Shown here: positions 1-64,000 of the stretch, piece by piece
Layout of the letters: each line of letters begins with the position of its first letter
Numbering within the stretch: the stretch's first letter is position 1
Origin: Bacteroidaceae bacterium
Lineage (GTDB): Bacteria; Bacteroidota; Bacteroidia; Bacteroidales; Bacteroidaceae
DNA length: 64,000 nucleotides
Direction: 5' to 3'
Assembly: GCA_017509605.1 (NCBI GenBank)
Contig: JAFWPH010000037.1
Coordinates: 62,001 to 126,000 of the forward strand
Program-made: the position numbers and the translations under genes
The notes under the pieces: generated by a model
The model's input: only the letters and a program-made list of their open reading frames with translations
Databases searched by the model: none
What the model was told of the DNA's origin: nothing

Positions 1-1
1 C

Positions 2-3000
2 ACCGCGACTTCGACGCAGAATGTGGCGGAAGAAATCAAAAACGTGCAGGGATGGACTGCTGAACTCAGTGCGAGTTATACAATTGTCGGAACCTATGAG
101 TTCGGGTTCGGTGGCGTGTTCAACTCTGCAACAGTGCCTGCTAAGGGATACGATGGAGAACAGGGTGGAGGACTTGCCATCTCAACAGGATGGAGCCAGA
201 CTTTTGTCTTTTACCAAACCATCACACTGCCTGCTGGAACTTATACTCTGAATGTACCGACCTACAATGGATCGGCTGATAAAACCGAAGCCACATCACA
301 GGTTGCTTGGGTACCACAAAACGGAAGTGCCGTAAGGTCTAACGTGAACAGATATCCAACACGTCAATGGACCCTCGACCAGATTACCTTTACCCTGACA
401 AAGACCACCACGGGAAGGATACAATTCGGAATGAAGGCCGCAGCCAATGGATCGGCCAATTCGGCCAAACTGGTCATCGATTATGTGCAGCTGATCGGAG
501 AGAACATGGTGATCGACAAGTCTGAGCTGCAAGCTACCATCACATCGGCTAATAATTTTTATGGTGACGGAACAGGCAATGGAGCTGAAGAGCTCAAACT
601 GGCTATTGAAGCAGCTCAGGCCGTGGCCGATAATGACAATGCCGACCTCATCACCGTACTCGAGGCAACACAAACGCTCAACGAGGCTATAGCCGCTTAC
701 AGAAACCAGAATGTCAGCGAGCAGAACCCCAAGGACTGCACGCAATACATCACCAACCCCAGTTTTGAAAATGGTACAAAGGGATGGAATGCCTATAACT
801 TGCAGACACAGACCAATTCCGACTTCCCTAAGAAGGCAGGAAGTACCTATCTTGAGAAGTGGACCTCATCAGGAAATGCTGTGGGATATGCTTATTTGAG
901 CCAGACCATTAAGAACCTCCCCAACGGGGTATATAAACTCACCGCAGCAGCAATGAACTATAGCCAGTCGGACAAGACAAAGAAAAACACCGGCGCCGTT
1001 ATCTTTGCGGGAGAGCAAGAGGAGCCGGTCTATACCCCTGATGACTATTCCGTGAAGTTTACGAATATCTCGGGGGAGGTGGAAATCGGATTCATGTCGG
1101 GAAATGCCACTGGCAACTGGATTGCAGTCGATAATTTCCGACTCTACCTCATCGGCTATGTGGACGCGGGAACAGCCGTAGCTGAACTCCAACGTATCAC
1201 AGCTGAGGCTGAGGCGCTGCTTTCAAGCACCATGTCTGCTACAGCACACAACGAACTCCAGAATGCCATTGACGCAGCCAAACTCATCACTACGGATTCT
1301 GACAATGAAGACATCCAGACGGCCTCGAAGAATCTGAGAGACGCCATCACACATGCGCAAACTTCCATCGAGGACTACCAGAGATTGGCCGCATTGATTA
1401 CAGAAGCCGAAAAACTCCAGAACAACATGATGAATGGCACTGCTGCCACAATGCTCCAGTCGGCACTCGACGACGCAAGGAAAATCGATGGCACAGCAAC
1501 TGATGACGAGGTACAGAAGGTTACGACGTCACTTTCTACGGCCATGGAGGCCGCACAGGCTTCCATTGCGGAATATGAGGCACTGGCCAAAGCTGTAAAA
1601 GTGGCAGAAGAGGATTACGATGCAGGTAAACAAGGTGCAAACGAACTGAATGCCGAAATAGACAAGGCCAAAACATTGTTGAACAATCCACAGGCCACAT
1701 CGCAGGAACTGGCTGACGAAGTGGAAACACTTGAAAAAGTTAGGCTCGCCTATAATCTCGCCAACGCAACACCTGGAACAGGAACAGCACCCAAGGTGAC
1801 GGAAACCAACCACTATGTGGCGACTGGAGCCACAGAGGCGCTGATGCGTGCCACAATGTCGGGAAGCAACATCCTTGAGAGAGGAGTATGCTGGAGCACC
1901 AACCATGAACCAACAGTGTTGGACAACCGCACCACGAAGTCCTTCACACTCAAGGGCACCATCTTCCATGTGAAGGGCATGCAACCTTCAACGGTCTATT
2001 ACCTACGCCCATACGTGATGAACAAAACCTACACTGTGGCATATGGAGACGAGGTGAAAATCGTTACACATCCCAAGGGTACTTGCACTTGGTCGTGGGA
2101 TGAAGGAGCACCTACGGATGAGGCCAATGAACGATGCCGAAAGGCGATGGAACAGACCATTGCTTACTTCAACGAATGGACAGGTATCAAAGGATTCCAC
2201 CTTTCCGGACACTATGGCGCCCAAACACAAACGGCTGACTGCTCTTATGGCGGTTGGATGAGAATCGGTCCCAATGCCGCATACCAAGCTATTGGAACAG
2301 TGCTGCACGAAACAGGACACGGGGTAGGTGTAGGCACGCACTGGCGTTGGAACAATTGTAGTGACACCCGGGAAAGGGAAAGTAAATATGGCAAATGGCT
2401 CGGAAGAGAAGCCAATGATGTTCTCCACTTCCTGGAGAACTACGAAGGCGATGAGGTGTTCTTTACAGGAGACGCCGTGCATGGATGGGGTTCTACTGCC
2501 ACCGGAGCCTCTGGCAATGCCAGCATCTCATACGATTGGCTGGTCAATGGAGCAGACAAAGACAAACACACCGAACTCCAATACATCGGTGGCATGTGCA
2601 TCCTCCACGGACTCTTTATCGACGGACTCTGTCCAACCGACAGCGATCCTAACGGCATCTCTGGCTACACCTACAACTTCGATGACGCGAAGAAATACTA
2701 CCTCATGAACAAGAACGTGGATTGCGGACTCGGATTGGGTGTGTTGTACCAGAGAACAAGCACGGCGGTGGCATGGCAACCTAATCTTGTGGGCGAGACC
2801 TTGGCGGATTCGGCTGCTTGGTATATGGAGTTTAATCCCAAATTGGGTTATTATATGTTCAAGAATGTGGAGACTGGCAAGTATCTCACACATGCCTCGG
2901 GCAGTACAACGGTTTCGCTCAAGGCTACGGATAGTCCTACCAGGACCGAACAGTTCCAACTGATGCCTGACCGTACGGATGTGACCATCGGAACGGGGAA

Positions 3001-3364
3001 AGACATCATTACTACACACGGATACTGGTTCACATGGAACGACAGCGGAAACAAATCTATGCAAGCCAACAAAGTGGGTAAAGCCACGGGCTACGGAACC
3101 ATTGCCCAAGCGAACTTCAGCTACAGCAACTCTGCCACCGCTCAACAGTGGATCATCATTTCAGAGGATGAACTGGAGGCATACCGAGCTGCCGCTGTGG
3201 CCACGGGAATACAGAGCATTAACTTGGACGACAAGACGGCCAGCGGTTCGAAGATCGTGGTGGGTATCTACAACACTGGTGGAATGTTGATGAAGGAAAC
3301 CCAAAAGGGACTCAATATCATTCGATACAGCGACGGGACAACCAGGAAGATTTTCGTGAAATAA
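2..3364 (+). CDS. Large secreted modular protein with a zincin-like metallopeptidase domain (5' end outside window)
   Basis: The reading frame is open to the left edge, so the N-terminus and any signal peptide lie outside; the first in-window start-like codon (GTG at 23) is not convincing. Visible order: a beta-sandwich carbohydrate-binding-like module, a FIVAR-like helical segment, a second GW...NLPNGVYKL beta-sandwich (about nt 740-1170), three more FIVAR-like helical repeats (about 1180-1780), an FN3-like segment, then a peptidase-like domain with HETGHGVGVGTH at nt 2306-2341. A trefoil-like module (about 2820-3170) and a C-terminal tail ending GLNIIRYSDGTTRKIFVK follow; the tail resembles the sorting tails of other proteins here. 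HExxH with a downstream His is typical of zinc peptidases, but the spacing to the third His is one residue longer than canonical metzincins. Probably a surface or secreted protein acting on glycoprotein or mucin-like substrates; the substrate is inference. Confidence 0.8.
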   Translation, partial: TATSTQNVAEEIKNVQGWTAELSASYTIVGTYEFGFGGVFNSATVPAKGYDGEQGGGLAISTGWSQTFVFYQTITLPAGTYTLNVPTYNGSADKTEATSQVAWVPQNGSAVRSNVNRYPTRQWTLDQITFTLTKTTTGRIQFGMKAAANGSANSAKLVIDYVQLIGENMVIDKSELQATITSANNFYGDGTGNGAEELKLAIEAAQAVADNDNADLITVLEATQTLNEAIAAYRNQNVSEQNPKDCTQYITNPSFENGTKGWNAYNLQTQTNSDFPKKAGSTYLEKWTSSGNAVGYAYLSQTIKNLPNGVYKLTAAAMNYSQSDKTKKNTGAVIFAGEQEEPVYTPDDYSVKFTNISGEVEIGFMSGNATGNWIAVDNFRLYLIGYVDAGTAVAELQRITAEAEALLSSTMSATAHNELQNAIDAAKLITTDSDNEDIQTASKNLRDAITHAQTSIEDYQRLAALITEAEKLQNNMMNGTAATMLQSALDDARKIDGTATDDEVQKVTTSLSTAMEAAQASIAEYEALAKAVKVAEEDYDAGKQGANELNAEIDKAKTLLNNPQATSQELADEVETLEKVRLAYNLANATPGTGTAPKVTETNHYVATGATEALMRATMSGSNILERGVCWSTNHEPTVLDNRTTKSFTLKGTIFHVKGMQPSTVYYLRPYVMNKTYTVAYGDEVKIVTHPKGTCTWSWDEGAPTDEANERCRKAMEQTIAYFNEWTGIKGFHLSGHYGAQTQTADCSYGGWMRIGPNAAYQAIGTVLHETGHGVGVGTHWRWNNCSDTRERESKYGKWLGREANDVLHFLENYEGDEVFFTGDAVHGWGSTATGASGNASISYDWLVNGADKDKHTELQYIGGMCILHGLFIDGLCPTDSDPNGISGYTYNFDDAKKYYLMNKNVDCGLGLGVLYQRTSTAVAWQPNLVGETLADSAAWYMEFNPKLGYYMFKNVETGKYLTHASGSTTVSLKATDSPTRTEQFQLMPDRTDVTIGTGKDIITTHGYWFTWNDSGNKSMQANKVGKATGYGTIAQANFSYSNSATAQQWIIISEDELEAYRAAAVATGIQSINLDDKTASGSKIVVGIYNTGGMLMKETQKGLNIIRYSDGTTRKIFVK

Positions 3365-3488
3365 TGATTCCGCTAAAACAATCTCCCATGTCGGTCAACA
3401 CATGACAAAGATGGACGACGCAATCGTTTGCATTCGCTTACTCTGTTAAAAATAGCGAAGAAAACGAGTGATAAATCCATATAATCCT

Positions 3489-3496
3489 TATTTTTG
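3489..3496 (+). promoter_or_regulatory. Bacteroidetes -7 box of the amylase gene
   Basis: TATTTTTG matches the TAnnTTTG -7 consensus and lies 45 nt before the alpha-amylase ATG. No convincing TTTG -33 box is seen at the right distance. Confidence 0.5.
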
Positions 3497-3540
3497 CATC
3501 GTCATTGTGACATAAACTTGATTAATCAACAACAAAGGAT

Positions 3541-5535
3541 ATGAAAAAGACTTTATTGGGATGGCTTTGCGCCATGATGCTCTTGCCGCAAACCGTTGCG
3601 GCACAGGGTTGGCCCTCGAACTACGAGGGTGTGATGCTACAGGCTTTCTACTGGGACTCATACACGGATACTGCTTGGCCATATCTGGAGAGCCAGTCCG
3701 ACGAACTGGCTGAGTTCTTCGACCTGATTTGGATACCACAGAGCGGAAACTGCGTTTATGGATACGGAGAGAACAAGATGGGATACACACCCGTCTATTA
3801 CTTCGACCACAACAGCTCTTTCGGAAGCGAGGCCGAACTGCGCTCACTCATCTCAACCATGAAGGCCAAAGGCGTGGGCATGATCGCAGACGTGGTCATC
3901 AACCACCGAAGTGGCGTTTCTAACGATGTGGACTTCCCGGCTGAGACCTGGAACGGCAAAACTTACCAGATGACCACAGCCGACATCTGCAAAACCGACG
4001 AATGTAACCGTAACGGATTTCCCACTACGGGCGCCAATGACACTGGTGACGACTTCAACGGAAGCCGCGACCTCGACCACACCAGCGCCAATGTCCAGGA
4101 CAACATCAAGGCTTACCTCAATTTCCTGATCAACGACCTCGGCTATGCTGGCTTCCGCTACGACATGGTCAAGGGATACTCGGCAAGTTACACCGCTTTA
4201 TACAACGTGGCTTCTAAGCCTGAGTTCTCTGTGGGAGAGTATTGGGATGGATATGCCAGCATCGAAAGGTGGATTGACAACACAAAAGACGGAGGAGTAG
4301 TGCAGTCGGCGGCCTTCGACTTCCCGACCAAGTACTTGCTCAACGATGCGTGCAAGACCTTCCAATGGAACAAACTCAATACTTCCGCTTCGCTCATCGC
4401 AAACGACAACTACAAACGATATGCCGTGACTTTCGTTGATAATCACGATACATACCGCACTGATTACGGCAGCACCAACCCGTTGACTTCAAATATTACT
4501 GCAGCCAATGCTTATATCATCTCAATGCCTGGAACTCCTTGCGTATTCTTGCCGCATTGGCAGAAGTACAAGGGAGAAATCAAGGCCATGATCGATGCTC
4601 GCAAACTCGCTGGCATACACAACCAGAGCAAGGCTACCGTGAAAGTGAGTTCCGCCAACCAAATCGCATTCGAGGTGGAAGGAACAAAGGGCAAGTTGTT
4701 ACTTTGCCTTGGCAACACCACATACAATGCTGGCGATGACTATGTGGAGGCTTGTAGCGGAACCAACTACAAGATTTGGGTATCAAAGTCGTGCAACTCG
4801 GTGCTTGTCACACCATCAAGCGGTGAGTACGAACAGGGAACAGAAGTGAAGATTACACCTGTCACGACAGACAGCGGAGCGAAGGTCTGCTACACTACCG
4901 ACGGCTCTGATCCCTATACCGCTTACGCCAAGGCTGTGACTGGTGCTACTACACTCGCCATAAATGACAACATGACATTAAGGGCGCTACTCGTACTTTC
5001 CGATGGTACCAAGACCAAAGAGGTGCGTCGGGACTATACAATGGCGCAGCCTTTCCAACCCACCACCATCTCCCTCTATGTCAAGTCTCCGTTGTGGAAT
5101 CCGCCATACGTCTATGCTTGGGATAGTGATGGAACAGCATCGGGTGCTGTCAACAAATGGCCAGGTGCGGCGATGACTGCCACAACCATCAATGGCGAGA
5201 CTTGGTATAAGTACGACTTTAAGAAGAACACTGCTGACTACCGCTACAATGTCGTCCTTAACGACGGTGGAAAGGGCAGTCAGACCGTCGATATCACCAA
5301 CATCGCCGACAATGCCTACTACGAGATACTCACCACCCAGACCAGTGGCAAGTATATGGTGCAAGAGGTCACCGAGACGGTGGGCATCGAAGATGTTATC
5401 GCTACTGCTAAATCTGCAACCACCGACAACAAGGTCTATGACTTGCAGGGCAGGGTAGTTTCCCGTTATGGCAAAACCGCTTCATTGCCTGCTGGCACCT
5501 ACATCATCAACGGCAGGAAAGTGCTGGTGAGATAA
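3541..5535 (+). CDS. Secreted alpha-amylase, GH13, with C-terminal starch-binding-like module
   Basis: Hydrolyses alpha-1,4-glucan. A signal peptide (MKKTLLGWLCAMMLLPQTVAAQ) is followed by a GH13 barrel: MLQAFYWDSY near the start, then the expected catalytic triad in GFRYDMVKGY (Asp208, nucleophile), VGEYWDGY (Glu233, acid/base) and FVDNHDTYR (Asp303). After the barrel come a chitobiase-type beta-sandwich (about residues 420-500, CYTTDGSDPY) and a CBM26-like starch-binding module (about 510-605, WNPPYVYAWD and WPGAAM). The C-terminal tail VYDLQGRVVSRYG...IINGRKVLVR resembles tails on other exported proteins here. The enzyme is exported, probably surface-attached or released. It has its own -7 box, and a strong terminator follows immediately. 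Confidence 0.93.
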   Translation: MKKTLLGWLCAMMLLPQTVAAQGWPSNYEGVMLQAFYWDSYTDTAWPYLESQSDELAEFFDLIWIPQSGNCVYGYGENKMGYTPVYYFDHNSSFGSEAELRSLISTMKAKGVGMIADVVINHRSGVSNDVDFPAETWNGKTYQMTTADICKTDECNRNGFPTTGANDTGDDFNGSRDLDHTSANVQDNIKAYLNFLINDLGYAGFRYDMVKGYSASYTALYNVASKPEFSVGEYWDGYASIERWIDNTKDGGVVQSAAFDFPTKYLLNDACKTFQWNKLNTSASLIANDNYKRYAVTFVDNHDTYRTDYGSTNPLTSNITAANAYIISMPGTPCVFLPHWQKYKGEIKAMIDARKLAGIHNQSKATVKVSSANQIAFEVEGTKGKLLLCLGNTTYNAGDDYVEACSGTNYKIWVSKSCNSVLVTPSSGEYEQGTEVKITPVTTDSGAKVCYTTDGSDPYTAYAKAVTGATTLAINDNMTLRALLVLSDGTKTKEVRRDYTMAQPFQPTTISLYVKSPLWNPPYVYAWDSDGTASGAVNKWPGAAMTATTINGETWYKYDFKKNTADYRYNVVLNDGGKGSQTVDITNIADNAYYEILTTQTSGKYMVQEVTETVGIEDVIATAKSATTDNKVYDLQGRVVSRYGKTASLPAGTYIINGRKVLVR

Positions 5536-5550
5536 AACGATTTCAATGAC

Positions 5551-5592
5551 TCAGACCTGTCAGACAGGCATGTCTGACAGGTCTGACTTTTT
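5551..5592 (+). terminator. Rho-independent terminator after the amylase gene
   Basis: A perfect 16-bp inverted repeat (5551-5566 with 5571-5586) with a 4-nt loop GGCA is followed by a T run. It begins 16 nt after the amylase stop. It lies inside the upstream extension of the next open frame, which argues that the next gene starts at 5615. Confidence 0.85.
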
Positions 5593-5614
5593 CATAGAAC
5601 TTATAACTTCAAGA

Positions 5615-8188
5615 ATGATGGATAAACTCACTCTTCGTCACGCTATGACCGTATGCCTTTTGGCCTACGGCCTTTGTGCTTTCTCGCAGTCACCACGCAG
5701 CGAGACCATGCTCACACATTGGCGTTTCTCACACAACGACAATCCCTCACAGGCGCAATCCGACTTCAACGACAGTAAGTGGGAACAGGTGACCGTTCCA
5801 CACGACTGGGCTATCGCAGGTCCGTTCGACAAGGAAATAGACAAACAGACCGTGGCTATCGTACAGAACGGCGAGAAGGAAGCCACCGAGAAAACAGGTC
5901 GCTCAGGTTCACTGCCCTGGATCGGAACAGGATGGTACCGCACCCAGTTCACCGTGCCTAAGGACTGTGGATGTGCCTGGCTCAACTTCGATGGCGCCAT
6001 GGCCGAACCTCAGGTCTATGTCAACGGTCAGTTGGCGGGCGAATGGAAGTATGGATACTCTGCATTCAACGTCGATATCACTCCTTATGTCAATAAGGAT
6101 GGCAGTCCCAACACCGTTGCAGTGCGTCTGCAGAATCTCGAGGAGAGCAGCCGATGGTACCCGGGAGCAGGACTCTTCCGACCTGTGACTCTCGTGACGA
6201 CCTCCAAGACCCATATACAGCCATGGGGTATTGATGTGCAGACACTCCAATGCAACATGTTCACCAGCACTGCCAGACTCAAGGTCGTCGTAAGGGTTGC
6301 TGAAAGAAATCAGGAAGAGACGGTTCGCTTCACTTTTAATGGCAAGGACTTCGACTTGGAGTTCAAAGCTAATAATGGCTTTCCTCAGAACAGAACCGCA
6401 AGTGCTGAAATCACTTTGGAAGATGTGGTGGGCTGGTATCCCAACAATCACCCCAAACTCTACGATGCAAAGGTCAGCATCCTCGACAAGCAAGGACGCA
6501 CAGTGGATGCCAAATCGTTCAAATACGGCATCCGTACAATCACTTACGGAGAGAGTTACGTCGATGTTAATGGTAAAGCAGGACTGAAAGGATTCTATAT
6601 CAATGACATGCCTTTTCAGTTCAAAGGCGTGTGCCTACACCACGACCTCGGCATGATTGGAGCAGCGGTCAACAAGGCCGCCCTGACACGCCAGCTTCAA
6701 CTGCTCAAGTCGATGGGGTGCAATGCCATTCGCACATCCCATAACATGCCTTCACAGTGGCAGATGGACCTCTGTGACTCCCTTGGCATCATGGTCATGG
6801 CGGAGTCGTTCGATATGTGGCGCTACCCCAAGTGCAAGAACGGCTACGCGCGTTTCTACGAAGACTGGTGGCAACGCGACCTTACCAATCTGGTGCGTGC
6901 CAACCAGTTGCATCCTTCCATCGTGATGTGGTCAATCGGTAATGAGATACCGGAACAGGGTATGAAGGAGGGGAACCAGATGACGCGCGACATGCAGAAC
7001 CTCATGCACAAACTTGACCCCACACGTCCCGTCACTGCTGGTATGGACCGCATTGACAACGCGCTCTCCACGGGTTATGCACAGATCCTCGACATCCCGG
7101 GCATGAACTACCGCACACATAAATACGAGATGGCTCATGAGAAATTGCGTCATGGTTTCCTCCTCGGTAGCGAGACTGCAAGCACCGTCTCATCGCGCGG
7201 TGTCTATAAGTTCCCTGTCGAATACAGTAAGGGTGCGAAATACGATGACGGACAGTGCTCGGGCTACGATGTGCAGGCTTGCTCGTGGAGCAATGTGCCA
7301 GAAGAGGATTGGGTGCTCCAGGACGACAAACCATGGGTGATGGGAGAGTTCGTGTGGACGGGCTTCGATTATCTTGGAGAGCCGACTCCTTACGACGAGT
7401 ACTGGCCCAGTCGAAGCAGTTATTTCGGTATCTTCGACCTTGCCGGACTCCCCAAAGACCGCTATTGGCTCTATCGCTCACGATGGAACACCAAGCAACA
7501 TACCATCCACCTCTTGCCTCATTGGAATTGGAAAGGACGTGAGGGTGAGGTGACACCTGTCTATTGCTATACCGACTATCCGTCAGCTGAACTCTTTATC
7601 AATGGCAAGAGCCAGGGACGTATCAGCAAAAACGCATCTCTTGACGGCTCGCAGGGACCTGCTTTCGACCGCTATCGTCTGCGCTGGAACGAGGTGAAAT
7701 ATGAACCTGGTGAAATCAAGGTGGTGGTTTATGACAAGGATGGGAAAGCCGTTGGCGAGCAGGTGGTGAGAACCGCTGGAGCCCCCGACCATATCGAACT
7801 CATAGCAGACCATGGAGTGGCTAATGGACTGACCTCGTATGCGGATATGAAACCTACCGACGACCCAACACTCGTGAGTCTGTCCGAACCCGTCAAGGCG
7901 GATGGAGAAGACATCGTCTTCATCACGGCGGTGGCGGTCGATAAGGAGGGCAATATCTGCCCCGATGCCGACAACCAACTCAACGTCAAGGTTTCTGGCA
8001 ATGCCCGTTTCCGCGGCATTTGCAATGGCGACGCCACTTCGCTGGAGGTGTTCACAAAACCTACCATGCGTCTCTTCCATGGCCGACTCGTCATCGGTGT
8101 GCAGACCACAGACAAGCCCGGCCCCATATCCGTGAACGTCTCGGGCAAAGGACTCAAATCTGCCTCGCTAAAATTGAATTCCAAATGA
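5615..8188 (+). CDS. GH2 beta-galactosidase-like enzyme with DUF4982-type C-terminus
   Basis: Exo-acting glycosidase of the GH2 clan. ATG 5615 (or 5618) is chosen because it gives a signal peptide (MMDKLTLRHAMTVCLLAYGLCAFSQ) and lies after the terminator hairpin; the open frame extends back to 5546. Order: N-terminal jelly roll (PHDWAIAGPF, GTGWYR), immunoglobulin-like domain, TIM barrel with acid/base Glu444 in MWSIGNEIPEQ and nucleophile Glu520 in LGSETASTVS. A DUF4982-like beta-sandwich (HWNWKGREGEVTPVY...ELFINGKSQG) and a final Ig-like domain follow. About 857 residues, normal for this subfamily. It probably acts on galactose-containing plant or host glycans in the periplasm. Beta-glucuronidase or arabinosidase specificity is possible; the clan assignment is firm, the substrate is not. 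Confidence 0.9.
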   Translation: MMDKLTLRHAMTVCLLAYGLCAFSQSPRSETMLTHWRFSHNDNPSQAQSDFNDSKWEQVTVPHDWAIAGPFDKEIDKQTVAIVQNGEKEATEKTGRSGSLPWIGTGWYRTQFTVPKDCGCAWLNFDGAMAEPQVYVNGQLAGEWKYGYSAFNVDITPYVNKDGSPNTVAVRLQNLEESSRWYPGAGLFRPVTLVTTSKTHIQPWGIDVQTLQCNMFTSTARLKVVVRVAERNQEETVRFTFNGKDFDLEFKANNGFPQNRTASAEITLEDVVGWYPNNHPKLYDAKVSILDKQGRTVDAKSFKYGIRTITYGESYVDVNGKAGLKGFYINDMPFQFKGVCLHHDLGMIGAAVNKAALTRQLQLLKSMGCNAIRTSHNMPSQWQMDLCDSLGIMVMAESFDMWRYPKCKNGYARFYEDWWQRDLTNLVRANQLHPSIVMWSIGNEIPEQGMKEGNQMTRDMQNLMHKLDPTRPVTAGMDRIDNALSTGYAQILDIPGMNYRTHKYEMAHEKLRHGFLLGSETASTVSSRGVYKFPVEYSKGAKYDDGQCSGYDVQACSWSNVPEEDWVLQDDKPWVMGEFVWTGFDYLGEPTPYDEYWPSRSSYFGIFDLAGLPKDRYWLYRSRWNTKQHTIHLLPHWNWKGREGEVTPVYCYTDYPSAELFINGKSQGRISKNASLDGSQGPAFDRYRLRWNEVKYEPGEIKVVVYDKDGKAVGEQVVRTAGAPDHIELIADHGVANGLTSYADMKPTDDPTLVSLSEPVKADGEDIVFITAVAVDKEGNICPDADNQLNVKVSGNARFRGICNGDATSLEVFTKPTMRLFHGRLVIGVQTTDKPGPISVNVSGKGLKSASLKLNSK

Positions 8189-8194
8189 CACACA

Positions 8195-8222
8195 AAGGGC
8201 TGGCTTCTCAGAGCCAGCCCTT
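8195..8222 (+). terminator. Stem-loop terminator after GH2 gene
   Basis: An 11-bp perfect stem (AAGGGCTGGCT with AGCCAGCCCTT) with a 6-nt loop begins 7 nt after the stop codon. The T-rich stretch follows after a short AT segment, so efficiency is uncertain. Confidence 0.6.
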
Positions 8223-8234
8223 ATAATATCTATC

Positions 8235-8288
8235 GTCCTTTTTAACTCCCATGAGCGTAGCGAATGAACTCCCGATTTAACTCCTTTT
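8235..8288. repeat. Intergenic AACTCC(C) word tract
   Basis: Three copies of an AACTCC(C) word, two with a preceding T run (TTTAACTCCC...GAACTCCC...TTTAACTCC). The same word fills the spacers at 33545-33572 and 43595-43752. Confidence 0.6.
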
Positions 8289-8314
8289 TTATAACTACCG
8301 AAACTTTAGTCATC

Positions 8315-9070
8315 TCATTCCTTAACCTTGATCTTGATGGTTTCCGTCACGTCGCCGTTGCCCGATGCTGTGGCATGGAGAATGAACTCCGCACGTTGCA
8401 AATCGCTGATGTTGCGGTTGGCTTTCACCTTGGCGGTATAGCGAAGAGTCTGCCCTGCGTTCAGCCTCACTGTCTTAGAAGGGGAAATCTGGAAATAACC
8501 TGCCTGAGAGGTCACCGGACTGACGTTGAGGTTCACCGAACGGAGGTTCTTGTCGCTGTAGTTGGTCACGTCGAAAACAATGCTGATGACCTCGTTCTTG
8601 CCGAACATACCGTCACCGTTGGTGTCGTAGTAACTCTTGTTGGAGATGGAGATGCAGCGCTTCGATACCGGAGTACCAACTACCACCTCGCTCTCGAAGT
8701 CTCGGTCAGTGTCATAGACATCATCGTAGCCGCGACTGTCATAACGTCTGTCATCATAACGTCTGTCATCGTAACGTCTGTCATCGTAACGTCTGTTATC
8801 GTAGCCTCCGCGGCGTTCGGCACGTGACTCAGCCTCCTGACGGGCTTCTTCTTCCACTGCGGAAGAGATACCGTAACCAATGGCTGCGCCGGCTATCGCA
8901 CCGACAACACTGCCCATGGCCGCATCACCACGGTAACCGCCCATGGCACCGATGCCTCCGCCGATGATACTGCCTAACTGGGTGCCTATAGAGGTTCCCA
9001 TGTAGGTTGTGGGGGTGCAGCTGCTCAGTAGCAGTGCAGTTGACATGAAATAAACGATGGACTTTTTCAT
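8315..9070 (-). CDS. Glycine-zipper lipoprotein with YDDRR repeats
   Basis: A 251-residue exported protein. The lipobox LLLSSC places the lipidated Cys at residue 18. Next comes a Gly/Ala-rich glycine-zipper segment (about residues 30-75, IGTQLGSIIGGGIGAMGG and GSVVGAIAGAAIGYG), as in small outer-membrane lipoproteins. A charged region follows with YDDRR repeated in tandem (about 90-115) and a C-terminal beta-rich domain of about 120 residues (SISNKSYYDTNGDGMFGKNE...DVTNYSD...LRYTAKVKANRNISDLQ). It is likely anchored in the outer or inner membrane and may have an envelope-stabilising role; the function is not known. It has its own -7 box upstream. Confidence 0.8.
   Translation of the reverse strand: MKKSIVYFMSTALLLSSCTPTTYMGTSIGTQLGSIIGGGIGAMGGYRGDAAMGSVVGAIAGAAIGYGISSAVEEEARQEAESRAERRGGYDNRRYDDRRYDDRRYDDRRYDSRGYDDVYDTDRDFESEVVVGTPVSKRCISISNKSYYDTNGDGMFGKNEVISIVFDVTNYSDKNLRSVNLNVSPVTSQAGYFQISPSKTVRLNAGQTLRYTAKVKANRNISDLQRAEFILHATASGNGDVTETIKIKVKE
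8745..8804 (-). repeat. Four 15-bp tandem repeats coding RRYDD
   Basis: Units of the CGTCTGTCATCGTAA type at 8745, 8760, 8775 and 8790 are nearly identical and in frame, so unit gain or loss would change protein length by five residues without a frameshift. Confidence 0.85.
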
Positions 9071-9119
9071 ATTCTCTTGAGTTTAGTGGTTCAGCGTGCA
9101 ATTATTGTTGTTCTGCGTG

Positions 9120-9127
9120 CAAAATTA
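9120..9127 (-). promoter_or_regulatory. -7 box of the glycine-zipper lipoprotein gene
   Basis: The minus strand reads TAATTTTG about 50 nt before the ATG at 9070. No clear -33 box. Confidence 0.45.
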
Positions 9128-9192
9128 CCTTTTTGTTCTCATTTATAGAGCATCAACTCTCTTAAAATCTATCAAAAGAATGTGAAATAATA

Positions 9193-10011
9193 TTATGCAT
9201 GTTCTAACCAATCGTCAATCAACTTCCTTGCTATCGACATCTTGCCGGGGATGGCGGGCATTTCCTTGCGCCCGAACCAACCGCTCTTCGACAACTCCTC
9301 TTGCTGGATCTTCACCTCACCGCTCACATAGTCTGCCGTAAAACCAATCATGATACCGCAGGGGTAGGGCCAGGGCTGAGAACCGAAATAGCGGATGTTG
9401 GTCACCTTCAGATGGGTTTCCTCCCACACTTCGCGCTCTACGCATTGCTCCAGTGTCTCGCCCGTTTCCACAAAACCTGCCACCAGACCGTAGTAGTCGG
9501 AACGGAAGTTACGAGCATGGACCAGAAGGATCTTCTCGTTCTCGGGAATGTCGGGTGTGTCGTTGCGGCGGATCCTCACAATGATGGCGGGCGATACCTG
9601 AGGCCATATCTCCTTGCCGCAATGCGTGCATTTCTTGCTGATGACGGTGGCGGGTTTCATCGGGGCACCGCACACACCACAAAACTTGGTGTTGCTGTCC
9701 CAATACAGCAACTCGGCTCCCTTGCCTGCCATGTCGTAGAAGGACTTGGGAAGGTATTGATATGATGCACGGAGTCCGACGCTTTCCAACTCACCTTTGC
9801 GTACGGCTTCGGGAGGGGTGTTCACACTGAAGGCGCGGCACTCATGCCCATTCAATTCCGGCAACTGCTGCACGTAGGTCCATGCCTGTATCGGTGCTGG
9901 CGCTTCCTCCTGCAACGGCACACTGTAGCCGTCCTCTTCTTTTTTCAGCAGCACACAACCGCTGATAAACACAAACCAGTATATTCTTCTGTCTTCCTTT
10001 TTGTTTTTCAT
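9193..10011 (-). CDS. nudC: NAD(+)/NADH pyrophosphatase (NudC-type Nudix hydrolase)
   Basis: Hydrolyses NADH to NMNH and AMP; homologues also remove NAD caps from RNA. Three diagnostic parts are present in order: a four-Cys zinc ribbon (Cys111, Cys114, Cys128, Cys131, in CGVCG...CTHCG), a Nudix box beginning GFVETGETLEQ (Gly179, Glu185, Arg193-Glu194, Glu197-Glu198), and SQPWPYP at 211-217, the signature separating NudC from other Nudix enzymes. The usual Gly after the EE pair is His200, a mild deviation. At 272 residues the length matches the family. Cytoplasmic. It stands alone; the next minus-strand gene upstream (10251) belongs to an AT-rich island. Confidence 0.93.
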   Translation of the reverse strand: MKNKKEDRRIYWFVFISGCVLLKKEEDGYSVPLQEEAPAPIQAWTYVQQLPELNGHECRAFSVNTPPEAVRKGELESVGLRASYQYLPKSFYDMAGKGAELLYWDSNTKFCGVCGAPMKPATVISKKCTHCGKEIWPQVSPAIIVRIRRNDTPDIPENEKILLVHARNFRSDYYGLVAGFVETGETLEQCVEREVWEETHLKVTNIRYFGSQPWPYPCGIMIGFTADYVSGEVKIQQEELSKSGWFGRKEMPAIPGKMSIARKLIDDWLEHA

Positions 10012-10161
10012 ATCTCTTTATCTCTCTTTTTCCGTCGGATTCGACTCGTCTTTCGACTAAATTGAATATAAACTAAGGCTATTTTTCTGTGTGTTCAAAT
10101 AGATGTCAAAAGCTTTTATTCACATGTGTTTTTAATATATCGTAAGTTGTGATGTAGTAAC

Positions 10162-10198
10162 TTCGACTAAAAACCAATTCTTCTACTTTTTAGTTCGA
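10162..10198 (-). terminator. Candidate AT-rich terminator of the island operon
   Basis: An imperfect inverted repeat (TCGACTAAAAA with TTTTTAGTTCGA) lies about 55 nt past the last stop of the minus-strand operon, and the minus strand then runs through TTTTT. The stem has a one-base bulge, so support is modest. Confidence 0.35.
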
Positions 10199-10250
10199 GT
10201 TAGGTCATATCATTCCTTTTTCATATCCAAATAAATGCATTGATGATCAG

Positions 10251-11069
10251 TTATATTCGATACAGTCGGAAACCATCTTTTATCGAATAGTTACTTATGT
10301 CATTTATTAATGGGTCATTTAATATATAATACATAATAGATGAGAAAAATTCTTGGAGACAACAAATATCTTTATTCTTTTTGTCCTTTATCAAATATGA
10401 AGCGTATCCTATATAATCATTTTCATCATCTTGAAGATGGTCTAATTTGTAGTAATTGCCAGAATTTAGAGACAGAATTGCATTGGGTAACCATTCTTTG
10501 TCAGGCCAATCGAATAATTCCTTTTGAAAAAATAAATAGTCCTTATTTTTGAACTTTGGAAACTTGTATTGAAAAAACCACCTTTGAAGAGATTTTTTAG
10601 AGATTGAGCTGAAGATGAAAATATAAAAACAGTTCACTCCAAGTTCGTTCAATTTTTCAAATGCCTTAAGTGTAGTAGAAAATGACTTATACCTAATAGA
10701 TGATTTCACTTCAATTACAGCAATCACAGAAGATATATTAATTATCTTTAAGTCTCCAATAGAATATGCAATAGCTCTTTTTTCCTTTCGGTGAATAATA
10801 ATATCACACTGATTAGAAATGTTGTCATCCTTTATTGTATTATTGTTGATTATAAAACCTTGGCATACATCAAAGCCTTTCGGTAATATACGTTTTATCG
10901 CCAATCGAAGAGCCTGTTCTCCAACATATCCGATAGATGGTTTGTGTTTAGCAAAAAGACTCCTAGCCCTATGCATTTTACTAAGAAGGGATGATGCTTG
11001 TTGTCTATATCTATCTTTATTTATCATATTAACAATCCATGAGTTGAACAATAATATGGCAAACATCAC
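10251..11069 (-). CDS. DUF6602-like protein with PD-(D/E)XK nuclease motifs
   Basis: Last gene of the AT-rich operon. Its pattern is that of a restriction-endonuclease-like fold: GYVGEQALR (Glu51), SNQCDIIIH (Asp89) and VIAVIEVKSS (Glu120, Lys122), giving E...D...ExK. DUF6602 proteins have this arrangement and occur near defence and mobile genes; that link is general knowledge, not shown here. The rest (FYIFIFSS, a mixed alpha/beta C-terminal half) shows no motif I recognise. ATG 11069 leaves only 3 nt after the previous stop, but the first 14 residues are unusually hydrophobic, so Met15 (11027) may be the true start. Probably a DNA-cleaving effector or a nuclease-fold sensor; biochemical activity is inference. 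Confidence 0.7.
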   Translation of the reverse strand: MMFAILLFNSWIVNMINKDRYRQQASSLLSKMHRARSLFAKHKPSIGYVGEQALRLAIKRILPKGFDVCQGFIINNNTIKDDNISNQCDIIIHRKEKRAIAYSIGDLKIINISSVIAVIEVKSSIRYKSFSTTLKAFEKLNELGVNCFYIFIFSSISKKSLQRWFFQYKFPKFKNKDYLFFQKELFDWPDKEWLPNAILSLNSGNYYKLDHLQDDENDYIGYASYLIKDKKNKDICCLQEFFSSIMYYILNDPLINDISNYSIKDGFRLYRI

Positions 11070-11072
11070 TTT

Positions 11073-11330
11073 TCAACAATTTGACTCTTCCTTTTGGGTA
11101 TCCATAATCAACCAATCTATCTCACTGAATGAATAGATTATAGGATAACCTTTGTTCTCCATGTTCTTCAGTGTCTGCAACAGCCAATGAGATTCTGCAT
11201 CACATGCTTCACACGTGCCGATGCAATCTTCTGTATTATTGCATCGATGAGGAGAATAAGTGATATTATTCAATTCTGCAAGTCTAATTCTTATAGCTTT
11301 TAATAATGCGCATTTCTCCTTTCCGTTCAT
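11073..11330 (-). CDS. Small Cys-rich protein, putative Fe-S or zinc protein
   Basis: 85 residues, not recognised as a named family. A cysteine cluster at residues 30-43 (CNNTEDCIGTCEAC) has spacing Cx5Cx3Cx2C; the last three Cys copy the CX3CX2C spacing of radical SAM enzymes although there is no room for a barrel. A helical segment (HWLLQTLKNMENKG) and PIIYSFSEIDWLI follow. Its start overlaps the radical SAM gene stop by 4 nt, and its stop is 3 nt before the next start, so co-translation is likely. It may be an accessory electron-transfer or cluster-carrying partner of the radical SAM enzyme; that role is inference. The tight overlaps make it a real gene despite its size. Confidence 0.7.
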   Translation of the reverse strand: MNGKEKCALLKAIRIRLAELNNITYSPHRCNNTEDCIGTCEACDAESHWLLQTLKNMENKGYPIIYSFSEIDWLIMDTQKEESNC

Positions 11331-11956
11331 AATTTTACCCTCGTTTTATATTGAAAGATATCAAAATTGGAATAGCCTATATCCTCTATAAAGTGCTTAC
11401 TTTTATAGATATCATCTAAAGTGTTATACCCATCTATAAACGGAATTCGAATAACTACATGGTTTACAAAGCCTACAATAGCAAGTCGCTTAAGGTTCTC
11501 AACTACAACTGCATTACTAGATTGAGTATACGATTCATATATTAATGGATCAATATCTTTAATATCAACAATCATTTCGTTGATGAAGGGTAGCAAGTAA
11601 TCAATATTATTATATGGAACATTCAAAGATGTTTCAATTGTAACATTCCATTTTTTTGCACCTAAATTAAGAACATCTCCAATAAAATGTGGGTATAATA
11701 AAGGTTCTCCTCCTCCAAATGTAACACCTCCACCTGTATTTAGATAATATAATTCGTCTTTAGCAACAACATCATATACTTCGTCAGGTCGAAAATAAGT
11801 AACATCAGACAATGCTCTATGACATTGAGGATTCAAACAATAGCTACATTTTAAAGGGCATCCATAAAAAGCAACCAATGTGGTAATACCTTTTCCATCA
11901 GTACCAATCCGTAGCCGATTAATTCCCATAATTGGCGCAAGACTATTCCTTTTCAT
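11327..11956 (-). CDS. Radical SAM protein, glycyl-radical-activase-like
   Basis: 209 residues. CPLKCSYC (Cys33, Cys37, Cys40) binds the 4Fe-4S cluster that splits S-adenosylmethionine; GGGVTFGGGEPLL (75-87) is the SAM-binding glycine motif, and this spelling is typical of pyruvate formate-lyase activase and NrdG-like enzymes. It is shorter than PFL activase and has no extra ferredoxin insert. No glycyl radical enzyme is adjacent; instead it overlaps the end of the 1258-residue Sel1/LRR protein by 14 nt and the small Cys-rich protein by 4 nt. It may therefore modify, or install a radical on, one of its neighbours. Cytoplasmic, oxygen-sensitive. Family assignment is strong, substrate unknown. 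Confidence 0.88.
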   Translation of the reverse strand: MKRNSLAPIMGINRLRIGTDGKGITTLVAFYGCPLKCSYCLNPQCHRALSDVTYFRPDEVYDVVAKDELYYLNTGGGVTFGGGEPLLYPHFIGDVLNLGAKKWNVTIETSLNVPYNNIDYLLPFINEMIVDIKDIDPLIYESYTQSSNAVVVENLKRLAIVGFVNHVVIRIPFIDGYNTLDDIYKSKHFIEDIGYSNFDIFQYKTRVKL

Positions 11957-14900
11957 ATTCTTTTACGATGAATTGTCTGTCCATCCCATATCCATAATCT
12001 CTATGTTGATTATAGAGATCATGGTTGTATATAGCAGAAAAATGTAAAATATTAGAATACCCAGAGGGGACAATAATCTCAATTTTAATGAATGAATTAA
12101 AGTCCACATTATTTCTTTCTGTACATTCCTCGACAGAACTACCCATTGCTGTGTTTGGAGACCAGTATTCTTCTGGTAAAAAAGAAGGTGCTTCTCTTAA
12201 GAATACTTCCTCATTAGCTTTGGTCTTTGTCCCATAGAAGCGAATAACTCTCAAATCATAACAATCAAATAAAGAACCTTTCTGGATATCCTCTACAGTT
12301 GAAGGAATATCAATTCTGTTTAATTTTGAACATTCCCCAAAGCACCCCATAGGAATTATCTGTATTTTACATTTCTGCCAGATGACTTTTTCCAATAATT
12401 CTGCTTTGTAAAATGCCCATGGTTGAATTTCAACAATGTTTGCGCCCATAAAGATATCAGTAACCTTTGAGTTATAGAATGCAAAAGGTTTTACTCTGCA
12501 TATTGGAGGGTATAACGCAATCTCGGCATCTTCAAAATGTGCTATCAATTCACCTTTTTCAACATTATATAACAATCCATTTTCAGAAACAAATCTATTA
12601 TTATCCAAACATTTAATATGCAATGTTCCGATAAAAGGATTTATTCCAATCTTATTAACTTGTGATGGTATAATAATTGTATCAATTGGGCATTGAAAGA
12701 AGCAAAAATCGCCTATTTCTTGGAGATTGTCACTTAAAGAAATATATTTAAGGTCACAATACGCGAAACATGAATTACCAATCTTTCTTACTGAATTAGG
12801 AAGTACGAGATGTTGTAATTCATAGTTTGAATTAAATGCATCATTTGCTATCTCAACAAGGGATTCAGGAAGAACTAACTTCGAAATATTACAGCCCATA
12901 AAAGTTTCTTCTTTTATCATACTGATATCCCCGAGGGAAAGTACTTCTGTTAGAGACTCGCAACCATAGAAACTTTTGGACCCAATATTAGTGACACTCT
13001 TTGGTAAAATGATTCTTTGTAAATTAAAACAATACATAAAAGCGCCGTCTTCAATAAAATGCAGGGTATCTGGAAATCGTAAATCCAAAATATTTTCATT
13101 TTCGTAGAAAGCGTTTTCTCCTATGGTTTCAATCCCGTAAGGTATTGTGTATTTCGAATCTTTTCCAAAATATGAAACTAGTTTCTTTTTATCCTGTGTG
13201 AACAATGCAAAGTCCGAAACGATATAGTTTGGTGAATGACAAACTATTCGAATTGATTTACGACCTCCCCAACCATTCTTTACAAAAGGATTTTTCCCAA
13301 TTAATACAACAGATGATGGTATTGTTATTATGTCAGCAGTTCCAAAGTAGAAAGCGTTGTCACATATTATTCTCGTTCCTGTAGGTATCTTGTATTCTTT
13401 TGATTGTTGGATGCCAAGACTAATTAGTACTTTCTTGTCCTTTGAATAGATTGCACCATAGGGGTCTTTAATGGAGTTCGCGTCTTCTTGAATAGAACAA
13501 AACCTATAAAGAGACGTTATACGCTTGACTTTAATTAATGATTCTATGTGTCCTAACCTAGCTGCTTTTTCATAATATGAATGTGCGTTTTTAATGTTCT
13601 TAATGGTTGCGATACCATATTGCATGCATTTCCCCACTATATACAGTGCTTGAGTGTCACCTTCGTCTGCTTTTGCAATAAAGAAGTTAATAGCATCTTC
13701 CGAATTTTTAATTTGATTACAAAGGGTAGCTTTGGAGTAGTATTTTGAATACCAAATTAACGCTTCTTCATTGTTCTTATTTGTACCAAATCCTTTAAAG
13801 TAAAAGAATGCAATCTTTCCAAGCGACTCAAAATCAGATTTTTTAGCGGCCTCATAAGTCCAAAAAAATACTTTGTTAGGATCTGGTTCAACCCCGGTTC
13901 CATTAAGAAAACATGTAGCAAGATTCTTTTGAGCTTTAATGTTTCCCATTTTTGCTGATTGTTCATAATAGGAAATAGCTTTTGATAAATCTATATTAGT
14001 ACCTTTTCCATATTCATAACAAACTGCCAAATTGTTGAGAGCTGCTGAATTATTCTGTTGTGCCGCTTGTGAATACCAATTAAATGCAGATTCCAGGTCT
14101 TTTTTTACGCCATAGCCATTTGAGTAAAATAGTCCCACATAGAATTGTGCAGAATCACTGCCTTGTTTGGCTGCTTCATAATACCATTTGAATGCCTTTT
14201 GGGGATCTTTTTCTTGCCCCAATAATCCATTCCAATATATTTCACCCAATTTCTTTTGAGCTGAACAATATCCTAGTTCGGCTGATTTTGTAAATAACTC
14301 CAAAGCTTTTTCATCATTAATTTTCTCTACCAATTTTCCAGATTGGCAATAGTCTGCTAAAATATAGCACGATTTAGGGTCATTTAGATTAACTGCCTCT
14401 TTTAAAACATCTATCGCAGTCTTTTCATTTCTATCAGTTCCTAATCCATAAAGATAACATAAATATAAAGGATAAAATGCTTTAGCAAAGCCTTGGTCTG
14501 TAGCCCTTTTTAACCAAATAAAAGCGTTGTTATAATCTTTTTCAACGCCAATACCTTTTAAAAAGAAAAGGCCTAATTTGTATTGACAATAGGGATGATT
14601 CAATTCTGCCCCTTTGAAGTAAAAAGCAAACGCTTTCTGAGAATCTTTTTCAACACCTTTTCCTATACTATATAGGTTCCCAATATTGCCAAAAGCAGAT
14701 GGGTATTTTTGTTCTGCTGATTTTCTATACCAATCAAGTGCTTGTTGGAAGTCCTGTTTAATCCCGAATCCTTTTTCATACCATAAGCCCAACTGATTCT
14801 GACATCTTTTGTCTCCCGATTTTGCACATACAAGTAATTTGTTAAATAGCTTTTCGTATTGTTCACCTGTAAGATTCTGATTTACATCACCTTTATTGTT

Positions 14901-15719
14901 AATGAAAGCTAATGCTTCGTCAAATACTATATCGCAGTATGAGTGTAGTGAATCTGAACATAAAAGGACTGCGCATGTCCAATCCTTTTCTTTATCTATT
15001 TGTCGTTTGTCAAAATAATGTTCAAAATAGATGTTTTTATCAATAGTGGAAGCAAATGACTTTAATCTTTGCAGGCGTTGAGTATTCTGCATGGGGGAGA
15101 CTATAATATACTCATTAACTCCAACAGATTGTTCTTTGACAATCTGGGAAAAGTGTGAAAGATTGAATGACTCTATATCTAAAATATTGGATAAAAGATG
15201 AATTGTGGGTATATCAGAAGATAGTTTCAAATCTTCATTTGTTAATTCATCAAAATTCTTGTTTATGGTGATAATATCTGTTTCTGGGTAGAACCTAGAA
15301 CAAAGTAATTCCGCTCTTGATAGTGCCATCACTGATGGTTCAATTAATATAATTCGTTTAACTTTCAGTTCAGAATTATGTTCTAAGACAAAATCATGAA
15401 AACAAATCGTTGCCAACCCCTGACCACATCCATAATCGACGATTTCAACATGATTGAACTCTAATATTCTTTTCTGAATATTGTTATATGCATATTGTAA
15501 TTTAGCATTGTGCATCTTTCCGAACGAATATATGTACATCTGCAATAATGGTTCAGAGTCCAATATATCAATACCTCTATTTAAGGACTCGTGCAATTCA
15601 TCACACAAGTTGCTAGGCAACTTTTGAACAAAATCGGAGGCAATATCCCAAACTTTCATAAATGAAGGATTTACCATGTGTTCAATGAGGTATGAGTATG
15701 TGGTTTTACATTCTTTCAT
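11943..15719 (-). CDS. Methyltransferase-like / Sel1-repeat / BspA-type leucine-rich-repeat fusion
   Basis: 1258 residues, cytoplasmic (no signal peptide). Residues about 60-280 look like a class I SAM methyltransferase: VEIVDYGCGQGLATICF (motif I, 95-101) and IILIEP (acidic Glu127). About 290-740 hold roughly 12 Sel1 repeats of about 36 residues (AxxxLGxxYxxGxGVxKDxxxAxxWYxxAAxxG). About 750-1190 hold BspA-type leucine-rich repeats (IPxxVxxIGxxAFxxCxxLxxIxLPxSV). BspA-type repeats are usually on secreted proteins, so a cytoplasmic fusion to a methyltransferase-like fold is unusual. The C-terminal tail contains PSGY and RDYGYG (Arg1240-Gly1245), faintly like a glycyl radical site. It overlaps the DUF1848 gene upstream by 4 nt and the radical SAM gene downstream by 14 nt. 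Likely a scaffold or sensor; function not established. Confidence 0.85.
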   Translation of the reverse strand: MKECKTTYSYLIEHMVNPSFMKVWDIASDFVQKLPSNLCDELHESLNRGIDILDSEPLLQMYIYSFGKMHNAKLQYAYNNIQKRILEFNHVEIVDYGCGQGLATICFHDFVLEHNSELKVKRIILIEPSVMALSRAELLCSRFYPETDIITINKNFDELTNEDLKLSSDIPTIHLLSNILDIESFNLSHFSQIVKEQSVGVNEYIIVSPMQNTQRLQRLKSFASTIDKNIYFEHYFDKRQIDKEKDWTCAVLLCSDSLHSYCDIVFDEALAFINNKGDVNQNLTGEQYEKLFNKLLVCAKSGDKRCQNQLGLWYEKGFGIKQDFQQALDWYRKSAEQKYPSAFGNIGNLYSIGKGVEKDSQKAFAFYFKGAELNHPYCQYKLGLFFLKGIGVEKDYNNAFIWLKRATDQGFAKAFYPLYLCYLYGLGTDRNEKTAIDVLKEAVNLNDPKSCYILADYCQSGKLVEKINDEKALELFTKSAELGYCSAQKKLGEIYWNGLLGQEKDPQKAFKWYYEAAKQGSDSAQFYVGLFYSNGYGVKKDLESAFNWYSQAAQQNNSAALNNLAVCYEYGKGTNIDLSKAISYYEQSAKMGNIKAQKNLATCFLNGTGVEPDPNKVFFWTYEAAKKSDFESLGKIAFFYFKGFGTNKNNEEALIWYSKYYSKATLCNQIKNSEDAINFFIAKADEGDTQALYIVGKCMQYGIATIKNIKNAHSYYEKAARLGHIESLIKVKRITSLYRFCSIQEDANSIKDPYGAIYSKDKKVLISLGIQQSKEYKIPTGTRIICDNAFYFGTADIITIPSSVVLIGKNPFVKNGWGGRKSIRIVCHSPNYIVSDFALFTQDKKKLVSYFGKDSKYTIPYGIETIGENAFYENENILDLRFPDTLHFIEDGAFMYCFNLQRIILPKSVTNIGSKSFYGCESLTEVLSLGDISMIKEETFMGCNISKLVLPESLVEIANDAFNSNYELQHLVLPNSVRKIGNSCFAYCDLKYISLSDNLQEIGDFCFFQCPIDTIIIPSQVNKIGINPFIGTLHIKCLDNNRFVSENGLLYNVEKGELIAHFEDAEIALYPPICRVKPFAFYNSKVTDIFMGANIVEIQPWAFYKAELLEKVIWQKCKIQIIPMGCFGECSKLNRIDIPSTVEDIQKGSLFDCYDLRVIRFYGTKTKANEEVFLREAPSFLPEEYWSPNTAMGSSVEECTERNNVDFNSFIKIEIIVPSGYSNILHFSAIYNHDLYNQHRDYGYGMDRQFIVKEYEKE

Positions 15720-16804
15720 CTTCCTGTAATTGATTCACTAAAAGGTTTTTTCATAAATGTATTGTGATTCATCACTGCGGCGTTTTTACTGGTATTTGCA
15801 TAACAATACTCGCAAAGGTGAATACAGGTGTTGTACTCGCCAATGTCTTTACTCTTTATACATCCACAAAAAGCCCTTTGCCCCTTATCCTTGTTATCAC
15901 CATGGGTTGCATATGTGTTATTGGAAAGAATAATTGCATTGGGTGGGAGAGGAACCGAGTCGCCAAAAATAGAAGAACTCGGCAGTGGATGTATTTTGAC
16001 TTTTAAAAAGTCCATAAGTGTTTTGTTTTGATGGGCAAGTTTTATAATCAGTTCATCATCAATACAATGATTATGCTGAATACCATATTGTTTTAAGTCA
16101 ACTCTTTCACCACATGATGCTAAAGTAAACCCCCAAGACTGGTTGAGTTTTGCCAGTTCATTTGCAAATTTATGCATGTCATCTTCCATCCATTCTCTAC
16201 TTTTGAAACCGTTCTTTTCAAGATTAGTTTTTACATTTCTATACAATGATATATCGGCAAAGCTAAAAACTAGTTTCTCGGTATAGCCTTTCAATTGGTC
16301 GCCGATTCTCTCAATTTTTTCAAGAAGAGTATTAATATCAATTCTATCTATAAGTACCAAAGGGTCAAAACGCCATATCACACTACCATATCCAAGTTTG
16401 TCAACAAGTTGTTTGAACGAGCCGATGCGTTCTTTCAGTGACCTCACTCCTTTTTCTAATCCTTCTTTATCATAATCATTCAGAGTATATTGAATATAAC
16501 ATCCTATCTTCCTCCTTTTTAATTCATCTAGATGCGGCAATAATGGAGAAGGATATTTGGACCAAAAAACGATAAAGCAAGTATTCTTGTATGATACATA
16601 TCCTTTCACACCGTTAAAAGGATTTGTCCAAGAAGAATATCCCACTTTCAAACGATAGAAAAACCAATCAGCATAAAAAGCTGGTATATCAGTACTTCGG
16701 CTTGCCGAAATTATCTCTGGCACTTGCATAGATACCAGTTCGCCATTATCTCTTGATAAAATTTGTTTAGGCCATGTCGCCATCTCATAATATTGCTTTC
16801 TCAA
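15716..16804 (-). CDS. DUF1848 family protein with C-terminal CX3CX2C cluster motif
   Basis: First gene of the AT-rich operon, 362 residues. It opens with a barrel-like region (EIISASRSTDIPAFYADWFFYRL, WTNPFNG, IVFWSKYPSPLLPHL, YTLNDY, SVIWRFDPLVL) that I recognise as DUF1848. It ends with a Cys cluster FCGCIKSKDIGEYNTCIHLCEYCYAN (Cys313, Cys315, Cys327, Cys331, Cys334). The CIHLCEYC spacing CX3CX2C equals the radical SAM cluster motif but sits at the C-terminus, as in relatives of spore photoproduct lyase. Reaction unknown. A good promoter lies 37 nt upstream, and its stop overlaps the next gene by 4 nt. The start could also be Met8 (MATWPKQ). Confidence 0.82.
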   Translation of the reverse strand: MRKQYYEMATWPKQILSRDNGELVSMQVPEIISASRSTDIPAFYADWFFYRLKVGYSSWTNPFNGVKGYVSYKNTCFIVFWSKYPSPLLPHLDELKRRKIGCYIQYTLNDYDKEGLEKGVRSLKERIGSFKQLVDKLGYGSVIWRFDPLVLIDRIDINTLLEKIERIGDQLKGYTEKLVFSFADISLYRNVKTNLEKNGFKSREWMEDDMHKFANELAKLNQSWGFTLASCGERVDLKQYGIQHNHCIDDELIIKLAHQNKTLMDFLKVKIHPLPSSSIFGDSVPLPPNAIILSNNTYATHGDNKDKGQRAFCGCIKSKDIGEYNTCIHLCEYCYANTSKNAAVMNHNTFMKKPFSESITGR

Positions 16805-16840
16805 GCTCTTCTTTAAGGTTTAATAAATTAATTGTGTTTA

Positions 16841-16871
16841 CAAAAATATAAATATATAATAAACTATCAAA
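16841..16871 (-). promoter_or_regulatory. Promoter of the five-gene AT-rich operon
   Basis: On the minus strand TTTG (16871-16868), a 19-nt spacer and TATTTTTG (16848-16841) fit the Bacteroidetes -33/-7 consensus exactly. It lies 37 nt before the DUF1848 start and is the only strong promoter I see for the operon. Confidence 0.8.
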
Positions 16872-16927
16872 ATAATGAAACAATAAAAATGATAATACCA
16901 CGAATAATACAAAATCATGTCTCTTTT

Positions 16928-18670
16928 CTATCTCTCTCTGCTCTCCTCACCGTTGTTCTCGGAATATGATTTACGTTTGATGTTGTTGGCTTCGCCGAAG
17001 AGTTGCTCGCGCTCGCGCTTAGTGGCGGCGGACACCCAGTCTTCGGGAATGAACTTCCAGTGGTTGTGGGCGGTTGGGGTAATCACTCCCTTCTCCTTGA
17101 TGTATTCCATCAGGTAGTAACGGATATCCTTAACGGTCGAAGAAACGGTTCTTGATTCTATTTCGCTTTTCGTCAGTCCAGCCCCCTTGGTCAGTAACTC
17201 ACCGCCACCGTTGGCGCGGTAGGCGGTCATGGCCACAGTATAGAAACGCTCCATATCGAAGGGACTGCCGTCATTCATCGAGATGATGTTAACCTTCTCG
17301 CCCTCGGGTTTGCTGACATCCACCGTATAACGAATGCCGGCAACTGAATCGAAGTTGAAGAGGAAGTTCTTGAAACCCAAACGGAGGGGATTGTTCTTCA
17401 TGGGCTCGGTCAGAAGCAGTTTGTCATCGGGACCCTGCATTTGGCATGTCCACAGCGCATAACTCATCTCCAAGTAGTTCTTGATCTCGATGCCACGCAT
17501 ACGGAGGGTGTAGAGACGATCCTCAAAACGGTAGAGGTTGAAGAGACTGTTCACCTTTACCTCGCCTGCCTCTATTGACGCGTTGAAGAAGAGGGGGGCC
17601 GAAAACGACAACTCGGCTTTCGACACGTGCAACTGCAATTCCTGAATCAGATCGATGTAGGCGGAGGAACCGAAGTAGGCGTCGCTGATATCCACACGGC
17701 TGGCAAAACTGCCGATCTGCTGGGACGCGAACTGAGACACAGCTTTGTATTCCTCGGCGAACTGACGTTCATACTCCTTCGCATAGCTGTTGTGGAAGGT
17801 GCCGATGTAGATGGACTGACACGATGACTCGTTCTTCACTACCTTGCCCACGCGGTTGAGCGTGAAACGCATCTTCACCTCCGAGATAGAGTAGGCCAGA
17901 CTGCCCGGGTTCACGCAGAGGATGCTGCGCCCTGAGGGCGACTCCACGCTCTCCATGTTGCTGGTGTGGTCGTGCCCGTATAGCACCAAGTCGAAGCCAT
18001 CCACCTCGCTCACAGTCTCGCGAACGGCGTTCTCACGGTAGTCGTCGGTTACGATGCCATTGTCCATACCGCTGTGGATCAGACCAATGATGCAGTCAGG
18101 GCGCTCATTCTGCTTCACGTAGGCTATCCAACGACGTGCGCTCTCCTTGATGTCCTCAAAGTGCATGTCGTCCCAAATCTTCTTCGGTATCCAGTGGGGA
18201 ATGGCAGGAGTGATGAAACCAATGATGCAAAGGCGGATGCCGCAACGAGTGAGGATGGTGTAAGGACGGAAGTAGGGGAGACCTGTGGTGTTGTTGATGG
18301 CGTTGGCACCAAGGATAGGGTGGTTGCAGCTGTTGACAAAACGGTCGAAGTTCTCGTGACCCGTCTCGATGTCATGGTTACCAATCACACCCACATCGTA
18401 GCCCACGAAATTGCACATATCAGCCACGCTGTGACCCTTGCGCATGTCAATGTAGTTGAAGTAGTAAGCGGTGGGCTCTCCTTGAAGCATGTCACCGCCA
18501 TCGATGAGGATGGTGCTCTCGGGATAGCGCTTGCGCTGTTTCTTCACGTAGGCATAAACACGTTGCAAACTACCCTTACCCCAGTGCTCGTGGCGGAAGT
18601 CATAAGGGAAATAATTGCCGTGGATATCGCTCGTGAAGATAATCTTCAGTTGTTTTGTCCGGGTCTCCAT
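16928..18670 (-). CDS. Bifunctional metallophosphatase / 5'-nucleotidase family protein
   Basis: 580 residues. The N-terminal calcineurin-like metallophosphatase has the dimetal motifs FTSDIHGN, DGGDMLQG, GNHDIE and YGHDHTS, and its pattern matches UshA-type enzymes that dephosphorylate nucleotides or UDP-sugars. The C-terminal 5_nucleotid_C domain (about 310-540) has YRANGGGELLTKGAG, the nucleoside-base pocket motif. No signal peptide is visible (METRTKQLKIIFTSDIHGN), unlike periplasmic UshA, so a cytoplasmic location or an unusual export route is possible. It is separated from the AT-rich operon by about 120 nt and has its own -7 box 4 nt before the ATG. Confidence 0.88.
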   Translation of the reverse strand: METRTKQLKIIFTSDIHGNYFPYDFRHEHWGKGSLQRVYAYVKKQRKRYPESTILIDGGDMLQGEPTAYYFNYIDMRKGHSVADMCNFVGYDVGVIGNHDIETGHENFDRFVNSCNHPILGANAINNTTGLPYFRPYTILTRCGIRLCIIGFITPAIPHWIPKKIWDDMHFEDIKESARRWIAYVKQNERPDCIIGLIHSGMDNGIVTDDYRENAVRETVSEVDGFDLVLYGHDHTSNMESVESPSGRSILCVNPGSLAYSISEVKMRFTLNRVGKVVKNESSCQSIYIGTFHNSYAKEYERQFAEEYKAVSQFASQQIGSFASRVDISDAYFGSSAYIDLIQELQLHVSKAELSFSAPLFFNASIEAGEVKVNSLFNLYRFEDRLYTLRMRGIEIKNYLEMSYALWTCQMQGPDDKLLLTEPMKNNPLRLGFKNFLFNFDSVAGIRYTVDVSKPEGEKVNIISMNDGSPFDMERFYTVAMTAYRANGGGELLTKGAGLTKSEIESRTVSSTVKDIRYYLMEYIKEKGVITPTAHNHWKFIPEDWVSAATKREREQLFGEANNIKRKSYSENNGEESRER

Positions 18671-18674
18671 GATG

Positions 18675-18682
18675 CAAAATTA
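18675..18682 (-). promoter_or_regulatory. -7 box 4 nt before the nucleotidase ATG (possible leaderless mRNA)
   Basis: The minus strand reads TAATTTTG then CATC then ATG. Transcription from this box would start at or beside the start codon. The -33 element is weak. Confidence 0.5.
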
Positions 18683-18821
18683 ATACTTTTTTGGCACTTT
18701 TTCGACAATGATGCTTACTGTTTGTCATGTTTTTGACTTATTTTTGTCATTTCCCTACCCGTGGCACTTTTTTTGTTGCGACAAATCATACAAGAAAGTT
18801 GAAATCAAGGAGGACACGATT

Positions 18822-19502
18822 ATGGCATTTATAGATTATTACAAAGTGATGGGAGTGCCCAAGGACATCCCTCAAGACGATATAAAGGCGGCATACCGTC
18901 GCCGTTCCAAACAGTTTCATCCCGACCTTCATCCCGACGATCCAAAGGCCAAAGCCAAGTTCCAGATGTTGAATGAGGCATATGCCGTTTTGTCCGACCC
19001 CGAAAAACGGGCCAAGTACGACAAGTATGGCGAGCAGTGGAAGAACGCCGAGGCTTTTGAGAACGCCGGCGGAGGATTCAACCCCTTTGGCGGTGGTACC
19101 GAAGGATGGACCGATGGCGGCTTCAGCTTTAATTTCGGTGGCGGTGGTGGATTCTCCGACTTCTTCGAACGCCTTTTCGGCAACCGGAGAGGTGGAGCTG
19201 GTACAAGGGCTTCCTATGGGTCGGCTGTCAACCACAACGAAGGACAGGCACAGAGCACCGTCACCATCGACATGTACACTGCACTGCTCGGCGGAGAAAT
19301 CATGCTGCAGACTGCCGACACACGACTGAGACTTAAGGTCAAACCCGGCACTCAGAACGGTACCAAGGTGCGACTCAAGGGCAAGGGATACCAACGTGCA
19401 GACGGTTCCTTCGGCGACCTCATTATCACCTACAACGTTGCACTGCCCACCAACCTCAGCGAACGACAGAAACAACTGCTCATGGAAATGCGAAACGCAT
19501 AA
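18822..19502 (+). CDS. DnaJ/CbpA-like J-domain protein
   Basis: 226 residues. ATG 18822 is chosen because the J domain begins at once (MAFIDYYKVMGV) and an AAGGAGG sequence lies 8 nt upstream; the frame is open further up. J domain 1-70 with the HPD loop (FHPDLHPDD), which stimulates DnaK ATPase. A Gly/Phe-rich linker (about 80-125) and a C-terminal substrate-binding beta domain (STVTIDMYTALLGGEIMLQT...LKVKPGTQNGTKVRLKGKG) follow. There is no Cys-rich zinc domain, so it resembles CbpA/DjlA-type co-chaperones rather than DnaJ proper, but it is shorter than CbpA (about 300), with only one full C-terminal domain. Divergent from the nucleotidase gene; a terminator follows. Confidence 0.88.
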   Translation: MAFIDYYKVMGVPKDIPQDDIKAAYRRRSKQFHPDLHPDDPKAKAKFQMLNEAYAVLSDPEKRAKYDKYGEQWKNAEAFENAGGGFNPFGGGTEGWTDGGFSFNFGGGGGFSDFFERLFGNRRGGAGTRASYGSAVNHNEGQAQSTVTIDMYTALLGGEIMLQTADTRLRLKVKPGTQNGTKVRLKGKGYQRADGSFGDLIITYNVALPTNLSERQKQLLMEMRNA

Positions 19503-19517
19503 CTACTATAAGAATTC

Positions 19518-19559
19518 CAGCCATTGCGAAACCCAAAGGATTTGCAATGGCTGTTTTTT
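19518..19559 (+). terminator. Rho-independent terminator after the J-domain gene
   Basis: 10-bp stem CAGCCATTGC with GCAATGGCTG (518-527/544-553), followed by TTTTTT. It starts 16 nt after the stop. Confidence 0.85.
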
Positions 19560-19927
19560 CAACTTTCTCAAGTAAAAACGGAAATGAATTCGCTAAGACC
19601 ATGTGAGTTATGTGCTACCAACAGTACAATATCTTTTTTTCTTAACTCTTAACTCTTAATTATCGTAGCTCAGGACATCGTTTACACTTTTTGTATCCCT
19701 TAGAAGGGGGTCATAAAAGTATACACACACTGTATCCAGATGGATTCCCTCCGCTAAGAAAACCTATTCAGCATGCTGATTCCTAAGGAGTTCACATCAT
19801 AAAATCAGAAAAATATATCTCTATAAACTAAAAAAATATAAAATCCTATATGTCAACGATCTCCTGATATAAAAGTGTCAACGATCATCTGATATACGAT
19901 ACTTAATTCTTAACTCCATTATTCAGC
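19560..19927. other. Intergenic stretch with a 25-bp-spaced direct repeat
   Basis: No gene seen. It contains a short tandem CTTAACT word tract (about 19640-19665) and two imperfect 20-bp direct repeats starting TGTCAACGATC at 19851 and 19876 (18 of 20 identical). The remaining AT-rich DNA shows nothing recognisable. It separates the convergent J-domain and GH31 genes. Confidence 0.6.
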
Positions 19928-21451
19928 TCACTTGATGACTGTGTCAATCTTCTTGCCCTTGGCACGGATGCTCTTGTCGCCTATGGTGACGATGGCGTCG
20001 ATGGCGCGGTCGGCAACAAGGGTAAAACGCTGTTGTTGCTCATCGAAACTGACTGTGCAGTCGTAGTAGTCAATTCCATCGCTTTTTGGCAGATGAAAAG
20101 TGCGAGTGCTCTTGCCGTCGGGATAGATGCGGAAGAGTACTCGTTTCTTGTTGATGGGATCGTAGGTGGGGATGATGGCTCCCGAACGGATGAACAGCGG
20201 GAAATTGTCGAGTGGGTATGTTTTTGTTATCAGCGTGCCTCCCTGATATCGCTCGCCTGTTAAGTGGTCTATCCATTCCCCGTCGGCTGGCAGGTGGAAG
20301 GCAACGTGATCGTCGTCCGAAGTGATGGCCTTGGTGAAGATGTCGTTGCCAACTTGATGACTCTCCTCCTCCATGTTCGTGTTCTTCAGCAATGAACCGC
20401 CATGAAGGTGGGCATCTACCAGGGTGGAGAACTTATAGGGTGTCAACCGCTTCATCAACACCACACATTCGCGGTAGATGGCTTCCACGTCTTGACCGTG
20501 CCACCAGGGCAGATGGGAGGTGAAGGCACCGTTCTCCCCGCCGTTGATCATGCAGGCCGTCATGCAGCCGAACTGGGTATAGCGGGCGAACTGTTTGGCA
20601 TTGCTCCTGGCAAAGTAGAAACCGCCGACCTCACAGCCCACAGCACCGTAGCCGGACTGGGAAGAACGGTAGATATTGTCGATCTGTTGGCGCAAACCCT
20701 CCCAGTTGCCTGTGAAATCACCGCACCAACCCATGTTCATCTTATCCACACTGGCTGTCAGACCTTCCTGATGGGAGTAGGGACGAGCGATGATGATGCC
20801 GTCTTTCTTGCGACTGACCGCATAGTCGTACATCGCGTCGTAGTAATAATGACGGAATTCCTCGTTCGACATCTCTCCCTTCGAGGTCTGAAACTTATCA
20901 GGAAGATACTTCTCGCCTTGATCGACCTTCCAACCACTGACGTTGCCCTTGAAGACCTTGTCCAACTGTCGGTACCACCACCGCGTGGCGTCGGCGTTCG
21001 TGAAGTCGATGTGCATGCCGTAGCCTTTCCACCACTCGAAAGGCTGGTTGTTGTTCACTCCGTAGTTGAGAGCTGCCACCTCGTCGTAAGTGGCTCCTTT
21101 CTGCAAGGGTGTGTCCTTGCAACGCTCGTTTACACAGCCTGTTAGCCAGAGGATGGTCCTCACACCGCGCTTACCAAAACCCTTGATCATCTTATCGGGG
21201 TTGGCATAACGGGAACGGTCCCAGGTGAAGTCATTGTAACTGGTGGACCAAGGACTGTCGATGATGATGGCATCGACGGGGATGTCCCTTTGAAGGTAGC
21301 CTTCAACAAGCCGCTCGGCGCCTGAGGTGGTGTTCATACTGTCCTCCCAGACGATATGTCCAAGTGCCCATGCAGGGGTGATTGGCGGCTTCTGCGCCAA
21401 CAGCATCTGGAACTGTAGTCCCATCAGCATCAGTAGTAATGTATGTCTCAT
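19928..21451 (-). CDS. Secreted GH31 family glycosidase (short form)
   Basis: 507 residues with signal peptide (MRHTLLLMLMGLQFQMLLAQ). The catalytic barrel begins almost at once (PPITPAWALGHIVWED). Nucleophile Asp177 in GWKVDQGE and acid/base Asp245 in GWCGDFTGNW fit GH31; YSHQEG and GCEVGGFYF are further barrel motifs. GH31 enzymes normally carry an N-terminal beta-sandwich of about 200 residues before the barrel, which is absent here. A C-terminal beta domain remains (about 390-507). Substrate could be alpha-glucoside, alpha-xyloside or another alpha-linked glycoside; it cannot be fixed from the sequence. It has its own promoter and a leader that includes a tandem heptamer tract. Confidence 0.85.
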   Translation of the reverse strand: MRHTLLLMLMGLQFQMLLAQKPPITPAWALGHIVWEDSMNTTSGAERLVEGYLQRDIPVDAIIIDSPWSTSYNDFTWDRSRYANPDKMIKGFGKRGVRTILWLTGCVNERCKDTPLQKGATYDEVAALNYGVNNNQPFEWWKGYGMHIDFTNADATRWWYRQLDKVFKGNVSGWKVDQGEKYLPDKFQTSKGEMSNEEFRHYYYDAMYDYAVSRKKDGIIIARPYSHQEGLTASVDKMNMGWCGDFTGNWEGLRQQIDNIYRSSQSGYGAVGCEVGGFYFARSNAKQFARYTQFGCMTACMINGGENGAFTSHLPWWHGQDVEAIYRECVVLMKRLTPYKFSTLVDAHLHGGSLLKNTNMEEESHQVGNDIFTKAITSDDDHVAFHLPADGEWIDHLTGERYQGGTLITKTYPLDNFPLFIRSGAIIPTYDPINKKRVLFRIYPDGKSTRTFHLPKSDGIDYYDCTVSFDEQQQRFTLVADRAIDAIVTIGDKSIRAKGKKIDTVIK

Positions 21452-21482
21452 AACGTTTATATTTTTTGTATGTGTCTTTTCC

Positions 21483-21593
21483 CTAACGCCTAACGCCTAC
21501 TAAGGACTCTTGATTCTTAACTCTTAGTTAATTAGGCTCTTGACCCTCGCCTCTTGACTCTTGACTCTTGACTCTTGACAAAAAAGAGCCTAA
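21483..21593 (-). repeat. Heptamer tandem words in the GH31 leader, enclosed by a 10-bp inverted repeat
   Basis: (TAACGCC)-type copies at 21484-21498 and four (CTTGACT)-type copies at about 21551-21579. TTAGGCTCTT (21532-21541) pairs with AAGAGCCTAA (21584-21593), placing the second tract in the loop of a possible hairpin in the GH31 mRNA leader. Confidence 0.65.
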
Positions 21594-21603
21594 ACCCTCA
21601 CTA

Positions 21604-21633
21604 CAAAGATATACTTTTTTTTCTCAAAACAAA
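21604..21633 (-). promoter_or_regulatory. Promoter of the GH31 gene
   Basis: On the minus strand TTTG (21633-21630), 18-nt spacer, TATCTTTG (21611-21604). The leader would be about 145 nt. Confidence 0.65.
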
Positions 21634-21675
21634 TCTTTTTTGTGGATGACAAGTGAAAAAATGGTGACGCCCGCC

Positions 21676-21703
21676 TTGGTTTATGTAAAAATGAGTATAT
21701 TTG
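21676..21703 (+). promoter_or_regulatory. Promoter of the GH30 gene
   Basis: TATATTTG (21696-21703) is a good -7 box; TTGG at 21676 is a possible -33 with a slightly short spacer. Because the -7 box overlaps the first ATG of the open frame (21701), the later ATG 21731 is preferred. Confidence 0.6.
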
Positions 21704-21730
21704 CAGTCAAATATCATTTTTTTTATGCCA

Positions 21731-23236
21731 ATGAAAAAAGTTCTACTTTCCATTTTTGCGCTGGCTACAGCCGCGGCTGTCCATGCGCAGATTATCTCTG
21801 TCGTGGTGAAAGACACACGCTATCAGACGGTGACTGGTTTCGGAGCAGCTTGCTGCGACGGAGCAATGTGCCCCTTTGGAAGCGATACAGCACCCGTCAG
21901 ACTCCTCTATGGCCCACAGTCGAAGATTGGACTCAACATCATGCGTATGGAGATATCACCCAACTTCAAGGGCGACATCTCATACTCTGATATTGGGTGG
22001 GACACACCTTACGACTGGAACGGCTCTCTTCCCTCGGCCAGGGAAGCTAAGAAACGTGGAGCCATCATATTCGGTACCCCTTGGTCGCCTCCAGGCGAAT
22101 ACAAGACCAACGGAACAGCACAGGGAGGCAACAGCGACAGCCAGGGCAATCAACGAGGAGAACTACGTGAAGACTGCTACGAGAAGTTCTTCCCATGGCT
22201 CAATTCTTTCCTGGATTGGATGGACAAACATGGCGTCAGAGTAGATGCCGTGTCGATTCAGAACGAGCCTGACTGGTGGGTAAGCTACTCTGGATGTCTC
22301 TACACACCTATTCAGCAGGTTAAATTGGTGAGGAACTATGCACACATGCTCGACAAGGAGAAGTACGGCGTGCGACTCATCAGTGCCGAACCTCTCGGCT
22401 TCGACCCCAAGTATTCCAATGCCTTGATGCAAGATCCCACAGCACGCGAACACATCGACATCGTGGCGGGACATATCTATGGGCATCCACCACTTGGAAA
22501 CTTGAAGACTTCTGCCGTTTTGGCTTCCAAGTACGGCAAGGAGGTGTGGATGACGGAACATTCTTCCACTGACAACATCGACCGTCTGCCCAACTGGCAC
22601 GAGCAACTGCTCTTCGCCGAGGAGTTGAACGAATGTATGCTCGCTGGATGCACTGGCTACATTTACTGGTACATGCGCGCACACTGGGCTTTTGTGGGGA
22701 CGGGTGAGGCTAAGTATAATCCTGGAAATGCCAAGAACAGGTTGCTGCCAAGAGCATACGTCTTGTCGCACTTCTCCAAGCATGTTACTGGCTCCACACG
22801 CCTCTCAACCACTTCTAGCGTCCAGACTGGCACTGAGAGCGCATTCGAGACTTCTGCCTACATCAAGGGCGACTCCCTCATCGTGATGGCCATCGACACC
22901 ACCAAGACAACCTACAAACTGAGGCTACGCCTGCCCTACAACGTGAAGAGTGGCACACACATCCTTTCGACCAGCAATGAGAGCCTCTGCCAGGAGGAAC
23001 CCATCGAGATTGAAGAGCCTGTAAGCGATATCACCGTCAGCTTGCCTGCACGTAGCCTCAACACCTACATCTTCATGATCGACCAGACAAGTGCGGCCAT
23101 CAGAGACCTGGATATGGATGATGACGCTCCCAAGACTTATTACGACTTCCAAGGACGACGCATAGACCAACCTCATGGCCTCTGCATCGAAAAATCAGCC
23201 GACGGAACCGCCCGAAAAGTCTATATCGATGACTAA
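21731..23236 (+). CDS. Secreted GH30 family endo-xylanase-like glycosidase
   Basis: 501 residues from ATG 21731, which gives a clean signal peptide (MKKVLLSIFALATAAAVHAQ). TIM barrel with acid/base Glu179 in VSIQNEPDWW and nucleophile Glu276 in VWMTEHSSTD. AGHIYGHPP and GYIYWYMRAHWAF closely follow the pattern of GH30 subfamily 8 glucuronoxylanases, so xylan is the most likely substrate, consistent with xylAB elsewhere in the window. A beta-sandwich side domain (about 340-455) and a sorting-type tail (YYDFQGRRIDQPHG...RKVYIDD) follow. Exported. A terminator is 80 nt downstream. Confidence 0.87.
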   Translation: MKKVLLSIFALATAAAVHAQIISVVVKDTRYQTVTGFGAACCDGAMCPFGSDTAPVRLLYGPQSKIGLNIMRMEISPNFKGDISYSDIGWDTPYDWNGSLPSAREAKKRGAIIFGTPWSPPGEYKTNGTAQGGNSDSQGNQRGELREDCYEKFFPWLNSFLDWMDKHGVRVDAVSIQNEPDWWVSYSGCLYTPIQQVKLVRNYAHMLDKEKYGVRLISAEPLGFDPKYSNALMQDPTAREHIDIVAGHIYGHPPLGNLKTSAVLASKYGKEVWMTEHSSTDNIDRLPNWHEQLLFAEELNECMLAGCTGYIYWYMRAHWAFVGTGEAKYNPGNAKNRLLPRAYVLSHFSKHVTGSTRLSTTSSVQTGTESAFETSAYIKGDSLIVMAIDTTKTTYKLRLRLPYNVKSGTHILSTSNESLCQEEPIEIEEPVSDITVSLPARSLNTYIFMIDQTSAAIRDLDMDDDAPKTYYDFQGRRIDQPHGLCIEKSADGTARKVYIDD

Positions 23237-23263
23237 TCTTAGACAAAGGTAAAACTCGGGGTA

Positions 23264-23282
23264 CGCAGGCAGCCCGCCTGCG
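23264..23282. repeat. Small GC-rich hairpin, member of intergenic hairpin family
   Basis: CGCAGGC-AGCCC-GCCTGCG (7-bp stem) inside GGGTAC...GGAT. A related copy with different arms is at 42690-42708 (GGGTACGTGGGCT...). Confidence 0.55.
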
Positions 23283-23317
23283 GATAAGTCTTGGATTTAC
23301 CTCAGACCGATAAAAAC

Positions 23318-23354
23318 AGCAATGGCACCCATTATGGATGCCATTGCTTTTTTT
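23318..23354 (+). terminator. Rho-independent terminator after the GH30 gene
   Basis: 10-bp stem AGCAATGGCA with TGCCATTGCT, followed by a T run (TTTTTTT). Confidence 0.85.
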
Positions 23355-23388
23355 CGATCTTTTTTTCAGTGGTTTCGAAGAATAGTAG

Positions 23389-23396
23389 TATCTTTG
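23389..23396 (+). promoter_or_regulatory. -7 box upstream of the zinc-ribbon protein gene
   Basis: TATCTTTG, 60 nt before the ATG; a near-consensus TTTC lies 21 nt upstream. Confidence 0.5.
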
Positions 23397-23456
23397 TAAC
23401 ATCAGGAAGAATAAAAGAGAATAATAGATGATAATAATCAAGTTCAACTTCAGCCT

Positions 23457-23756
23457 ATGAAAAAGATCATCATCCCAATAATCGTCTGCCTTGTTGGAGC
23501 AATAGGCGGATATCTGTTATTTCAACATTTTCAGACTGATGCCGAGCACGAGGGCGATATATGCCCAAAGTGCGGAAGCACCAACGTTACCACCATTGTC
23601 TATGGATTAGTTGACCACAGTGATTCCACACTCAATAAAGAACTGGAGAGCGGCAAGGTGGTGCTGGGGGGCTGCATGGTTAGTGATGATAGCCCTGAAT
23701 ACACTTGCAATGATTGCCAATACACCTGGGGACATTTTCTGAAACACACACCGTAA
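23457..23756 (+). CDS. Small membrane-anchored zinc-ribbon protein
   Basis: 99 residues. An N-terminal hydrophobic segment (IIIPIIVCLVGAIGGYLLF) acts as signal anchor or membrane helix. A rubredoxin-like zinc ribbon follows, with CPKCGS (Cys37, Cys40) and CNDCQYTWG near the C-terminus (two more Cys); a third C-containing loop (GGCMVSDD) lies between. It is probably anchored in the inner membrane with the ribbon exposed. I do not recognise a named family. The alpha/beta hydrolase gene starts 17 nt after its stop, so the two are likely co-transcribed; their functional link is unknown. Confidence 0.72.
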   Translation: MKKIIIPIIVCLVGAIGGYLLFQHFQTDAEHEGDICPKCGSTNVTTIVYGLVDHSDSTLNKELESGKVVLGGCMVSDDSPEYTCNDCQYTWGHFLKHTP

Positions 23757-23773
23757 AACATAGCTCAACAATT

Positions 23774-25030
23774 ATGAACAAGAAATTCATCATCACTCTT
23801 CTGCTCGCTTTCTTTGCGATGATGGGACGGGCACAGGTACAGCCGACAACGGAACTGATAGGCTCATGGTCGGGTAAACTTGACTTGGGCGTCATAAAAC
23901 TGACACTGGTACTCCATCTCGAACAGGCCGACGGCTATGTGGTCGTGACACTCGACAGCCCCGACCAAAACGCCATGGGCATCGGAACATTCAAAGAGTT
24001 TCTGAGCGACGATTCACTGGCCGTGAAGGTGGAACAACTCAATCTGACTTACCGAGCACGGCTGAAGGAAGGGAAGCTCGACGGTACATTCTCCCAGAAT
24101 GGACTGTCCATTCCACTCGTGATGACAAGAGGACTGCCTGAGGTGAAACGCCCACAACACCCTAAACCGCCTTATCCTTACGAGACGGAGGAGGTGTCAT
24201 TTACGAACGAGGCCGACGGAGCTACGCTGGCGGGTACACTGACCTGGCCCCTGGGCTACGACAAACAAGCGAAACAGAAACCCGTGGTCGTGCTGCTTGT
24301 CTCGGGAAGCGGACAGCAGAACCGCGACGAGGAACTGCTTGGCCACAAACCTTTCCTCGTCATTGCCGACTATCTCGCACGGCAGGGTATCGCATCCCTG
24401 CGCTACGATGACCGTGCCACGGGTGCTTCAGTCGGAGGCGATGTGAAAAACGCCACCACCAAGGACTTTGCACGCGATGCTGCGGCTGGACTCGATTTCC
24501 TACGAGGCAAGAAGGCGTTCAGCAAAGTCGGTCTGCTCGGTCATAGTGAAGGAGGTGCCATCGCCTTCATGTTGGGTGCACAAAAAATGACTGACTTCAT
24601 CGTTTCCTTGGCTGGACCGGGCGTAAAAGGAGACACACTGCTGGCGGCACAAGGAAACCTCATCTACTCCCTGTCGGGTATGCCAGCCAATTTGACTGTT
24701 GAGAAATACCGCCAGCAGAAAGAAGTACAGGATATGCCGTGGCTCCGCTGGTACATCGACTACGACCCCGCAGACGATATCCGAAAGACTCGCTGCCCCG
24801 TTTTCGCACTCAATGGCGAGGCCGACGTGCAGGTGATCGCATCCCAAAACCTCACCGCCATCCAACAGCTCCTGCCGAAGTCGAAGAAGAACCTCGTCAA
24901 GGTATATCCAGGACTTAACCACCTCTTCCAACACTGCACCACAGGACTCATCACCGAGTATGGACAAATCGAGGAGACCATCTCACCCGAGGTCCTCAGC
25001 GACATTGTGCAGTGGATGAAAGGATTGTGA
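23774..25030 (+). CDS. Secreted alpha/beta hydrolase (peptidase S9/S33-like)
   Basis: 418 residues from ATG 23774, chosen for the signal peptide (MNKKFIITLLLAFFAMMGRAQ); the frame is open to 23714. The N-terminal beta-rich domain (about 25-130, GSWSGKLDLGVIKLTLVLHL) is usual in Bacteroidetes enzymes of this type. The hydrolase core has VLLVSGSGQQNRDE (oxyanion region), LRYDDRATGAS, and nucleophile Ser258 in LGHSEGGA. Likely acid is in ALNGEADVQV and likely His in PGLNHLFQ. Probably an esterase or aminopeptidase acting on small substrates in the periplasm; the substrate is not evident. Confidence 0.82.
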   Translation: MNKKFIITLLLAFFAMMGRAQVQPTTELIGSWSGKLDLGVIKLTLVLHLEQADGYVVVTLDSPDQNAMGIGTFKEFLSDDSLAVKVEQLNLTYRARLKEGKLDGTFSQNGLSIPLVMTRGLPEVKRPQHPKPPYPYETEEVSFTNEADGATLAGTLTWPLGYDKQAKQKPVVVLLVSGSGQQNRDEELLGHKPFLVIADYLARQGIASLRYDDRATGASVGGDVKNATTKDFARDAAAGLDFLRGKKAFSKVGLLGHSEGGAIAFMLGAQKMTDFIVSLAGPGVKGDTLLAAQGNLIYSLSGMPANLTVEKYRQQKEVQDMPWLRWYIDYDPADDIRKTRCPVFALNGEADVQVIASQNLTAIQQLLPKSKKNLVKVYPGLNHLFQHCTTGLITEYGQIEETISPEVLSDIVQWMKGL

Positions 25031-25044
25031 GAAACAAATAATTA

Positions 25045-25073
25045 GGGGGATATGGCTGACCATATCCCCCTTT
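25045..25073. terminator. Terminator between convergent hydrolase and TonB-receptor genes
   Basis: Perfect 11-bp stem GGGGGATATGG with CCATATCCCCC, loop CTGA, then TTT. It lies 15 nt after the hydrolase stop. Confidence 0.75.
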
Positions 25074-25142
25074 AGTCTGCAGTTATAAATGTGTTTGTGA
25101 TGGGTGCAAGACTGAACTTGCTGAATCGCAGACTTTTTTTAA

Positions 25143-25302
25143 TTAACGTCAGTTCGATGAATTCATGAGAATTATAAAAAGGCTTGCCTTTAACATAATA
25201 ATTCATGAGAAATTTATGATATATTTGTGGACATTCATGTTTAATATCAATATAAATAGCCAATAATAAACCATTAATCTTTTTTCGTCGAATTCACGTT
25301 GA
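25143..25302. repeat. Pair of inverted TTAACGTCAGTTCGATGAA elements
   Basis: TTAACGTCAGTTCGATGAA at 25143-25161 and, inverted, TTCGTCGAATTCACGTTGA at 25284-25302 (15 of 19 positions agree). A third copy (17 of 19) is at 50643-50661. The 120-nt AT-rich stretch between them holds no convincing gene. Confidence 0.5.
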
Positions 25303-25305
25303 TTA

Positions 25306-27768
25306 TCAGAAGTGCAGGCTCACATCCACTCCCATCTGGAAGGGATTACCCCTCTGGGCGAAATGACTGCCCGTTGAGGCGTTGAGCAATGCGAAAGTAT
25401 TGTAGTTTGTGTTTGTGATGTTCCGCGCCCACACGTTCACAGCCACCATGCCGAAGTCGGCTTTGGCGTGTGCGCCAAGCAATCCGTAGAAATCCTGTCC
25501 GTAACTGTTGGCTTCGTCCCAGTAGGTCTTGCCCTGCAAACTGGCGTTCGCGCCAATGGTGAGAGAGCGCATGGTCCCACTGAAGTCGAAGCGGTAGTCT
25601 GCGCTGGCGCTGACTGTGTGCTCAGGTACGAATGGCACACGTTTGTCCTTGTAGCTGATTTGTTTGATTCCCTCGTCGGTCTGTATGCTGTCGTTGTACT
25701 CCTTGAAGACAGCGTGAGTATAGCCGTAACTTGCGCTCCAGTTGAGGTGACCGCCGAGTGCGCTTCCACGCAAGCTCAGTTCCACACCGCAGCTGTAACT
25801 CTTGCCGGCGTTCACCATCATACGACCGAAACCGTAGTCACTCGCCATTACCGACAACTGTTGGTTGCGGATAAGCATGTAGTAACCCGAGAGGTCGAGG
25901 TGAAGACGGTTGTCAAAGAGGTTGAGGTGGGTGCCGAACTCATAGTTCCAACTCTCCTCAGGTTTGTAGGCGATGGTGTTGCGGATGTTGTCATAAGCCT
26001 TCTCGTCGTGCTCCACGACGATATCCACGTCCTGACGGGCTGAACGGAGTCGTGGATCATCCACCTCCTTCTGCAGGATGTCACTGAACATCTGGAAGTT
26101 GAAGCCGCCGGCTCGGTAACCTTTCGACAGCGTGGCATAGACATTGCTGCCATGGTCATCGACCCTGTAGGTGAGGCCCACCTTGGGAAGGAACTGTTTG
26201 TAAGTGTCGCTCTCTTTATGGATGAGCTCCGACACGGCGCTCGCTTTCACGTTCGTGCCCATCACGCTCATGTCGATGGCGGCACGTCCAGAGGTGTTGT
26301 AGTCAATCTTCACGTGAGTGAGGTCGAAGCGCAGACCTAATGTGGCGGTCAGACGGTCGGTGAGGTCCAGGTTCGACTCATGAAACAAACCGAGGTTGCC
26401 CTGAGGGGTATGGAAGGTACCTGGCACGTCGTCAATCTCCATGTTGATGTGCACGCCACCTTGGCTCTCCACCATGTTGCGCGCCCATTCCATAGCGCCT
26501 TCCTTGCCCATCCGCTCTTCCATCCTTGATGCCATGGCGTTGATCATGGGGTAGTAGGCGTCGTCGTGGATGGTCTGTGACAACTGGTCGTTGAAACCCT
26601 GGTCGAAATAGACGGGACCGTCGGTTCGCAGCCATGTATAACTGCCAAACACACCCGATGACGTGCGCCAACGGCGGTTACCCCCAGTCTTCACAACAAA
26701 TTCCTGTGTCAGACCGTTCTGCAACTGCTCTTGGATCAGGTGCATGTTGTTGACTGGCAGGTAGTCGATGTCCATCAGCATGTGGTCGTTGAGATGCTGG
26801 AAGGAGGTGGTGGAGTAGAGGTCGTAACCCTTGCCAGCGTACTTGACGTTCAGCCCGGTGTTGAGCATCTGGCGGCGGTAATTGTTGTCGAGGTTGGTGG
26901 ACGGCGATGCGGCCTTCATCGTCTCCATGTCGAGCTCACCGTAGGGGAACGCGTTCTGGCGCACCCACTGGTAGTCGGCGATGAAGTCGAAGTTCAGGCG
27001 GGTGGTGGGCTGGAAGATAAGCCTCACCTTGCTGCCTGCCTCGTTGTAGTTGTCGGCACGGTTGCCCGTGGTGGCGTTGCGGAAGAATCCGTTCTCTCCT
27101 GAGTAGAAGCCGGCGATGGAGAAGGCAAACTGGTCACTGGGCTTGCTATAGTGTGCGGCTTCCACGTTCCGGTACATGCGGGAACCCAATCCGAGAGTCA
27201 CGTCCGTGCCTTGGTAGTCCATGGGACTCTTGCTGTAGAGACGGATGAGTCCACCCTCTGTGTTCATGCCGTAGAGCGTCCCTTGGGGACCGCGCAGAAT
27301 ATCCACGCGCGAAGTCTCATAGGTGTGGAAGTTCATTTGGCTCTTGCTCACCATGGGCAGCCCGTCAACATACATACCAACAGCGGGACTGTTCACACGC
27401 GTACCAATGCCGCGCACGTACATGGTCGAAGTATAACGAGAACCATAATGAGGCATGACAAACGATGGGGTGTAGAGGGAGAGATCACGCAGGTCGCGGA
27501 TGTTGAGAGCCTCGAAGTCGTCAGCGTTGAACATACTGCTGCTCACTGGCTGGAGTCTCAGCCGGAACTGCTCTCGGGGTTGTGCCACCACAATCACTTC
27601 GTCCACGTCCACCACACGGCTCGTGTCGGCTTCTGACTCTGTCTCACCTGGACTGTCTGTCTGCGTAGGCGGGATGTTGTTGATGGTGACTTTTGAACTG
27701 TTAAACGCTCCCATTGGAAGAGAAAGACTTCCGAAAAGTAGAATTGATAACGTGTAAAACTTAATCAT
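25306..27768 (-). CDS. TonB-dependent outer-membrane receptor (orphan)
   Basis: 820 residues. Signal peptide (MIKFYTLSILLFGSLSLPMGA), TonB-box-like DVDEVIVVAQ, plug domain (MFNADDFEALNIRDLRDLS, RGIGTRVNSPAVGMYVDGLP, VDILRGPQGTLYGMNTEGG) and a 22-strand-type barrel ending MGVDVSLHF. The plug resembles siderophore, cobalamin or small-ligand receptors rather than SusC: it lacks the CarboxypepD_reg domain, and no SusD gene is adjacent. The ligand cannot be told. Convergent with the hydrolase gene and divergent from susC; no dedicated regulator is visible beside it. Confidence 0.9.
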   Translation of the reverse strand: MIKFYTLSILLFGSLSLPMGAFNSSKVTINNIPPTQTDSPGETESEADTSRVVDVDEVIVVAQPREQFRLRLQPVSSSMFNADDFEALNIRDLRDLSLYTPSFVMPHYGSRYTSTMYVRGIGTRVNSPAVGMYVDGLPMVSKSQMNFHTYETSRVDILRGPQGTLYGMNTEGGLIRLYSKSPMDYQGTDVTLGLGSRMYRNVEAAHYSKPSDQFAFSIAGFYSGENGFFRNATTGNRADNYNEAGSKVRLIFQPTTRLNFDFIADYQWVRQNAFPYGELDMETMKAASPSTNLDNNYRRQMLNTGLNVKYAGKGYDLYSTTSFQHLNDHMLMDIDYLPVNNMHLIQEQLQNGLTQEFVVKTGGNRRWRTSSGVFGSYTWLRTDGPVYFDQGFNDQLSQTIHDDAYYPMINAMASRMEERMGKEGAMEWARNMVESQGGVHINMEIDDVPGTFHTPQGNLGLFHESNLDLTDRLTATLGLRFDLTHVKIDYNTSGRAAIDMSVMGTNVKASAVSELIHKESDTYKQFLPKVGLTYRVDDHGSNVYATLSKGYRAGGFNFQMFSDILQKEVDDPRLRSARQDVDIVVEHDEKAYDNIRNTIAYKPEESWNYEFGTHLNLFDNRLHLDLSGYYMLIRNQQLSVMASDYGFGRMMVNAGKSYSCGVELSLRGSALGGHLNWSASYGYTHAVFKEYNDSIQTDEGIKQISYKDKRVPFVPEHTVSASADYRFDFSGTMRSLTIGANASLQGKTYWDEANSYGQDFYGLLGAHAKADFGMVAVNVWARNITNTNYNTFALLNASTGSHFAQRGNPFQMGVDVSLHF

Positions 27769-28182
27769 AATTTATTGATAATCACTTATATTTAATTCTA
27801 TATTAAAGTAAAACTTTAATTAAGTCAAACTGCCTGGATAAATCAGTCTTATCGGAATACGATGACGATTTAGACTGTTCCAAATTGTTCCGGCCATTCC
27901 TTTTCGCACTGCAAAGTAAGCGGTTTTTTCTTTCTCCCACAATCCTAATTTATCATGATTTTTATCACCAATGTTCAAAAATACGATTAAGCGAGAGCAA
28001 TCATGACCGTCACCGCGGCATTAGTGTTGCGGCGTTTACTTTAATTCATCTATCACATATTCATGGTATATTTTTTCAGATCTTACTTTTTGTCACCATT
28101 TGCCAGTACTTTTTGAAAAATATATTGTAATTTTGCAACCACATATTTATAACCAAATCATTCAAGAAGAAATCCTTTTATT
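27769..28182. other. Divergent control region between the TonB receptor and susC
   Basis: No gene. AT-rich. It holds an 8-bp inverted repeat (ATTAAAGT-AAAA... pairing with ACTTTAAT, 27802-27820) that could be an operator for the receptor gene, and a -7 box TAATTTTG at 28128-28135, 48 nt before the susC ATG. No convincing -33 box. Confidence 0.5.
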
Positions 28183-31100
28183 ATGTCATTTATGAGGAAT
28201 TACAACTTGGTATTGACTGTATTGTTCGCGATGTCTTTTTGTCTGCAAGCCGTTGCCCAAGACGACAAGACATCGGTGCCTATGACCACTGTGACACCAC
28301 AGCGATCCAGTCCTTTAGGTGCTGATAAGGTGATGCTCCAGGGCGTCATCAAGGACGTCAAAGGAGAACCGTTGCCTGGCGCAAACGTCTATGTGCGAGA
28401 AACCAAAGGAGGCGCTGTGGCCGATATTGACGGACGCTTCACAGTTGCCCTCCCAAAGGACAGGAAATCTACCGTCGATTTCTCGTTCGTCGGTATGCAG
28501 ACACAGACAAAAAACTACGACGGCAAGAAAGACTACAAGAACCAAACCATCATCCTGAAGGAAAGCACCGAACTTGAAGAGGTCGTGGTCACTGGTCTTT
28601 TCGACTACAAGTCATCGACTTTCACCGGATCCACTGCTTCCTACAACCAAGAGGAACTAAAGCTGGTGGGAAACACCAATGTGCTGAAGGTCATTCAGGC
28701 ACTCGACCCCTCCTTCATTGTCGATATGAACAGCGTCAATGGTTCCAACCCAAACTACATGAACGACATCACCATCCGTGGTAATGCTTCGTTTGGAGGG
28801 CTTCAAGGTGACTACCAGGGTAATCCCAACGCACCGCTGTTCATACTCGACGGTTTTGAAGCCTCACAACAGCAGATCTTCGACCTCGACATGAACCGTA
28901 TCAAGAGCGTCACCATACTTAAGGACGGAGCTGCAAAGGCCATTTATGGCTCCAAGGCCAGCAACGGTGTGATCGTCGTCGAAACCATACTCCCTGAGGC
29001 TGGACGACTCCGAATCACTTACACCGGAGACCTCAACCTTGAGGCTCCAGACCTCACTTCCTACAACCTCTGCGACGCTCAGGAGAAACTCCAGGTGGAG
29101 TACAACTCTGGCAGATACACTTCCTTAGCACCTTATTATCAGGCGCTACTCGATGAACAATATAACACCATTGCTGCCAACATCGCGAGAGGAGTCAACA
29201 CATATTGGCTCTCACAACCCTTGCGCACTTCTGTCGGAAATAAACACACGGCATATATCGAAGGCGGTACTGACGAGATGCGCTATTCGGCCAGCGTCAT
29301 GTACAACGACGTGGCCGGCGTGATGAAGAAATCGGGACGAAGCACCATCAGCGGTAATATCAACCTCTCATACAGATACAAGCAGTGGATGTTCCGAAAC
29401 TCATTGTCCGTCACCGGAAACAAGGCCGACGACAGCCCTTACGGCTCTTTCTCTGACTATGTCAGCGTCAACCCCTATTACGCACCTGAGGACGACTATG
29501 GCAACACCATCAAGGTGTTGGGCACATACACTTCACCTGGCGCCAACGGAAGCACAACCACTTACTACAACCCACTCTACAACGCCACCATCGGAACAAA
29601 GAACTTCTCTAAATATACGGAGGTGGTCGAGAACTTCTACCTCGAGTACAGACCCACTGACGACCTGCGCTTCACAGCACGTCTGGGATATACCCACCAA
29701 AACGACAAACGAGAGGACTTCTATCCTGGCGACCATACACGTTTCACCACTTGGACTGGCGACCGTTATTTCCAGAGAGGAAGCTATTCCATCACAAACG
29801 GAGAGTCCGACCGACTCTCTATCGACCTCACAGGACACTACAACCACCAGTGGGGAAAGCACCTCCTCCTCTCAAACATCGCTTATTCCCTGCAAAATGC
29901 CAGCAGCAATTCCGAAGGCATGACAGCATGGGGATTCCTCAACAACCATGTCGACTACATCACATTCGCCAAACAGTATGCCGAAGGAGGAACACCGTCG
30001 GGCGCCGAGAGCAGGACACGCTCACTGGGCTTCACAGGTGCAGCCAACTACTCCTACGATGAGCGCTATCTCCTGGACTTGAGCATCCGATTCAATGGAT
30101 CTTCCGTCTTTGGAAGCGACAACAGATGGGGTACCTTCTGGAGCTTGGGTGGAGGATGGAACCTTCATAAGGAGAACTTCATGGACGATGCCGACTGGCT
30201 GACACTCTGCAAGTTCCGCGTCACTTACGGACTCACCGGTAACCAGAACTTCTCACCATACCAGGCTAAGGCGACATACAAGTTCTACGACAACATCATC
30301 TACGACAACATCTCGGGCGCATACCTCATGGGCATGCCTAACTCCAACCTGAAATGGCAACAGACCGGAGACTTCACCGTGGGACTCGACCTCGGTCTTT
30401 GGAAGAAGGTCAACCTCCGATTCGACTACTACGACAGCCGAACACGCGATGCGCTCATCGCCATGTCCATACCATCGTCAACAGGTTTCTCATCCTATAT
30501 GGAGAACCTCGGAAACGTGCAGAACAAAGGTATCGAAGCTACTGCCAACTGGCGCTTCTACCAAAAGGGACAGTCGTTCATGAGCCTCTCGGGAAGTATC
30601 GCACACAATGTGAATAAGGTGACGAAAATCAACGACGCACTCAGCACATTCAACCGGGAGCAGGATGCCGACAACACCACTTCGCCCATCATACGATATG
30701 AGGAGGGACAGAGCATGACAGCCATCTGGGCTGTCAAGAGCCTCGGCATCGACCCTGCCACCGGACGTGAGATGTTCCTCAAGAAAGACGGTACAACCAC
30801 CTATGACTATACCACCGACGATTACATCATCGCGGGCGACTCTAATCCCAAGGTGCACGGCACGTTCGGATTCAATGGAGAGTACAAGGGCTTTGGTCTG
30901 AGCATGCTCTTCAACTACCAGCTTGGAGGTGACTACTACAACCAGACACTGGTCGATAGGGTGGAGAACGTGAATATCGCCAACAACGTGGACCGTCGTG
31001 TGTTCAGCGACACATGGAACCAGGTGGGCGACATCGCGCTCTACAAGCACATCTCCAGCACACCGACCGTGACCTACGCGTCCACTCGTTTCATACAACG

Positions 31101-31302
31101 CAACAACATGCTCGACCTCTCGAGCCTTTCTGCTTACTACGATTTCAAGTACTGCTCATGGCTCCACAAGGCTAAACTCGAGAGACTCAGACTCACCTTC
31201 TACATCAACGATGTCTTCCACCTCTCAACCGTGAAAGCCGAACGAGGACTGAACTATCCCTACGCGCGAACCTTCTCTTTCTCGCTCACCGCTACACTCT
31301 AA
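28183..31302 (+). CDS. SusC/RagA-family TonB-linked outer-membrane protein
   Basis: 1039 residues. Signal peptide, then a carboxypeptidase-regulatory-like domain (about 50-120, LQGVIKDVKGEPLPGANVYV...GRFTVALP), TonB box/plug start (ELEEVVVTGLFDYKS), plug with LKDGAAKAIYGSKASNGVIVVET (SusC signature) and a large barrel ending in FSFSLTATL. It forms the outer-membrane channel that works with the SusD lipoprotein encoded 34 nt downstream to import oligosaccharides or peptides. First gene of an operon with susD, DUF4843, PKD-like and probably thioredoxin-like genes. That gene set occurs with non-starch ligands in related bacteria, so peptide or glycopeptide import is possible; the ligand is not determined. 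Confidence 0.95.
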   Translation: MSFMRNYNLVLTVLFAMSFCLQAVAQDDKTSVPMTTVTPQRSSPLGADKVMLQGVIKDVKGEPLPGANVYVRETKGGAVADIDGRFTVALPKDRKSTVDFSFVGMQTQTKNYDGKKDYKNQTIILKESTELEEVVVTGLFDYKSSTFTGSTASYNQEELKLVGNTNVLKVIQALDPSFIVDMNSVNGSNPNYMNDITIRGNASFGGLQGDYQGNPNAPLFILDGFEASQQQIFDLDMNRIKSVTILKDGAAKAIYGSKASNGVIVVETILPEAGRLRITYTGDLNLEAPDLTSYNLCDAQEKLQVEYNSGRYTSLAPYYQALLDEQYNTIAANIARGVNTYWLSQPLRTSVGNKHTAYIEGGTDEMRYSASVMYNDVAGVMKKSGRSTISGNINLSYRYKQWMFRNSLSVTGNKADDSPYGSFSDYVSVNPYYAPEDDYGNTIKVLGTYTSPGANGSTTTYYNPLYNATIGTKNFSKYTEVVENFYLEYRPTDDLRFTARLGYTHQNDKREDFYPGDHTRFTTWTGDRYFQRGSYSITNGESDRLSIDLTGHYNHQWGKHLLLSNIAYSLQNASSNSEGMTAWGFLNNHVDYITFAKQYAEGGTPSGAESRTRSLGFTGAANYSYDERYLLDLSIRFNGSSVFGSDNRWGTFWSLGGGWNLHKENFMDDADWLTLCKFRVTYGLTGNQNFSPYQAKATYKFYDNIIYDNISGAYLMGMPNSNLKWQQTGDFTVGLDLGLWKKVNLRFDYYDSRTRDALIAMSIPSSTGFSSYMENLGNVQNKGIEATANWRFYQKGQSFMSLSGSIAHNVNKVTKINDALSTFNREQDADNTTSPIIRYEEGQSMTAIWAVKSLGIDPATGREMFLKKDGTTTYDYTTDDYIIAGDSNPKVHGTFGFNGEYKGFGLSMLFNYQLGGDYYNQTLVDRVENVNIANNVDRRVFSDTWNQVGDIALYKHISSTPTVTYASTRFIQRNNMLDLSSLSAYYDFKYCSWLHKAKLERLRLTFYINDVFHLSTVKAERGLNYPYARTFSFSLTATL

Positions 31303-31335
31303 TGAATCAGCTGAACCACTATAAGATATAGAACA

Positions 31336-32772
31336 ATGATGATGAAAACATATAAATCCATGTTTCTACTGCCGCTGCTGACACTAATCTTCAGCAGTTG
31401 CAACGATTGGCTCGATGTTCAACCACGTTCACAGGTGGAAGATACCGAACTATTCAATACCGAAAGCGGTTATAAGGAGGCTCTTGCGGGAGTTTATTCC
31501 TCCATGCTCTCTTCAAGCACCTATGGCAAGGAGATGACCTACGGATTCATCGATGTGCTGGCACATGAATGGGACTTCTACTACGCTTCACAGTACGACG
31601 ACGCAACAGCTTTCGACTACGAAGCCGCTTTCCCCACCAACTATATTCGTGGCATCTGGTCCAATAGTTACAGCGGCATTGCCAACGTCAACAACCTCTT
31701 GGCGCATATCGATGAAAAGCCTTCGCTCTTCTCGGCCGACAACCACGATGTGATAAAAGGAGAGGCACTCGCTCTAAGAGCTTTCCTCCATTTCGACCTG
31801 CTACGCTGCTTCGGAGTGAGCTTTGCGGTCAACCCCGAACAACCCGCCATACCCTATAGCACTGCGCTCAGCTACCGAGTCTTCCCTCAACTCAAAGTCA
31901 GGGAAGTGGCGCAGGCAGCCCTTGACGACCTCCTCGCTGCCGAGGCGCTCCTCAAGGCTGCTGACCCCATTGCCACGGGAAGGGAAATCACCGAGAGCAT
32001 CGACAACGGATACCTCCTCAACCGTCAGCTACACCTCAACTACTATGCTGTCAAAGCCATTGAGGCCCGTGTCTATATGTGGATGGGACAGTACAACAAG
32101 GCACTCGAGGCTGCAAACGAGGTCATCGAGAGCGGACAGTTCGAGTGGGCCACTGTGGCTAACCTACAAGCCGGATACGACCGCTGTATGGCTACTGAGC
32201 ACCTCTTTGCGCTCAACAACCTCACACTCAAGGCTGATGTCGCCAATGAGTTCTTCGCCGACGACTCACCATACAGCTTCGCTGTGACGCGCGACAGACT
32301 GCTCGACTATTTCGACAACGCCACTCAGGATTACCGGTTCACATTCCTCTTCAAGGCAGGGTCGGCCACTCATGCCAACAACCGCTACCTCATGAAGTAT
32401 GACGAGCCAAGCGGCAACAACACATATTACAATTATAAGATGCCACTCGTACGCCTGCCGGAAATGTACCTCATCCGAAGCGAGGTGGAATACAGGAATG
32501 GCAACACTGACAACGCTAAAGCAACACTCAATCAACTCCGTGTGGCTCGAAACCTCCCGGCACTCAACGAACTGCCAGAAGATTTCTATCTCGAGCTCAT
32601 ACGTGAGTACAGACGGGAGTTCCTCGCAGAAGGACAACTCTTCTTCCTCTACAAACGACTCAACCGCAACACCATACTCTATGCCGACATAGATGCCGTG
32701 GCGGAGAAAGTTTATACATTCCCAATTCCTATCACCGAAACAGAATCAGCACAACGTGAAGACAATAAGTAA
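31336..32772 (+). CDS. SusD/RagB-family nutrient-binding lipoprotein
   Basis: 478 residues. Lipobox LIFSSCNDW (Cys22) for outer-membrane lipid anchoring. N-terminal SusD-like motif (DWLDVQPRSQVEDTELFNTESGYKEALAGVY), a TPR-like helical core (RAFLHFDLLRCFG, YAVKAIEARVYMWMGQYNKAL) and a C-terminal part with LPEMYLIRSEVEYRNG...YRREFLAEGQLFFLYKRLNR typical of SusD. It lids the SusC channel and binds the ligand at the cell surface. The start is one of three successive ATGs. Its end overlaps the start of the DUF4843 gene by 17 nt. Confidence 0.93.
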   Translation: MMMKTYKSMFLLPLLTLIFSSCNDWLDVQPRSQVEDTELFNTESGYKEALAGVYSSMLSSSTYGKEMTYGFIDVLAHEWDFYYASQYDDATAFDYEAAFPTNYIRGIWSNSYSGIANVNNLLAHIDEKPSLFSADNHDVIKGEALALRAFLHFDLLRCFGVSFAVNPEQPAIPYSTALSYRVFPQLKVREVAQAALDDLLAAEALLKAADPIATGREITESIDNGYLLNRQLHLNYYAVKAIEARVYMWMGQYNKALEAANEVIESGQFEWATVANLQAGYDRCMATEHLFALNNLTLKADVANEFFADDSPYSFAVTRDRLLDYFDNATQDYRFTFLFKAGSATHANNRYLMKYDEPSGNNTYYNYKMPLVRLPEMYLIRSEVEYRNGNTDNAKATLNQLRVARNLPALNELPEDFYLELIREYRREFLAEGQLFFLYKRLNRNTILYADIDAVAEKVYTFPIPITETESAQREDNK

Positions 32773-33526
32773 GAACATCATTTTCACAGCCTTGACCGTA
32801 ATGATGGTCATCGGCTGCAGCAAGGAGGAGGTTTCCACTTACGACACATCCCGGACCGGACTCGATATCTGGGTCGGAAACGCGGCTGCCGTTTACGAGA
32901 ACACTACCTATAACTACTCCTACGCTTATGAGGAAGGAAGCGTCACCTTCTATGCGCAAATCAGCGGTATGCCTGCCGACCACGACCGGACTTTCCGACT
33001 CGAACCATTCGGTGGCGACTCTGCACTCGTGGTCTCTACCATACGAACCGAGGACTACGTCATACCAGCTGGAAGTATTGGGGGAACATACCAAGTGCAT
33101 TTCAACACGCAGAAACTCTCCAGCCCCGACCTCTTCACCAATCGGGACGGAAAAATCTCCTTCCGTGTGGCACCAAACGATAACTTCGATATCGGAACCG
33201 AAAAACACCAACAGTTCACCGTGGTACTGAAGAACTATCTCGCAAAACCCGATAACTGGGACAACGCCAATTATCCACGTGTGCCACTGTCGAACTTCTT
33301 CGGAAACTACAGCCGCGTGAAGTATCAGTTCATGATCGAGGTGCTGGGACTGATTGATTTCGAAATCAACTACAACACACAGACATCCTACGACCCCGAA
33401 CGGAATGTGGTGTCGGCTGTCTATGCCGTCTATCTACAGCAGGTGATGCAGAAGGCGCTTGCCGACTACAACGCTACACACGATACACCGCTCACCGATG
33501 AATATGGTAATCCCGTAATTTTCTGA
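32756..33526 (+). CDS. DUF4843 surface lipoprotein, GTG start
   Basis: GTG 32756 is chosen because it gives MKTISKNIIFTALTVMMVIGCSKEE, a proper lipoprotein signal (Cys21); the longer open frame from 32693 would bury it. The rest (GLDIWVGN, TFYAQISGMPADHDRTF, DYVIPAGSIGGTYQVHF, FRVAPNDNFDIG) fits DUF4843, two beta-sandwich domains found beside SusD in many Bacteroidetes loci. It probably serves as an accessory surface binding protein of the SusC/D pair. Overlap with the susD stop suggests coupled translation. About 256 residues, usual for the family. Confidence 0.82.
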   Translation: MKTISKNIIFTALTVMMVIGCSKEEVSTYDTSRTGLDIWVGNAAAVYENTTYNYSYAYEEGSVTFYAQISGMPADHDRTFRLEPFGGDSALVVSTIRTEDYVIPAGSIGGTYQVHFNTQKLSSPDLFTNRDGKISFRVAPNDNFDIGTEKHQQFTVVLKNYLAKPDNWDNANYPRVPLSNFFGNYSRVKYQFMIEVLGLIDFEINYNTQTSYDPERNVVSAVYAVYLQQVMQKALADYNATHDTPLTDEYGNPVIF

Positions 33527-33582
33527 CACTAATTACTTCCGTCCATTTTAACTCCCATTTTAACTCCCTTTTTTATTTGAGG

Positions 33583-35235
33583 ATGAAGATAACAAAAAAC
33601 ATACAACCATTACGGAATATAGCCATTCCGACTCTCTTTGCCTCAGTTTTGGCATTGACCTCATGCTATGAGGACAAGGGCAACTACGACTATATCGAAT
33701 TGGAACAGGTCAGCATCGACACCACAGCAGTGGGAATGCAGTCCGAATACGCCATCATGCGCTTCGACACACTCGAACTCTCACCACGAGTGTTCTTCCA
33801 GGGACAAGAGGTCACCGATGCCAACCAGGCGCCGCTCGACTACCTATGGACCATCTTCAGCGCCACAACGGGGGCCGGCTCCAGCACCGTCATCGACACG
33901 CTGGGATACGAACGCTGTCTCAAGGCGCCCATCACACGCACCGGAGGCAACTACCTCGTGCAGTTGGTGGTCACCAACCGAAACGATGGCGTCCGACAGT
34001 TCTTCCGCATACCCGTTGCTGTCAGCGAGGTGTTCGACGGAGGATGGATGGTGTTCTACGAAAGAGCGGACCAACCCGGATACTCCGACGTTGCGCTCAT
34101 CTATAACCCTTGGACCAAACTCAATGTCAACTACAACCGACATTACCTCAACCTCTACGAGACCACTAACGGCGAACTGCTCCAAGGACATCCCATCCGT
34201 TGCTTCGACATTGCTGTGTCACTTGCCTCTGGCAATAACTATGTGGGGCTCTGCACCGACTACACCTTGGTGGGAGTCAGCGAGAACGGAATAGAGAAGG
34301 CGCTGGAATTCAACGACTTCTTCCATCAGGCTCCTGCCACCATGAAACCCACATGGTATGGCCAGCATGGCTCGGGAGTGATGTCCGGACAAAGCTCCGA
34401 GGTGCTCATCAACGACAACCGCATCTACACCAACACCTATTCGTTCAGTGCCACTGAAGGACGAAACACTCGCTTCGGAGTGCCTAAGTTCGACGAAGGA
34501 ATAGGTGAACTCGCTGCCTGGAACGCTGAGGTGCCACAGACACTCTACTACGGCATCGTGGTCTATGACCAGACAAACCACTGCTTCCGTTACGCCGCAT
34601 ACAACTCGGCACAACTCGAGCACTTCGAACAACAAGACCTTACTTCCGCTGCGTTCGACGTCAACAACACCGGCATGACTCTCATCATGGCTGATTGGGG
34701 TAAGGGCACAAGCCAAGGCGTAGGACTACGCCCATATGACTATATCATCATGGAGAAAGACGGACAACGCTATCTCGCTGTTACCAATTTCTCGTCTTCT
34801 ACACCGGCTGACGACAACATCGGCATCGGACTTTACCCCATGAAGGATCTCTGCCCCGACATCAACGACGCCGTCACAATGGCCTCCAGCCATGTCGGCA
34901 ACTTCATCTACTACGGCGCAGGTAAAAAACTCTATAACTTCGCATACGACAGCACATTGCCTGCATCTGAGGCTTGGACTGCTCCTTCCGACGACGAGCA
35001 AATCACCTGCGTCCGCATCATGAAGTATTACCATGGCACCATCTATGGATACGGCATGGTGCCTCGCTCCGACAACCTCGTCCACATCGCCACCTGGAAC
35101 GAGAAAACACAGCGTGGACACCTCTACCAGTACCTCATCAACCCTGCCAGCGGTATCCTCGACACAACCCGCTCCTACGACTACGACATACCCGGCAAGG
35201 TCAAGGACATGGCCTGGAAGTTCTCCATGCAGTAA
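33583..35235 (+). CDS. PKD-like family surface lipoprotein
   Basis: About 550 residues. ATG 33583 gives a lipoprotein signal ending LASVLALTSCYEDKGNYDY-like with Cys28 in LTSC; an upstream TTG in frame (33577) is less likely. The sequence after the lipobox (CYEDKGNYDYIELEQVSID) and beta-rich repeats with LDYLWTIFSA fit the PKD-like lipoprotein family that follows DUF4843 in SusC/D operons. The C-terminal two-thirds looks like a beta-propeller-like domain. Likely a surface glycan- or peptide-binding protein. The 56-nt gap before it contains AACTCCC words. Confidence 0.78.
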   Translation: MKITKNIQPLRNIAIPTLFASVLALTSCYEDKGNYDYIELEQVSIDTTAVGMQSEYAIMRFDTLELSPRVFFQGQEVTDANQAPLDYLWTIFSATTGAGSSTVIDTLGYERCLKAPITRTGGNYLVQLVVTNRNDGVRQFFRIPVAVSEVFDGGWMVFYERADQPGYSDVALIYNPWTKLNVNYNRHYLNLYETTNGELLQGHPIRCFDIAVSLASGNNYVGLCTDYTLVGVSENGIEKALEFNDFFHQAPATMKPTWYGQHGSGVMSGQSSEVLINDNRIYTNTYSFSATEGRNTRFGVPKFDEGIGELAAWNAEVPQTLYYGIVVYDQTNHCFRYAAYNSAQLEHFEQQDLTSAAFDVNNTGMTLIMADWGKGTSQGVGLRPYDYIIMEKDGQRYLAVTNFSSSTPADDNIGIGLYPMKDLCPDINDAVTMASSHVGNFIYYGAGKKLYNFAYDSTLPASEAWTAPSDDEQITCVRIMKYYHGTIYGYGMVPRSDNLVHIATWNEKTQRGHLYQYLINPASGILDTTRSYDYDIPGKVKDMAWKFSMQ

Positions 35236-35241
35236 CCATCC

Positions 35242-35345
35242 AATCTATAGAATCTATAGAATCTATAGAAACTATAAAAACTATAGAAACTATAGAAACT
35301 ATAAAAACTATAGAAACTATAGAAACTATAAAAATCTATAGAATC
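35242..35345. repeat. 9-bp tandem repeat with 27-bp higher-order period
   Basis: About 11 units of 9 bp: AATCTATAG three times, then AAACTATAG/AAACTATAA in the order TAG, TAG, TAA, giving a 27-bp super-period. It sits between the PKD-like and thioredoxin-like genes. Related 9-bp units recur at 44818-44886 and 47947-47998. Confidence 0.9.
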
Positions 35346-35398
35346 AAGTAAATATAGTCAAAAACCAAAAGATTATCAATTAAATAACTACAACAAAT

Positions 35399-36559
35399 AT
35401 GACCAACTACAAACGTTTTTCAGCCCTCGCCGTCTGCTTCATGTGCATGATGGCCCTGATGGCTCAAGGTATGAAGTTCGAACCCACAGGAACAACCCTC
35501 GAAGAGGCTTCTGCCAAGGCAAAGGCAGAGAACAAGCTCATCTTCCTCGATTGCTTCACCACTTGGTGCGGACCTTGCAAGAAAATGGCACGCGACGTCT
35601 TCCCACAGGAAAAGGTCGGCGCATACATGAACCCTAAGTTCATCAACCTCCAAATCGATATGGAGGGTGAGTATGGAGCACCACTCGCTAAGAAACTGCA
35701 GATCACCGCTTACCCCACTTTCGTCATCTTCAATGCCGACGCACAGGAAATCGGACGTTTCCTCGGTTCAAGCGATGCTGACGGATTCATCAAGAATGTG
35801 GAGGAGAAGAGCAAGGACAATTCCTCATCTGATTTCCAGAAACGATTCAACAATGGAGACCGCGACCAGCAGTTCCTACTCGACTACCTCAAGTCCCTCA
35901 ACGCTTCATATAAGGGCGATGAGGCCAACACCGTGGCTGAGGCACTCCTCGAGGGAAAAGAGGCCACTTTCGCTGCCGACAGCACTCTCCGAATGGTCTT
36001 CATGCGCAGCATCATCAACCCCTTCGCGCCTTCATTCATCTATACGGTCAAGAACCCTGCCGACCTCAAGGCCCAAATCGGTGACATGCCCGTCGAGATG
36101 AAAATCCAGAACGTACTGGGCAACTACCAGCGACAGATCATCAATGAGGAGAATGGAACAGCCACCATCGACCAGACACAGTTCGACAAGTTTGTCAGCC
36201 TGCTCAAGGAACTCAACATACCCAATGCTGACCACTACCGCCTCTCTACGCTGATTACCCTCTCTGAGAAGCAGAAGAACTTCGACGCTTATTTGGGCTA
36301 CATTCGTGAGTATCTCGCCAACGCCAATCTCGATGCCGACGACATGCAACTGGCTCGTTGGGCTAAGCCTTTCACTCCTGAGACTGATGCCAAATACCGC
36401 TCTCAGATGAAGGAAATACTCCTCCAGCGCCTCGCTGACATCAAGGATGGAAAGCGCAAGGCGCAGACCACCGTCGGCAATATGCGCCTCTCTCGTCCCA
36501 CCGACGATCTCCTGCGCATGATCATCGATGCCATGGACGGCAAGATGCCCCAGCAATAA
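35399..36559 (+). CDS. Exported thioredoxin-like protein
   Basis: 386 residues with signal peptide (about 1-22, ending LMAQ). A thioredoxin fold (about 30-135) carries the redox motif WCGPC at 56-60 (FTTWCGPCKKMARDVF) and the cis-Pro loop ITAYPTFVIF. The remaining 250 residues are helical, of the type seen in Bacteroidetes periplasmic thioredoxin-family proteins. It likely reduces or shuffles disulfides of exported proteins. It follows the SusC/D operon after a 9-bp tandem repeat tract, so it may be co-transcribed. A bidirectional terminator follows. Confidence 0.85.
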   Translation: MTNYKRFSALAVCFMCMMALMAQGMKFEPTGTTLEEASAKAKAENKLIFLDCFTTWCGPCKKMARDVFPQEKVGAYMNPKFINLQIDMEGEYGAPLAKKLQITAYPTFVIFNADAQEIGRFLGSSDADGFIKNVEEKSKDNSSSDFQKRFNNGDRDQQFLLDYLKSLNASYKGDEANTVAEALLEGKEATFAADSTLRMVFMRSIINPFAPSFIYTVKNPADLKAQIGDMPVEMKIQNVLGNYQRQIINEENGTATIDQTQFDKFVSLLKELNIPNADHYRLSTLITLSEKQKNFDAYLGYIREYLANANLDADDMQLARWAKPFTPETDAKYRSQMKEILLQRLADIKDGKRKAQTTVGNMRLSRPTDDLLRMIIDAMDGKMPQQ

Positions 36560-36565
36560 ACGAAC

Positions 36566-36622
36566 GTTGTCCCGATATCCCGCCCCTCGTTTTAACGTTT
36601 ATTCGTTTAATCGTTATACCGA
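36566..36622. repeat. 8-bp degenerate tandem words (CGTTTAAT type)
   Basis: Successive words CGTTTTAA, CGTTTATT, CGTTTAAT, CGTTATAC after CCCGATATCCCG. CCCG(A/T)(T/A)ATC words recur at 38004-38056. Confidence 0.5.
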
Positions 36623-36635
36623 AAAATCCAAAAAA

Positions 36636-36663
36636 AGAGCCACCCGCAATCGTGGGTGGCTCT
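36636..36663. terminator. Bidirectional terminator between thioredoxin-like gene and secreted protein gene
   Basis: 10-bp stem AGAGCCACCC with GGGTGGCTCT and an 8-nt loop, flanked by A-rich and T-rich sequence, so it can serve both convergent genes. Confidence 0.85.
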
Positions 36664-36690
36664 TCTTTTCTTTATGCGTGGGTCGTGCAC

Positions 36691-37869
36691 TTACTTCACA
36701 TACACCTTCTTCACGCTATTGCCGCTCTTCACAATGTTGATGCCCTTTCTGAGCGCTGGCAGACGTACACCGTTCAAGTCGTAGATGGCTTCCTCGCCAT
36801 TGTCATTGCTGACTACCTTGTTGACGCCTGAAATGAACTCATCATAAGCTTCCTGGCTCACAAAGTGCATGGTGGCGTTGAGCTGGACGCTCTTCTTGTT
36901 GGCAATGAAGATGAAGCTGGCCTTGTAGTCCTGACCTTCGTTCACACGGTAGTTACGTCTGTACTGAGTGGTGGAGCCGTCTTCGTTTTCCCAGTCCCAG
37001 ATGACAGAGTTATAGGTGGTCTCAGGTGCGAAGCGACGGTTCACGGTGCTGATGACACCACCACCTGTCTCCTGTTCCTCGTTGGGGTCATACAATCTCC
37101 AGTAGTCGTAGAAGTAGTACTTCACGGTGTCGCAAGTCTCATTGAGCTGCATACCATACACAGCGGGGTAGGCGTTGTGACCATTGTATTGGTCCCAACC
37201 ACCGCCCCATGTGGTGAATCCACCGTCAGCATCGTGCCAACCATAGTAGTAGTCCATGAAGTGCTCGTTGTACGAACCGTTGGGGTTCAAGCCATAAACT
37301 TTCACCTCGTCCATGGAGGAAGCGCCAAGGGGAGAGAGGATGGAAGCGGGATCTATATAAGAGTAGGTGAGCAACCACTCTTGGTCAATGATGGAGAGCG
37401 ACATGATGCCTTCCACATCGATGGTCTGAACCAGTTCCGGACCCTTAATCGTGAACGAAATCTGGTAGGAGTCGGTGTTGGTGGTCAGCGTGTCGGTCGA
37501 GAAGGTGGCGATATTGACCTGCACCAAAACTGAACCTGTGGTCACAATCTTGTATTTGTGGCCTTCAGCAAAGGGGTAGTCGAAAAGCACATCGGTGCTT
37601 GCACGCGAAGTGGCAACTGCCTTGATGGGCTCGGGAGCGTCGTCGATGAAGAGGTCGAAGCCAACGGCTACCATGTTGAACATGGTCAGCGTGTAGTCGG
37701 TCGGGTTGGGGTAGGAGAGGGTCAGACCTGCACCTTCGAACTCCTCGATATCCTCAAACACTGCACCGTCTTCAATGCTCCATGTAGCGGTTCCCCACTC
37801 AAAGGTTTGGGCATTGGCGCTAAGCAAGCTGCCCAAAGCCACGAATAATGTAAGTAAATGTTTTCTCAT
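36691..37869 (-). CDS. Secreted protein of unknown function with sorting-type C-terminal tail
   Basis: 392 residues. Signal peptide (MRKHLLTLFVALGSLLSANAQ). The mature part is beta-rich with many aromatic residues (TFEWGTATWSIEDGAVF, TTWGGGWDQYNGHNAYPAVYGMQLNETCDTVKYYFYDYW) and two Cys-poor domains. The tail EAIYDLNGVRLPALRKGINIVKSGNSVKKVYVK resembles the tails of the amylase, GH30 and FIVAR proteins here and is typical of cell-surface or secreted Prevotella proteins. No catalytic motif is recognised. It stands alone between the thioredoxin and xylose genes; convergent terminator on its 3' side. Confidence 0.7.
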   Translation of the reverse strand: MRKHLLTLFVALGSLLSANAQTFEWGTATWSIEDGAVFEDIEEFEGAGLTLSYPNPTDYTLTMFNMVAVGFDLFIDDAPEPIKAVATSRASTDVLFDYPFAEGHKYKIVTTGSVLVQVNIATFSTDTLTTNTDSYQISFTIKGPELVQTIDVEGIMSLSIIDQEWLLTYSYIDPASILSPLGASSMDEVKVYGLNPNGSYNEHFMDYYYGWHDADGGFTTWGGGWDQYNGHNAYPAVYGMQLNETCDTVKYYFYDYWRLYDPNEEQETGGGVISTVNRRFAPETTYNSVIWDWENEDGSTTQYRRNYRVNEGQDYKASFIFIANKKSVQLNATMHFVSQEAYDEFISGVNKVVSNDNGEEAIYDLNGVRLPALRKGINIVKSGNSVKKVYVK

Positions 37870-38003
37870 AAGCCAAAATATTTAATATGTTGATGAAATG
37901 ATTGCAAAAGTAAACATAAAATCTCATTCTCATGCGATAATTGCTAAAAAATCCTAAAAAAAAGCGATGAATTGTCATGATATTGATTAATCTCTCGAAA
38001 AAT

Positions 38004-38056
38004 CGTTATCCCGTCATCCCGAAATCTCGTCATCCCGTTATCCCGATATCCCGAAA
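38004..38056. repeat. 8-bp tandem words of the CCGTCATC type
   Basis: CGTTATC-CCGTCATC-CCGAAATCT-CGTCATC-CCGTTATC-CCGATATC-CCGA, degenerate 8-bp units next to the xylA terminator. Confidence 0.6.
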
Positions 38057-38068
38057 AAATCAAAAAAA

Positions 38069-38097
38069 GCTCCCGACTAACTTGCCGGGAGCCTTTT
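38069..38097 (-). terminator. Terminator after xylA
   Basis: 7-bp stem GCTCCCG with CGGGAGC, flanked by T runs on both strands; on the minus strand it lies about 29 nt past the xylA stop. Confidence 0.75.
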
Positions 38098-38120
38098 TCT
38101 TGTTGATAGTGAGTCTTTGC

Positions 38121-39437
38121 TTACTTAGCGTACATAGCAACGATTGCCTCGTACAGCTCCTGCTTGCCTGAAGTCTGCTTCGGCTCGTTAACCTTCTTGC
38201 CATACTCGTAAACCTGCTCGAGAGTCAGTTTGCCTTCCTCGAAGTCCTTGCCAAGACCAGAGTCGAACGAAGCGTAACGCTCTGCCTTCATCTTCTTGTA
38301 AGGTGACTTCTCAAGCAACTCGGCTGCGTTCTCCAATGCGCGGGCCATGGCGTCCATACCGCTGATGTGAGCGATCAGGATGTCGTCAAGGTCTGTGGAG
38401 TTGCGGCGAGTCTTTGCGTCGAAGTTGGTACCACCTGTGCCAAGACCACCGTTGCGGATGATCTCCATCCATGCCTGAGTGAGCTCGTACTGGTCGATGG
38501 GGAACTGGTCGGTATCCCAGCCGTTCTGGTAGTCACCACGGTTGGCGTCGATGCTGCCAAGCATACCTGCGTCAACTGCGCATGCCAACTCGTGCTCGAA
38601 GGTGTGGCCAGCCAAGGTGGCGTGGTTAACCTCGATGTTCACCTTGAAGTCCTTGTCAAGACCATTGGCACGGAGGAAACCAATAACGGTCTCTGTGTCA
38701 ACGTCATACTGGTGCTTGCTGGGCTCCATGGGCTTGGGCTCGATGAGGAATGTACCCTTGAATCCCTTGCCACGGGCATAGTCGCGGGCCATGCCGAGCA
38801 TGGTGGCCATGTGCTGCTTCTCACGCTTCTGGTCTGTGTTCAACAGGCTCATGTAACCCTCACGGCCGCCCCAGAATACATAGTTCTCTGCGCCCAACTC
38901 AATACCTGCGTCGATGGCGTTCTTGATCTGGACAATTGCGCGGGCTACTACGTCGAAGTCGGGGTTGGTGCTGGCACCGTTCATGTAGCGCTTGTTGCCG
39001 AATACGTTGGCGGTTGACCACAGCAATTTGATGCCGGTCTCTGCCATCTTCTCCTTCAGGTAGGCTACGATTGCCTTCATGTTGGCCTCGTACTCCTCTA
39101 CGTTGGCGCCCTCAGAGATGAGGTCCACGTCATGGAAGCAGAAATAAGGAATGCCAAGTTTCTGCATGATCTCGAAACCTGCGTCAACCTTCTGCTTGGC
39201 AATGGTCAGAGCGTCTGCACCCTGGCTCCAGGGGAAGCACTTTGTGCCACCACCGAACTGGTCGCCACCGTCTGCGCACAGTGTGTGCCACCATGCCATT
39301 GCGAAACGAAGCCAGTCCTTCATCTTCTTGCCCATGATCACTTTCTCTGCGTCATAGTAGTGGAATGCCATTGGATCTGTCGAATCCTTGCCTACGAAAG
39401 GAATCTTACCTACTGTTGGAAAATACTCTTTTGCCAT
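38121..39437 (-). CDS. xylA: Xylose isomerase
   Basis: 438 residues, cytoplasmic. Converts D-xylose to D-xylulose. Strong family motifs: [12 protein letters not shown] (catalytic His and Asp), [14 protein letters not shown] (metal ligands), [38 protein letters not shown]. Length matches class II xylose isomerases of Bacteroidetes, including those moved into yeast for xylose use. The xylulokinase gene lies upstream in the same direction with a 120-nt spacer that can fold into a nested hairpin; a promoter is visible only upstream of xylB, so an operon is likely. Confidence 0.98.
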
Positions 39438-39508
39438 AATGTTTTTTTGTTTTTTTGAATAAGTTTGTTAGATGATTTAATGTTCTTGAATAGTTATTGT
39501 TCTCTCCA

Positions 39509-39539
39509 CTAGATGACCTGGAATGTCCAGGATTTCTAG
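39509..39539 (-). other. Nested stem-loop between xylB and xylA
   Basis: Outer CTAGA/TCTAG and inner CCTGGA/TCCAGG stems around ATG. No T run follows, so it is more likely an mRNA-stability or processing structure than a terminator; that role is inference. Confidence 0.5.
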
Positions 39540-39557
39540 TTTCTCGTTTTTCTTGTC

Positions 39558-41048
39558 TTATTTGCCCACGATGGTGTCAAGACGCTGCTTCCAGAGGTTG
39601 TAAGCGTCAAGATATGCGTCGCGGTTCTTCACGTCGGGCTCGATGGTCGAGATGTGCCTCAACGTGCTGAAGGCCTCGTCGGCGTCCTTGTAGATGCCGG
39701 CACCGATACCTGCGCCCTTGGCTGCGCCTACTGCACCGTCGGTCTCATACAGGTCGATGGTCGCGCCTGTCACACTCGCCAGCGTCTTCGTGAAGATGCC
39801 GTTGAGGAACATGTTGGCGTAGCCGGCGTGTATGTTGTTGATAGCCATGCCCATGTCCTTCATGATGTCGATGCCCTGCTTGAACGAGAACACGATGCCT
39901 TCATGCGCGGCGCGGATGAGATGGGCCTTGCTGTGGACGTTGAAGTTGATGCCTTGGATCGAGCAACCGATGTCCTGGTTCTGAAGGATGCGCTCTGCAC
40001 CGTTGCCGAAAGGTATGATGCTCAAGCCGTTGCTGCCGATGGCTACGGTCGAGGCAAGCTCGTTCATGTCGTTGTAGCTCACGCCCTCGGGGGCCACGTT
40101 GCGCTTCATCCAGGCGTTCAGGATACCTGTGCCGTTGATGCAGAGCAACACACCCAGACGGGTCTGCTCCTCCGTGTAGTTCACGTGGGCGAAGGTGTTC
40201 ACACGGCTTAACTTGTCGTAGTTCACCTGGTCGAGCACACCGTAAACCACACCAGAAGTACCTCCTGTGGCGGCTATCTCACCGGCGTTCATCACGTTCA
40301 GCGACAAGGCGTTGTTGGGCTGGTCGCCACCACGGTAGCTGATAGGGGTGCCGGCCTTCAGACCCAGCTCTTCGGCCACTTCCTTGCTCACCACCGACTG
40401 AACGGCAAATGTGGGAACGATGTTGGCGATGATGTCCTGGCTGAAACCGAAGTAGTTCATCACGTCCTTGCTCACCTCCCTGTTCTTGAAGTCCCAGAAG
40501 ATGCCTTCCGACAAACCGGAGATGGTGGTGTTGATGTCACCGCTCAGGCGCATGGCGATGTAGTCGCCGGGGAGCATGATCTTGTAGATCTTCTCAAACA
40601 ACTCGGGCTCGTTTTCCTTCACCCAGGCCAACTTGGCGGCGGTGAAGTTGCCGGGAGAGTTGAGCAGGTGGCTCAGGCAGTTCTCTGCACCGATGGCCTC
40701 GAACGCCTTGTTGCCGTAAGGAACGGCGCGACCGTCACACCAGATGATGCTCGGACGCAATACCTGCTTGTCCTTATCTACACACACCAGACCGTGCATC
40801 TGGTAACTGATGCCGATGGCCTCGATGTCCTCGGGCTTCGCGCCTGTCTTGTTCACTACCAGACGGGTGGCGGCTTTCATGTTGTCCCACCACATCTCAG
40901 GCCGCTGCTCGGCCCATCCGGGTTTCTTTGCGATGATTTCTGCTTCTTTTTCCGGCCAGAAGGCGGTGGCGGCGATTGCGCCTGTCTCTCTGTTCACTAA
41001 GGACGCCTTCACTGACGATGTGCCGATGTCGTATCCAAGTAAATACAT
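39558..41048 (-). CDS. xylB: Xylulokinase
   Basis: 496 residues, FGGY carbohydrate kinase family. Phosphorylates D-xylulose to xylulose 5-phosphate, which enters the pentose phosphate pathway. N-terminal phosphate-binding motif DIGTSSVKASL, substrate region MHGLVCVDKD...IIWCDGRA, and C-terminal FGGY-type motifs (GYANMFLNGIFTKTLASVTG, ETDGAVGAAKGAGIGAG). Cytoplasmic. Together with xylA it forms the pentose entry route of this window. A strong promoter lies about 100 nt upstream. Confidence 0.97.
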   Translation of the reverse strand: MYLLGYDIGTSSVKASLVNRETGAIAATAFWPEKEAEIIAKKPGWAEQRPEMWWDNMKAATRLVVNKTGAKPEDIEAIGISYQMHGLVCVDKDKQVLRPSIIWCDGRAVPYGNKAFEAIGAENCLSHLLNSPGNFTAAKLAWVKENEPELFEKIYKIMLPGDYIAMRLSGDINTTISGLSEGIFWDFKNREVSKDVMNYFGFSQDIIANIVPTFAVQSVVSKEVAEELGLKAGTPISYRGGDQPNNALSLNVMNAGEIAATGGTSGVVYGVLDQVNYDKLSRVNTFAHVNYTEEQTRLGVLLCINGTGILNAWMKRNVAPEGVSYNDMNELASTVAIGSNGLSIIPFGNGAERILQNQDIGCSIQGINFNVHSKAHLIRAAHEGIVFSFKQGIDIMKDMGMAINNIHAGYANMFLNGIFTKTLASVTGATIDLYETDGAVGAAKGAGIGAGIYKDADEAFSTLRHISTIEPDVKNRDAYLDAYNLWKQRLDTIVGK

Positions 41049-41150
41049 GCTGTTGGTTTTTTATGTCAAGGTTTGTTGATGAAGTGGACGGCCGATTTAG
41101 TGTTCTTCAATATAGATAGGTAAAAAAGGACCATACCAACTTCTTTAGTG

Positions 41151-41181
41151 CAAAGATATTCAGACTTTCGCTATTTGCAAA
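41151..41181 (-). promoter_or_regulatory. Promoter of xylB-xylA
   Basis: On the minus strand TTTG (41181-41178), 19-nt spacer, TATCTTTG (41158-41151): consensus match. The leader before xylB would be about 100 nt. Confidence 0.8.
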
Positions 41182-41338
41182 TTATTTCTATAACAAATAT
41201 TGTAATTTTTGTAACATTTACCATTTCATTTTCCACAACGACATGGAATGATACTTCTCGACAAGGTTATTACCGAATGATTAGGCAGCACTTGCAAATA
41301 TTCAGCGTGTTTTATTTTCGTAATAAACAGATTTTGCT

Positions 41339-41346
41339 TAATTTTG
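41339..41346 (+). promoter_or_regulatory. -7 box of the DUF4421-like gene
   Basis: TAATTTTG, 79 nt before the ATG at 41425; TTTT about 20 nt upstream is a possible weak -33. The 376-nt spacer 41049-41424 holds this, the xylB promoter and otherwise nothing visible. Confidence 0.5.
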
Positions 41347-41424
41347 CACTGACAATATTGAGCGTGCAACATCCGCCCAAAACTATCTTGTATGATAAGC
41401 TATCTGTTGAACAATAGGCAAATA

Positions 41425-42639
41425 ATGAAAAGTAAATTCATCATCATTGCATTGGCCTGTTTCACCCTCTGCACCAGAGGATATGCGCAGGACAGACCGA
41501 AGGAAGAACACAAGCATCGGTCGGCCATACTCGAGAAGGCGCGCAAGTTCATTACATACGATGTCACCAAACTCGACACCAATTATATCTCCGTAGCCGA
41601 CCGACAGTGGCTCTTCATGCTCAATTCCGTGATCAGCAAGACGAATGTCGATATCAAGACACCTGATATTCTTGTTAGTCCTGCGATGAGCGAAGGACTC
41701 ATGGGACTGGTTCCTGTGGGGGCTAATATGGGAAGACTCAAAATCGATGCTTCCACACCCTACAGCTACCGACTTGGATTCTACATCAGCTACGGAAAGT
41801 TGGGAGGCGGATACAATATGGCGCTTACAAGCCACAACGACCAGGAATTCAATTTCAAATTCAATGGCAACAGATTCGGCATGGATCTCAGATACCATAA
41901 GACCAAGAAAATCGAGGGCGAATTTGAATTCGAAAACATGGACCGTATCGAAGACATCATGATCGACAAAATCAGTTCCATGTCTGAAGATGAGATTGAA
42001 GAGATGTATCAGAAGGTGGAGGAACTGGAAAAGAAAATGGACGAGGCTGAGAACATTGAGCAGGGAAACATTCAAATCACCTCCTTTGTCTGCAACATGC
42101 ATTATGTCTTCAACCACAAGAAGTTCAGTTATGCCGCGGCAATGAAACCCAAGAAAATACAACTCAAGTCGGCGGGCTCATGGTTGCTGGGGTCATCAAT
42201 CTACTATATGCAGTTCAAGGCGGTCGACGACGAACTCATCATGACCTTCAATGGACTCAACCGCTTCAAATCGTTCTTCTTCGCATTGGGAGGTGGATAT
42301 GGCTACAACTGGGTCACATGCAAACGAAAACTCATGTTCCACGGATCCATCATGCCTATGCTCATGTACTCTATCAAGTCCGACGCGGGTATGAAAAACC
42401 GTGACATGACCGAGGAGGAACGTGCACGACTGAAGGAGGCTACTAAGACATACTTGGGCGGAAAATCACACCTCACCTACGCCGGAGTGGCGAGAGCTTC
42501 TGTGGTCTATCAGATCAGCGACAGGTATGTGGGAGGACTCGACACTACTTTCGATATCTTCAAGATCGGACGTTCACCGCGCTACGAGACCCTCGCCCGC
42601 GACTGGATCTTCCACGCCTACCTCGGCTACCGCTTCTAA
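41425..42639 (+). CDS. DUF4421-like outer-membrane beta-barrel protein
   Basis: 404 residues from ATG 41425, chosen for its signal peptide (MKSKFIIIALACFTLCTRGYAQ); the frame is open to 41392. The pattern (YDVTKLDTNYI, LGFYISYGKLGGGYNM, FNGNRFGMDLRYHKTKKIEGEF, ends HAYLGYRF) suggests DUF4421, a Bacteroidetes outer-membrane barrel family. A charged helical insert (about 175-215, DEIEEMYQKVEELEKKMDEAENIEQ) may be coiled-coil. Function unknown. It stands alone; after it lies a repeat-rich spacer. Confidence 0.6.
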   Translation: MKSKFIIIALACFTLCTRGYAQDRPKEEHKHRSAILEKARKFITYDVTKLDTNYISVADRQWLFMLNSVISKTNVDIKTPDILVSPAMSEGLMGLVPVGANMGRLKIDASTPYSYRLGFYISYGKLGGGYNMALTSHNDQEFNFKFNGNRFGMDLRYHKTKKIEGEFEFENMDRIEDIMIDKISSMSEDEIEEMYQKVEELEKKMDEAENIEQGNIQITSFVCNMHYVFNHKKFSYAAAMKPKKIQLKSAGSWLLGSSIYYMQFKAVDDELIMTFNGLNRFKSFFFALGGGYGYNWVTCKRKLMFHGSIMPMLMYSIKSDAGMKNRDMTEEERARLKEATKTYLGGKSHLTYAGVARASVVYQISDRYVGGLDTTFDIFKIGRSPRYETLARDWIFHAYLGYRF

Positions 42640-42645
42640 CCCCCC

Positions 42646-42880
42646 CAGCCGAGTTCGGCTGGTGTCAGCTAACGCCTAAGAACAGGGTACGTGGGCTGCC
42701 AGCCCGCGATCATCCGGATGGCCAAGCGCTAACGCCTAACGCCTAATCACGGTTGTGTGCCCGGCCTTTCCACGGCCGGGGTTGTAATCGGTTAAGTGCT
42801 CGGCCGTACTACGGCCGAGAAAAGCCTAGCAAACGGCGAAGCCTTCTCAATAACCAATAACCCATAACCAATAACCTTTC
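42646..42880. repeat. Intergenic mosaic of hairpins and heptamer words, copy 1
   Basis: Order: CAGCCGA/TCGGCTG hairpin (42646-42661), TAACGCC words, CGTGGGCT/AGCCCGCG hairpin (42690-42708), more TAACGCC words, CCGGCC/GGCCGG hairpin (42761-42779), CTCGGCCGT/ACGGCCGAG hairpin (42799-42819), ACGGCGAAGCCTTCTC, then CAATAAC words. No gene. Related blocks are at 44726-45044, 47785-48531 and 50337-50890. Confidence 0.85.
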
Positions 42881-42919
42881 AAAAGCTCTCGACTACACCA
42901 ATCAAAACCTTATTATATT

Positions 42920-43582
42920 ATGAAGATTATCAATTTTGCGGACTCGAAAACGGTTATCAACCAGTATGTGGCTGAATTGCGCGACGTCAATGTACACAAC
43001 GACAGGGCGCGCTTCCGTCACAACCTACAGCGTATAGGCCAGCTCATGGCCTTCGAACTGAGCAAGACGCTCAACTATTCCGAAAAGGATATTACCACAC
43101 CACTCGGCATCGCTAAGGCCAACACACACGACGACGAGATCGTACTGGCCACTATCTTCCGAGCCGGACTGCCGTTCCATGCCGGATTCCTCGACATCTT
43201 CGACAAGGCCGGAAACGCCTTCGTATCGGCTTACCGCTACTACAAGGACAAGGAAGGAGTCGATGTGGGCATCAAGATCGAGTATATCGCCTCACCGGCT
43301 CTTGACGGTAAGACGCTCATCATCGCCGACCCCATGCTCGCCACTGGCGGAAGCATGGAACTGGGCTACGAGGCTTTCCTCACCAAGGGAACGCCTGCCA
43401 CGGTGCATCTCTGCTGCGCCATCGCTTCCAAGAGGGGAGTGGAGTACGTGAAGAAGGCGTTCCGCGACAAACCCAACTTCTATCTTTGGTGCGCGGCTAT
43501 CGATCCTGACCTCAACGAGCACTCCTACATCGTGCCCGGATTGGGCGATGCTGGCGACCTCGCTTATGGCGACAAGGTGTAA
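42920..43582 (+). CDS. upp: Uracil phosphoribosyltransferase
   Basis: 220 residues, cytoplasmic. Converts uracil and PRPP to UMP in pyrimidine salvage. PRPP-binding loop LIIADPMLATGGSM, ILATIFRAGLPF (family ATILRAG-like segment), GDAGDLAYGDKV at the C-terminus (uracil-binding GDAGDR-type). Length is normal. A uracil-xanthine permease gene lies 1.6 kb downstream on the same strand, consistent with a salvage theme, though an unrelated gene and repeat tracts separate them. Confidence 0.95.
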   Translation: MKIINFADSKTVINQYVAELRDVNVHNDRARFRHNLQRIGQLMAFELSKTLNYSEKDITTPLGIAKANTHDDEIVLATIFRAGLPFHAGFLDIFDKAGNAFVSAYRYYKDKEGVDVGIKIEYIASPALDGKTLIIADPMLATGGSMELGYEAFLTKGTPATVHLCCAIASKRGVEYVKKAFRDKPNFYLWCAAIDPDLNEHSYIVPGLGDAGDLAYGDKV

Positions 43583-43594
43583 TCCCATCGTATC

Positions 43595-43752
43595 GTCCAT
43601 TTTAACTCCCTCTTTATTACTCGCAATAGTGGAGTAAACTCGCTTATGTCGAAAAGGTGCGATTCTATCGTATCGTCCATTTTAACTCCCTCTTTAACTC
43701 CCCCTTTTAACTCCCCTTTTAACTCCCAATTCATAATTTTAACTCCCCCCTT
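43595..43752. repeat. AACTCCC word tract
   Basis: ATCGTATCGTCCATTTTAACTCCC occurs in two near copies (about 43588 and 43671), followed by four more (T)nAACTCCC words. It lies between upp and the FemAB/GNAT-like gene. Confidence 0.75.
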
Positions 43753-43757
43753 AATTA

Positions 43758-44696
43758 ATGGCAGTAGAGCAGACTACCGACAGACAGCAGTTCGCAAAGA
43801 ACTTCCCCTGCACCTTGCACGTCTTCAACACCGTGGCGTTCTCCACACTCAACGAGGACAAATGTGAGGAACTCAGGTTCTTGGAACTCAAGGACCACAA
43901 ACCACGCATGGGAATCACATTCGGACTGAGGGGCAGTCTGCTCTGCTCGCCATTCAGCGCGCCCTTCGGCGGATTCGTCTTCGCTAACCCCGACTCATCG
44001 CTCGAGATGGTCGATAAGGCTGTGAAGGCACTCGTCAGGTACGCCGACCTCCGACGACTGTCCATTCGCATCACACTCCCTCCTGCCTTCTACCACCCAC
44101 AACTCATACCCAAACAGCTTTTCAGCCTCTCTGCCAACGGATTCCGTCAGCTTTACGACGATGTGAACTTCCATTTCGACCTCCACGCCTTCTCCGACTA
44201 TAAGTCCATTCTCTGGCGAAACGCCCGCAAGAACCTGCAGAGGGCACAGCGGGAACCCTTCGTCTTCAAACGGGCTGAGAGCCAGGAGGAAATCATCGTC
44301 GCATATTCCACCATCGAGCAGAACCGCAAGTCCAAGGGCTATCCGCTGAGGATGTCGCTGCAAGACGTGCTCGACACCATCCAGGTCATTCCTGCCGACT
44401 TCTTCAACCTCAGCATGAACGGCGCCAATGTGGCGGCTGCTCAGGTCTTCCATGTGGCTCCAGATGTAGTCCAGGTCATTTACTGGGGCGATGTGCCGGG
44501 CTTCGAGAACTACCGTCCCATGAACTGTCTCGCAGCCCATCTCGTGGACTACTACAAGAAGGCTGGCATTCATTACGTCGATGTAGGACCCTCCTCCCAG
44601 TTCGGCGCACCCAGCATCGGCCTCTGCAATTTCAAGGAGAGCATCGGCTGCCGCATCGAAAACAAATACACCTTCGAATACAACCCCAAGCACTAA
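43758..44696 (+). CDS. FemAB/GNAT-like acyltransferase-fold protein
   Basis: 312 residues, no signal peptide. The two-lobed pattern (LRGSLLCSPFSAPFGGFVF; DYKSILWRNARKNLQRAQRE; VAAAQVFHVAPDVVQVIYWGD; NCLAAHLVDYYKKAGIHYVDVG; CNFKESIGCR) resembles FemAB-type and other double-GNAT proteins that transfer amino acids or acyl groups. The C-terminal FKESIGCR is the usual FK..FG-type ending of the fold. Donor and acceptor are unknown. Cytoplasmic. Repeat tracts lie on both sides. Confidence 0.65.
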   Translation: MAVEQTTDRQQFAKNFPCTLHVFNTVAFSTLNEDKCEELRFLELKDHKPRMGITFGLRGSLLCSPFSAPFGGFVFANPDSSLEMVDKAVKALVRYADLRRLSIRITLPPAFYHPQLIPKQLFSLSANGFRQLYDDVNFHFDLHAFSDYKSILWRNARKNLQRAQREPFVFKRAESQEEIIVAYSTIEQNRKSKGYPLRMSLQDVLDTIQVIPADFFNLSMNGANVAAAQVFHVAPDVVQVIYWGDVPGFENYRPMNCLAAHLVDYYKKAGIHYVDVGPSSQFGAPSIGLCNFKESIGCRIENKYTFEYNPKH

Positions 44697-44725
44697 TCCC
44701 CCCTCCCGCCTCCAATCAGTGCTTT

Positions 44726-45044
44726 TCCCGGCCTTTCCACGGCTGGGGTTTTCGTCCACACCAGCCGAGTTCGGCTGGTGTCAGCTAAAGTCTAAAGCCT
44801 ATCGCCTCTTGACCTTTGGAGACTATAGCAACTATAAAAACTATGGAGACTATAGCAACTATGGAGACTATAGCAACTATATCAGCTACCGCCTCCCGCC
44901 TATAGCCTATTGATAGGGAGCCATTGTGCCCGCCGATTTGGTCGGCGGTGTTTTCGGTTGTGTGCTCGGCCGTACTACGGCCGAGAAAAGCCCAGCCAAC
45001 GGCGAAGCCTTCTCAATAACCAATAACCAATAACCAATAACCTT
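44726..45044. repeat. Intergenic mosaic of hairpins and tandem words, copy 2
   Basis: Contains imperfect GGCCTTTCCACGGC, CAGCCGA/TCGGCTG (about 44764), TAAAGCC words, 9-bp ACTATAGCA-type units (44818-44886), CTATTGATAGGGAGCCAT, CCGCCGA/TCGGCGG, CTCGGCCGT/ACGGCCGAG, ACGGCGAAGCCTTCTC and CAATAAC words. Much of 44760-44995 is repeated at 47866-48095. No gene in 44697-45151. Confidence 0.85.
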
Positions 45045-45151
45045 TCCTCAGCTATCTCACTTTTTTCAATATTTTTCCCTCAAACATTGCGCTTATTCAG
45101 TTAATTATTGCTAAATTTGCAGATTAGATTAATACATCAATACTTTATAAT

Positions 45152-46543
45152 ATGGATAACAATTCATCTGACGGTGACGCTGCCCCTAATGTAGCGAGCA
45201 CCAAAACACAAACGGGCATATTCAACGCCCGTGAACTCGGTCTGCCTAAGATGGGACTCTTAGGACTACAGCACCTTTTCGCCATGTTTGGCGCAACTGT
45301 CCTCGTCCCGGTCATCACAGGACTGCCCATCCCTACCACTTTGCTCCTCGCAGGTATCGGAACACTCATCTTCCACCTCATCACCAAACTTAAGGTGCCT
45401 GCTTTCCTCGGCTCCTCCTTCGCCTTCATTGGCGGATACGAGGCGGTCAAGAGCATGGGCATGGAGATCGGAATGACTCAGGAACTCGCGCTCGACTATG
45501 CCTGTGTCGGCATCTTCTGCGCGGGAATGGTCTATTTCATCCTTGCAGGACTCATTAAACTTTTCGGCAGCAGGAAGATACTTCGTTTCTTCCCACCAAT
45601 CGTTACAGGACCCATCGTGATCGCCATCGGTCTGACGCTGTCGGGTAGCGCCATCTCCAACTGCACGCAGTCTTGGCCCATAGCCATACTGGCCATACTT
45701 ATCGTTATCATCGCCAACATCTGGGGTAGGGGAATACTCCGCATTGTGCCTATACTCCTTGGCGTGGTCGGTTCCTATATCATTGCGGTGTGCTTCGGTA
45801 TGGTCGATTTCCAGGAGTTCAAAGACGCCGCCTGGTTCGGACTGCCTTTCCAACGCGAGACCACCGTACTCGCTGTCTTCGACGCTCCCAACTGGGACTT
45901 CATGCTCTCGGCCATCATCGCTATCGTGCCTATAGCCTTCGCCACCATCGTGGAGCATATCGGCGACATGTGCGCCATCTCTTCCACCACTGGCAAGAAC
46001 TACCTCTATGAGCCCGGTCTGCACCGCACACTCACTGGCGACGGTGTGGCCACAGCACTGGCTTCACTCTTCGGCGCACCGGCCAACACCACATACGGAG
46101 AGAACACTGGAGTGCTCAACCTGACTAAAGTCTTCGACCCGCTCGTCATACGCATTGCGGCTTGCTTTGCCATTATCCTCTCCTTCTGCCCTAAGTTTGC
46201 GGCACTCATCCACCTCATGCCTGCGGCTACCATCGGTGGTGTGTCTCTCATACTCTACGGCATGATCTCAGCTGTCGGTATCCGAAACCTCGTCGAGAGC
46301 AAGACTGACTTCTCCAAGTCACGCAACGTCATCATCGCTGCTCTTATCCTCGTGCTCTCCATCGGCATCAAGTATGGAGCCGACGACAAGGTGATGATTG
46401 GCGACATAGGCTTCTCTGGACTGGCCATCGCTGCTCTTGTGGGTATCATTCTCAATGCCATCATACCTCCAGGAGTGACAGCTGCCGACGAGACTGACCA
46501 AAAGATTGACGACAATAAAAGTAAGCAGAAAGTGATCATTTGA
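45152..46543 (+). CDS. uraA: Uracil-xanthine permease (NCS2 family)
   Basis: 463 residues, about 12-14 membrane helices. Motifs MGLLGLQHLFAMFGATVLVPVITG (N-terminal NCS2 motif), FLGSSFAFIGGYEAV, VPIAFATIVEHIGDMCAISS (substrate site, conserved Glu) and GAPANTTYGENTGVLNLTKV fit UraA-type uracil:proton symporters. Inner membrane. Works with Upp to salvage uracil. Xanthine or another nucleobase is possible in this family, but proximity to upp and the EH...NTTYGEN pattern favour uracil. Confidence 0.93.
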   Translation: MDNNSSDGDAAPNVASTKTQTGIFNARELGLPKMGLLGLQHLFAMFGATVLVPVITGLPIPTTLLLAGIGTLIFHLITKLKVPAFLGSSFAFIGGYEAVKSMGMEIGMTQELALDYACVGIFCAGMVYFILAGLIKLFGSRKILRFFPPIVTGPIVIAIGLTLSGSAISNCTQSWPIAILAILIVIIANIWGRGILRIVPILLGVVGSYIIAVCFGMVDFQEFKDAAWFGLPFQRETTVLAVFDAPNWDFMLSAIIAIVPIAFATIVEHIGDMCAISSTTGKNYLYEPGLHRTLTGDGVATALASLFGAPANTTYGENTGVLNLTKVFDPLVIRIAACFAIILSFCPKFAALIHLMPAATIGGVSLILYGMISAVGIRNLVESKTDFSKSRNVIIAALILVLSIGIKYGADDKVMIGDIGFSGLAIAALVGIILNAIIPPGVTAADETDQKIDDNKSKQKVII

Positions 46544-46595
46544 GAATCGTGAAACCTAATGCTCAAATTTCGATTTTCATGATTTTTGAATAGAT

Positions 46596-47651
46596 ATGAA
46601 CCTGATTATCATTTATGTCCTGATCACTGTCGTGGTCTCGGCGATGTGTTCCATCCTCGAGTCCGCGCTCTTATCGACACCGCTGTCTTACGTCACGACA
46701 CTCGAGAGCAAGAACCATCCAAAGGCGAAACGCCTCAGACTCTATAAGGAGGATATCGACCGACCCATATCGGCCATACTCACACTCAACACCATCGCTA
46801 ACACGGCCGGTGCAGCGCTCGTCGGTGCACAGGCCACTCAGGTCTTCGGCAACGCCTTTGTTGGCGTTACATCTGCCGTGTTCACCCTCCTCATACTCGT
46901 CTTCTCCGAGATCATACCCAAAACCATCGGAGCTGACTACTGGCGCAAAATCATACTCCCGGCATCCTCCATCATACGGGTGCTGATCATCATTACCTAT
47001 CCCATCGTGCTACTCTTGCAATGGATTACGGGACTTGTCACGTCCGACAACCGGCCCGCGGCTGTCAGCCGTGAGGAGGTGTCGGCCATGGTCACCGTCG
47101 GTGCCGAGGAAGGAGTGCTGGAGAAGAAAGAGAACAAGATGATCCAGCACCTGCTCAAACTCGACGAGATCACAGCCGAGGAGATCATGACACCCAGCGT
47201 CGTGGTCGATCTCGTCAACGAGAAGATGACCGTACGTGACTTCTACAAGAAGGAGGAATACAGCAAGCACTCGCGCATCCCTGTCTATACCGACACCGAC
47301 GACTATGTCTCGGGATATGTGCTGCGTCAGGCAGTACTCGAGCGACTGGCTGAGGATAAGTTCAACACCACACTCGCCGAACTGGCCCGTCCCATCCTCA
47401 CCTTCGAGGAGGAGACACCCGTCTCCAAGATCTGGGAAAGTCTTTTGGAGAAGAAAGAGCAGATTTCCGCCATCCTCGACGAGTACGGCGGTTTCCGTGG
47501 TCTGGTCACCATGGAGGACGTCATCGAGACCATGCTCGGCTTCGAGATTGTGGATGAGCGCGACTCCGTCGTCGATATGCAGGAGCTCGCCATCCAGCAG
47601 TGGCAGAAGCAGAAACGCAAGATCCACCGCCGCCCCCCCAACCAAGAATAG
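46596..47651 (+). CDS. CNNM/HlyC-type membrane protein with CBS pair
   Basis: 351 residues. DUF21 transmembrane domain (about 1-175, three or four helices; ISAILTLNTIANTAGAALVG, IIPKTIGADYW) followed by a CBS domain pair (about 190-325; EIMTPSVVVDLVNEKMTV, LDEYGGFRGLVTMEDVIETMLG). Related proteins transport Mg2+ or other divalent ions. The family usually ends with a CorC_HlyC domain of about 80 residues, which is missing here (the protein stops at RRPPNQE after the CBS pair). Inner membrane. It begins 52 nt after uraA. Confidence 0.87.
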   Translation: MNLIIIYVLITVVVSAMCSILESALLSTPLSYVTTLESKNHPKAKRLRLYKEDIDRPISAILTLNTIANTAGAALVGAQATQVFGNAFVGVTSAVFTLLILVFSEIIPKTIGADYWRKIILPASSIIRVLIIITYPIVLLLQWITGLVTSDNRPAAVSREEVSAMVTVGAEEGVLEKKENKMIQHLLKLDEITAEEIMTPSVVVDLVNEKMTVRDFYKKEEYSKHSRIPVYTDTDDYVSGYVLRQAVLERLAEDKFNTTLAELARPILTFEEETPVSKIWESLLEKKEQISAILDEYGGFRGLVTMEDVIETMLGFEIVDERDSVVDMQELAIQQWQKQKRKIHRRPPNQE

Positions 47652-47784
47652 GCCTCTTTGCTTTAGACAGCCATGGCCGCAGTCGCGGCCAGTCCTTTCC
47701 GACCTTTAGTCCGTAAACGATACATCCGTGGCAACTGCCACGGATGCTTTTTTCTTCCTGTAGATGACGGGTAAAGGCAAAAAA

Positions 47785-48531
47785 CCAACGCTTAACGCCT
47801 AAGAACGGTTGTGTGCCCGGCCTTTTCACGGCCGGTGTAATCAGTTGTGTGCCGGTGTTTTCATCCACACCAGCCGAGTTCGGCTGGTGTCAGCTTAAGT
47901 CTAAAGCCTAACGCCTAGAGCCTAATCACTCTCGCCTCTTGACCTTTGGAGACTATAGCAACTATAGCAACTATGGAGACTATAGCAACTATATCAGCTA
48001 CCGCCTAAAGCCTATTGATAGGGAGCCATCGTTCCCGCCGATTCGGTCGGCGGTGTAATCGGTTGTGTGCTCGGCCGTATTACGGCCGAGAATAGCTAAT
48101 GCATAGAAAAGACTACTGAAAATTAGATTTGAAAGATTTAATCAGATTTGTGAGATTTTGATAAAATGCTCACGCTCGGCATAGTTCGAACAAGTTCGGC
48201 TCTGCCCTCGCTTAATCGCATTTTTCTCGCCGAAGGCGACTCCAGCTAAAGCCTCCAGCCTAAAGCCTATTGATAGGGAGCCATCGTTCCCGCCGATTCG
48301 GTCGGCGGTGTAATCGGTTGTGTGCTCGGCCGTACCACGGCTTTGAAATAATTTGTTAGATTTGTCTCGATTTGTAAGATTTCTCGCCGAAGGCGACTCC
48401 AGCTAACGCCTAATATAAGGGGAACCCTGTGCCCGGCCATTCATGGCCGGTGTTGTCGTCCACACCAGCCGAGTTCGGCTGGTGTCAGCTCTTGCCTCTC
48501 GACTCTTGCCTCTCGACTCTTGACTAAAACT
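47785..48531. repeat. Intergenic mosaic of hairpins and tandem words, copy 3
   Basis: Holds hairpins CCGGCC/GGCCGG (47819), CAGCCGA/TCGGCTG (47870 and 48466), CCGCCGA/TCGGCGG (48032 and 48290), CTCGGCCGTATTACGGCCGAG (48068), a half copy at 48325, and CCGGCCAT/ATGGCCGG (48431). It also has TAACGCC and TAAAGCC words, 9-bp ACTATAGCA units (47947-47998), AGATTTGT words, and CTCTTGC/CTCGACT words next to the tilS stop. This 880-nt gap 47652-48531 has no gene. Confidence 0.85.
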
Positions 48532-49887
48532 CTACTCAATGCTCAATTCCAGCACCTTAGTCGTGTTGACCTCATCCACCCGGAAATGTTCCGAGATGCG
48601 TTCGCCCACAATCCAGGCGATGTCGTTGCCCGACAGCAGCACCTTCTGGTGCTCCTTCTGGAACCTGTTCAACTTCCGTTCCGTCAGGAAGTCGCTCACC
48701 AGTTTCAGGTCGCCTTTCAGTCCGAAAGGAGCGAAAGAGTCCCCGTTCTTCACAGTGCGCAGCTTCAGCGGCAGCGTCAGCTTGTCATAGTCCAGGTAAG
48801 CGTGATGGCGGTCAGTGTTGATCTTCACATCTTCTATATATACAATACGGTATTTGAGCAGTCCCAGGTCACGGATAGCGAACTCGCCCTCGTCGCCAGT
48901 GATGTCCAGCGTGCGCTCCATCTCGTCCGCCTTCAGACGGGTAGGCTCGATGATGATCTCCGTGCGGTCAATCAGCAGACGCTGCTTGGGCGTGGTGAAG
49001 ATCTTGCCCACCTCGTTCAGTGAGGCGAAGATGCTGATCTCCTGAGCGTGGTTGAAACCCAAGGGATAGATGATCTCGTGAAGCGTCGAACGAGGCGACA
49101 CCTGGTGCAGCATAGCGTTGATGTTCACCTTCACGATGTCGTTCTCCTTCACCACACACTCGGCCATGCTCTTCTGCATCGCGTCCTCGTAGATCTTGCA
49201 CACCTCACGCATGTTGTCCATCGACTGAGCGATGTTGGCCGAAGCCGAGAGGTTGATGGAGTTCAGCACCGGCACCACGTCCAGACGGATCTTGTTGCGA
49301 CTGAACACGTCCTCCCTGTTGCTGCTGTCCTCCACGAAATCCTGACCGTGACGCTCCAGGTAGAAGAGGATGTCACTGCGGCTGATGCAAAGGAATGGAC
49401 GTATCACTCGCCCGTTCTTCGGGAGGATGCCTCTCATGCCGCGGATACCTGTGCCGCGCACCAGGTTCAGCATCAGCGTCTCCACGTTGTCGTCGCGGTG
49501 GTGGGCCGTCACGATGGCCTGGTCACCCGTTTGGTCAAGCACCTCGCGGAAGTAGGTGTAGCGTTGCTCGCGTGCCGCGATCTCCAGGCTGATGCCCATC
49601 TTGCTGGCGAAGATGCCTGTCTGGAAGTCGCGTTTGAACAGTCGTATACCCATTCGTTGGCAGAGGTCCGTGACGAACTGCTCGTCGCGCATACTCTCCT
49701 TGCCGCGGAGATGGAAGTTGCAGTGGATAGCGTCGCACTGATAACCCAGCTTAGTGAGCATCAGAAGCATACAAACGGAGTCGGCACCGCCACTCAAAGC
49801 AATCGCTAATTTCCTGTCCTTGTCGAGCAGGTTGTTGAGTTCGATAAACTTGCTGACGGTCTTCTCTATGGTCGTGATGTCTTGCAT
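48532..49887 (-). CDS. tilS: tRNA(Ile)-lysidine synthetase
   Basis: 451 residues. Modifies C34 of tRNA-Ile(CAU) to lysidine, changing decoding from Met to Ile; essential. PP-loop ATP-binding motif SGGADS (32-37, LAIALSGGADSVCML), then VTAHHRDDNVETLMLNLVRGTG and IKNRLDV-like segments, the TilS linker and a C-terminal domain (about 350-451, ITGDEGEFAIRDLG...DSFAPFGLKGDLKLVSDFLTERK). Cytoplasmic. It stands alone and has its own promoter with a 110-nt leader. Confidence 0.95.
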   Translation of the reverse strand: MQDITTIEKTVSKFIELNNLLDKDRKLAIALSGGADSVCMLLMLTKLGYQCDAIHCNFHLRGKESMRDEQFVTDLCQRMGIRLFKRDFQTGIFASKMGISLEIAAREQRYTYFREVLDQTGDQAIVTAHHRDDNVETLMLNLVRGTGIRGMRGILPKNGRVIRPFLCISRSDILFYLERHGQDFVEDSSNREDVFSRNKIRLDVVPVLNSINLSASANIAQSMDNMREVCKIYEDAMQKSMAECVVKENDIVKVNINAMLHQVSPRSTLHEIIYPLGFNHAQEISIFASLNEVGKIFTTPKQRLLIDRTEIIIEPTRLKADEMERTLDITGDEGEFAIRDLGLLKYRIVYIEDVKINTDRHHAYLDYDKLTLPLKLRTVKNGDSFAPFGLKGDLKLVSDFLTERKLNRFQKEHQKVLLSGNDIAWIVGERISEHFRVDEVNTTKVLELSIE

Positions 49888-49958
49888 GTCTTGTTAGTTG
49901 TTGAATATTTGTAGCAGATGTCGGATTCTCCTTCGCTTGTGGTAAAGCGCATAAAGAA

Positions 49959-49991
49959 ACGGGCACCGCACTGCCACCTACGCATGCCCGT
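49959..49991 (-). other. Stem-loop in the tilS leader
   Basis: ACGGGCA (49959-49965) pairs with TGCCCGT (49985-49991), loop 19 nt. No known riboswitch is recognised. Confidence 0.35.
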
Positions 49992-50003
49992 CGTTTTCCG
50001 ATG

Positions 50004-50035
50004 CAAATGTAGCTCTTTTTGCACATACCGACAAA
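50004..50035 (-). promoter_or_regulatory. Promoter of tilS
   Basis: On the minus strand TTTG (50035-50032), 20-nt spacer, TACATTTG (50011-50004). Good consensus match. Confidence 0.75.
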
Positions 50036-50124
50036 CTCTTGTGCATGCTTTTTCCCATAAATGCACATTTTTCCTACTTTTTGAGCAAATTATGTAAAAA
50101 AAGTGTGAAAATCTGCCGCCGATT

Positions 50125-50156
50125 TTTGTTTACGTCCATGAAAAGCGTTAATTTTG
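50125..50156 (+). promoter_or_regulatory. Promoter of tRNA-Cys
   Basis: TTTG (50125-50128), 20-nt spacer, TAATTTTG (50149-50156), 65 nt before the mature tRNA. Confidence 0.85.
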
Positions 50157-50220
50157 CATTCGGAAATCAGAAAGGGGTGGTTCCAACCACCATCAGATGG
50201 TTCCCAACATCATTCTTATT

Positions 50221-50295
50221 GGTGCCTTGGATGAGTGGCTTAGTCAACGGTCTGCAAAACCGTCTACAGCAGTTCGAATCTGCTAGGCACCTCCA
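50221..50295 (+). tRNA. tRNA-Cys (anticodon GCA) with encoded CCA
   Basis: Acceptor GGTGCCT/AGGCACC, 3-bp D stem typical of tRNA-Cys, anticodon arm ACGGT-CTGCAAA-ACCGT with GCA, T arm AGCAG-TTCGAAT-CTGCT, discriminator T73 (needed for CysRS) and genome-encoded CCA at 50293-50295. Confidence 0.95.
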
Positions 50296-50330
50296 CAGAG
50301 GGAAGCTCCTATTGGAGCTTCCCTCTGTTT
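50296..50330 (+). terminator. Terminator directly after tRNA-Cys
   Basis: Perfect 14-bp stem (50296-50309 with 50314-50327), loop TATT, then TTT. It starts immediately after the CCA. Confidence 0.85.
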
Positions 50331-50336
50331 CTCTTG

Positions 50337-50890
50337 CCTCAACTAACATCAGCAAAATAATTTGTAAGATTTGTCTCGATTTGTGAGATTTCTCGCCTCT
50401 CGCCTCTTGACCCTTGCCTCTTGACCTTAGGCGTTAGCCTGAACTCAATAACCAATAACCTATAACCAATAACCTTTCCTCGCCTAAAGCCTATTGATAG
50501 GGAGCCATCGTTCCCGCCGATTCGGTCGGCGGAGTAATCGGTTGTGTGCCAGGCCTTTCCACGGCCGGGGTAGTCACCAGCAAACGCCAAAAAAAAGCTA
50601 AAAATTTGCTTTCCTCTTCTTTTTTCCTTACTTTTGCCTCAACTAACGTCAGTTCGACGAAAGTGAAGTTAGAGTTGCTAAAAGATTTGTTAGATTTCTC
50701 GCCTCTCGCCTCTCGCCTCTTGACTTCAGATAGGGAGCCCTGTGCCCGGGCATTCATGCCCGGTGTTTTCCCCCTACACCAGCCGAGTTCGGCTGGTGTC
50801 AGCTAAAGCCTCTTGCCTCTCGCCTCTTGCCTCTCGCCTCTTGACTCTTGACTCTCGCCTCTTGACTCTTGACTCTTGACAAAAATAAAA
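50337..50890. repeat. Intergenic mosaic of hairpins and tandem words, copy 4
   Basis: AGATTTGT words (about 50353-50390, near copy of 48351-48382), CTCTTGA words, CAATAAC words, CTATTGATAGGGAGCCAT, CCGCCGA/TCGGCGG (about 50513), GGCC hairpin (about 50552), the TAACGTCAGTTCGACGAA element (50643), CCGGGCAT/ATGCCCGG (about 50747), CAGCCGA/TCGGCTG (about 50780), then a long run of CTCTTGA/CTCGCCT heptamers that ends 10 nt before the next gene. No gene in 50296-50894. Confidence 0.85.
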
Positions 50891-50894
50891 CAAT

Positions 50895-52082
50895 ATGAAA
50901 ACCATCCACCTACTTCTCGCCGCCTGCGTTGCGATGCTCGTAGTCAGTTGCACGAAAAACGACAAAACCCAAATCGACCCCATCTTCGACTACAGCCCCG
51001 CAGTCGATCTCTCATCCGTCCTTGAAGCCTACGACTGGTACCAGAAGGAAGGCGGCCAAAGCGAAGACGACATCTACGACCTGCAGAACCGCTTGATGTC
51101 AACACCCGACTCCGAGGTATGGCTCTGCACCGACACCTCCTTCATCGTCCATCTCCCCCAGTACGCCAACGCCAAACATCCCTTCCTCCCCCTCGCCGAA
51201 GACTTCTACAACGGCATGGTCTATGGCTGGAACGTCTGGAGCAACGTCGAAGTGTGGTTCCGCAGCATGACCTCCAGCGAGCTCTTCGACGAAGACGAAG
51301 TCAAGGAGAGCGTCAAGAACATCAGCGTTGACTTCCTCCACGACACCGACATACGCCAGGCTGCCGAACGCTACCGCAACGTCCTCCTCAAGTCCTTCGA
51401 CGACCTCCCCAAGGTCTGGGAAGACGAACCACCCTATATGCCTTACGCCCTCCTCAACGAATACCTCGAGGCCATCGACAACAAAACGTATAAGTTTTAT
51501 GAGGATCCTGAAACCTTCGCCGACAGCCTCGACTCCGTCATCCAGAAGGTTGAGTCACTCGCCTTGGAGCGTTTCCACAGTTATGAGCAAGCCAAAGGCG
51601 ACGAACAACTGAAGGTGATGCTCGACCTACTCGCCAACGCCAGCAACTTCGACGAGCAATGCTCCCTGTGGCGCAACTGGTCCAACTCCATGCAGTCATC
51701 CACCGAGAACGTCTGGGTACTCGCCGTTGCCGAGAAACTGATGAACAGCGGCTACTACAGCCCCATCCTCAACAAGATCTGGTTCACCTTCAGAGCCCTG
51801 ACCCAGACCGAGTACTACGGTGCCTCCCGCGACTCCGAGATCCCCAACCATTTCTACAACGACTTCCGTCGCAAGTGTTATGTGTCCTGTCTCGACCGCA
51901 TCCAGCGTCATCCCGACGACCGTTGTGCCATGGCCTGCGCCTACAGCATCGCCGGTCGTGTCAACCTCAACCGTTTCGGCCAGTACATGATGGGCAACGA
52001 AGCCGTCCCCGAGATTATCTCCCTCCTCCCCAACCGCTACAACTACGCCCACGATAGTGAGGATGATTCCGAGGATGAATAG
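50895..52082 (+). CDS. Lipoprotein of unknown function
   Basis: 395 residues. Lipobox LVVSC (Cys19; MKTIHLLLAACVAMLVVSC). The mature part is mostly helical and rich in Trp, Tyr and acidic residues (SVLEAYDWYQKEGGQSEDD, DFYNGMVYGWNVWSNVEVWF, LPNRYNYAHDSEDDSEDE). No family recognised. It is anchored in the outer or inner membrane. A long CTCTTGA heptamer tract lies directly upstream and the truncated ISL3 remnant downstream. Codon use resembles its neighbours, so no sign of recent transfer. Confidence 0.75.
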   Translation: MKTIHLLLAACVAMLVVSCTKNDKTQIDPIFDYSPAVDLSSVLEAYDWYQKEGGQSEDDIYDLQNRLMSTPDSEVWLCTDTSFIVHLPQYANAKHPFLPLAEDFYNGMVYGWNVWSNVEVWFRSMTSSELFDEDEVKESVKNISVDFLHDTDIRQAAERYRNVLLKSFDDLPKVWEDEPPYMPYALLNEYLEAIDNKTYKFYEDPETFADSLDSVIQKVESLALERFHSYEQAKGDEQLKVMLDLLANASNFDEQCSLWRNWSNSMQSSTENVWVLAVAEKLMNSGYYSPILNKIWFTFRALTQTEYYGASRDSEIPNHFYNDFRRKCYVSCLDRIQRHPDDRCAMACAYSIAGRVNLNRFGQYMMGNEAVPEIISLLPNRYNYAHDSEDDSEDE

Positions 52083-52208
52083 ACCCTCGCCTCCCGACCA
52101 TCAAATTTTTGGTTCATCCGACATTTCGAGTGATAGAGTAATAGTATTATAAAGAAGGAAGCCGCAATTCTTTGTATATTTGTAGTGACCAAACTAAAAT
52201 ATGCAAGC

Positions 52209-52706
52209 ATGAACAGCAGTTTCCTATATCACGGTTGGGGTCTTTATTCCCAGAAATGTACCAGAGTGGAGTACAAAGGTAACACAATTATTCTGCATGT
52301 GGAAACAAAAGAACGACTCTCTTTTTGTCCACAGTGCGGGATGCGTCATTTGGTGAAGAATGGTTACCGTACAAGGGATTTCATAGGTCTTCCCCTTGGC
52401 GGCAAGAAGGTAATAGTGAGGATGAAGGTACAACGCTACCAATGCAAGGACTGTGGCTATGACCAGCAGGAGAACATACCCTTTGCCACAGGTAGTCGAA
52501 GCTACACTCATCGCTTTGCCCGATATGTGGTTGACCTGCTGAAGATGGCAACGTTGAAGGACGTGGCCTCACTTCTCTGTGTGGGGTGGGATATGGTTAA
52601 GGACATACATTCATCCTATCTGCAACGCCACTATTCACCTCCATCTCTGCAAGGTGTGGAGATCATAGGTATTGACGAGTTTGCCAGAATCCGATGCAAC
52701 ACATAG
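52209..52706 (+). pseudogene. Truncated ISL3-family transposase (N-terminal part)
   Basis: About 165 residues of a protein normally near 400. Visible: N-terminal zinc ribbon (CPQCGMRHLVKNGYRTRD, CKDCGYDQQ), helix-turn-helix region (FARYVVDLLKMATLKDVASLLCVGWDMVKDI), and the start of the catalytic core with the first Asp in IIGIDEFA; then a stop after RIRCNT. The second Asp and Glu of the DDE triad are gone, so it cannot be active. GTTCATCCGACATTTCGAG at about 52110 may be the remains of the left inverted repeat; no right end was found. ATG 52209 is preferred over GTG 52185. Confidence 0.8.
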
Positions 52707-52759
52707 TCACATCGGATTCTGTTAATCTGTTCTTACACCAGCTTAATCAGGCTCCTGAA

Positions 52760-55700
52760 TTACTTGACAAGTATCTTTTTGCCACCAATGATGTTGATAC
52801 CACGCTGCAGACGTGAGAGGCGTTGCCCCGACATGTTATAGATGGGTCCGGTCTCAAAGTCCGTCTGCTGAACATGTTCGATGATCTCGTCAATGCCCGT
52901 CACATTATCTTTTCCATAGTATGTGAGCGTCCAATTGGTCCAGCAAGTCCAGTCCCAGTCGATGACGGTCTGCTTGCGGATACCGATGGTCAGGATGCCA
53001 TCCTCGCCCACCGTGACAGGCATCTCATTCTTGTAGTATCCAGCCCTGAACCAATTGGAGGCCGCATCGAGCATGTTCGGCACATACAGTTCATTCGTCA
53101 GCCTCCAGTCGCCTGTTCCGCCCACGCTCATCACGCTCGCAGCTGTAGCGGCTCTGATGAGGGGCTGCGACACTTCTTCGCCATCGGCTTTGGCATAGAG
53201 TATGCCGTGGTTCGATTCTTCTGGTGTGGCATAGAAGGCATCATAGTCGTCTTGTGGCATTCCAGCACGGTAGAAAGCCTGAACGCCGACCATGTAGTTC
53301 CCTGCTGGCAGATAGTGGAGGGTCTGATAATAGTCGTAGTTCACCCAAAAGAGCTCGCCCGTGTTGTAGTTCACAGCTGAAGGCGGTGTACCAGCCCATC
53401 CCTTGTTGTTGTTCGCCGCATAGTCGGAGTTAACGATGACTTGGGTCATGTCTATCGGATGGTCGATTGAAGCCGTAGCGTAATCTTTCGGTATGCTCAA
53501 CTTGTTCATCACATCTGCAATAAGTGCCGATTGCTCTTCAATGTCGCTATTGGAAAAACGGCCTTCAATGATGCCTTCCTCGATGGTTTCGGCCAAGGTG
53601 GTAGCTTCAGTGATGGCATCGGCTGACGCGGTGTTGCGATACAGTGTCAGAGCGGTGTTGAGTTCCTGGCATTCATCGGTCAGACGAGTGTAGTTGGATA
53701 TTGACAGCTTGGCCTGTGTCATGGTTCCTGACAGCGCGCAAAGCGCGTCAAAGCGTTTGTGGGCGTCACTCTCGTTCTTGGCGGTCTCTATCATCTCCGA
53801 GAGAGCCGCGTATTCGGAAGCACCCATCTTGTATTCAAGCAGGGCTTCTGCCGGCTGGATGATGTCGGCGTTGAGACTCTCGACAATCTCGTCTGTGAAA
53901 TCGTAGGCATGGTAGATGAGTTGGAAGTGTCCCCATGCCGCCCAGCGTGCTGCACCTGAATTCGCACGCGACCGGATGCCGATATGCAATGTGCCATCAG
54001 TCACAATGCCATAGAGTGTCTGGTTGTAACGCCCCGACATGAATGCCGTCGATGCGCCTTGAGATGAATTAGGCACCCAGCCTTTACCCGTATCGTAGTC
54101 GGTCTGCCAGCTATCCACCACGTAAGCAGCTTCAGCGGATACATCTGCCATGATATGCTTCACGTTCTTTTCTGTCGTATTGAAGAAGAGTTGTGCTTTG
54201 ACCTCCTCCGAACCATCGTAAGAACCATTGGAACCCGGACGGTAAAAGGCGTATGCATTGAACTGGTATATACCGTTTGGCAGTCCCGATACGTCTTGAT
54301 AGATCTCAAATGCTGTCTCAAAGGCCTCGGCACATGGAAAGTCCGTCAAGCCTGTGCTGATGTTCGTGTTTGTGTTCACCCATCCTGCACTGGAGTCGAA
54401 ATTGGGATTGACCAGCACGTCGGTCACATCAGCACCCGACTGCATGCCGTTCTCCTTGACATCGGTCATCATTGAAAGTAGTTTCTCAGCAGCGACTTTA
54501 ATCTTGTCTGTGGTCAGCAGACAGTCGTCGATGATGTCGCGGCCCTCACCCATGAGATAGTCGCTGAGCGCATCAACCTCTTTACCTGAATAACTGCCGC
54601 CTGTGATCATCGCAAATGCTTCATCGTATGCGGTTTTGTAGTCGATGTAGGCTAAGAAGTTCTCACGAATGGAACGAGCCTGTGAAGGCAACTCAACCAC
54701 TCGTTTTGCTATTTCATCGGGATCTGTGGCAGAAGCCAGTTCGTTGCGTGAGGCAATGTATTCATCATAAATAGACTGTGTATGGAGCAGTTTGGCTGCC
54801 GCTGATGCATAGTCGGGATTGGCTGATAGGGTCTGGTCGCGCATATAGGCGTAGCTCTCGTTCGATCCGCCGAGATAATCAAGCGACCAGTTGTCCATAA
54901 AAGTCCAGTCGGTCGGAACATTGCCAGGCTTACGGTAACCCAATGTGATGTTCGTACCTCCCTGAGGGACTACAACATAGAAAGTGTTGTCGTTATAATG
55001 ACCAGCGGCGAGATATATCAAACCTGTGGACATCATGTTCGGGTACCACACAGAGCCATTGTCTTCTATCAGTTCCACTTCGTCCACACCACTGTTCAAG
55101 GAAGAAAGGCTGGGGTCAGCAGCGATGGAGGTCATCGTACGTGTCATCGTCACATTACCCACAACTGCATACACCTCACCTCTGCCAGGCAAGACACCCG
55201 ACTGTTCTTTGTACATTCGATGGACATCAAGATAGGTGCCCTCACGATAGAACCCCTGCACATTCAGACGATAGATACCGGCGTACGGAACGTTTACGAC
55301 CTGGCGCATGTCGATATCAGGATAGGAGAAGAACTGGATGCTACCATTCCAATAACCTGGTATCGAACCAGACCAGCCTTTGTTCGTCTCATTACTGAAG
55401 TCGTGGTTCACAATCAAGTCTGTCAAATCGACAGGCTGAAGGGGAGAGGCATGCTCAACCCAATAGGCCAACACCTTGGCTTCCACCTCTTCTTTTGCTG
55501 CATTCAGACTTTCCGTAGTGCTCTCTGTGTTGTTATAGATAGCCTTTTCTGCATCGAGGTTGATGCCGGGGCAATCGTTCTCAGCCTTCGCAATGGAACT
55601 ACCTAAATCGGCTGCTGCCCAATAAAGCACCAAGTCGGCGTGTATCGACTCATACACGGAAGGCTCAACAAAGATCCAACGCGTCATGGCGGTTGCGGCT

Positions 55701-56251
55701 TCTTCCTCGGTCATGCCATCAGGCTCGCACAGGTAAAGGCGGGTGTCGTGCTTCGCACCGATTGCACCGATGTAAGTGTCGAGGAATGTTGTTGGCTTGA
55801 ATGTCGTGTTTCGGGGAGACAGACCGATGCGGAATGTGCCGTCGTCCTGTGCTTCCAGTGTCCAGAGATGGTCGCTGGTGGATGTCGAGGACTGATCCAC
55901 CCATATGCCGTCTTCTTGAATAAAAACACGTGCCCACTCACCCACCATGTTCGGCCGGTCCCCGTAGTCATTGGCTTCAATGAGATTAGTCCATACGTAG
56001 GATTCGCCATCCCATTCATTACCATCACTTTCGTCGGCGATGAACTTCACTTTGAACCCCTGAGTGGTTTTCCAACTTGCTTGTGTGCCCCAGTCGTTGT
56101 TACCGAGGAAAAAAGCACTTGCATCCACATTGTAAAGGTAGAACTCCCGTCCTGCCTCGAAGGTCGCCGCCTGTGGAACGGGTTTCTTCCATTGGGCATG
56201 GGCGGCAGTCAGCATCGCCACACACGCCAGTAAGAATAGAATTCGTTTCAT
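52760..56251 (-). CDS. Large secreted FIVAR/carbohydrate-binding protein
   Basis: 1163 residues from ATG 56251, chosen for its signal peptide (MKRILFLLACVAMLTAAHA); the frame also opens at 56302. After an N-terminal domain (FEAGREFYLYNVDASAFFLGNN, ...IFVEPS) come three related beta-sandwich modules, each with N.DF...GW and GxYxxxVxxFYRxG (about residues 280-480, 640-820, 950-1100). FIVAR-like helical linkers separate them, and there is a sorting-type tail (GPIYNMSGQRLSRLQRGINIIGGKKILVK). No catalytic motif seen. The module type also occurs in the metallopeptidase-like protein at 2-3364. It probably binds glycans at the surface. Last gene of a three-gene set downstream of the HTCS regulator. 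Confidence 0.82.
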   Translation of the reverse strand: MKRILFLLACVAMLTAAHAQWKKPVPQAATFEAGREFYLYNVDASAFFLGNNDWGTQASWKTTQGFKVKFIADESDGNEWDGESYVWTNLIEANDYGDRPNMVGEWARVFIQEDGIWVDQSSTSTSDHLWTLEAQDDGTFRIGLSPRNTTFKPTTFLDTYIGAIGAKHDTRLYLCEPDGMTEEEAATAMTRWIFVEPSVYESIHADLVLYWAAADLGSSIAKAENDCPGINLDAEKAIYNNTESTTESLNAAKEEVEAKVLAYWVEHASPLQPVDLTDLIVNHDFSNETNKGWSGSIPGYWNGSIQFFSYPDIDMRQVVNVPYAGIYRLNVQGFYREGTYLDVHRMYKEQSGVLPGRGEVYAVVGNVTMTRTMTSIAADPSLSSLNSGVDEVELIEDNGSVWYPNMMSTGLIYLAAGHYNDNTFYVVVPQGGTNITLGYRKPGNVPTDWTFMDNWSLDYLGGSNESYAYMRDQTLSANPDYASAAAKLLHTQSIYDEYIASRNELASATDPDEIAKRVVELPSQARSIRENFLAYIDYKTAYDEAFAMITGGSYSGKEVDALSDYLMGEGRDIIDDCLLTTDKIKVAAEKLLSMMTDVKENGMQSGADVTDVLVNPNFDSSAGWVNTNTNISTGLTDFPCAEAFETAFEIYQDVSGLPNGIYQFNAYAFYRPGSNGSYDGSEEVKAQLFFNTTEKNVKHIMADVSAEAAYVVDSWQTDYDTGKGWVPNSSQGASTAFMSGRYNQTLYGIVTDGTLHIGIRSRANSGAARWAAWGHFQLIYHAYDFTDEIVESLNADIIQPAEALLEYKMGASEYAALSEMIETAKNESDAHKRFDALCALSGTMTQAKLSISNYTRLTDECQELNTALTLYRNTASADAITEATTLAETIEEGIIEGRFSNSDIEEQSALIADVMNKLSIPKDYATASIDHPIDMTQVIVNSDYAANNNKGWAGTPPSAVNYNTGELFWVNYDYYQTLHYLPAGNYMVGVQAFYRAGMPQDDYDAFYATPEESNHGILYAKADGEEVSQPLIRAATAASVMSVGGTGDWRLTNELYVPNMLDAASNWFRAGYYKNEMPVTVGEDGILTIGIRKQTVIDWDWTCWTNWTLTYYGKDNVTGIDEIIEHVQQTDFETGPIYNMSGQRLSRLQRGINIIGGKKILVK

Positions 56252-56298
56252 AACTGTTAAGTATTGATTAGTGAATAGTTTATTTGTTGAATCGTATA

Positions 56299-58542
56299 TC
56301 ATTTCAGTCCTTGGGTGGCACCATACGCTGCGTCAAGACGACGTAGTTCGTCCAAAGGCAATGCAACGGCATCTTCTATTTCCAGAACCCCGTATGCATC
56401 TTTCATCCGCATGAGCGGATCGAGAGAGGTGGCTGTCAGCCATGGGAGCCAGATGTTCACACCACTGCCACGGGGGATTCTCATTCCCCATGCCTCGGTC
56501 TGGTAACCGCGATAGGCATAGCCGAGCTTGCCATCGAAGTCCATCGTGTGTTTCGTGTTCTTCTCGAGAATCTGAGCGAAACGCAACATGTACGGGTCTC
56601 CTGTCAGCACGTAAAGACGGAAGAACTCAAACGAGTTGTAGGCCAATCCACAGTCGCCACCGGAATGGCTTGAGGTAATGAGGGTTAGCCCAACGGTAGT
56701 CTTGTCGGAACTGATGGGCATTGACTTTCCTGGCTGTGGCGGAATATTCCACACGTAGCAGAAAGACATACTGTAGTAAGCAGCCTGACGGGCCACTTCA
56801 ATCCACTGTTCCTTTCCGGTCAGGTCATAGAGGCACAGAGCAGCCTCTACCATTTTCTGTCCAGATTCACGGTCAACGACATAACTCTGATCTATTACAC
56901 ATCCCATGTAGCAATAGGGGTTGTGTATTTGTTTCAGGCAATAATCGCCTGCTTTCAGTGCAGCTGTCTTGTATTTCTTGATGTGGGTCACTGCATACAT
57001 CTGAGTGAGGAAACGCACGAGACAGGGTGTCAGCATCTTACCCTTGTCATAGACAGCACCGTCGGAACTGTAGGACTTGGCGAAACTGCCGTCGCCGTTC
57101 TGCTTCAGCACTAACCAGTCGGCAGCGTTCCTGCAATAGCGGAGCCAAGAGCCTTTTCGTCCAGGGGCATGTTTCTCGGCCGTCATCCATGCCTCAATCA
57201 TCGCCTCCAGGCCGCCCTGCATGTTGCGAAGGTCGTTGAACTGGGTGCCACCACCGTCATAGTCAATGAAATCGTGGTTCACATGACTATAGAACACGCG
57301 AGGCAGACCTGAAGGCATGGGACTCTTCGTCGCCCAGAAATCCAACAACTGCTCACCTTTCAACTTGCATACGTTATCGCCCGTCTCCAAACCGTAGCGA
57401 TAAAGGTAGTAGCCACAGGCGGGCTGCATGCCCACAAAACCAGCGCAGTAGCTGACGATGCCGTTCACTTCGCCACTATTGAGGAACGTGGAGAACGGGA
57501 AGCCTGGTGCGCCTCTCGTCTTCATCCAGTTCTTGTCGAGTACCTCGATACCTAAGCGAAGCACTTCGTCGTTGCTGATATCCAGCAGTTGAGGAGCGTA
57601 GGAGTCGAATCCGAATCTGTAATGTGACTCCATTGAGGCAGGAAAACCAGTCTCACTGGCCACATGAATAAGCAAAGTGTAGTTGTGGACAACCGAAGGA
57701 TTGACAGGATGGCTACGCCATGCCCAATTGCGTTGCTCGTCGGAAGAACCGCCGACCAGAGTGTGTTCACCTTCAGCGCCTGGATATCAATAAACCAAGG
57801 CAGGAGCCTTGCCTTTCGTTCGGAATCCTAAAGAACCGAAACGCATTCCCGCACTGACAACCATTGACCGGCCTTCGTCTTCTGACACTGTAGCAGGGTC
57901 CAGATTATAGTCTGTAATCGACATAGATATGCCATCGGAATGCGACATCAGCATCGTCTGAGGCAAAGGCAAACGGTCCTCCCTGGCCAGTATCCATTCA
58001 TCGGACAGTCCCTCTCCAATGGAGTTCGCACTCTTATGGTCGCCGTTCCTGTAGATCACACCAGGCATGAAGAAGTCGTAGTCGTTGACCGTTGCGGCCT
58101 CATCACGATGCAACATGAACAACGAATTGAAAGCGTGGTCGGCACTGACCGACTCGGCAACATTGACCTCACGAACCAAACGCAATGTGTTTTCATTCTT
58201 GTAATCCACCGAATAATTGTCTGTTATCAAGAAGCGACTTCCTGCTGAGGTGGTAATGGAGGCAGTGCAGACAAGCGTCATGCCACTCTTGGACATATTG
58301 GAGTAAGAGGCGGTGTAGGTCACTGGCTGTTCTGCGTTTTCGCCATAGAGATGGAGCACTACCGGACATCCGCCTTCGGTCACGAAATCAACGTTATTAT
58401 ACGATATGCGCGGTGTATAGGTCCCATCAGAGGACGTGAGTGTCAGACGTAAATCGCCACTCACTATCGATGTTTCCTGAGCGAATGATTCGAAAGCGAA
58501 AAGCAACGCAAGAGTAATGAATAATGAGGTCTTTTTCATCAT
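56299..58542 (-). pseudogene. Six-hairpin glycoside-hydrolase-like gene interrupted by an in-frame TGA
   Basis: Two open frames, 58542-57787 and 57786-56299, lie in the same reading frame and are separated only by one TGA at 57789-57787 (LVY-stop-YPGAEGEHT). Together they code for 747 residues: signal peptide (MMKKTSLFITLALLFAFESFA), N-terminal beta-sandwich (about 25-250), then an alpha/alpha-barrel-like domain (GTQFNDLRNMQGGLEAMIEAWM, AVYDKGKMLTPCLVRFL, HSGGDCGLAYNSFEFFRLYV). TGG (Trp) to TGA is one base change, so a nonsense mutation is the simplest view; programmed readthrough cannot be excluded. Start overlaps the upstream gene's stop by 4 nt. The exact GH family is not identified. Confidence 0.75.
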
Positions 58543-59603
58543 CGTATGAAGTGTTTTTTGCCGTTTATCATATATATTCCAGGAGCGAGACCATGATGTT
58601 TTGTGTCAATCTTTCGACCCGACAAATCGTAAACTCCTTCCCATTCACTCTTTTTGCGGTCAGGGAGAATGTTGTCGGAAATGGGTGCATCGATGGCACT
58701 CGGCACTTCGCCGGATAATTGTAGAACATAATAAGTAGTGGAGCTGGCATTAAGGGTGGTATAGATGCCGCTGACGTCGGAAAGGGACACGGGGCGTTCT
58801 ACATCATTGGTCTGGATGGTGGCATTTTCAATGTCTGCATGATGTATGCGGAGTGTTGTCGGTTGTGGAATGTCGGTGTTGTTCACCACATGAATACGCA
58901 AGGCCGAGAAATCGGGGGAACAAGTGGCAGTGGCCGACAGTTTCGGCGTGTCATCCAGTGTCACTTTGTGTATGATTTCGCCATCGAGCGAAAGTGCCAC
59001 GTTCTCACCACTGAATTTGGCCTCCATGCGGTAGTTGCGGTTGGACTGTAGAATAATGTCAGCCGAGGATAGTGTCTGCAATGAACCATCGGTCGATTGT
59101 TCTACTTTTGAGGTGTTACCATCAATCCCCAGGCTCCAACGAACAAAGTTCTCGTGGTCGGTCAGACTGAACACAAGTATGAATCCGCCAGAACCACTCT
59201 GCCTGATGGCCTCAACAGCAATTGAACCGTCGTGGCCAGGCGAGACGTAGCATACCTGCATGTCCGTTGATGTGGTACGGATGTCTTGTTGACACAGACG
59301 GCCGCTCGACAGTTCCCATGCGCCACCGTAATAGTTCCATTCCAGTTTCTCTGACGTGAAAGAGTCGCGGAAAAGCAGTTGACCCTCGACATCCCGAATC
59401 TCGGCATTGTCGAATGCCACGACCGCTCCATCGCTACCTAAACCCCAGTAGGCATCACATCGTGAGATGAAGTTGTTGTAGGATCTCACCACTGTTTCGC
59501 CTTCCATCTTGGTTTGCAGCAGGTCGATGTCCAGAATGGTCTGAGCATGAGCCACCAAGAAGAATGATGTGTTTAAGATGATGTATAGTATGGCTCTTTT
59601 CAT
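58539..59603 (-). CDS. Secreted lectin/LamG-like protein with sorting-type tail
   Basis: 354 residues from ATG 59603, chosen for its signal peptide (MKRAILYIILNTSFFLVAHAQ); the first ATG of the frame (59657) lies in the -7 box. The mature part is beta-sandwich-like (FRDSFTSEKLEWNYYGGAWELSSGRL, GGFILVFSLTDHENFVRWSLG, NYRMEAKFSGENVALSLDGEIIHKV) and resembles N-terminal modules of arabinofuranosidase-type proteins or concanavalin-like domains. Tail GVYDLSGRKIDTKHHG...GIYMINGKKHFIR is of the sorting type. No catalytic residues identified. First of three genes controlled by the adjacent HTCS; the next gene overlaps its stop by 4 nt. Confidence 0.75.
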   Translation of the reverse strand: MKRAILYIILNTSFFLVAHAQTILDIDLLQTKMEGETVVRSYNNFISRCDAYWGLGSDGAVVAFDNAEIRDVEGQLLFRDSFTSEKLEWNYYGGAWELSSGRLCQQDIRTTSTDMQVCYVSPGHDGSIAVEAIRQSGSGGFILVFSLTDHENFVRWSLGIDGNTSKVEQSTDGSLQTLSSADIILQSNRNYRMEAKFSGENVALSLDGEIIHKVTLDDTPKLSATATCSPDFSALRIHVVNNTDIPQPTTLRIHHADIENATIQTNDVERPVSLSDVSGIYTTLNASSTTYYVLQLSGEVPSAIDAPISDNILPDRKKSEWEGVYDLSGRKIDTKHHGLAPGIYMINGKKHFIR

Positions 59604-59654
59604 TGTTTGATATGTGTTGTTTGTTATGTGAATGTAGTGTTGTCGATTTCGTTG

Positions 59655-59662
59655 CAAAGTTA
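59655..59662 (-). promoter_or_regulatory. -7 box of the HTCS-linked operon
   Basis: The minus strand reads TAACTTTG, 51 nt before the ATG at 59603; TTCG 20 nt upstream is a 3/4 match to -33. It lies in the gap after the regulator gene, where the regulator could bind. Confidence 0.55.
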
Positions 59663-59704
59663 AGGACGGGAATCGGAAATGACGAATATCTATCGTTCAT
59701 TGAT

Positions 59705-62700
59705 TTATAATTTCCGTTCAAATTTTCCGGGGGTGACACCAAATTGTTTCATAAAGCAAGAACTGAAGTACTGCACTGACGAGAAGCCTGTGAGTTCAGC
59801 TACTTCCTTGATGCTTCGCCCACCTTCGGCAAGCAGTTCTGCCGCCCGTCGCAATTTGGAGAAGCGGATGAACTCCTGGGGAGACATGGAAGTGAGACTT
59901 TTCACCTTCCGGTACAATGTGCTGACACTCATGTTGACGTGTTCTGCCATCTGCTCCACCGTAATGCCCGAATCCTGCATGTTGACAAGGATGAACTGTG
60001 TGAGAGAGTCGAGCAACTGTCGGTCGAGTTCGTTACGGGCTACGTTCTCGGTTAGAGCATAGGGCGATTGGGCATAGGTTTTGCTCAGCAATTGACGACC
60101 GAGTAGCAGATTGTCTATTTGCGCAAGCAATTGCTGGGAGTGAAACGGCTTTTCGATATAAGCATCAGAATGGGCTTCGAGCGCTTCGACATGGTCTTGT
60201 AACGACACTTTGGCTGTCAGCATGATGACCGGAATGTGACAGAAGCGTGAGTCATTCTTTACACGTTTGCAAAGCTCTATGCCATCGATGACCGGCATCA
60301 TAATATCGGTCACAATGATATTGACCATCTGGTTTGACAGGATGTCGAGAGCCTGTTGGCCGTTGTCGGCCTCGATAACGGAATAGGACGATGAGATGTC
60401 CTGGCTGACGAAATGACGGAGTTCTATTTCGTCGTCAACAAGCAGAACGGTCGGACGGTCGTTTTTCTTGGCTGTCGAAGGCGTTTTGTCGTCTTGGGTC
60501 AGGGGGAGTGTGAAAACAAAAGCATTTTCGCCTTGTGACTTGTCGTAGCTGAGTGTGCCATTCTGCATTTCTGCCATTTTGCGAGCGAGTGGCAAACCTA
60601 ATCCAGTGCCGTTGATCGCGGTGTTCTCACCTTCATGATAGACTTGGTGGAAAGGCTTGAAAATGTCGTGCAACTCGGTATCGGGAATGAGTGCACCATC
60701 GTTGCTTACACGGAGGACTGCCGAGGGTGTTGTTCCTCTTGTCTGTTTCAGGCTGACGGTGACTTGGCTTTTCCCATATTTCAGGGCGTTGCTGAGCATA
60801 TTGGTGACAATCTTGGTCAGTGCCTCAGCATCGCCCATGACGTGACAAGCGGCAGGTTCAGCCTTCAGGACATAACGAATGTCTTTCTGTTGGGCCGAGA
60901 TGGAGAACGAATTGTAAATGTCGGTCACGATTTTGAGGAAATCTACCATACGGACACTGAGCGGATAGGACTGCGCTTCGACACGGCGGAAATCAAGCAA
61001 CTGGTTGACAAGACCCAGAAGGCGGTTGGTGTTGCGGCGCATGATGGAGAGGGTCTCTGAAATGGTCTGTTGATTCTTGACGGGCAATGCATGATCGTTG
61101 TTGACGGTCTGTGATTCAGATGCGCTCAGGCGATCCAGACTGCCATTGATGAGGGTGAGAGGGGTGCGGATCTCGTGGGTGATGTCGGTAAAGAACTTGA
61201 TCTTGTCGTTCAGAGCCTCCTTCTCCAACTCGGCTCTTACAGCCTCTATCCGGGCTTTCCGACGTTGACGTGTCACCCTCCTGTAGTGATAGATGAAGAA
61301 CAGTGTCAACAGAATGGTTGCCATGGCATAGCAGAAGAGCGCGAGGGGTGAGCGAAGTGGCGGATATGGCACGTCGAACTCCAAAGTGGAACAGTGGCCG
61401 GACCACAATCCATTGATGGTGGAGGCTTCGACTTGCAAAGTGTAGTGTCCTGGAGTGAGATTGTTGTATTGAACTTTCTGCAAGCCTTGTGCCACTATCG
61501 GCTCCAAGTCCACTCCGTTGAGCCAATAGCGGAACCACAAACTTTGGGCAGACGAGAAAACCGGCACTGAATACTTCACACTGAAAGATGATGATTGTTG
61601 AACAATATCGGTAAAGAATACACGGTAGTTCTTCTTCTGCTGCTGGATGTCGGTAGGATTGAAGGCTATCATACCGCTGAGTGTGCCAATGTAGATTTCT
61701 CCTTTCGCATTCAGGTAACCTGAATTGAAGTTGAATTGGTCGGTAGGCAGGGAATTGTGAAGTCCGTATCTCACAATCTCGTATGTGGATTTGTTCAGGC
61801 AGAAAAGTCCGTTGGAGGTCGAAATCCAAAGGTAGCCGTTGGCATCCTCCAGGATCTTGCAGATGGTGATATTGGGGTGGGAGAGATTGGTGTCGTAGGT
61901 CTTCATGCATCTTGAGGCACGGTCATACAGGAACAGACCGTGAGTGTTGGTGCCTATCCACAGCCGATTTGAAGAGTCTTCAAAGATTGTGGTCAGGTCT
62001 TCGTATTCAGTGGGCATACGAACGGCTCGTTGGTACGGACGGTCGAGTTGCCACAAGCCGTTGTTGAACGTCCCAACTAGTATCTCGTGACTGAGGGTTT
62101 CGTAAATGCAATGGACAAAACTATAGCGCAGGCCTGCTATAGGTACAAAAGTCTGGCTGGCGCGTTCGTAATGATACATACCCGCCATGGTACCGATAAG
62201 GATCTCGTCGTCAGATGTGCGGAAAATCTGCACGATGGTGTTGCTCTGAAGTCCGTCGGCTGTAGAGTGGGAATAGTAATGAGCGATGATGGAACTTCGC
62301 CGCATGTCATAAATATACAGTCCTTCATCGAAGGTGCCAATCCACAGACTGTCGCCTGTGACAAGCAACCCTTGTATGTTGTTTGTAATGGACTTGCCAT
62401 GCCACTCTATACCTTTCATGCTAGAGAAGAGTCCGTTAGACGGGTCGTAATGGCACAGGCCTCCGTCTTCGGTGCCAACGAACAGGCCACCTCGTGTGTC
62501 GGGTATGATCTCTCGTACAACATTGGCTATTGGTTTGGATTGGCTGTCAATGGGCAGAAGGGTGCGGAAGTCCCTTGTACCGGCGGGAAGATAATCCACT
62601 CCACCGAAATAGGTGCCTATCCAGATTCCACTTTCACGGTCTTCGTACAAGGCATGAACAGCATTGTCGGATAATGACGCTGTGTTTGACGGATCTTTTA

Positions 62701-63577
62701 CGATGTGCCTGATAAAAGCCAACTCACGAAGGGAATAGACACTGATTCCATGTTCTGTGCCGAACCAAAACTCGTCGTTGCCTCGATGTAAAACGGTGTG
62801 AATATATATCGGCAGTCCATTGTCATCGTTGGTGAACAAGGTCGAGACTTTGAATGTGGCAGGGTCAAACAAACGGACACCCCCTCGCTGGGTGGTGATC
62901 AGCAACGAACCACCAGTGGTTTCAACTAGGTTGTTGGGGTGGATGGCATTCTCACGTTCTTCTTGGGTGAGAATCGGAAAGCAGGAGAACTTGTCGCGTG
63001 TGGCATCGTAGAGAAAGAGGTCGCCACTGTGGGAGACAACCCAGACCCGTCCGGAGTTGGCGCATATCACATGGGCTGGCACGAAATGGTCTTTTGTGGG
63101 GAAGAAACGTGATTGCTTGCCGTTGGCGAACACTTTATGCAAGCCCTTCATATCGATTACCCACATGTTTCCGTCATGGTCGGGAGTGATACACACGATA
63201 TGACCTGTGATTGCGGAAAGAGTCTCGGACTTGTTGATGAACTGACTATGATAGTAGTCATAGATGGCAAGGCCTCGGGTGGTGCCAATCCAAAGCATGC
63301 TGTCTGAAGACTCGGTCAACACATTGATGGTGGCACTCGGAAGGCCATCTTCTCCATCTGGAAAGAAATGACGGATATTACTGCCGTCGAAACAGTTAAG
63401 GCCCAGCTGTGTGCCGAACCACATAAATCCACGGCTGTCTTGAAACAGGGAGGTGATACTCAGATGTGAAAGTCCCTCTTCACGTCCATAACGGCGGAAA
63501 CGCTCGTTCTGGGCTTGGATGTTTATCTGGCATAATAAGCACAAAAAACAATATATAATATAAAATCGTTTTCCCAT
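59705..63577 (-). CDS. Hybrid two-component system sensor/regulator (HTCS)
   Basis: 1290 residues in one chain: signal peptide and N-terminal membrane anchor (MGKRFYIIYCFLCLLCQI), two seven-bladed Reg_prop propellers (about 25-660, WFGTQLGLNCFDG, LWIGTTRGL repeats), Y_Y_Y domain (about 665-750), transmembrane helix (LALFCYAMATILLTLFFIYHY), HisKA with phospho-His801 (FFTDITHEIRTPLTL), HATPase (NMLSNALKYGKS, GTGLGLPLA), receiver with phospho-Asp1091 (VTDIMMPVIDG), and AraC helix-turn-helix (STLYRKVKSLTSMSPQEFIRFSK). It senses a periplasmic sugar and activates the adjacent downstream operon. A -7 box lies 4 nt before its ATG. A firm assignment; the ligand is unknown. Confidence 0.97.
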   Translation of the reverse strand: MGKRFYIIYCFLCLLCQINIQAQNERFRRYGREEGLSHLSITSLFQDSRGFMWFGTQLGLNCFDGSNIRHFFPDGEDGLPSATINVLTESSDSMLWIGTTRGLAIYDYYHSQFINKSETLSAITGHIVCITPDHDGNMWVIDMKGLHKVFANGKQSRFFPTKDHFVPAHVICANSGRVWVVSHSGDLFLYDATRDKFSCFPILTQEERENAIHPNNLVETTGGSLLITTQRGGVRLFDPATFKVSTLFTNDDNGLPIYIHTVLHRGNDEFWFGTEHGISVYSLRELAFIRHIVKDPSNTASLSDNAVHALYEDRESGIWIGTYFGGVDYLPAGTRDFRTLLPIDSQSKPIANVVREIIPDTRGGLFVGTEDGGLCHYDPSNGLFSSMKGIEWHGKSITNNIQGLLVTGDSLWIGTFDEGLYIYDMRRSSIIAHYYSHSTADGLQSNTIVQIFRTSDDEILIGTMAGMYHYERASQTFVPIAGLRYSFVHCIYETLSHEILVGTFNNGLWQLDRPYQRAVRMPTEYEDLTTIFEDSSNRLWIGTNTHGLFLYDRASRCMKTYDTNLSHPNITICKILEDANGYLWISTSNGLFCLNKSTYEIVRYGLHNSLPTDQFNFNSGYLNAKGEIYIGTLSGMIAFNPTDIQQQKKNYRVFFTDIVQQSSSFSVKYSVPVFSSAQSLWFRYWLNGVDLEPIVAQGLQKVQYNNLTPGHYTLQVEASTINGLWSGHCSTLEFDVPYPPLRSPLALFCYAMATILLTLFFIYHYRRVTRQRRKARIEAVRAELEKEALNDKIKFFTDITHEIRTPLTLINGSLDRLSASESQTVNNDHALPVKNQQTISETLSIMRRNTNRLLGLVNQLLDFRRVEAQSYPLSVRMVDFLKIVTDIYNSFSISAQQKDIRYVLKAEPAACHVMGDAEALTKIVTNMLSNALKYGKSQVTVSLKQTRGTTPSAVLRVSNDGALIPDTELHDIFKPFHQVYHEGENTAINGTGLGLPLARKMAEMQNGTLSYDKSQGENAFVFTLPLTQDDKTPSTAKKNDRPTVLLVDDEIELRHFVSQDISSSYSVIEADNGQQALDILSNQMVNIIVTDIMMPVIDGIELCKRVKNDSRFCHIPVIMLTAKVSLQDHVEALEAHSDAYIEKPFHSQQLLAQIDNLLLGRQLLSKTYAQSPYALTENVARNELDRQLLDSLTQFILVNMQDSGITVEQMAEHVNMSVSTLYRKVKSLTSMSPQEFIRFSKLRRAAELLAEGGRSIKEVAELTGFSSVQYFSSCFMKQFGVTPGKFERKL

Positions 63578-63581
63578 AACG

Positions 63582-63589
63582 CAAAGATA
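63582..63589 (-). promoter_or_regulatory. -7 box 4 nt before the HTCS start (possible leaderless mRNA)
   Basis: The minus strand reads TATCTTTG, CGTT, then ATG. No good -33 box is visible. Confidence 0.5.
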
Positions 63590-63658
63590 GGCTTTGTTTC
63601 ACAATTTGTGTTATGAAAATCGGTCAATTTATTATATGGAACGGTCAAAATGCACATG

Positions 63659-63694
63659 GGAGGCGATTCGCAGCATTGCATCGACATCGCCTCC
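63659..63694. other. Inverted repeat between HTCS and AAA-like gene
   Basis: GGAGGCGAT (63659-63667) pairs with ATCGCCTCC (63686-63694), loop 18 nt. Possible operator or part of a hairpin; no T run. Confidence 0.4.
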
Positions 63695-63790
63695 TAGACA
63701 AGGGCTACAGCGATGAGGAATGACAATTTTTCCACGACGACGCAGAGCGTGCATGTGGTTGGCTGTTTTCAGAAAAAAAAGGGTGGGGCG

Positions 63791-63822
63791 TTTGGAGATG
63801 AGCCAGAGTTTTCGTATTTTTG
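63791..63822 (+). promoter_or_regulatory. Promoter of the AAA-like gene
   Basis: TTTG (63791-63794), 20-nt spacer, TATTTTTG (63815-63822): consensus match, 18 nt before the ATG. Confidence 0.8.
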
Positions 63823-63840
63823 CACGAAAAGCAATCGATA

Positions 63841-64000
63841 TGGAAAGATTCTTCAATACTGCAGGCCCTCAGAAACCTGATATCTGCTATACCATTGATC
63901 CTTTAAGCAGGTTTGACTTGGATGACATACTAATGCTGATACATCAACAGCGTTACTTTGTGCTTCATGCACCCCGTCAGACAGGAAAGACATCGTGTAT
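63841..64000 (+). CDS. AAA-ATPase-like protein, 5' part only
   Basis: The first 53 codons are in the window and the gene continues past the edge. MERFFNTAGPQKPD, then YTIDPLSRFD and HAPRQTGKTS (Walker A) match the N-terminus of the AAA-ATPase_like family, often fused to a PD-(D/E)XK domain (DUF1703 type) and present in many copies in Bacteroidetes. Function in those proteins is not well defined. A strong promoter lies just upstream. Confidence 0.8.

What the first reader, a model, noticed from the sequence alone, without database searches (positions are those of the whole stretch)
11943..15719. Cytoplasmic fusion of a methyltransferase-like fold, about 12 Sel1 repeats and BspA-type leucine-rich repeats
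The protein has a class I SAM motif (DYGCGQG), long Sel1 and LRR_5-type repeat arrays, and no signal peptide. BspA-type repeats are normally on surface proteins; joined to a methyltransferase-like head and translated with a radical SAM enzyme they suggest an intracellular recognition protein, similar in layout to pattern-recognition sensors.
Basis: partly seen in the sequence, partly recalled or inferred. Interest (0 to 1): 0.7.

Follow-up and report, generated by a model that had tools for sequence, protein, structure and literature searches.

The report
Radical-SAM/methyltransferase sensor-toxin gene cassette
The protein is one member of a widespread but apparently undescribed family of mobile bacterial gene cassettes, in which a fixed pair of SAM-using enzymes is combined with swappable recognition parts (repeats or helicases) and swappable toxin-like partners, so it probably belongs to an unrecognised class of anti-phage defence systems.

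Summary
In detail: window 11943-15719 (minus) encodes a 1258-aa protein with a methyltransferase head, about 11 Sel1 repeats and BspA-type LRRs, and no evident signal peptide. AlphaFold2 gives the head a confident class I MTase fold, closest to METTL17/Rsm22. The gene is the second of five packed genes: DUF1848, MTase-Sel1-LRR, a short radical SAM, an 85-aa Cys protein and a DUF6602 PD-(D/E)xK nuclease. They form a 33% GC island in a 51% GC genome. Three congeners have the empty site, the two flanking genes only about 12-20 bp apart.

The wider pattern is the main result. DUF1848 adjoins the head in every one of 22 testable same-family loci, and in two records they are fused. The rest of the head protein is swapped: Sel1+LRR, LRR, Sel1, DEAD helicase, NERD-UvrD helicase, or nothing. 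In repeat-type loci the next gene is swapped too: nuclease, FRG, SIR2, RES, DUF3800, OLD-like ATPase, DUF2971. DUF1848 itself models as a radical-SAM-like barrel whose CxxxCxxC is at the C-terminus. No paper in the library mentions DUF1848.

Best reading: a modular intracellular conflict (probably anti-phage) system with an rSAM+MTase core. Biochemistry and phage activity are untested, and flanking genes showed no enrichment in known defence genes.

The parts
10012..16927 (.). Acquired island, about 6.9 kb, 33% GC, inserted between NUDIX (9193-10011) and 5'-nucleotidase (16928-18670) genes
   Evidence: GC profile; in three congeners the same two genes are adjacent with about 12-20 bp between them
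16841..16871 (-). Bacteroidota-type promoter match TTTG-N19-TANNTTTG inside the island, just upstream of the operon
   Evidence: 6 matches in 64 kb against 0.39 expected from shuffles; the consensus itself is from memory
15716..16804 (-). DUF1848 protein (likely ATG at 16783); TIM-barrel radical-SAM-like with C-terminal CxxxCxxC
   Evidence: Pfam PF08902 E=2.3e-90; conserved cysteines in A2/A4; AF2 pLDDT 90.2; top fold matches are radical SAM enzymes
14940..15719 (-). Methyltransferase head, residues 1-260 (D-[YW]-G-C-G-Q-[GA], [ILV]EPS, IHxFSN[IV]LD)
   Evidence: alignments A1/A3, structure
13515..14864 (-). Sel1 repeats, about 11 units, residues 286-735
   Evidence: Pfam Sel1 E=1.5e-79
12225..13514 (-). 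BspA-type LRR_5 repeats, residues 736-1165
   Evidence: Pfam LRR_5 E=2.6e-58
11943..12224 (-). C-terminal tail, residues 1166-1258, least conserved block after the linker
   Evidence: mean pairwise identity 43.7%
11327..11956 (-). Short radical SAM protein (CxxxCxxC, glycyl-radical-activase-like, below curated cut-off)
   Evidence: Pfam Radical_SAM 2.6e-15; TIGR02494 138 bits against cut-off 174
11073..11330 (-). 85-aa Cys-motif protein, always found with the short radical SAM
   Evidence: 10 of 10 related loci with the radical SAM also carry it
10251..11069 (-). DUF6602 protein, PD-(D/E)xK nuclease related to NucC (likely start about 11027); exchangeable effector slot
   Evidence: Pfam 1.6e-17; PADLOC PD_DExK 1.7e-23 and NucC 3.3e-13; motif E / QCDII / (V/I)E(V/I)KSS conserved in all homologues

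Best explanation
This is a modular intracellular conflict system, most likely anti-phage. The constant core is two SAM-dependent proteins made from overlapping genes: DUF1848, a radical-SAM-like TIM barrel whose cluster-binding CxxxCxxC lies at the C-terminus, and a METTL17/Rsm22-like class I methyltransferase head. The head carries an exchangeable region, Sel1+LRR here or helicases elsewhere, that is inferred to sense or bind the invader or its nucleic acid. A downstream exchangeable toxin-like protein, here a NucC-like DUF6602 nuclease, is inferred to be released when the core detects infection. Shown: the gene set, fold classes, co-conservation, fusion, swapping, acquisition as a discrete island and an intact nuclease motif. 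Inferred: enzymatic activity, sensing by the repeats, killing by the effector, and phage as the trigger.
For: (1) Discrete acquisition: 33% against 51% GC and an empty site in three congeners. (2) DUF1848 adjoins the head in all 22 testable loci of the family sample, lies in 71 of 80 genome-contig loci, directly adjacent or fused in 54, and is fused into one ORF with head and LRR in L091/L093. (3) A separate DUF1848 lineage pairs with a different MTase in NERD-MTase+UvrD operons, and the window genome's second DUF1848 sits beside a NERD-helicase-MTase. (4) Exchangeable middle: DEAD helicase, NERD-UvrD, Sel1, LRR. (5) Exchangeable neighbour gene: DUF6602 nuclease, FRG, DUF3800, OLD-like AAA_15, and SIR2, RES and Scabin-like at weak E, DUF2971, 2CompART/2CompARG. 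(6) PADLOC relatives: RTasDUF1848 for DUF1848, NucC/PD_DExK for DUF6602; DpdF, PsyrT, C3a193, C3a187 for the helicase variants. (7) Sporadic distribution: 22 of 301 same-family genomes, 3 of 345 at phylum scale.
Against: Flanking genes are not enriched in PADLOC matches over random regions of related genomes (45 against 64 families), so there is no defence-island signal in this crude test. No phage assay exists. Several effector assignments are weak (SIR2 1.8e-4, RES 6e-4, Scabin-like 3e-3), and many downstream ORFs match nothing. SAM binding and radical chemistry are inferred from motifs and models. The PADLOC helicase matches could reflect generic helicase similarity.
Confidence: 0.62

Rival explanations
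1. Restriction-modification-like logic: the rSAM+MTase pair marks host DNA or RNA, and helicase or nuclease partners attack unmarked nucleic acid; in the Sel1-LRR form the DUF6602 nuclease does the cutting.
For: MTase with helicase and nuclease domains in many members: DEAD plus weak MTES_1575, NERD-UvrD, DUF6602 with intact PD-(D/E)xK motif.
Against: No target-recognition domain was recognised in the head, whose best fold matches are METTL17/Rsm22 and GRAS. Repeat-type members also pair with non-nuclease partners such as FRG.
Confidence: 0.2
2. The operon makes or modifies a peptide or small molecule: two radical SAM proteins, a methyltransferase and the 85-aa Cys protein form a biosynthetic cluster, with the repeats as scaffold.
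For: Short radical SAM and Cys-85 protein co-occur 10 of 10; an MTase and DUF1848 are adjacent.
Against: The rSAM+Cys85 pair was found only with the full Sel1-LRR form, so it is accessory. No transporter, protease or obvious precursor is in the island; nuclease, FRG, OLD-like and helicase partners do not fit biosynthesis.
Confidence: 0.08
3. Ribosome- or translation-directed system: the Rsm22/METTL17-like head and radical SAM DUF1848 modify rRNA or tRNA as a regulator or drug-resistance trait, not defence.
For: Best fold matches are mitoribosome assembly factors METTL17/Rsm22; DUF1848 matches include Elp3 and RlmN.
Against: Horizontal island, sporadic distribution, swappable toxin-like partners and helicase fusions. 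The fold match alone shows no function.
Confidence: 0.08

Closest known systems
METTL17 / Rsm22 family (PF09243), mitoribosome small-subunit assembly factors
   Same: Head fold: METTL17 chains Z 17-18.7 and yeast Rsm22 15.6-16.3 over 219-253 residues, METTL17 clearly above the next group, GRAS at 15.0; a second MTase in the same kind of locus matches Rsm22 weakly (L047, E=6e-4)
   Different: 9-13% identity; the head itself does not match PF09243; fused to repeats or helicases; no ribosome link shown
GRAS domain proteins (SCL7, SCR, SCL3)
   Same: Class I MTase fold, Z 14-15
   Different: Head keeps an apparently intact SAM motif (D-x-G-C-G-Q, E in motif II); plant GRAS are transcription regulators
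Radical SAM superfamily (MqnE, Elp3, RlmN, spore photoproduct lyase, PFL-AE, viperin)
   Same: DUF1848 model: the 27 best rows are radical SAM enzymes, Z 9.8-7.7; conserved CxxxCxxC
   Different: CxxxCxxC at residues 327-334, the C-terminal end, not the N-terminal end; looks circularly permuted; profile comparison with the window's own radical SAM not significant
NucC / PD-(D/E)xK CRISPR and CBASS effectors
   Same: DUF6602 matches PADLOC PD_DExK and NucC models and keeps E, D and ExK
   Different: No cyclase or CRISPR module in the island; the trigger would have to come from the core
Modular defence families with exchangeable sensors and effectors (Avs, bNACHT, CBASS, Thoeris; from memory)
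   Same: Conserved core, variable recognition part, variable toxin
   Different: No STAND/NACHT NTPase and no cyclase in the Sel1-LRR form; core is rSAM + MTase

Membership tests
Class I SAM-dependent methyltransferase | Rossmann-like class I fold | tested here: met
   AF2 pLDDT 90.7; 977 of 1000 chains Z>=8
Class I SAM-dependent methyltransferase | SAM-binding motif I and acidic residue at end of strand 2 | tested here: met
   D95, C98, G99, Q100 invariant in A1, E127 nearly invariant
Class I SAM-dependent methyltransferase | Methyl transfer activity | not testable with these tools
   needs biochemistry
Rsm22/METTL17 (PF09243) | Sequence match to the family model | tested here: not met
   no PF09243 match for the head; only fold similarity
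Radical SAM superfamily (DUF1848) | CxxxCxxC cluster motif | tested here: met
   C327, C331, C334 conserved
Radical SAM superfamily (DUF1848) | Partial TIM barrel with the cluster motif in the loop after the first strand | tested here: inconclusive
   barrel aligns best to radical SAM enzymes, mostly to the part after their cluster motif; its own motif is at the C-terminus; coordinates could not be inspected
NucC-like PD-(D/E)xK nuclease (DUF6602) | E, D, (D/E)xK residues | tested here: met
   conserved in the window protein and all homologues aligned
BspA-type surface proteins | Export signal | tested here: not met
   no hydrophobic N-terminus in the sequence or homologues by inspection; no predictor run
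Known PADLOC defence system | Core proteins match a catalogued system | tested here: not met
   head protein has no significant match; DUF1848 matches RTasDUF1848 but there is no reverse transcriptase in the five-gene island
Anti-phage defence system | Protection against phage | not testable with these tools
   needs phage assays
Anti-phage defence system | Located in defence islands | tested here: inconclusive
   no excess of PADLOC matches in flanks over control regions

The most novel reading that the evidence does not exclude
A previously undescribed class of bacterial immune systems whose switch is a pair of SAM enzymes: a circularly permuted radical SAM protein (DUF1848) and a METTL17-like methyltransferase that carries an interchangeable recognition module. 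The pair makes or maintains a modification (on RNA, DNA, a protein or a small molecule) whose change on infection releases interchangeable toxins, with Sel1-LRR arrays acting as pattern-recognition sensors without any NTPase.
Probability: 0.35. Interest if true: 0.9.

Novelty: new variant of a known kind. Interest (0 to 1): 0.72.

Why it matters
Cytoplasmic LRR sensors in bacteria are usually tied to NTPase (NLR-like) proteins (from memory). Here LRR and Sel1 arrays are joined to a methyltransferase and co-conserved with a radical-SAM-like protein, in a family with 399 head relatives in one scan of bacterial genomes. If confirmed this would add a large defence or conflict family with new enzymology, give DUF1848 and DUF6602 a role, and make it testable whether radical SAM chemistry beyond viperin works in bacterial immunity.

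Tried and rejected
Surface adhesin (HupY/BspA-like): NCBIfam HupY scores 100 bits against a 1250-bit cut-off, best stretch in the LRRs; no export signal seen. Defence-island enrichment: 91 flanking against 91 control ORFs in PADLOC gave no enrichment; reported as inconclusive, as the tool counts families, and a few control ORFs with helicases or ATPases inflate the count. Profile-profile support for DUF1848 as a permuted radical SAM with hhalign: not significant, normal or permuted (prob about 2.7%). Foldseek alone on DUF1848 gave no hit below E 0.001, mostly generic TIM barrels; only the second aligner put radical SAM enzymes on top. Literature: no paper in the library holds DUF1848 or DUF6602, and combined searches for LRR/Sel1/antiphage, radical SAM/Rsm22/defence and BspA/antiphage returned none; subscription journals are mostly missing. 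Mantel correlation of head and DUF1848 distances r=0.36, 0 of 2000 permutations, but shared ancestry of hosts can produce this. L060 (Saccharibacteria) and L091 (Clostridia) are MAG records; the L091 fused ORF is identical to that of a Bacteroidales locus (L093), so L091 is probably mis-binned.

Full report
Observation. The ORF at 11943-15719 on the minus strand encodes 1258 aa. Pfam places Sel1 repeats (1.5e-79) and BspA-type LRR_5 repeats (2.6e-58), while the methyltransferase call by sequence is weak (0.036). I therefore aligned the head with 47 relatives (A3) and predicted its structure: mean pLDDT 90.7, pTM 0.86. A second look with VIA-align 2 gave METTL17 chains at Z 17-18.7 (yeast Rsm22 15.6-16.3), then GRAS proteins at about 15 and many class I methyltransferases. 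The head is a class I MTase fold. D95, C98, G99, Q100 and a motif II glutamate are conserved, so SAM binding is plausible, but activity is not shown.

Operon and island. The gene is second of five packed genes: DUF1848 (15716-16804, 4-nt overlap), the MTase-Sel1-LRR gene, a short radical SAM (11327-11956, 14-nt overlap), an 85-aa protein with a CxxTxxCxGTCxxCxxE-like motif (11073-11330), and DUF6602 (10251-11069). GC falls from 0.51 to 0.33 over this stretch. The flanking NUDIX and 5'-nucleotidase genes are adjacent, about 12-20 bp apart, in three genomes of the same genus (sequences). The island is therefore a discrete insertion of about 6.9 kb without an integrase of its own. It carries a match to the Bacteroidota promoter consensus at 16841-16871.

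The core pair. A search of 301 genomes of the same family found the head in 22 genomes, 24 loci in all. In those loci DUF1848 lies immediately beside the head, or a few genes away in the same operon (L036, L037), wherever the contig allows: 22 testable loci. L029 and L038 are contig fragments, and L168 suggests that the L029 locus continues on another contig next to DUF1848. One scan of genome contigs found 399 relatives; in the best 80, DUF1848 is in the locus in 71 and directly adjacent or fused in 54. In L091/L093 DUF1848, head and LRR form one ORF. A separate DUF1848 lineage is beside NERD-MTase and UvrD genes, and the window genome's second DUF1848 is beside a NERD-helicase protein with a C-terminal MTase. 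DUF1848 with a methyltransferase is therefore the recurring unit.

DUF1848. The model has pLDDT 90.2. The 27 best VIA-align 2 rows are all radical SAM enzymes (MqnE 9.8, Elp3 9.1, RlmN 8.9, spore photoproduct lyase 8.7, PFL-AE 8.7, viperin 8.1), and for most of them the aligned part begins after their own N-terminal cluster motif (inference from the residue ranges and known motif positions). DUF1848's CxxxCxxC is at 327-334, near its C-terminus, and conserved. This points to a circularly permuted radical SAM protein; Z values are modest and profile comparison gave no support, so I hold this at about 0.7. From memory, Pfam's own text notes the C-terminal cysteine cluster.

Swapping of the variable parts. 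Within the family sample, head proteins carry Sel1+LRR (2), LRR (2), Sel1 on a cut contig (1), DEAD helicase (8), NERD-UvrD (6), or are shorter with a helicase, SLFN_AlbA_2 or 2CompART/2CompARG gene beside them (5). Among 80 genome-contig loci, chosen for closeness to the query, LRR and Sel1 forms dominate. Sel1 and LRR are sometimes two genes (L057, L058, L059, L071). The gene after repeat-type heads is DUF6602 in 10 loci, or FRG, SIR2, DUF3800, AAA_15/OLD-like ATPase, RES, Scabin-like or DUF2971. SIR2, RES and Scabin-like matches are weak. DUF6602 keeps the PD-(D/E)xK residues in all homologues and matches NucC models. The short radical SAM and the 85-aa protein co-occur in 10 of 10 loci, only in the full Sel1-LRR form, so they are an accessory pair.

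Variation of repeats. Among 13 full-length Sel1-LRR homologues the mean pairwise identity is 68% (head), 50% (Sel1), 52% (LRR), 44% (tail); entropy peaks at residues about 360-480. The repeats vary more than the head but are not hypervariable.

Mechanism. Most likely an intracellular conflict system: the repeat or helicase region senses, the rSAM+MTase core transduces, the downstream toxin acts. Only architecture, co-conservation and folds are shown; phage as trigger is inferred from effector types, PADLOC relatives of DUF1848, DUF6602 and helicase variants, island behaviour and sporadic distribution. Against this, flanking genes were not enriched in PADLOC matches.

Literature. No paper in the held library contains DUF1848 or DUF6602, nor the combinations searched. 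That library lacks most subscription papers, so absence is weak evidence of novelty.

Noticed in passing
L047 (window genome G000:C10:6000-22000), 2368-8392: Second DUF1848 locus of the same genome: DUF1848 followed by a 1650-aa NERD-AAA_11/12 helicase with a C-terminal Rsm22-like MTase, also low GC (0.36-0.37).
   Followed up: partly
L174:5056-13369, L173, L176, L177: Distinct operon: NERD-MTase, small UvrD helicase, 765-823 aa protein without convincing Pfam match, DUF1848, with a SLFN_AlbA_2 gene after it in L174.
   Followed up: partly
L036, L037, L038, L127, L128, L131: Head protein with a roughly 220-aa N-terminal extension downstream of a 2CompART/2CompARG ADP-ribosylation protein; where the contig reaches, a small UvrD helicase and DUF1848 too.
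   Followed up: partly
L132, L133, L134, L135 and MT836254.1 (L228): Head relatives in IMG/VR contigs and one unverified phage record, in L133-L135 with DUF1848; whether these are prophage cargo was not checked.
   Followed up: no
L051 (Moraxella osloensis plasmid AP031476.1), 7881-8723: A 280-aa stand-alone head relative without DUF1848, about 3 kb from a gene annotated as viperin-family antiviral radical SAM.
   Followed up: no
window 11073-11330: Small CxxTxxCxGTCxxCxxE-type protein paired with a short radical SAM that lacks the ferredoxin domain; possible substrate or cofactor partner, no family above cut-off in Pfam or NCBIfam.
   Followed up: partly
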